Source: a virus
Direction: 5' to 3' (one strand)
Virus record (IMG/VR): IMGVR_UViG_3300011270_000019
Span: 1-20,116 of that record
DNA length: 20,116 bases
The notes below the pieces were generated by a model. The model was not told where the DNA came from. It was given only the letters and a program-made list of their open reading frames with translations, and did no database searches. Positions 1 to 20,116 of the stretch are shown here, in pieces (the stretch's first letter is position 1; each line of letters begins with the position of its first letter). The translations under genes were made by a program, and so were the position numbers.

Positions 1-22
1 AAGAGCAGCATTGGCATTGGAT

Positions 23-1675
23 TCAGGCCGCCTTCAACGCTTCGAGGACGGCCCGGTTCCACATCATGCGGCGGCCGACTTTGACGGCGGGCGGCATTTT
101 GCCGGCCTTCACGCGGATGTAGATCGTAGCCTGATGAATCCCTAACAGCAGGGCGGCGCCTACCGCATCGAGCATGTCGTCTGACGCGATTGTATCGGCC
201 ACGGCGACAGGAACTGGCGCGTCAGGAACCGCGGGAATCGCATCGCTGGCGACGGATTCGACAGCTACGGGTTCGGGACTCGACTCGGCGGCGGCCAGGG
301 CGCAGACGTCGCACACCCGGCATTCGTTGACAGTCCGGCAGCCGCATCCGGAGCACGCCGGCAGGTGCTTGTAAGCATCCTCGATGGGTGCCGGGACGTA
401 GGCTTCGTCCTTCGCCCATTGCAGCATTTCGGAATCGCCCACCGCGCATGGGTCGGATTCACCCATACCGCGCATGGGCATCAGGATGTATCGCCACCCA
501 GGCGCGCTCCATTCGGCCGCGGCGGCGCACTTGTGGAACAGGAACCGCACGTCGGGGACGCCGGCGGCCTTCAGGAAATCGGCGAGGTAGCAGGCGTTGA
601 AGCCGGCCGCGTACGGGTAGGCCAAGCCGTTGGGCAGCGGGTCGTAGCCGTTCTCTCCGTCGAGCCGGCGGACGCAATCGATCAGGACTTTGCCCTCGGC
701 CCCTTGCTCGTGAGTTTTGGCCGAAAGGTTGAGGGCGCCGTTCACGGTGAGCATCACCGCATGACTGCGCTCGTCCGCAAACAGGGCCACGCGGTCCAGC
801 ACCTTGCGGAACGGGGCAACCGAGACATCGGCGGCGTAAGGCAGACCGGGTGGCAACACGCGCTCGTAGTCCGGAAAGTTGCCGGTCAATTTGCGCGCGA
901 CGATCACGCGGACGCCCACCGCGAAGAAGGCGTGTTCCTTATCCGCGCAGAAGAACGCGCTATCGCCCAGGCGTTGCAATTCGCTCAGTGCCTTGCGCGG
1001 GATGAGCGTCTTTATGTGTTTGGCGTAATCGTGAGATTTCAGATCGACTGCCGATAACCGGTGCCCATCGGTGGAGATGAGACGGGCCTGATGGCCTTTG
1101 ACGACCAGCAGCGCGCCGTTCAAGGTGAACCGGGATTCGTCGTTCGAAATGGAAATCAGGGCGCGCGGGATCGCGGATTCGAGTCCGGTGAGTTCACACG
1201 TGGCGAGCGGACGGCTGGGCAGCTCAGGGTATTGAGACGCGGGCAGGCCGCCGACGTTCATGGAACCATCATCGCCATGTTTCAGACGCAACGCGACGCT
1301 GATGATTTCCTGTTTGAGATCGCAACGGCAGGCGTCGTCCTTGCAATCCTCCGGATGCGGGCCTTCACAAAGCGGCGTCCAGGCGATGTCGGGCAGCAGC
1401 GACACGGCGCGCTCGTCTATTTTCTTCAGGTACTTGACCAGCAAGTGGACGGGTACGGTCAGTTCGAAGTCCGGCCCCTCGCCAGACACTTCGACGCTGG
1501 TGATTCCGCCGATTTCCAGATCCGTGCCGGTCAGGTGTAACAGATCGCCGCGTTTTTGAAACAGCACGTTGGTCAGGACCGGGATGGATGTTTTGCGTTC
1601 GATGAATCGCGCGCACCATTCCAGCTCGCGCGTGAAGGCTTTCGTATCAACGGTGATTCGGTTCGTTTCGGGCAT
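23..1675 (-). CDS. dnaN: DNA polymerase III beta (sliding clamp) homologue fused to Cys-rich segment and AlpA-like HTH
   Basis: The first 400 or so of 550 residues read as a bacterial-type sliding clamp, the ring that tethers replicative polymerase to DNA. Visible hallmarks are the N-terminal 'TSIPVLTNVL' (29-38), 'STDGHRLSAV' (201-210), 'GNFPDYERVLPP' (265-276) and the clamp-ending motif 'YILMPMR' (396-402), where an ordinary clamp of about 370 residues stops. Residues 103-118 carry an extra Cys cluster (C103, C111, C116, C118) inside domain I. After the clamp come a Cys cluster (C441, C444, C446, C452, C455, C458; possible zinc site), an Ala/Pro/Val-rich linker (460-497) and an AlpA/excisionase-type helix-turn-helix (499-548). 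The start is set by a strong Shine-Dalgarno, AAAGGAGG on the minus strand at 1684-1691, 8 nt upstream. It is the last complete gene of the minus-strand early cluster. The clamp assignment is firm; a DNA-binding role for the tail is inferred from its HTH pattern. Confidence 0.92.
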   Translation of the reverse strand: MPETNRITVDTKAFTRELEWCARFIERKTSIPVLTNVLFQKRGDLLHLTGTDLEIGGITSVEVSGEGPDFELTVPVHLLVKYLKKIDERAVSLLPDIAWTPLCEGPHPEDCKDDACRCDLKQEIISVALRLKHGDDGSMNVGGLPASQYPELPSRPLATCELTGLESAIPRALISISNDESRFTLNGALLVVKGHQARLISTDGHRLSAVDLKSHDYAKHIKTLIPRKALSELQRLGDSAFFCADKEHAFFAVGVRVIVARKLTGNFPDYERVLPPGLPYAADVSVAPFRKVLDRVALFADERSHAVMLTVNGALNLSAKTHEQGAEGKVLIDCVRRLDGENGYDPLPNGLAYPYAAGFNACYLADFLKAAGVPDVRFLFHKCAAAAEWSAPGWRYILMPMRGMGESDPCAVGDSEMLQWAKDEAYVPAPIEDAYKHLPACSGCGCRTVNECRVCDVCALAAAESSPEPVAVESVASDAIPAVPDAPVPVAVADTIASDDMLDAVGAALLLGIHQATIYIRVKAGKMPPAVKVGRRMMWNRAVLEALKAA

Positions 1676-1694
1676 TTCGTCGTCCTCCTTTGGT

Positions 1695-1925
1695 TTATGC
1701 GGATCGCTGCAACGATCCGGTACTGCTGATCGCGTAATGCTCTTCCACGACGCGCTCGAAGCGTTCTCTCGCGCGGGTGGGATTCGGGCACTGCTCTTCG
1801 TACGTCACGATGCCGGCGGTGTAGACGCGAACGAAATAAGGCCCGCCGGTTCCGCATTCGGCATGTATCCAGGTGTTGGCCCGGACGGTCGATTCGTGAT
1901 AGGTGAGGATGCCAGGGAGTTCCAT
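1695..1925 (-). CDS. Small hypothetical protein, 76 aa
   Basis: Not recognised. It is a soluble-looking 76-residue protein with an aromatic and beta-prone N-terminal half and a charged helical stretch (about 50-66, with R, E and V repeated) near the C-terminus. There is no signal peptide and no membrane segment; the only two cysteines are near residues 24 and 46. The ATG directly abuts the TAA stop of the preceding gene (stop 1926-1928, start 1923-1925), so translation is probably coupled. A weak purine-rich site (AGGGGG) lies upstream. It ends 19 nt before the clamp gene's start codon, so it probably shares that gene's transcript. The tight spacing and codon continuity support a real gene; the function is unknown. 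Confidence 0.6.
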   Translation of the reverse strand: MELPGILTYHESTVRANTWIHAECGTGGPYFVRVYTAGIVTYEEQCPNPTRARERFERVVEEHYAISSTGSLQRSA

Positions 1926-2102
1926 TTAGCGAATCCCCCTGAACAATCTGCCGATCAGCGCGAACAACAGCCGGCCGGCCTTGCGCTCCCGGCCCTGTCG
2001 CGTCAAAGGGATTCCGATCGCGCGGGAGAGATGTCCCTTGGCGGCGCCGATGCCCAATGCGCGTTTCCAGCTAAAGCTCAATCCGGGGATGAAGGTTTTC
2101 AT
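1926..2102 (-). CDS. Small basic protein, 58 aa
   Basis: A 58-residue, strongly basic protein starting MKTFIPGLSFSWKRALGI. It is rich in Arg and Lys with a hydrophobic C-terminal patch (LLFALIGRLF). The ATG was chosen because the minus strand has an AGGGAG Shine-Dalgarno just upstream and because the start codon overlaps the stop of the preceding gene by 4 nt (ATGA, 2099-2102). A longer reading that begins at 2294 runs antisense-like through the upstream gene and is not preferred. The pattern resembles a small conserved family seen in phages and plasmids that begins with the same kind of sequence, but I cannot attach a function. Nucleic-acid binding is possible from its charge. Confidence 0.65.
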   Translation of the reverse strand: MKTFIPGLSFSWKRALGIGAAKGHLSRAIGIPLTRQGRERKAGRLLFALIGRLFRGIR

Positions 2103-2449
2103 TTGCGTCTCCCTTCGATGCCTGCTTGCGCATCTTGAGCCTGCGCGCGTTCGTATGCCGGGCCGTGAAAATCCATCAGGAGCTGGCCGACCACGCGCAG
2201 CAAATCCTGCCCGATGAAAACGCGCAGGGTCGTTAGCGTCGAATCGGCATTCTCGCGGGCCAGGCTCGCATCGGTGATCTTGACCGCATGGCACGGGCCG
2301 CGTTCCGGATCGACCGGCGAATTCTTGACGATCGCGGTGAGCGGATACGATTCGATGTACATCAAATCGTCGGCCGTCGAGACGTAGGGCTTGTAGACGC
2401 CCATCCCGCGAAGGATGCGCTCGTGAAAGATTGCCTGTTTGCGCGTCAT
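2099..2449 (-). CDS. Hypothetical early protein, 116 aa
   Basis: Not recognised. The 116-residue protein starts MTRKQAIFHERILRGMGVYKP. It has a mixed alpha/beta central part and a very hydrophilic, Gln/Ala/Arg-rich C-terminal tail (about 95-116). No signal peptide, transmembrane segment or clear metal-binding cluster is visible. The start is supported by a minus-strand AAAGGAGA Shine-Dalgarno about 8 nt upstream. Its stop overlaps the next gene's start by 4 nt, implying translational coupling in the early minus-strand operon between the DUF932 gene and the clamp gene. Its position suggests a role in replication or host takeover, but that is only inference from neighbours. Confidence 0.7.
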   Translation of the reverse strand: MTRKQAIFHERILRGMGVYKPYVSTADDLMYIESYPLTAIVKNSPVDPERGPCHAVKITDASLARENADSTLTTLRVFIGQDLLRVVGQLLMDFHGPAYERAQAQDAQAGIEGRRK

Positions 2450-2461
2450 GGCAATTCTCCT

Positions 2462-2563
2462 TTAGCGCAATGCCCGGCGGGCGATCTTGAGGGCGGCCAG
2501 AGCGAACACGGCGCCGATGAAATACCCGAGATAGTTGATCAGTGCGAGCGGATCGACTGTCAT
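2462..2563 (-). CDS. Single-pass membrane microprotein, 33 aa
   Basis: A 33-residue peptide, MTVDPLALINYLGYFIGAVF and onward, ending in a basic tail (KIARRALR). Residues 6-25 form one hydrophobic transmembrane-length segment, so the peptide should sit in the inner membrane with the positive C-terminus inside. The start was chosen over the upstream in-frame ATG (2656) because it has a strong minus-strand Shine-Dalgarno (AAGGAGA) 6-7 nt upstream, and because the extra N-terminal region would be a Cys/Arg-rich stretch of non-coding character. The gene lies 12 nt ahead of the 116-aa gene. Function is unknown; short early phage membrane peptides can act in superinfection exclusion or lysis control, but nothing here proves it. 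Confidence 0.55.
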   Translation of the reverse strand: MTVDPLALINYLGYFIGAVFALAALKIARRALR

Positions 2564-2639
2564 TGCGTTTCTCCTTCTCTCTCGGCTACCCCGGTTCGGG
2601 CTGCGGCACTTGAGACACCGCATGTACGGATAAAGGAAA

Positions 2640-2667
2640 GCGGGGCGGGCTGGCACGCCAACCCCGC
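2640..2667 (-). terminator. Possible terminator hairpin after the DUF932 gene
   Basis: GCGGGG (2640-2645) pairs with CCCCGC (2662-2667), with a second short stem (TGG/CCA) inside. On the minus strand it lies 7 nt after the DUF932 stop codon and is followed by the T-rich stretch TTTCCTTTA. It could partly terminate or process the early transcript, leaving downstream genes at lower dosage. The stem is interrupted by an asymmetric bulge, so the call is moderate. Confidence 0.35.
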
Positions 2668-2674
2668 ATGGGTC

Positions 2675-3721
2675 CTAGTTCACGGTCTGAGCCAGGACCT
2701 GATCGAGCACTGAGCCGAAGGAAACGACGGGCGCGACCGGCGCGGGCGCGTACATCGTCTGCGCGACCGGCGCCAGGCCGCTGGCGCTTTCGAGCAGCAC
2801 TTCGAGCGCTTGCGTCTTGAGGCGGTCGCCCGATCCGAACATGGCCGACTTGCCGTTGTCGCCGGCCCACGTGCTGGCCTTGTGGTCGGTATATTCGGTG
2901 ATCGCGTTCAGCAGGTTGTAAGCCGTTCCGCGCTGCTCCGGGAAAGCGTTCCGGTCGTTGGACTCGTAGCAGGCGAGCACGTCGGTCAGGATGTTGTTGC
3001 GCCGGGTCGAATCGATCGGCTTGCCGTCTTCGCCCTTGCGCTGCGGGAAGAGACGGTCGAGGATCGTGCCCATCGCCTCGCGGGTCATCTTGCGGGTGGC
3101 CAGCAGGTTCAATTTCTGCTCCATGGTTTTAACCTCGGTCGAGATCTGCGCCAGCGCATCGTGGGCGCGATCCAGTTTGCTTTGGGCGCCGGCGGTGTGG
3201 CGCACGCGGAATTGGGAAGTCGCCTTGCTCGATAACGCCGCGTTCAGGGTGTTCTGGCAGACCACCCGGGTAAACGTGGTGCGGTAGAGATGCGCGAATG
3301 TGCCGTTATGCGCGGTAGCAAAGAGCAGGTAGGTGGTGCTCTTGTCGTCTCCCACGGCGATGTCCATGTTCAGATTCGCGAGACCCCAAACGGTTTCGCC
3401 TTCGCCCAGGCAGCCGGCGGTCTCGTAGTGCGCGCCGTTCTGCTCGCCGATCAAGGCATCGATCATGCGGAACCCTTGGGCGTGATCGATGATGGTGTAC
3501 TGCTCGCCCACCGCTCCCAGGAACGCGCGGGTGTCGGGGCGGAAGACGCCCCAGGCGCCGACTGGTTTTCCGTCCGCGCTCATGAGTTGCTCTTTGACGG
3601 GTACGAAGTTCAACCCGCCGTGGGCCTGGATTTCATCCCAGGTCATGAACTTGCCGGTTACCGTTCCCAGCTTGTGCCAGGCGGCCTGCCGTCCGATGTA
3701 GGTGTTGATGTTGTGTGCCAT
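2675..3721 (-). CDS. DUF932 phage/plasmid-like protein
   Basis: A 348-residue protein of the DUF932 / TIGR03299 'phage/plasmid-like' family. Characteristic features are the N-terminal MAHNINTYIGRQAAWHKLG, the 'VVCQNTLNAAL' segment near residues 152-162, and a Lys/Glu-rich helical region (about 183-215). Members are common in phages and conjugative plasmids and are usually found with replication or recombination genes; their biochemical role is not established. The start is supported by a minus-strand AAGGGGAG Shine-Dalgarno within 12 nt. Length is normal for the family and no truncation is visible. It is the largest early gene apart from the clamp, which suggests an important function in DNA metabolism, but that remains inference. 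Confidence 0.88.
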   Translation of the reverse strand: MAHNINTYIGRQAAWHKLGTVTGKFMTWDEIQAHGGLNFVPVKEQLMSADGKPVGAWGVFRPDTRAFLGAVGEQYTIIDHAQGFRMIDALIGEQNGAHYETAGCLGEGETVWGLANLNMDIAVGDDKSTTYLLFATAHNGTFAHLYRTTFTRVVCQNTLNAALSSKATSQFRVRHTAGAQSKLDRAHDALAQISTEVKTMEQKLNLLATRKMTREAMGTILDRLFPQRKGEDGKPIDSTRRNNILTDVLACYESNDRNAFPEQRGTAYNLLNAITEYTDHKASTWAGDNGKSAMFGSGDRLKTQALEVLLESASGLAPVAQTMYAPAPVAPVVSFGSVLDQVLAQTVN

Positions 3722-3749
3722 GTTCGTCGTCTCCCCTTATTGGTCTGTC

Positions 3750-3929
3750 TTAGTCTTCGTCGTCGTTTACTTCGCAGGACGCCAATTCGCGCCACGTCGG
3801 GAAATTGCTGAGCGTGCCGTTGTCCAGGATCAGTACCGGCTCGCCCGTGGCATCCGATTGCTTGCAGGCCAGCTCGTATGAGGTGAACCGCTCGTTTCCG
3901 ACTTTGAATTGATCGTTTGCGTTCTTCAT
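3750..3929 (-). CDS. Small acidic early protein, 59 aa, predicted leaderless
   Basis: Not recognised by family. The 59-residue protein starts MKNANDQFKVGNERFTSYEL and ends in an acidic tail (EVNDDED). The ATG at 3927-3929 was chosen over the upstream in-frame start at 3971 because a near-consensus promoter (TTGACA, 18 nt, TATACT) sits directly in front of it. The -10 box ends exactly 6 nt before the ATG, so transcription is expected to begin at the A of ATG. There is no Shine-Dalgarno site. It is probably the first gene of the minus-strand operon reaching DUF932 and the clamp. A 20-bp dyad between -35 and -10 suggests repression. The small size, promoter-proximal place and acidic charge fit a regulatory or inhibitor protein, which is unproven. 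Confidence 0.72.
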   Translation of the reverse strand: MKNANDQFKVGNERFTSYELACKQSDATGEPVLILDNGTLSNFPTWRELASCEVNDDED

Positions 3930-3935
3930 ATTCAA

Positions 3936-3965
3936 AGTATACAATGACAACGTTGTGATTGTCAA
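3936..3965 (-). promoter_or_regulatory. Near-consensus sigma-70 promoter for the early minus-strand operon
   Basis: On the minus strand, -35 TTGACA (3960-3965, six of six) is followed after 18 nt by -10 TATACT (3936-3941, five of six). The ATG of the 59-aa gene begins 6 nt after the -10 box, which places the expected +1 on the start codon. This is the strongest promoter seen in the window. Confidence 0.8.
3942..3961. promoter_or_regulatory. Palindromic operator-like site 1, inside the early promoter spacer
   Basis: CAATGACAACGTTGTGATTG is a 20-bp inverted repeat centred between 3951 and 3952, with one mismatched pair (G/G). It fills the spacer between -35 and -10, so a bound dimer would block RNA polymerase. 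Its 15-bp part ACAACGTTGTGATTG recurs at 4224-4238 with only two differences, at symmetric positions that preserve the palindrome. Confidence 0.6.
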
Positions 3966-4005
3966 GCGCAATCGCGCTATTTATTTGCTGCGTGTTTTCA
4001 ATGGG

Positions 4006-4212
4006 TTAGCCGCGCTTCTGGCGCTTCTTGGGCTTTTTGGGCGGGAGCAGGTGCGACGGGTAGTGGCCGCGGGCCTTGCGGCACTCGACGCACAGGCAGT
4101 AGCGGGCCTTGGGATCGTGCTCGACCGTGCGAGGCTTCGCGCCGCCGCCGCCGCGGTGCTTGCGCAGGGCGTTCAGGGCGCGTCCGAGATCCGAAGGATT
4201 CACAGGCTCCAT
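4006..4212 (-). CDS. Small basic Cys-containing protein, 68 aa (or 65 aa from GTG)
   Basis: Not recognised. The 68-residue protein has a helical N-terminus (PSDLGRALNALRKHR), a Gly-rich hinge, a short Cys motif (CLCVEC, about residues 39-44) and a very basic C-terminus (PPKKPKKRQKRG). The Cys-x-Cys-x2-Cys pattern with basic flanks suggests a nucleic-acid-associated role, but too few ligands are visible for a confident zinc finger. The ATG has no Shine-Dalgarno; it overlaps an extended -10 box (TGC-TATCAT). If that box is the promoter, the transcript would start at the in-frame GTG (4201-4203), giving a leaderless 65-residue form. The gene is divergent from the small terminase gene. Operator-like site 2 lies immediately upstream, so it is probably under the same control as the 59-aa gene. 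Confidence 0.6.
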   Translation of the reverse strand: MEPVNPSDLGRALNALRKHRGGGGAKPRTVEHDPKARYCLCVECRKARGHYPSHLLPPKKPKKRQKRG

Positions 4213-4238
4213 GATAGCACAACACTACGTAGTGATTG
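4211..4238 (-). promoter_or_regulatory. Operator-like site 2 with extended -10 box, between divergent early and late genes
   Basis: The dyad occupies 4219-4238: 20 bp centred between 4228 and 4229, with the perfect 12-bp core CACTACGTAGTG at 4223-4234. Its ACTACGTAGTGATTG (4224-4238) matches site 1 at 13 of 15 positions, and the two changes are symmetric. On the minus strand it is followed by TGCTATCAT (4211-4219), an extended -10 with no good -35. The site lies between the start of the 68-aa gene (4212) and the small terminase (4249), so one protein could control both directions. Confidence 0.5.
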
Positions 4239-4248
4239 CGACATTCTG

Positions 4249-4785
4249 ATGGGACTCCGCGGCCCGGCGCCACAGCCTACCAAGCTCCGAATCCTGAACG
4301 GCAACCCCTCGAAGCGTCCCCTGCCCGAGAACGAGCCGCAGTACCCTTCCGGCTGCCCGCTCGCTCCGTCGAATCTCTCGGCCGGTGCCCGCAAGGTCTG
4401 GCACTCGCTGGTTCAAGAGATGGCGGCCAGCGGAGTCTTACGCCGCGTGGATGCTTCCGCCCTGGCCCAGCTCTGCGAAGACCAAGCCATGCTCGACGAG
4501 CTGAGGGATGGATGGCAGAAGCTCAAGACGGCTTTGCGTGCCAAGGCCAAAGAGGCGGGGCAGACGATTGCCGGGAATGCCTCGGTCCATATTTCCCGAA
4601 GTATCGAAGGGCGCCGGGCCATGCTGTCGATCCGTGAATTGGAGAGAGCCGTCCTGGTCAGACAGCGGGAATTCGGATTGACCCCGGCATCGAATAGCAG
4701 AGTACAGATGGTTCCTGGAGGAATCGATTACAACGATCCGATGGAACAAGCTTTGTGCGGGCCTGTGGATGAACGGGTGCAATAA
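4249..4785 (+). CDS. terS: Terminase small subunit, P27 family
   Basis: A 178-residue small terminase of the P27 family, which recognises phage DNA and delivers it to the large subunit for packaging. The family signature is the N-terminus MGLRGPAPQPTKLRILNGNP with the following 'SKRPLPENEP', then a helical central region with 'LCEDQAMLDELRDGW' (75-89) and 'LERAVLVRQREFGLTPASNSRV' spread over 131-152. Length is usual for the family. The start at this ATG is set by the conserved MGLRGPAP opening; an open frame extending upstream to 3955 lacks family similarity. No Shine-Dalgarno is visible. This is the first gene of the plus-strand late unit, directly downstream of operator-like site 2. Confidence 0.93.
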   Translation: MGLRGPAPQPTKLRILNGNPSKRPLPENEPQYPSGCPLAPSNLSAGARKVWHSLVQEMAASGVLRRVDASALAQLCEDQAMLDELRDGWQKLKTALRAKAKEAGQTIAGNASVHISRSIEGRRAMLSIRELERAVLVRQREFGLTPASNSRVQMVPGGIDYNDPMEQALCGPVDERVQ

Positions 4786-4810
4786 CTCGCCGCTTACCTC
4801 AATAGTACCC

Positions 4811-5440
4811 ATGACCCTCTACCAGCAGAACCGCCACTTACTCCGCGCGGGAGACGTGATCGTATTCCGCGGCGCCGGCAGCCCGCTCTCGTTCCTGATC
4901 GAGCTGTTTGCGCCCACCGAATCGCACACGGCCATCGTGCGGCAGCCGGCCGTCTGGAGCTGTTCGGACTGGCACGACGTTCTGATCGCGGAATCGACGC
5001 GGCCCATGCGGCTGAAGGCCGGGGACCGCAACGGCGTACAGAGCAACCCGCTGGGTACTGTGATCGAGCTAGAATACGCGCCGCGCGGGACCGCCACGGC
5101 GCTGCTCTTGAGCGCGGCGAGCCGCCAGAAGATCGATTGGCAGAAGTTCTATCGGTGGATCGGAGCGTGCCAGGATCACGTCTCTTACGACGTTCAGGGA
5201 CTGTTCGACTTCCTGTTGCGCGATATCCCGATGATCGGCGCGCGCGTGGCGCAAGGCGAGAAATTGGACCGCATGGTGTGCTCGGCATTCGTGTGCTCGA
5301 CACTCACCAGGTGCGGCCTCTTGAACGGCATGAACTGGTCGAAGTGCTCCCCGCAGGACTTAGTGGAGTTGGGGATTTACGAGCGCTCCCTGCCTTTGCT
5401 GGGCAATCAGAAGCTGGTCCGGTTCGACACGCTCGCTTGA
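4811..5440 (+). CDS. Permuted papain-like (YiiX/NlpC-P60 type) amidase-like protein
   Basis: A 209-residue protein with the order of catalytic motifs seen in circularly permuted papain-like enzymes (YiiX/YaeF/YycO group). It has an N-terminal 'GDVIVFRG' strand (14-21), then His in 'ESHTAIV' (H39), an acidic residue at 'AESTRP' (E61), and a late catalytic-type Cys in 'RMVCSAFVCS' (C157). Such proteins hydrolyse amide or thioester bonds; some act on peptidoglycan or lipids. The start MTLYQQNRHLLRAGDV was chosen because family members begin shortly before the GD motif; an in-frame ATG at 4769 would overlap the small terminase by 17 nt. There is no signal peptide. It lies between the two terminase genes, suggesting a virion or lysis function rather than packaging itself. 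The fold call is from motifs; the substrate is unknown. Confidence 0.65.
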   Translation: MTLYQQNRHLLRAGDVIVFRGAGSPLSFLIELFAPTESHTAIVRQPAVWSCSDWHDVLIAESTRPMRLKAGDRNGVQSNPLGTVIELEYAPRGTATALLLSAASRQKIDWQKFYRWIGACQDHVSYDVQGLFDFLLRDIPMIGARVAQGEKLDRMVCSAFVCSTLTRCGLLNGMNWSKCSPQDLVELGIYERSLPLLGNQKLVRFDTLA

Positions 5441-5473
5441 GCGGCTACAACACGCGCGCTTGACCGGCTACAA
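5435..5473. repeat. Tandem direct repeat at the junction of convergent genes
   Basis: GCTTGAGCGGCTACAA (5435-5450) recurs as GCTTGACCGGCTACAA (5458-5473), 15 of 16 identical with a 23-bp period. The first copy contains both the stop of the 209-aa plus-strand gene and the stop of the 100-aa minus-strand gene. Confidence 0.7.
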
Positions 5474-5747
5474 ACTGTCTCGTGGCAAGCTGCTGCCGGT
5501 GACTCTCCATCAGGAAAGGCATGGCTTCCGCGAGCGTGGAGAATTTCAGCGCGGCATCTTCGGCATACAGGGAGCGCGACCGGCAGAGTTCGCAATACGG
5601 AGGGAACGGCCCCTTGGCGAATTGCTCCTGGATGAGCGAAGCCATCTCCGGTAGAGGCTCCCCATCCAGGCTGTCGTAAGCCAATGCCAGGATGCAATGG
5701 CGGGCGGGACACAAAAGCTGCACGATGCGGGCGCGCGGCATGGGCAT
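5445..5747 (-). CDS. Conserved-looking hypothetical protein, 100 aa, minus strand in the late module
   Basis: No named family is assigned. The 100-residue protein has an N-terminal beta-like segment with two Cys (PRARIVQLLCPARHCILALAYD, read across residues 4-25), a CELC pair near residues 52-55, and a helical C-terminal half (STLAEAMPFLMESHRQQLATR). Two spaced Cys pairs could bind a metal. It runs against the packaging genes and is convergent with the papain-like gene, separated by 4 nt, while its start faces the large terminase. No Shine-Dalgarno is present; a weak -10-like GATAGA lies only 3 nt before the ATG. Its orientation, matching the early genes, suggests separate expression or a later insertion into the late unit. 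Confidence 0.6.
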   Translation of the reverse strand: MPMPRARIVQLLCPARHCILALAYDSLDGEPLPEMASLIQEQFAKGPFPPYCELCRSRSLYAEDAALKFSTLAEAMPFLMESHRQQLATRQFVAGQARVL

Positions 5748-5764
5748 CAGTCTATCGCAGGGTT

Positions 5765-5856
5765 GGGCCTAAGCGGGCGGCGCCTTTCTTTTGTTCCGCC
5801 GAACTTATTCACCATTACCTCCGTTCCCCGTCACCGCCCGGTTTGGATTTAGGCCC
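5765..5856. repeat. Imperfect long inverted repeat in the divergent intergenic region
   Basis: GGGCCTAA (5765-5772) and GGGCGG (5775-5780) pair with CCGCCC (5834-5839) and TTAGGCCC (5849-5856) in the 225-bp gap between the minus-strand 100-aa gene and the large terminase. The two stems are separated by 2 nt on one side and 9 on the other. It may form a structured leader RNA or bind a regulator. Confidence 0.35.
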
Positions 5857-5871
5857 TAACACAACTATGCT
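5843..5871 (+). promoter_or_regulatory. Possible promoter before the large terminase gene
   Basis: TTGGAT (5843-5848), 17 nt and TATGCT (5866-5871) form a moderate sigma-70-like promoter reading toward the large terminase, about 100 nt upstream of its start. The -35 box matches consensus at only three of six positions. The rest of 5748-5972 contains no convincing gene. Confidence 0.3.
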
Positions 5872-5972
5872 TACGCCTGCCAACAGCATGACGCGATCCT
5901 GGATCGCTCCGCAAGGCCGCACCCCTCGCGCGCGGGCGCAAAGGGCAACACCGTCTTCTTGATTTCTCCGAT

Positions 5973-7667
5973 GTGCTCGATTACCGTCCCAACACCTGCG
6001 CCTATTGCAAATCGGATACCTGGTGCGAATCCCGCGCCAACGGAAAGCCGCAGTGCCGGGCTTGTAAGGTCGAACGGTTTTTCGAACGGTATCTCTATCC
6101 GCCGCTGGGCTTCGTGCTCATGGATTGGCAGAGAACCTTCCTGCGCAACGTCTACGGCACGGTAGATCCTTCGAACGGCAGACGGCAGTACCGCAAGGCC
6201 TACCGCGCGATCGCCAAGAAGAACGGCAAAAGTTTCCTGTGCGGCGGCCTGCCGATCTACGCATTGGTCGCGGATGAGACCGAGGAATTCCCGGAAATCT
6301 ACGGCGCCGCGGCTTCGGTGAGCCAAGCCACGCTGGTCTACCGGGCGGCCTGCAAACTGATCCGCAAGAACCCGGACCTATTCGAAAACAAATTAAAAAT
6401 CCTGCAATCGACGCTCCGGATCGTCCGGCGCGACGGACGCGGGTTCTATCAGGTGGTGTCTGCGGACGGAGACGTAAACGACGGCATCGAGCCATCGCTT
6501 TCGATCCTGGACGAGCTGCACCGCTGGAAAACGAAACCGGCGGAAGCCAACTACGCGGTACTGACCTCGGGTAATATCTCCCGGAGCGAGCCGCTGGTAA
6601 TCGAGATCACCACGGCCGGCAACCAATTCGAGTCGCCGCTCTGGTTCCTCGAACATCAGCATGCGCAGGAACTCGTGGACGGCATATCGCACTCGGACAC
6701 GTTCTACGCGGAGATCGACGCGGCCGACGCCAAGCGGATCCAGTCCGAACCGGAATACTGGAAATCGCGGGGAGCCCGGGTCGCGGCCAATCCTTCGCAC
6801 GAGGACAACGGCGGGTTTCTCAAGGACGAGCGCATCGAGGAGCACATGCTCGAAGCGATCGCGCAGCCGGCCAAGTATTACAACTATCTCCGCTTGCATT
6901 TAAATATTCCGATCGGTTCGAGCGACAACCCGGCCATCGAACTTCCGGTGTGGAAGGAAGGCACGGGGCCGGAGGATATCTCGAAGTGGCCCGAGTACGA
7001 CGCCGAATACCTGGCCCTGAAGTGGAAGCTGAAAAACAGGCCGTGCTTCCCAGGCATCGATATTGCCTGGACCACGGATTTCAACGCCTTGGTGTTTCCG
7101 TTTCCGCCGTTCCAGGGCGATCCGAACTGGTACCTGCTGCCGTTCTTCTGGATTCCCGAAGACCGCGTGCCGATCCTGGAACGGCAGACCCGGCAGCCGT
7201 TGCGCGATTGGATCAAACGGAAGTTTCTGATCGCCACGCCGCGCCGGGACGAAATTCCGGAAGCCATGAAACAGAAGCTGCTCTGGGGCGCGGAGCGCTT
7301 CGACGTCCGGGAAATCGGCTACGATCCCTGGAATTGCAAGGACCTGGCGAACCAGTTGCACAACCAAGGGTTTCAGCCCATCGAAGTCCGGCAGGGACCG
7401 CCCTCGTTATCCGCCCCCACGAAGAAACTGCTGGAGCTGGTCGTGAATCGCCGATTGATTCACGGCAACCATCCGGTGCTGACCTGGAACGCCTCCTGTT
7501 TGTCGCTTGAAATATCGAACGACAATTGCAAGCCCGCGAAACCGCTGAGGGATACGGCGGCCAAACGGATCGACGGGATTTCAGCCACAGTCACCGGGAT
7601 GAATCGAGCGTTACTGGCAATCACCGTACCGAGCGCTTACTCGGACCCTTCTCAAATTGTCATCTGA
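5973..7667 (+). CDS. terL: Terminase large subunit with N-terminal zinc-ribbon-like segment
   Basis: A 564-residue large terminase of the Terminase_1 type: an ATPase motor that drives DNA into the prohead and a nuclease that cuts it. Seen in order: CxxC-15-CxxC (C9, C12, C28, C31), the 'LMDWQRTFLRNVYG' entry motif (49-62), Walker A-like AKKNGKS (81-87), Walker B LSILDE (176-181), the coupling motif TTAGN (213-217), then the nuclease half with acidic residues at GIDIAW (D363), GYDPWN (D451) and KRIDG (D534). The start is GTG at 5973-5975; an ATG two bases earlier is out of frame. No Shine-Dalgarno is seen. An alternative start at M50 would remove the Cys segment. Length is usual for the family. 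It pairs functionally with the small terminase at 4249. Confidence 0.93.
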   Translation: MLDYRPNTCAYCKSDTWCESRANGKPQCRACKVERFFERYLYPPLGFVLMDWQRTFLRNVYGTVDPSNGRRQYRKAYRAIAKKNGKSFLCGGLPIYALVADETEEFPEIYGAAASVSQATLVYRAACKLIRKNPDLFENKLKILQSTLRIVRRDGRGFYQVVSADGDVNDGIEPSLSILDELHRWKTKPAEANYAVLTSGNISRSEPLVIEITTAGNQFESPLWFLEHQHAQELVDGISHSDTFYAEIDAADAKRIQSEPEYWKSRGARVAANPSHEDNGGFLKDERIEEHMLEAIAQPAKYYNYLRLHLNIPIGSSDNPAIELPVWKEGTGPEDISKWPEYDAEYLALKWKLKNRPCFPGIDIAWTTDFNALVFPFPPFQGDPNWYLLPFFWIPEDRVPILERQTRQPLRDWIKRKFLIATPRRDEIPEAMKQKLLWGAERFDVREIGYDPWNCKDLANQLHNQGFQPIEVRQGPPSLSAPTKKLLELVVNRRLIHGNHPVLTWNASCLSLEISNDNCKPAKPLRDTAAKRIDGISATVTGMNRALLAITVPSAYSDPSQIVI

Positions 7668-7773
7668 ACCGATTGCTAAGACGGATAGCCCTTTGCACCT
7701 GCAACGCAACTTGAGCGAGCGCCGCGGGAATCCAGGAACGCGGCGGCAAGCCGATTACGAAACACATCAACGC

Positions 7774-8736
7774 ATGAGCATTCTCAAAGCTCCCTTCCCC
7801 TGGTTCGGCGGCAAGAGCCGCGCGGCTGAGTTGGTCTGGTCCCGATTCGGCGAAGTGCGGAATTACGTCGAGCCGTTCGCGGGCTCGCTGGCGGTGCTGC
7901 TGAGGCGCCCGCATGAGCCGAAGACCGAGACAGTCAACGACAAGGATTGTTACCTCGCTAACTTCTGGCGGGCCTTGCAACACGATCCGGAGGGCGTGGC
8001 GCATTACGCCGACGCACCGGTCAATGAAGCCGACCAGAACGCCCGCCATCTGTGGCTGGTGAACCGCGAAGAGTTCCGCGAGACGATGATGACGGACCCG
8101 GAGTTCTACGATCCCAAGATCGCGGGCTGGTGGGTACACGGTCAATCCACGTGGATCGGATCGGGCTGGTGCGAACTTCGCGAGCGGCCGCTCAAGAAGC
8201 AGCGGCCGCACCTGGGGGACGCGGGCATGGGCGTGCATCGCCAGCGACCGCACCTCGGGCCTGGCTCATTCGGCACCACGATCAATCCGAACAATCGTCG
8301 CGAAGGTAACGGGCTGATCGAATACATGCTGCAACTGGCCGACCGGCTGCGCAAAGTGCGTGTCTGTTGCGGCGACTGGAAGCGCGTCACAGGACCATCG
8401 GTCACGATCAAGCACGGACTCACCGGCATGTTTCTCGATCCGCCGTACGCGGACACGGCGAAACGAGCCAAGGGCCTGTACGCGGTGGATAGCCTCTCGA
8501 TTGCGCATGAAGTGCGCGAGTGGGCCATCGCCAACGGCGACGATCCCAAGCTGAGAATCGCGCTCTGCGGATACGAAGGCGAGCACAAAATGCCGCGGTC
8601 CTGGAAGTGCGTGCCGTGGAAAGCGGCGGGCGGCTACGGATCGCAATCGGACAAAGCCGGGCGCGCGAACAAGCACCTGGAGCGGATCTGGTTCTCGCCG
8701 CACTGTCTCCCCGAACGTCTCAAGCGCGTAGCGTAG
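7774..8736 (+). CDS. dam: D12-class N6-adenine DNA methyltransferase (Dam-like)
   Basis: A 320-residue adenine methyltransferase that transfers a methyl group from S-adenosylmethionine to N6 of adenine in DNA. It has the D12-class signature APFPWFGGKSRAA (6-18), the cofactor motif YVEPFAGS (31-38) and catalytic DPPY (222-225). The long interval between the last two contains WWVHGQSTWIGSGWC (119-133) and a short internal repeat, QRPHLG at 143-148 and 157-162. The ATG at 7774 was chosen because family similarity begins right there; an upstream extension to 7657 overlaps the terminase end and is not family-like. No Shine-Dalgarno is seen. Phage Dam-like enzymes protect DNA from host restriction or tune gene expression; the target site cannot be read from the sequence. 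It lies between packaging and lysis genes. Confidence 0.9.
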   Translation: MSILKAPFPWFGGKSRAAELVWSRFGEVRNYVEPFAGSLAVLLRRPHEPKTETVNDKDCYLANFWRALQHDPEGVAHYADAPVNEADQNARHLWLVNREEFRETMMTDPEFYDPKIAGWWVHGQSTWIGSGWCELRERPLKKQRPHLGDAGMGVHRQRPHLGPGSFGTTINPNNRREGNGLIEYMLQLADRLRKVRVCCGDWKRVTGPSVTIKHGLTGMFLDPPYADTAKRAKGLYAVDSLSIAHEVREWAIANGDDPKLRIALCGYEGEHKMPRSWKCVPWKAAGGYGSQSDKAGRANKHLERIWFSPHCLPERLKRVA

Positions 8737-8787
8737 CGCCTCCGCACAGCCGCCGCCTATCGAGCCGAATGGCCAAACCCTGAAAAC

Positions 8788-9165
8788 ATGATTTCCGAAT
8801 CGATCGAGTTGGAGCAAGACGCGCGCCGCCTGGCCCCGCCGGATGCCCCACCCGCCCAGTCACCGGGCGATACATCCGGGCGGGGCCGGCTCCATCTGCT
8901 CTCCGTCGAACACCAGGCCATGGCGCTGGCTCTCACCCCCAAGCAATTGCGCCTGGTGCTGATGCTCGGCCGGGACCGCACCGACCGGCAGATCGCCTAT
9001 GGCCTGAGCGTCTCGCCGCATTCGGTGAGCATGGTGCTGGCGCACGTCCGCCGGGTGACGGGGATGAGCCGCCTGGGACTGGCGGTGATGGGATACCTTT
9101 TGAGGCAGGCCGGCTTCTCGCAGCCACCCTGCACGGCATCCCCGCTCGAAACGAGATTGAAATGA
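8788..9165 (+). CDS. LuxR/GerE-type HTH regulator without sensor domain
   Basis: A 125-residue protein whose second half (about 49-107) is a LuxR/GerE helix-turn-helix: LTPKQLRLVLMLGRDRTDRQ, then IAYGLSVSPHSVSMVLAHVR and 'GMSRLGLAV', the layout of the DNA-binding domain of FixJ/NarL/LuxR regulators. The first 45 residues are Pro/Ala-rich and look disordered; no receiver, autoinducer-binding or PAS domain is present. It should therefore bind DNA constitutively or via another protein. There is no clear Shine-Dalgarno. Its stop overlaps the next start by 4 nt (ATGA, 9162-9165), coupling it to the XhlA-like peptide. The position suggests control of late or lysis genes, which is inference. Confidence 0.78.
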   Translation: MISESIELEQDARRLAPPDAPPAQSPGDTSGRGRLHLLSVEHQAMALALTPKQLRLVLMLGRDRTDRQIAYGLSVSPHSVSMVLAHVRRVTGMSRLGLAVMGYLLRQAGFSQPPCTASPLETRLK

Positions 9166-9320
9166 ACCAGGCAACCGTAGTCGAAACCGTGGTGCGCCAC
9201 GACGAACAGATCAAGGATTTGGATGAGAGGGTGAATTCCATGGCATCTACACTGACCTGGATCTTACGGTTCGGGATCGCCACCTTGGTCGGAGTCGCGG
9301 TCAACCTGCTCAAGAAATAA
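9162..9320 (+). CDS. XhlA-like small membrane protein, 52 aa
   Basis: A 52-residue peptide beginning MNQATVVETVVRHDEQIKDL. The first 27 residues form an amphipathic, heptad-like coiled coil (V, V, I, L and V spaced by charged residues). Residues 30-49 form one transmembrane segment (TWILRFGIATLVGVAVNLL) followed by KK. This coiled-coil plus C-terminal anchor is the plan of XhlA/hemolysin-type holin partners, which associate with the cytoplasmic membrane at lysis. The ATG overlaps the LuxR-type gene's stop by 4 nt, giving translational coupling. Family membership is judged from architecture only; a short structural membrane peptide is the alternative. Confidence 0.6.
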   Translation: MNQATVVETVVRHDEQIKDLDERVNSMASTLTWILRFGIATLVGVAVNLLKK

Positions 9321-9324
9321 ACGT

Positions 9325-9519
9325 ATGGATTGCGCCATCGAAATCTTCCCGGACGAGCAGGACGGCATCGAAGGTGTGGGAATGATTCTGCACCAAGCCT
9401 CCATCGTCGAATCTGGCGAAGGGGAATTGGCGGCCGGATGCAAATTGTCGATGGATGGCGCTTTGAAGCTGGCCCACGGATTGATGGCCTGTCTCGAAAG
9501 ATTGCAGGCAGAAAACTGA
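9325..9519 (+). CDS. Small hypothetical protein, 64 aa
   Basis: Not recognised. The 64-residue acidic protein starts MDCAIEIFPDEQDGIEGVGM. It has a beta-prone N-terminal half and a helical C-terminal part (LSMDGALKLAHGLMACLERL). There is no membrane segment or signal peptide. The start lies 4 nt after the XhlA-like gene's stop, so reinitiation is plausible; only a weak purine run (AAGAAA) precedes it. It belongs to the run of short plus-strand genes between the regulator and the holin-like gene. The function is unknown. Confidence 0.55.
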   Translation: MDCAIEIFPDEQDGIEGVGMILHQASIVESGEGELAAGCKLSMDGALKLAHGLMACLERLQAEN

Positions 9520-9527
9520 ACACAAGA

Positions 9528-9683
9528 ATGCCCAGCCCTTTGAACCCTCACGCGGAGACCGCAATCTCCGGGGAGATCCAGGACCGCTGCCGCGTGGAAC
9601 TGGCGGACGCGCCGCGCCTGGCGGAATGCCTCCGGCTCTATCGCGAGATGGAGCTCGAACGCCTCGGGGAAACGCCGGTCTGA
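9528..9683 (+). CDS. Small hypothetical protein, 51 aa
   Basis: Not recognised. The 51-residue protein starts MPSPLNPHAETAISGEIQDR and is predicted to be mostly helical with many charged residues (ECLRLYREMELERLGE at the C-terminus). The ATG lies 8 nt after the preceding stop. A longer frame open to 9330 is out of phase with the 64-aa gene and would overlap nearly all of it, so the short form is preferred. No Shine-Dalgarno is evident. It could be a short DNA-binding or structural peptide, but nothing in it decides this. Confidence 0.4.
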   Translation: MPSPLNPHAETAISGEIQDRCRVELADAPRLAECLRLYREMELERLGETPV

Positions 9684-9686
9684 CCC

Positions 9687-9773
9687 TTATTTGTTTTTGC
9701 TGGGCTTTCCGGCCTTGTGAGCCGTGCCCTTTTTGGTCGCGGTCGTTTTCTTCCCGGCAACAGTTTTAGCCAT
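9687..9773 (-). CDS. Lysine-rich 28-aa peptide, minus strand, predicted leaderless
   Basis: A 28-residue peptide starting MAKTVAGKKTTATKKGTAHK, with nine lysines, no acidic residues, and Ala/Thr/Gly filling the rest, like a histone-H1 tail. It lies on the minus strand between two plus-strand genes, in a gap of 133 bp. An extended -10 box (TGC-TATGCT on the minus strand, 9780-9788) ends exactly 6 nt before the ATG, the same geometry as at the 59-aa early gene. This implies a leaderless transcript. No Shine-Dalgarno is present. The composition suggests binding to DNA, RNA or an acidic protein. Being so short it could be fortuitous, but the composition and promoter together argue otherwise. Confidence 0.45.
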   Translation of the reverse strand: MAKTVAGKKTTATKKGTAHKAGKPSKNK

Positions 9774-9779
9774 GCCCCG

Positions 9780-9788
9780 AGCATAGCA
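9780..9788 (-). promoter_or_regulatory. Extended -10 promoter for the lysine-rich peptide
   Basis: The minus strand reads TGCTATGCT here: TGn followed by a -10-like TATGCT (9780-9785). The predicted start point, 7 nt after the box, is the A of the peptide's ATG (9773). No convincing -35 is present, which extended -10 promoters tolerate. Confidence 0.4.
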
Positions 9789-9816
9789 ATTTCAACCTCA
9801 CTAAAGGATACACAAC

Positions 9817-10008
9817 ATGCCACGCTGGCTTCAAATCCTATTGCACATCGCCACTACCGGAGCGGGCGCTTACATCGCCTACTCGACCGGCACGGCGCTG
9901 CCACTGGTCATATCGGGCGGCGTCAACACATTGGTCGGTAGCATCGCGCAGAACTACAACACGGACGGCACGCCGCAGGCGCAGCCCTTCGTAAAGGCCC
10001 CGAAGTGA
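9817..10008 (+). CDS. Small membrane protein, holin-like, 63 aa
   Basis: A 63-residue hydrophobic protein starting MPRWLQILLHIATTGAGAYI. Two hydrophobic stretches (about 4-22 and 27-45, rich in Gly and Ala) could each cross the membrane, followed by a polar tail (NYNTDGTPQAQPFVKAPK). The size and layout fit a small holin that would let a lytic enzyme reach the cell wall. The start has one of the few good plus-strand Shine-Dalgarno sites (AAAGGA, 8 nt upstream). Its TGA overlaps the GTG of the next gene (GTGA, 10005-10008), so it is coupled to the RlpA-like protein. The holin role is inferred from topology and neighbours. Confidence 0.55.
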   Translation: MPRWLQILLHIATTGAGAYIAYSTGTALPLVISGGVNTLVGSIAQNYNTDGTPQAQPFVKAPK

Positions 10009-10400
10009 TCGCGGTCAAGGCCACGCGCGAGGGGCTGGTCGCCAAACGGGTCCAGAACGCGGACGGCACGGTGACGATCACCGGACGCCCTACTTCGAGC
10101 GGCTACCTGATCGATACGGTAGTGCCGTTCGTGGCGCTGCCGGACGGGAAAGCGCTGGATCGGTTCGTGCGGGTGACCAATCCGGCCAACGGCCGATCGG
10201 CGATCGCCTGGGTGGGAGAAACCGGGCCGTGGAACGAGCACGACGACGCGTATGTGTTCGGGGGCGCACGGCCGGCGGCCGAAACCGGTGTGGACACGCG
10301 CGGGCGCAAGACCAACGGCGCGGGCATCGACCTCTCCGAGAAAATCTACCGTCAACTGGGCCTGATCGATAACTCTCCGGTCGAGTGGGAGTTCGTCTGA
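10005..10400 (+). CDS. RlpA-like double-psi beta-barrel protein, possible lysis enzyme
   Basis: A 131-residue protein with the pattern of an RlpA-type double-psi beta-barrel: 'RVTNPANGRSAIAWV' (56-70), 'GETGPW' (71-76) and 'GAGIDLSEKIYRQLGL' (105-120), corresponding to VTN..NGRS...GP...IDLS....LG of the family. Such barrels act on peptidoglycan glycan strands as lytic transglycosylases or bind them. Here a Glu stands where many RlpA proteins have Asp before GP, so activity is not certain. There is no signal peptide. The start is GTG, overlapping the holin-like gene's stop by 4 nt, with AAAGG 7 nt upstream. It follows a holin-like gene, and no conventional endolysin is in the window, so it may be the lytic enzyme; a virion-associated wall-degrading role is the alternative. 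Confidence 0.6.
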   Translation: MIAVKATREGLVAKRVQNADGTVTITGRPTSSGYLIDTVVPFVALPDGKALDRFVRVTNPANGRSAIAWVGETGPWNEHDDAYVFGGARPAAETGVDTRGRKTNGAGIDLSEKIYRQLGLIDNSPVEWEFV

Positions 10401-10410
10401 TCGCACCGCG

Positions 10411-10590
10411 ATGCCCCAATATGTTCCGGCGGCTCCGATTGCGGACGTACTGTTCGAGCAGTTGGCCGAACTGCTGACGCACGTCTTGGATTGCACTCGA
10501 CAGCCCGGCGGCTGCGATACCTGCATCCGTCTCGAAGCCGTCACGAAAGAATTGCTCTGGCCGTTCCGACACCCAGAAAAACGAAGTTAG
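10411..10590 (+). CDS. Small Cys-containing protein, 59 aa
   Basis: Not recognised. The 59-residue protein starts MPQYVPAAPIADVLFEQLAE: a helical N-terminal half followed by H24-x3-C28-x6-C35-x2-C38, a possible zinc-binding group, and another helix (LEAVTKELLWPF). The ATG lies 10 nt after the RlpA-like stop, and the gene ends 4 nt before the portal start, so it fits the late operon exactly. No Shine-Dalgarno is visible. Small Cys-rich proteins in this place are common in phage head regions, but I can give no function. Confidence 0.55.
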   Translation: MPQYVPAAPIADVLFEQLAELLTHVLDCTRQPGGCDTCIRLEAVTKELLWPFRHPEKRS

Positions 10591-10594
10591 CCGA

Positions 10595-11971
10595 ATGCCG
10601 ATCACTCCCACGCTGATTAAACTGCTGGACCGGGCGGAGAACCCGCGCGCCATCCGGGCGGCCTGCTGGGCGCTCGAAAAAGCCACCGGATTGAAGAGCA
10701 TGGATCTGCTGAGCACCGGGGTCGGCGGAACGCTGGGCCTGGGATACGGCGCGGGCGGCTGGTACGAGCGCAACGGCTTTCACCTTCCGGGATGGAACGC
10801 CTACGGCTCCTACGCCGGGCAATTCATCTCGCGGGATACGGCGCTGCAATCGAGCGCGTTTTTCTGCGGCGTCAAAATCATTTCGGAAGACCTGGGTGCG
10901 TTGCCCTTCTTCGTGTATCGACGCTCGCAGGACCGGACCCAGATCGATAAGTTCTACGAGCACCCGCTCTACACCACCCTGCACGATCTGGTGAACCCCG
11001 AAATCTCAGCCGGGGAATTCGTGGAAAGCCTCACGGCGCACGCGCTCATGACGGGCAACGGGTTCGCCGAAATCCAGCGCGGCCAGCAGACCGTGTATCT
11101 CTGGCCGTGGCAGCCGGAGCAGACGCGCATCGTCCGCGACAGCGCCGGCAAACTGTTCTACATCAATTCGGCGACGGGAAAAGACAAGACCTACGCGCGC
11201 ACCGATGTCTTTCACCTGAAGGGCTGGACCCTGGATGGATTGCAGGGCGAGAACACGCTCATGCGGATGCGCCACGTCCTGGGGATCACGCTCGCCGTGG
11301 ACGAATACCGCGGCCGGTATTTCGTCAACGACGCGACGCCGGGCGTGGTGCTTACGCGGCCGCCGGGGAGTGAGAAATGGGGTCCGGAAGTCCTGAAGGC
11401 TTTCAAGGAAGCCTGGAAGCAATGGCACCGGGGCACGGGGAATTCTCACGAGCCGGCGGTCATCCAGGACGGCATGACGATTGAGAAGATCACGCCTTCG
11501 AACGTCGAATCCCAACTCCGCGAATTGAGCCAGCATCAGATCGAGGAAGTCTGCCGCATCCTGCGGTTGCCGCCGCACAAGCTGGCGGAACTGAAGCGAT
11601 CGACCAACAACAACATCGAGCATCAGGGCATCGATTACGTGAGCAACACCATCGGTCCCTGGGCGGACCGCTGGCGCCGATCCGTCTGGCGCTGCCTCCT
11701 GACCACCGACGAACAGACCGCCAACCGGGTCTGGGCAGAGATGGAACTAGCCTCGCTGACGCGCGGGGACTTGAGCACGCAATCGGAAGCCTGGCGGAAG
11801 CTGCTCGAAAAAGGCGTCTTCTCGATCAACGAAGTCCGCAAATTCCTCAATCTGAATCCGGTCGAGGGCGGCCAAAACCATTTTATACAGCTCAATATGG
11901 CGACGGTGCAAGATGTCGCCTCGGGGGCTACGCTTGCGCAAAACGAGAGCGGGACTTTACCGATTCGTTGA
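10595..11971 (+). CDS. Portal protein, HK97 family
   Basis: A 458-residue HK97-type portal. Twelve copies form the ring at one head vertex through which DNA enters and leaves and to which the terminase docks. Recognisable family segments are 'QSSAFFCGVKIISEDLGALPF' across 86-106, 'HPLYTTLHDLVNPEISAGEF' (122-141), 'HALMTGNGFAEI' (148-159), 'RLPPHKLAEL' near 344-353, and the late 'VFSINEVRKFLNLNPVEGG' (409-427). Length is slightly over the family's usual 400-430 because of an N-terminal Gly-rich segment (42-60). The ATG at 10595 gives a natural opening, MPITPTLIKLLDR; there is no strong Shine-Dalgarno. It stands in normal order before protease and capsid. Confidence 0.93.
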   Translation: MPITPTLIKLLDRAENPRAIRAACWALEKATGLKSMDLLSTGVGGTLGLGYGAGGWYERNGFHLPGWNAYGSYAGQFISRDTALQSSAFFCGVKIISEDLGALPFFVYRRSQDRTQIDKFYEHPLYTTLHDLVNPEISAGEFVESLTAHALMTGNGFAEIQRGQQTVYLWPWQPEQTRIVRDSAGKLFYINSATGKDKTYARTDVFHLKGWTLDGLQGENTLMRMRHVLGITLAVDEYRGRYFVNDATPGVVLTRPPGSEKWGPEVLKAFKEAWKQWHRGTGNSHEPAVIQDGMTIEKITPSNVESQLRELSQHQIEEVCRILRLPPHKLAELKRSTNNNIEHQGIDYVSNTIGPWADRWRRSVWRCLLTTDEQTANRVWAEMELASLTRGDLSTQSEAWRKLLEKGVFSINEVRKFLNLNPVEGGQNHFIQLNMATVQDVASGATLAQNESGTLPIR

Positions 11972-12093
11972 ACCATTGCCAGCCAGCATCCGAGGCACAG
12001 CGTTCCATCGAGCGGCGAAGTTTGCAAATGATGTCCCGAGCCATCCGGCTCGCGCATCTCTTGCGTGCAGATCCGGCAAGTGTTTTTCATCAT
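11635..12093 (-). CDS. Possible antisense zinc-ribbon ORF overlapping the portal 3' end
   Basis: The minus strand opens with two adjacent ATGs (12091-12093, 12088-12090) behind a GGAG site. Its first 45 residues, lying almost wholly in the gap after the portal gene, look like a zinc ribbon (CRIC near residues 5-8 and CLGC near 33-36, with HH between). The remaining 110 or so residues run antisense to the portal gene with shadow-like composition. A short zinc-ribbon gene that lost its stop codon, or chance, would both explain this. The protein as drawn is doubtful; the N-terminal segment is the credible part. Confidence 0.3.
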   Translation of the reverse strand: MMKNTCRICTQEMREPDGSGHHLQTSPLDGTLCLGCWLAMVQRIGKVPLSFCASVAPEATSCTVAILSCIKWFWPPSTGFRLRNLRTSLIEKTPFSSSFRQASDCVLKSPRVSEASSISAQTRLAVCSSVVRRQRQTDRRQRSAQGPMVLLT

Positions 12094-12114
12094 TCACTCC
12101 GAGGGTAATACGCC

Positions 12115-12264
12115 ATGATCCCCGAATTAGAATCCGACGATCCCGTGTGGTGCCTGGTGAGCTGGGACATCATGCTGCGCCCCTACCGGCGCCCGCGGCG
12201 CAAGCTGCGCAGCCGGAAGGCTTCGTTCCCGGACCGCGTCCGAAATCGCTGCTCTGAATTCTAG
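12115..12264 (+). CDS. Small basic protein, 49 aa
   Basis: Not recognised. The 49-residue protein starts MIPELESDDPVWCLVSWDIM and continues with a very basic stretch (RPYRRPRRKLRSRKASF). The acidic head and Arg-rich tail suggest an interaction with nucleic acid or an acidic virion surface. It has a good Shine-Dalgarno (GAGGG about 9 nt upstream), which is rare on this strand. It fills the gap between portal and protease. A frame open from 11913 overlaps it but begins inside the portal gene and is not preferred. It could be a minor head component or scaffold; function unknown. Confidence 0.45.
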   Translation: MIPELESDDPVWCLVSWDIMLRPYRRPRRKLRSRKASFPDRVRNRCSEF

Positions 12265-12301
12265 CTCAAAGGGCTTGCCCTAATCCTATTTTTTCCACGA
12301 G

Positions 12302-13279
12302 GTGCATTTCAAAAACATGTTGGAAACGAAATCCCTTCTACCCAAGAAGCGCGAGACCAAATCCTTCTCGCTCGAAGTCAAGGCATTGCAGGAGGACGGC
12401 ACTTTTGAAGGCATCCTCGCGGCCTACGGCAACGTCGACCTGGGCGGCGATCTGATCGAGCGCGGCGCCTTCGCCAAGACATTGCAGGAGAGTGGCGGCG
12501 AAGTGCCCATGCTGTGGCAGCACGATCCCGCGCAGCCCATCGGCATCATGAAATTGAAGGATTCGCCCGAGGGCCTGATCGCTTCCGGGCACCTGCTGCT
12601 CGAAGTGCCGCAGGCCAAAACCGCGTATCTCCTGCTCAAGGCCAAGGTGATCAAAGGCCTCTCCATCGGCTTCGACACGATCCAGGATTCCGTCGATAAG
12701 GGCATCCGCCATTTGAAAGAACTGCGGCTCTGGGAAGGCTCGCTCGTGACCTTTCCCATGAACCTCCAGGCCCTCGTGTCCTCCGTCAAAGCCCGGCAGG
12801 CGCTCCATACCAAGGACGATTTCAACGAGGAATTGCAGGAGATCCAGCTCTATTCCGCCTCCTACCAGATGCGCTCGGCGCTGTCGTGCGCGCTCGATTC
12901 GTGCCGCTACGACTCGGCCCTGTCGGACGAGCAGAAACTCTCGGCCGCCGCCGATTCCATCGACCAGTTCAAGGCCGCGTATCTCGAAATGCTGCCGGCG
13001 CTGCTGGCCCTCGAAACCTCCGAAGGCATGGGCTGGATGGCGATGGCCAAGCGGATCGAAACCAAAGCGGGGGCCATGCTCTCGGCCGCCAACCGCAAGA
13101 TTATCGCCGACAGCATGACTTCGCTGGAAGCCTGCAAAAGTTCCCTTCAGGCACTGCTCGACTCCGCCGATGCGGGCAAGTCGGCAGCCGCCCCACCAAC
13201 TACCGAGCCGGGTCCCGATTCCCACTCGTGGTTCGATGCTTTCGCGCAGGAGTGGAAGCAGCAACTGAACGCCCAGTAA
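12302..13279 (+). CDS. Prohead protease, HK97 (U35-type), with C-terminal helical extension
   Basis: A 325-residue prohead protease that cleaves capsid and scaffold N-termini during head maturation. Family signals are 'GTFEGILAAYGNVDLGGDLI' (33-52), 'GAFAKTL' (55-61), 'MLWQHDPAQPIG' with catalytic His74, and 'KGLSIGF' with catalytic Ser121. HK97 gp4 is about 225 residues; here an extra 150 or so residues (about 170-325) are predicted helical and Ala-rich and may act as an internal scaffold fused to the protease. The start is GTG at 12302 or the ATG at 12317; a GAGG site just upstream supports either. The gene lies between portal and capsid in normal order. The antisense frame covering it is a composition artefact. 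Confidence 0.9.
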   Translation: MHFKNMLETKSLLPKKRETKSFSLEVKALQEDGTFEGILAAYGNVDLGGDLIERGAFAKTLQESGGEVPMLWQHDPAQPIGIMKLKDSPEGLIASGHLLLEVPQAKTAYLLLKAKVIKGLSIGFDTIQDSVDKGIRHLKELRLWEGSLVTFPMNLQALVSSVKARQALHTKDDFNEELQEIQLYSASYQMRSALSCALDSCRYDSALSDEQKLSAAADSIDQFKAAYLEMLPALLALETSEGMGWMAMAKRIETKAGAMLSAANRKIIADSMTSLEACKSSLQALLDSADAGKSAAAPPTTEPGPDSHSWFDAFAQEWKQQLNAQ

Positions 13280-13345
13280 CGGCGCAACCCCCCATCCAAC
13301 AATCCTCACCGACCCCAGAACCACCCACAGGAGAACCACGAATCC

Positions 13346-14614
13346 ATGACCCCCGAAGAAATCAAAGCGATGGAAGACATCCGCACCGCCACGCTGGCTG
13401 CGATGGCCGCTTCCAAAACCGAGCACGCCAAGGCGCTCGGCGACCTCTCGACCGCCCTCATCGCGCGCATCGACGAACAGAAGACCAAGGGCTCGATCGA
13501 CCCCGAGACCAAAGAGAAGATCGACCGCCTGTTCGCGCGCCTCGACAAGCTGGAGCTGGACTCGACCCGTCCCGGCAGCGCGGCTTCCGTTTCGACCGAA
13601 GGCAAGAGCGCGGGCGAGCAGGTTATCTCGAGCGAAACCTTCCAGGCCGCGCAGAAATTGCAGTGGCTCGGACAGACCAAGGTTCCCTTCGCCGTGAAGG
13701 GCTGTCTGCCCCAGATCGAAATCCCCGGCCGCAAGAGCGCCATCACCACGGTCGGAGTCGGCACCGGGACCAGCGGCGTGCAGATGCCGCAGCGTTTGCC
13801 CGGCATCACCGGCCTCGCGCGGCAGGCCCTGCGCATCCGCGATCTGTTGACCGTCCGGCCTCTCACCACCGGCAATTCCTTCGACTGGGTCAAGGAGCTG
13901 GCGCGCACCAATAACGCCTCTCCCCAGATCGAATCGACGACCAAGGCGGAATCGACCTACACCTACACCGTGCAATCGGGCTCCGTCAAAACCGTGGCGC
14001 ATTTCATCAACGTCTCGCGCCAGGCTCTGGACGACATCGATTGGCTGCGCGGCAACATCGACTCGAACCTGATCTACGGACTGAAGGTCAAGGAAGAGTC
14101 CGAAATCCTGGCGGGCGACGGGCTGGGCCAGCATCTGAGCGGCCTGGTCACGCAGGCCTCCGCGTACAACACCGCGCTGCACGTGGCGGCCGACACGCGG
14201 CTCGACCAGCTCCGCCACGCCATCTTGCAGGCGCGCCTGGCCGGGTTGGACACTTACGCTCCGGACGGCATCGTTCTCCATCCGACCGATATGGAGAAAA
14301 TCGAATTGATCAAGGTGGATCAGTCGGGGGCCAACACCGGCTTGTACATCCTCGGCGATCCCAAGACCGGCACGCAGATCAAGTTCGTCTGGGGCCTCCC
14401 CGTGGTGGAATCCGATTCCATGAGCGTGGGCCAGTTCCTGGTAGGCGGCTTCTCCACCGCCGCCGAATTGGTGGACCGCATGGCCGCCACCGTGCTGATC
14501 TCCTTCGAGCACGGCACCAATTTCACCGACAACATGGCCACCATCCTCTGCGAAGAGAGATTGGGCCTGCCCGTCAGACGGCCCGACGCCTTCATCCAAG
14601 GCACATTCGTCTAA
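13346..14614 (+). CDS. Major capsid protein, HK97 fold
   Basis: A 422-residue major capsid protein that builds the icosahedral shell. Residues 1-75 form a charged, coiled-coil-like delta domain (EEIKAMEDIRTATLAAMAAS and further) that serves as internal scaffold. The HK97 fold follows, with 'LLTVRPLTTGNSFDWVKEL' (167-185), 'TYTYTVQSGSVKTVAHFINV' in the E-loop/A-domain region, and 'DGIVLHPTDMEKIELIK' plus 'GLPVVESDSM' later. Residues R129-K130-S131 ('GRKSA') resemble the cleavage point of HK97, where the protease cuts after a Lys; this is inference. AGGAG lies 12 nt upstream of the ATG, a longer spacing than usual. It follows the protease in classic order. Confidence 0.93.
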   Translation: MTPEEIKAMEDIRTATLAAMAASKTEHAKALGDLSTALIARIDEQKTKGSIDPETKEKIDRLFARLDKLELDSTRPGSAASVSTEGKSAGEQVISSETFQAAQKLQWLGQTKVPFAVKGCLPQIEIPGRKSAITTVGVGTGTSGVQMPQRLPGITGLARQALRIRDLLTVRPLTTGNSFDWVKELARTNNASPQIESTTKAESTYTYTVQSGSVKTVAHFINVSRQALDDIDWLRGNIDSNLIYGLKVKEESEILAGDGLGQHLSGLVTQASAYNTALHVAADTRLDQLRHAILQARLAGLDTYAPDGIVLHPTDMEKIELIKVDQSGANTGLYILGDPKTGTQIKFVWGLPVVESDSMSVGQFLVGGFSTAAELVDRMAATVLISFEHGTNFTDNMATILCEERLGLPVRRPDAFIQGTFV

Positions 14615-14634
14615 CCCTCAAACGCCGTTTAGCC

Positions 14635-14671
14635 CCGTGCGCCCGCGCGCCAGCAAAGCGCGGGCGCACGG
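14635..14671 (+). terminator. Perfect 14-bp GC-rich hairpin after the capsid gene
   Basis: CCGTGCGCCCGCGC (14635-14648) pairs without mismatch to GCGCGGGCGCACGG (14658-14671) around a 9-nt loop (GCCAGCAAA), 20 nt after the capsid stop. No U-run follows, so it is not a classic intrinsic terminator. It may pause transcription, mark a processing site, or protect the capsid mRNA 3' end so that capsid is made in excess of downstream proteins. The 14672-14781 stretch beyond it contains no convincing gene. Confidence 0.6.
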
Positions 14672-14781
14672 AGTTATCCAGGACCGCGCAGTCGTCAAAC
14701 AGAGCCTCCAGCAAACACCGTGACGCCGCGCTGGCACCTCCGCCCCGCGAGCAGATCGTCCGAACAAAAAAAGAAACCTTT

Positions 14782-15021
14782 ATGCCAAGACTGATCGCTA
14801 TCCGCCAGTTGACCGGGGACTACGGCTGCGTAGACCCAGGCCAGCAGTTCGAGACCGACGCAGAGACCGCCGAGTCCCTGGAATCGCGCGGCCTCGCCTA
14901 CGTCTACCGCCCGCCGCGCTCCTTAGCGGAGCGTAAGGCCATGCAGGCGCCCGAAAACAAGGCCATGCAGGTGTCCGGCGACAAGGGCCATCCGTTCGAA
15001 TTCATCGTCCGCTCGAAATAA
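14782..15021 (+). CDS. Small conserved-type phage protein, 79 aa
   Basis: The 79-residue protein starts MPRLIAIRQLTGDYGCVDPG, with 'DAETAESLESRGLAYVY' (26-42) following. This is the pattern of short proteins often found directly after the capsid gene in HK97-type phages, with a small beta domain ('GDYG...PG..F') and a helix ('ETA..LE.RGLA'). They are probably minor head-completion or decoration proteins, though their role is not established. The C-terminal 35 residues contain an imperfect duplication (KAMQAPENKAMQVSGDK). The ATG was chosen for the conserved opening; a purine run (AAAAAAAGAAA) precedes it in place of a true Shine-Dalgarno. It ends 5 nt before the connector gene. Confidence 0.7.
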   Translation: MPRLIAIRQLTGDYGCVDPGQQFETDAETAESLESRGLAYVYRPPRSLAERKAMQAPENKAMQVSGDKGHPFEFIVRSK

Positions 15022-15026
15022 CTCTC

Positions 15027-15719
15027 ATGCGCATCCTGCCCTGGAACCATCGTGTGCCCGTGCTGCGGGTGGTCACCCCGCCCGCGATGGAGCCCCTGTC
15101 TCTGGCCGAGGCCAAGCAGCAGATCCGGCTGGAGCAGGATTTTTCGGACGAGGACGACTACCTCTATCTCCTGATCGGCGCGGCCCGGCGCTTCTGCGAG
15201 CGCAGGAAAAGCTATTGCCTGGTCGAGCAGACCCTGGAATATTCCATCGACTGGTTCCCGCACTATCCGTTGGACGGCCTGGTGCTGCCCTATCCGGGAA
15301 GCAATTTGGGAATCGGCCTGTCGGCGTTTGCGATCGAATTGCCGAGGGCCACGCCGTTGCGCTCCATTCTGTCGGTCTACTACAGCGATTCGAACGGTGT
15401 CGCCGCCCTGTGGGATGCCTCCAACTACCGGGCCGAGACCTCCCGCACCCCCGGACTGCTGGTGCCGAATTACGGAGTGTCTTACCCGTCGTTCACGCCG
15501 CAGAACCAGAACGCGGTGAAGATCCAATACGTGGCGGGACCGGCGCTGCTCTCTCCGTCTGATGAAATCGACCCGTGCATCAAATTGGCGATGGGCCTGT
15601 TGGTCGGGCACTGGTATCAGAACCGCGAAGCCGCCGGAGGCACCGGAGGATTCGGAGTCATGCGGGAGCACGCCTTAATGGTGGACGACCTGCTGGGACT
15701 GGACCAACTGATTTTCTGA
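15027..15719 (+). CDS. Head-tail connector, phiE125 gp8 / gp6-like family
   Basis: A 230-residue protein of the phiE125 gp8/gp6-like head-tail connector group, which forms the adaptor ring below the portal and seals the filled head. Family features are the N-terminal 'VVTPPAMEPLSLAEAKQQIR' (16-35), 'DDYLYLLIGAARRFCERR' (43-60), a middle beta domain, and the helical 'IDPCIKLAMGLLVGHWYQNREA' with the 'REHALMVDDLLG' end. Length is normal. The ATG lies 5 nt after the preceding stop. It is the last recognisable assembly gene in the window; the next tail-related genes would be expected after it, but a glycosyltransferase follows. Confidence 0.88.
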   Translation: MRILPWNHRVPVLRVVTPPAMEPLSLAEAKQQIRLEQDFSDEDDYLYLLIGAARRFCERRKSYCLVEQTLEYSIDWFPHYPLDGLVLPYPGSNLGIGLSAFAIELPRATPLRSILSVYYSDSNGVAALWDASNYRAETSRTPGLLVPNYGVSYPSFTPQNQNAVKIQYVAGPALLSPSDEIDPCIKLAMGLLVGHWYQNREAAGGTGGFGVMREHALMVDDLLGLDQLIF

Positions 15720-15782
15720 ACGCTGGCTGGGCTCCCGCGCAAGCCCGCTCCGCAGACGTAAAAGGCCAAAGAGAATTACATC

Positions 15783-16391
15783 GTGTTGGTCAGTGCCATC
15801 ATGCCCACGCGCGGGCGCCCGCAATTCGCTCAACGCGCACTGGAATGCTTTCTCTCGCAGACCTGGCCCGAGAAAGAACTGGCGATCCTGGACGATGCGG
15901 ACAACCCGAGTTTTCCGGATGGAATCGCAGGCGAAGGAATTTACTACGAGCGGTTGAAGCGCAGGCTATCGATCGGCGCCAAACGAAACCTCTGCTGCTC
16001 GCGGGCCTCGGGCGACGTCCTGATGCACTGGGATGACGACGACTGGAGTTCGCCGGAACGGATGGCCGATCAGGTAGAACGCCTGAGTCAAGCGAACTGC
16101 GGGTTGACCGGTTATCACTCCATGATCTTCGAGGACCGGGATACCGGGAAGCGCTGGAAGTATACAGGCCCCCTGCACGGCGCCGATGCCCTTGGCACCT
16201 CGCTCTGCTACACGCGCCGGTTCTGGATGGCGCATCCGTTCCCCGATCGACAGGTCGGCGAGGACGGAGCGGTTACGGGCCGCGTCTCGGGCATTCTCTC
16301 GGTGGACGCCGGCGATTTGCTGATCGCCACGATTCACCCGGGCAACACCAGCCCCAAGACCATGGGCCGCCGCTGGGCGCTCCTCGACTGA
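15783..16391 (+). CDS. Glycosyltransferase family 2, short form (202 aa)
   Basis: A GT-A fold glycosyltransferase that moves a sugar from a nucleotide-sugar donor. Visible: the nucleotide-binding opening 'SAIMPTRGRP' (4-13), 'GAKRNLCCSRASGDVLMHWD' (65-84) leading into the metal-binding Asp run D84-D87, and catalytic-type GED (159-161) with a late 'IHPGNTS'. No membrane segment is present, so it is cytoplasmic and probably acts on a protein or small acceptor. It starts with GTG behind a weak purine-rich site. Only the GT-A core is present, short for family 2. It opens the sugar-modification cassette directly after the head-tail connector gene. The donor and acceptor cannot be read from sequence. 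Confidence 0.85.
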   Translation: MLVSAIMPTRGRPQFAQRALECFLSQTWPEKELAILDDADNPSFPDGIAGEGIYYERLKRRLSIGAKRNLCCSRASGDVLMHWDDDDWSSPERMADQVERLSQANCGLTGYHSMIFEDRDTGKRWKYTGPLHGADALGTSLCYTRRFWMAHPFPDRQVGEDGAVTGRVSGILSVDAGDLLIATIHPGNTSPKTMGRRWALLD

Positions 16392-16498
16392 CCGTTCTTT
16401 TTCCGCCCGCGCTTTTTCACCTGCCCAGTTCCCGGCGGTGAAGCAATTCGACCCGTTACAAATCGCAACTCAACTCTAAAAGGACACCAAACAAAACA

Positions 16499-16894
16499 AT
16501 GGCTGCAATCACGAATATCTTCACCGATACGATCTCGATTTCGTACTCGGGCAACGGCAAAACCGTCTCCACCAAAACCGGCACCTACACCGGCACGCAC
16601 GACGCCGGCGTGGCGCTCGTAGTGCCCGCCGGCTCGGTGGACCTGCTGGTTGCCATCGAATTCCCGGTGGCCGGGATTCAATCCCTGGTCATGGCCGCTT
16701 CCGAGGACGTCACCGTCAAGACCAACGCGATCTCACCGCCCGCCGATTCGTTCACGGTGAAGAAGACCGCCGGCGTGGTGTGGGGCTCGGATTATCACAA
16801 CGCCTGCCCCTTCGGCACCAACGTCACGGCATTCTATATCTCGAACGCAGGGGTCACCGACGCCAAGTTCGATTTCCGCGTGCTGTACAACTAA
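16499..16894 (+). CDS. Ser/Thr-rich probable virion surface protein, 131 aa
   Basis: Not assigned to a family. The 131-residue protein is almost entirely beta-prone, with Gly/Thr/Val-rich strands (TGTHDAGVALVVPAGSVDLL near 31-50) and only a few charged residues. Thirteen of the first 35 residues are Ser or Thr. No signal peptide or membrane segment is seen. The pattern fits a decoration, tail-tube or fibre-type virion protein. AAAGGA lies 14 nt before the ATG. It is sandwiched between a glycosyltransferase and a methyltransferase, which makes it a candidate acceptor for the cassette's sugar. Both the structural role and the acceptor idea are inference. Confidence 0.6.
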   Translation: MAAITNIFTDTISISYSGNGKTVSTKTGTYTGTHDAGVALVVPAGSVDLLVAIEFPVAGIQSLVMAASEDVTVKTNAISPPADSFTVKKTAGVVWGSDYHNACPFGTNVTAFYISNAGVTDAKFDFRVLYN

Positions 16895-16983
16895 CCCAAC
16901 TCTGGCGATTCTCTTTGCGCCCGTTCGTCAACGGATGGGCGGGCGCGGAGATCCAAGAGTCAGCCTCAATCTGCGAACTCCTC

Positions 16984-17469
16984 ATGAAACTGAACCTGGG
17001 TGCGTGCGACCGGAGATTCCCCGGATTCACTTCGGTCGATATCGTTCCGCCGGCGGACGAGATCGCGGACCTTACAAAGCCGTGGCCGTGGGAGACAGCC
17101 AGCGTCCAGGAAGTGCTGGCATACGACGTCTTCGAACACCTGCCAAATAAGCGCCACACCATGAACGAGCTGTGGCGCGTGCTGAAGCCGGGCGGGATCG
17201 CACGCATCCAGGTCCCTCACGCAACCCTGGGAGACGGAGGGCATTGCGACCCGACGCATTGTTCCTACTGGACCTGCAGCGACTTCGAATACTATGTGCC
17301 GGGAGTGCCGGAACGGGAGCGCTTCCGCAATTCAGCCTACTATGGAGTGAAGGCAGATTTCCGCATTTTGAACCTCACCTCCCGCGGACACATTCCCACG
17401 CAACGCTGCGAACGGAAGTTCGGCGGGTACGTGACTGAGATCCAGGTGGTGATCGAGGCCGTGAAATGA
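16984..17469 (+). CDS. Class I SAM-dependent methyltransferase (Methyltransf_11 type)
   Basis: A 161-residue methyltransferase starting MKLNLGACDRRFPGFTSVDI: motif I (LNLGA, 3-7; here Ala-Cys replaces the common Cys-Gly), the acidic residue D19, 'LAYDVFEHLPNKRHTMNELW' (45-64) and 'RVLKPGGIARIQVPHA' (65-80). This layout is typical of enzymes that methylate sugars or small molecules and are common in glycan gene clusters. The start is the family-like MKLNLG; the frame is open from 16780 but that part is not family-like. No Shine-Dalgarno is seen. Its stop overlaps the next start by 4 nt, beginning a chain of five such overlaps. Sugar O-methylation of a virion glycan is the likely role, by inference. 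Confidence 0.85.
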   Translation: MKLNLGACDRRFPGFTSVDIVPPADEIADLTKPWPWETASVQEVLAYDVFEHLPNKRHTMNELWRVLKPGGIARIQVPHATLGDGGHCDPTHCSYWTCSDFEYYVPGVPERERFRNSAYYGVKADFRILNLTSRGHIPTQRCERKFGGYVTEIQVVIEAVK

Positions 17470-17783
17470 GCGGCGGCGATTATCAGCTATTCAGCGGACG
17501 CAGCACGGCCAAGGGTATATGGCTGTCGGCTTCTGACCTGGACCGATTGCTGTATGCCTGCCTGCCGGGCCTGAGCGGTCAGGATATCTTGACGCGGGAG
17601 TTGATGACGGAAGCGCGATGCGAAGAATGCGGTGGAGTGAAGTCCACGAATTGCTCTCCTGAATACATCGACCATACCCCCGGTTGCCCCGGAGTCGCCA
17701 GATATCTGTTCGTGCAGCAAATGATCAAGGATGCTGCAAAGAAATCGATCTGGCGGCGCATCTATGAAATCGCCGTACCATGA
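17466..17783 (+). CDS. Small protein with zinc-ribbon-like Cys pattern, 105 aa
   Basis: Not recognised. The 105-residue protein starts MSGGDYQLFSGRSTAKGIWL. Cysteines C52, C55, C63 and C74, with His70, make a possible zinc site (CEEC...C...C). The C-terminal third is helical and basic (MIKDAAKKSIWRRIYE). It starts within the methyltransferase stop (ATGA) and ends within the next glycosyltransferase start (ATGA), so it is translated as part of the cassette. It may be an accessory or targeting subunit for the sugar enzymes, which is speculation from position. Confidence 0.7.
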   Translation: MSGGDYQLFSGRSTAKGIWLSASDLDRLLYACLPGLSGQDILTRELMTEARCEECGGVKSTNCSPEYIDHTPGCPGVARYLFVQQMIKDAAKKSIWRRIYEIAVP

Positions 17784-18562
17784 AGAACGATCTCTCGGTC
17801 ATCGTCCCCTCGAAGACGGCATCGAATCTGATCCCCTGCGTTCAGGCGATCCGTGCGGCTGGCGAAGTCGCGGACATCATCGTGGTGAGCGATTTCGACG
17901 ATCATGCCCTAGCGCGTCTGGCGCTTGAGGAATGCCCCGGCGTCGGATGTCTCTGCAAGATCGCCAACCTCGTAGCCGGCCAGAAGCCTTTCGTCTTCGC
18001 GCGCAATGTGAACATCGGCATCCGGGCAGCCGGGTCTGACGACGTGATCGTGCTCAACGACGACGCGCTGCTCCAATCCCCCGGCGGCTTCACGCTGATG
18101 CAACAGGCCGCCGAAGACTACCCGGAGTTCGGCATCATCGGCGCCACATGCAACAACGTCGGGAATCCCAATCAGTCACGGATCAAGGGCGGCGGTATCT
18201 ACGGCGCTGGCATTCGTGGCGGATTGCTCGCCGGGTTGCGCCAGGACAAGCGCATGGTCTGTTTCACGGCGGTTCTCGTTCCCAGGCGCACGCTCGAAAA
18301 CGTAGGCCTGTTGGACGAACGGTTTATTTCGTATGGCTGCGAAGACGACGATTATTGTTTGCGCGTGCGCAAGGCGGGATTGAAGATCGGCATTCACGAC
18401 GGTTGTTATGTGGATCACGGCTCTCTCGCATCGAGTTTCCGAGCAAAGGGCGGCGCCGGTGGAGATTATCGTCCGAACCTGCGGCGTTTCATCGAAAAAT
18501 GGGGCGTGGACAATTGGGGATGCGATCGGACACATTCGCACTTTAAGGAATTGTTTCCGTGA
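17780..18562 (+). CDS. Glycosyltransferase family 2 (rhamnosyltransferase-like), 260 aa
   Basis: A GT-A glycosyltransferase with the usual opening MKNDLSVIVPSKTASNLIPC, 'FARNVNIGIRAAGSDDVIVL' (73-92) leading into the DxD-type 'NDDA' (93-96), and the acceptor-side 'GLLDERFISYGCEDDDYCLR' (176-195) with catalytic-type E188-D189-D190 and His213. This arrangement is common in family-2 enzymes that add rhamnose or similar sugars to polysaccharides. No membrane helix is present. It overlaps the genes on both sides by 4 nt (ATGA upstream, GTGA downstream). It probably adds a second sugar to the product of the cassette; the donor is unknown. Confidence 0.9.
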   Translation: MKNDLSVIVPSKTASNLIPCVQAIRAAGEVADIIVVSDFDDHALARLALEECPGVGCLCKIANLVAGQKPFVFARNVNIGIRAAGSDDVIVLNDDALLQSPGGFTLMQQAAEDYPEFGIIGATCNNVGNPNQSRIKGGGIYGAGIRGGLLAGLRQDKRMVCFTAVLVPRRTLENVGLLDERFISYGCEDDDYCLRVRKAGLKIGIHDGCYVDHGSLASSFRAKGGAGGDYRPNLRRFIEKWGVDNWGCDRTHSHFKELFP

Positions 18563-19416
18563 GACTCGCCGTCGTCGCCGGAGGCTGGCACTGGCCGCTC
18601 CACTTCTTCGCATCCGTCTCGAAGCAGGCGGGCGCGGCGGACCTGTTCGCCGTGGGGCACCGTTCCCCGGACCTGCCGGTTGTGCGGGAAGAGAAGCGCG
18701 CGATTCTCGAAGCGCTGCCGGGCGAGCTGGGCCGGGTGGACCGCGAACTCTACGGCCGCTATGCGGACACCGCGTGGCTGCATCGCCTGGGATGGCGCTA
18801 TCGGGAAGAACCGAACACGGTAGGCGATTGGGGTTTCTTCAATCAATGGCTGGAGACGCACGACTACCGCAACTACGACCTGATCCTGTTCTGCCACGAC
18901 GATACGTACTTCCGGCCGCGCACCGATCTATTCAAGTTCCTGGCAGCGGTTGCGTCGTCGTCCGATTGGCTGATCGTTTCGCACAGCAAATATCCCGAGG
19001 CACCGCAAGGATACCTGCGCGGTTCGTTCGAATTCTGGACGCCGCAAATGCTGGACCTTTTGGGCGGCAAGATCGACCTGGGGCGGCTCGGCATGACACG
19101 GATGGGTCAATCGGACACACCGGTTGGAATGGAGGCCCTGTCGTCCTGGAATGCCACTTGCGATCCCTTAAGACGCTTCATGAGGGAGCGGAAACTGACG
19201 GACCGGATCGCCTATCTGTCGAATCATTACCGGATCTCACCCTGGGCGATCGAAGGGGAGAGAGGATTCGTCAGCATGCAGGGCGGGGCACCATGGTCGT
19301 TCGAAGCCGGATTGCAAGCCTACCCGCTGCCCAACACGAACGCGGATAGCCCTGTGAGCCGGCACGCAAATACAGAGGGTTCGTCCGGTATCCAGGACCG
19401 CGGCGGGGCGGAATGA
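18559..19416 (+). CDS. Glycosyltransferase-like protein, 285 aa, GTG start
   Basis: A 285-residue protein beginning MRLAVVAGGWHWPLHFFASV. No textbook family is certain, but 'YDLILFCHDDTYFRPRTDLF' (106-125) has the hydrophobic strand plus Asp-Asp pair of GT-A enzymes, and 'EAPQGYLRGSFEFWT' plus 'WNATCD' occupy the place of acceptor-binding parts. Aromatic residues are frequent, as in sugar-binding proteins. The start is GTG, overlapping the upstream stop by 4 nt (GTGA). The C-terminal 25 residues are polar and probably disordered. Cytoplasmic location is expected. A sugar transferase is the best reading from context and the DD motif, with moderate confidence. Confidence 0.65.
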   Translation: MRLAVVAGGWHWPLHFFASVSKQAGAADLFAVGHRSPDLPVVREEKRAILEALPGELGRVDRELYGRYADTAWLHRLGWRYREEPNTVGDWGFFNQWLETHDYRNYDLILFCHDDTYFRPRTDLFKFLAAVASSSDWLIVSHSKYPEAPQGYLRGSFEFWTPQMLDLLGGKIDLGRLGMTRMGQSDTPVGMEALSSWNATCDPLRRFMRERKLTDRIAYLSNHYRISPWAIEGERGFVSMQGGAPWSFEAGLQAYPLPNTNADSPVSRHANTEGSSGIQDRGGAE

Positions 19417-19592
19417 GCGTTCACAAACTCAGACGTCCAGCGGAGCGATGGCACAAAGACGTGCTGGCACTGGCGCGGCAATTGATGCAGAAGTATCCGG
19501 GCCTATCGCGCGATCAGGCGTGGAAGGATGCACGCGGAACGATCCGGATTTCCGGAGAAAAGTATCGGAGTGCCAAGAAAGGAGCGGCGTGA
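19413..19592 (+). CDS. Small basic helical protein, 59 aa
   Basis: Not recognised. The 59-residue protein starts MSVHKLRRPAERWHKDVLAL. It is predicted to be helical, with a central 'KYPGLSRDQAWKDARG' and a basic C-terminus. It begins in the stop codon of the previous gene (ATGA) and its own stop overlaps the GTG of the aminotransferase (GTGA), so it is firmly placed in the coupled cassette despite its size. The charge would allow binding to nucleic acid or to a partner enzyme; no function is assigned. Confidence 0.6.
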   Translation: MSVHKLRRPAERWHKDVLALARQLMQKYPGLSRDQAWKDARGTIRISGEKYRSAKKGAA

Positions 19593-20116
19593 GCGGCAGG
19601 CCCATCGTATTGATGCAGCCCTACGTCCCGGAGTCCGCCATCGCGGCCGTCTCGGAGGTGTTACGCTCGCGCTGGATCGGGCAGGGGCCGAAGGTCGACG
19701 AATTCGAGCGCCAGTTTTCCCGGCAGATCGCCGGCGGGCGCCCCTCGGTGGCGGTCAGTTCCTGCACCGCGGCGCTGCACCTCGCCTACATCCTGGCGGG
19801 AATCGAGCCGGGCGATACGGTGCTCGCACCGCTGTTTACGTGTACGGCGGCCAACGAAGCGCTGCTCTATCGCGGGGCCAAGATCCGGTTCGTGGACGTG
19901 GAGAAAGACTCGCTCAACATGAGTCTCGAATACGCACTCGCTCACGGCCTGAACGAAGCCAAGGCGGTTTCGATTGTCCACTACGGCGGCATGCCGGCCG
20001 ATGTCGGCGGATTCGTACGCCTGCTGCCGGGCACCCCGCTCATCGAAGATTGCGCGCAGGCGCTCGGGGGCTCATACCGGAATACCATGATGCCGCTGGG
20101 GGGCTGGGCCGACTAC
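19589..20116 (+). CDS. DegT/DnrJ/EryC1/StrS-type sugar aminotransferase, partial (runs off the end)
   Basis: The first 176 residues of a PLP-dependent aminotransferase of the DegT family, which converts a keto-sugar nucleotide to an amino sugar. Signals: 'LRSRWIGQGPKVDEFERQF' (25-43), 'AVSSCTAALHLA' (55-66), 'FVDVEKDSLNMS' (101-112), 'VHYGGMPAD' (130-138) and 'LIEDCAQALGGSY' (151-163), whose Asp154 contacts the PLP ring nitrogen in this family. The PLP-binding Lys lies beyond the window edge. The start is GTG, overlapping the preceding stop by 4 nt. Its presence means the phage can supply an amino sugar, not just transfer host sugars. NDP-hexose is the expected substrate by family. Confidence 0.9.
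   Translation, partial: MSGRPIVLMQPYVPESAIAAVSEVLRSRWIGQGPKVDEFERQFSRQIAGGRPSVAVSSCTAALHLAYILAGIEPGDTVLAPLFTCTAANEALLYRGAKIRFVDVEKDSLNMSLEYALAHGLNEAKAVSIVHYGGMPADVGGFVRLLPGTPLIEDCAQALGGSYRNTMMPLGGWADY

Follow-up and report, generated by a model that had tools for sequence, protein, structure and literature searches.

What do genes for sugar transfer and sugar modification build when they stand among the head and tail genes of a phage? The question is raised by a 20,116-base viral record, hereafter the window (the whole stretch of DNA that was analysed), in which terminase, portal, prohead protease, major capsid protein (MCP), a small protein and the head-tail adaptor Ad1 follow each other on the plus strand and lead into a cassette of such genes. 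We argue that this cassette probably coats the phage particle in a phage-made sugar chain.

Gene content and borders of the cassette

The annotated features of the window are as follows.

13346..14614, plus strand: MCP of HK97 type, upstream of the insertion site (Pfam Phage_capsid, E 8e-39)
15027..15719, plus strand: head-tail adaptor Ad1 (gp6-like), the left border of the cassette (Phage_connect_1, E 1e-5; phrog_40, E 2e-17)
15728..15793, plus strand: copy of repeat B that extends into the 5' end of GT2a (nhmmer E 2.5e-9; profile made from G001/G002 copies, among them the G001 twin of this copy)
15783..16391, plus strand: GT2a, family-2 glycosyltransferase (Pfam Glycos_transf_2, E 8e-16)
16499..16894, plus strand: 131-aa protein (no family match; relatives by local HMMs)
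16903..16976, minus strand: inverted copy of repeat B just 5' of the methyltransferase (nhmmer E 2.2e-11; exact GGCGCAAAGAGAAT at 16908-16921)
16984..17469, plus strand: SAM-dependent methyltransferase (Methyltransf_11, E 9e-7; phrog_6636, E 8e-10)
17466..17783, plus strand: 105-aa protein, with 4-base overlaps on either side
17780..18562, plus strand: GT2b, family-2 glycosyltransferase (Glyco_tranf_2_3, E 8e-10)
18559..19416, plus strand: GTx, GT-A-fold protein (no family model; predicted structure)
19413..19592, plus strand: 59-aa ORF overlapping the GTx stop and the DegT start (read from the sequence)
19589..20116, plus strand: 5' part of a DegT/DnrJ/EryC1/StrS sugar aminotransferase (PF01041, E 1e-32 for the portion inside the window)

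The first-pass annotation had placed three glycosyltransferase-type genes, a methyltransferase and a DegT aminotransferase after the head-tail connector, and with small corrections this assignment holds. GT2a and GT2b can be assigned to known GT2 families and have conserved acidic motifs; for GT2b these are an invariant NDD motif and a D.D motif, seen in eight sequences. The glycosyltransferase assignments rest on Pfam matches for GT2a, GT2b and two further enzymes beyond the window (GT2c and a TOD1-type enzyme), and on a fold match for GTx. GTx has no family match and no PDB sequence match. The AlphaFold2 model of GTx, made from 12 sequences, has a pLDDT of 79 (an earlier model from nine sequences had a pLDDT of 51 and its fold matches were discarded). 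Its matches in the PDB and in a viral library are mostly GT-A enzymes, and the best Foldseek E-value is 2e-4, with TM-scores of 0.35-0.45 to GT-A and related nucleotidyltransferase folds. With these modest TM-scores the model resembles TarP, GpgS, COLGALT1 (collagen galactosyltransferase), the PBCV-1 capsid glycosyltransferase and STIV A197. An HDD motif of GTx is invariant in 12 sequences.

The start of DegT is likelier to be GTG 19589, which stands downstream of AGGAG, than ATG 19448, and the likely start of the methyltransferase, judged from the sequence, is ATG 16984. The 131-aa protein, the 105-aa protein and the 59-aa ORF had been overlooked. A direct scan with the 131-aa protein found the same phage alone and no other, and local HMMs found two remote relatives, in loci L057 and L112. 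Because these adjoin tail-tube and tape-measure genes, the 131-aa protein is possibly a virion protein.

Starting at the methyltransferase and up to the 59-aa ORF, each gene is linked to the next by a stop/start overlap of 4 bases. Since these overlaps chain the genes and the same syntenic order recurs in independent contigs, the cassette genes are not there by chance. Promoter-like and terminator-like sites between the capsid gene and DegT were not above the shuffled background.

The suggestion that the cassette may continue past the window proved right. IMG/VR contig 3300012363_000021 (24.9 kb), which matches window positions 9108-20116 at 99.945% identity, supplies the missing part of DegT, followed by a TOD1/MUCI70-type glycosyltransferase (Pfam: PF04765) and a third GT2 (GT2c), after which the head closure protein Hc1, a neck protein, the tail terminator, the tail tube, chaperones and the tape measure follow. 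The cassette is therefore closed and bracketed by the connector genes Ad1 and Hc1. Genes for a dehydratase, epimerase or nucleotidyltransferase, which the first-pass annotation had suggested seeking past position 20116, are absent from the closed cassette of this nearly identical contig and, because of this, its gene content implies that the precursor of the sugar donor must be supplied by the host or by another part of the phage genome.

Two repeats were found in the G001/G002 lineage of the window phage. Repeat A stands 3' of genes, and repeat B, of about 80 bp, lies directly before the cassette genes GT2a, DegT, TOD1-type and GT2c as well as before the structural genes for Hc1, the neck protein, the tail terminator and the tail tube. 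The presence of repeat B before both classes of genes would fit a single late programme. The idea that repeats A and B form strong hairpins was rejected, as their folding is not unusual.

Related loci and the capsid-connector junction

Scans of IMG/VR yielded ten loci with GTx and eighty with GT2b, in overlapping sets and mostly on contigs that are fragments. Local HMMs mapped cassette genes in 81 viral loci, with all mapped genes on one strand, and counted 14 DegT, 12 GTx, 21 TOD1-type and 53 methyltransferase ORFs. The cassette lies between head genes and connector or tail genes in all 39 loci which show both; among these, GT2a opens the block in 36 and GT2c closes it in 31. The insertion point is between MCP and Ad1 in most loci; the window phage, G002 and a few others have the cassette between Ad1 and Hc1. 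Accessory genes occur in single lineages and include a GNAT acetyltransferase (one relative), a UDP-glucose-type dehydrogenase (one relative), a 2OG-Fe(II) oxygenase (two relatives) and additional glycosyltransferases. A collagen-like protein together with the 2OG oxygenase, as found in G008, was considered as a general acceptor and dropped, with collagen-like ORFs present in only four loci. Scans of genome contigs with GTx and with the capsid protein gave no relative, and PADLOC gave no match. Among sequenced phages, the glycan genes have distant matches only, none with the same arrangement; the best such match is a mangrove-soil phage with a glycosyltransferase block near its terminase.

We compared the divergence of cassette genes and head genes in dereplicated loci that had been chosen by GT2b similarity. 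Pairwise identities of GT2a correlate with those of portal (0.81), MCP (0.46-0.51), Ad1 (0.56-0.58) and Hc1 (0.60), with a Mantel p of about 0.001; this is about as strong as the correlations between the head genes themselves. The correlation with MCP is about 0 for GT2b and also for GT2c, though GT2c usually adjoins Ad1, and it is mixed for the methyltransferase (0.11 with MCP and 0.51 with Ad1, in 13 loci). Because GT2a co-diverges with the head genes and GT2b and GT2c do not, we take GT2a to be linked to a substrate in the head and the other cassette genes to be exchanged. Linkage may be part of the GT2a signal, GT2a usually adjoining the capsid gene.

The junction itself was surveyed in 79 loci selected by their capsid, where the distance from MCP to the connector has a median of 306 bp and is longer than 1.5 kb in nine of 73. 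The cassette occupies one of these nine long junctions. Four others (L148, L152, L153 and L175) hold different glycosyltransferases and/or sugar-type methyltransferases by Pfam and one (L165) holds a methyltransferase by Pfam, while by inspection only, L176 and L203 contain look-alikes of glycan genes and L141 an acyltransferase-like gene. In the isolates with related capsids, Pseudomonas phages pAN and phi2 and Vibrio phage VaK, the MCP is followed by one or two small genes, Ad1 and the connectors, with no cassette. Unrelated glycan genes (GT-D, an FkbM-type methyltransferase and other GT2) share the same junction in other phages, and glycan genes seem to settle at the capsid-connector junction repeatedly. 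A bolder version, to which we give somewhat less than an even chance, is that the junction is a dedicated virion glycan locus of tailed phages, conserved as a site and not through any single gene family, in which GT2a, as a head-specific initiating glycosyltransferase, would be inherited with the head and the remaining genes exchanged, altering the sugar coat.

Sugar donor and proposed function

The full DegT (L004:10482-11597) matches PF01041 over 360 positions with an E-value of 3e-69, and its PLP lysine, in SFQAVK, is kept in 14 of 14 sequences. By score, its solved relatives are 4xau, 4zwv, TlmJ, CalS13 and then ArnB. We take 4xau and 4zwv to be AtmS13. AtmS13, CalS13 and ArnB, among the best-scoring solved relatives, are C-4 sugar aminotransferases whose pathways encode their own donor synthesis, whereas the phage cassette does not. 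AtmS13 has been postulated to carry out the C-4 amination of a keto-pentose that is later N-methylated; the methyltransferase AtmS10 and the glycosyltransferase AtmG1 act after it (PMC10951976). A methylated 4-amino sugar is a reasonable guess for the putative product of the cassette, and the substrate of its methyltransferase is possibly a sugar, with O- or N-methylation. The earlier claim that the phage makes its own sugar donor step is supported in part: DegT is present in 14 loci and keeps its catalytic lysine, but the other enzymes of a donor pathway are absent from the cassette.

We propose, with a probability of about 0.75, that the cassette is a virion glycosylation block: GT2a starts the glycan by placing one sugar on a virion protein, and the remaining genes, which are exchangeable, lengthen the chain and provide for its methylation and amination, drawing on a keto-sugar nucleotide supplied by the host. 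In the scheme that we infer for the acceptor, the identities of the sugars, the order of reactions, the late co-expression and the benefit to the phage, the cassette would be an insertion in the operon for head-tail morphogenesis of an uncultured siphophage of HK97 type and would be expressed late, together with the head and tail genes. The phage protein that receives the first sugar from GT2a would be a structural one, be it the capsid, the tail tube or another head protein, and GT2b, GTx, the TOD1/MUCI70-type enzyme and GT2c would extend the chain. DegT would convert a 4-keto sugar nucleotide made by the host into an amino-sugar donor, and the methyltransferase would tailor a sugar. The product would be a short glycan bound to the particle, probably methylated and containing an amino sugar. 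A glycan on the virion, one of the two destinations named in the first-pass annotation, is supported by the position of the genes, the operon structure, the synteny across many phages, the co-divergence of GT2a with the head and the precedent of phage Corndog.

The other destination named there was the cell surface: on an infected cell or a lysogen, the enzymes would change the LPS, the capsule or some other surface glycan and exclude competing phages, in the manner of serotype-converting gtr cassettes. Phage glycosyltransferases are well known to convert serotypes, a point also noted in PMC12619734. Bacterial pathways for surface polysaccharides typically contain GT2 and DegT enzymes, and the weak NCBIfam best matches are to proteins of this kind. 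However, the closed cassette contains no flippase, polymerase or polytopic membrane protein: crude hydropathy gave no clear membrane helix in its nine proteins, and there is no family match to a GtrA-type flippase or a polytopic GtrC membrane glucosyltransferase. The genes also lie within the late morphogenesis operon, all 39 loci placing the block in the head-tail operon, and GT2a co-diverges with the head proteins. We therefore consider a role in exclusion at the cell surface unlikely.

A role on DNA, in which the glycosyltransferases would protect the phage genome from restriction by attaching sugars to hydroxymethylated bases, is very improbable. DNA-hypermodifying phage glycosyltransferases do exist (Pyle et al. 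2024, as cited in PMC12619734), two relatives carry a 2OG-Fe(II) oxygenase and a match to a C5 DNA methylase turned up in four of 14 records, but the oxygenase belongs to the 2OG-FeII_Oxy_3 family and the DNA methylase of the window is of the N6-adenine type. The 14 partial records, eight of them of 43-62 kb, contain no thymidylate-synthase-type enzyme above the cut-off and no Tet_JBP match, in a Tet_JBP search that matched no control either. The lowest probability of all goes to passenger genes, that is, a chance or short-lived uptake of host sugar genes with no defined role in the particle. It is common for glycosyltransferases of viral contigs to be catalogued as auxiliary metabolic genes (e.g. 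PMC6460857), and the gene content does differ among loci; against this, gene set and position are shared by independent, diverged contigs, the motifs are conserved and the reading frames are chained.

If virion glycosylation is the function of the cassette, it would be common among uncultured siphophages, and genes that are routinely filed under auxiliary carbohydrate metabolism would be particle-building genes, which bears on phage adsorption, persistence and recognition. The loci further suggest that entire blocks for glycan assembly, with a sugar aminotransferase among their genes, swap at a fixed site of the head operon, and they single out GT2a as the likely protein-specific step.

Comparison with known systems

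Chlorovirus PBCV-1 and Mimivirus also glycosylate their capsid or fibres with virus-encoded glycosyltransferases, and the PBCV-1 capsid enzyme is among the fold matches of GTx. Mimivirus uses an aminotransferase for an amino sugar. Both are eukaryotic viruses, however, and lack a common operon. For tailed phages, virion glycosylation is documented in the literature that we examined mainly in a few mycobacteriophages. In Che8/Maravista (Cluster F1) a phage glycosyltransferase is reported to act on the phage's own capsid, with the glycosyltransferase genes of Maravista located near the 3' end of the genome (PMC11256854), whereas those described here are in the head operon.

The closest precedent is found in the Cluster O mycobacteriophages, where Corndog gp35-gp38, located between portal and protease, comprise an O-methyltransferase, an N-acetylglucosaminyltransferase and two glycosyltransferases (PMC4351075). 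Both systems have a methyltransferase and several glycosyltransferases inside the virion structural operon. A tblastn search of GT2a, GT2b and GTx against 50,697 phage records, a collection in which the inclusion of Corndog is unconfirmed, gave remote uncultured matches only. For Corndog-type enzymes, glycosylation of capsid and tail tube has been reported (Freeman et al. 2023, as cited in PMC11600133 and PMC12363180). The present cassette stands between capsid or adaptor and head closure instead of between portal and protease, and it is larger, with a DegT aminotransferase, a TOD1/MUCI70-type glycosyltransferase and GTx in addition. The swapping of cassettes that we propose would resemble the exchange of O-antigen loci in bacteria.

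Repeats and antisense genes in the late region

Two direct-repeat families, A and B, occupy most of the late intergenic gaps in the lineage of the window phage (L013, L004 and the window). In L013 (G002; reverse strand) and L004, repeat A (~75 bp) is positioned after genes and repeat B (~80 bp) before genes. Between A and B there is often a small antisense ORF, whose start lies right at repeat B. These A, antisense ORF and B sets form repeated antisense moron-like units. Mutually homologous small Cys-rich proteins (SDCCNAPV..GFGAATC..VCTACGDACDTKP) are encoded antisense between late genes in L004 and L013 and are possibly zinc ribbons.

Window 15728-15793, + strand: repeat B copy
Window 16903-16976, - strand: repeat B copy
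L004 12423-12644, - strand: small Cys-rich protein gene
L013 18539-18757 (reverse-strand coordinates), - strand: small Cys-rich protein gene

DNA-metabolism genes and a portal intein

The beta clamp of the window has all three domains plus a HTH_17 helix-turn-helix at its C-terminal end, and the adenine methyltransferase is flanked by the terminase and portal genes. An intein that carries a LAGLIDADG-like domain splits the portal gene of L006 (G003; 3-1844).

Window 23-1675, - strand: DNA polymerase III beta clamp
Window 7657-8736, + strand: D12-class N6-adenine DNA methyltransferase

Glycan-type and collagen-like genes in other loci

In L019 (G008), a collagen-like protein gene stands a short distance 5' of the cassette, which itself contains a 2OG-Fe(II) oxygenase. 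Conceivably, the collagen-like protein is a virion protein that is hydroxylated and glycosylated.

L019 1223-2371 and 4280-4945: collagen-like protein gene and 2OG-Fe(II) oxygenase

In other phages with related capsids, the junction between the major capsid protein and the Ad1 adaptor or Hc1 head closure genes holds unrelated glycan-type genes. Across the eight loci concerned (L148, L152, L153, L165, L175, L176, L203 and L141), these are GT-D, GT2, FkbM-type and other methyltransferases and an acyltransferase-like gene.
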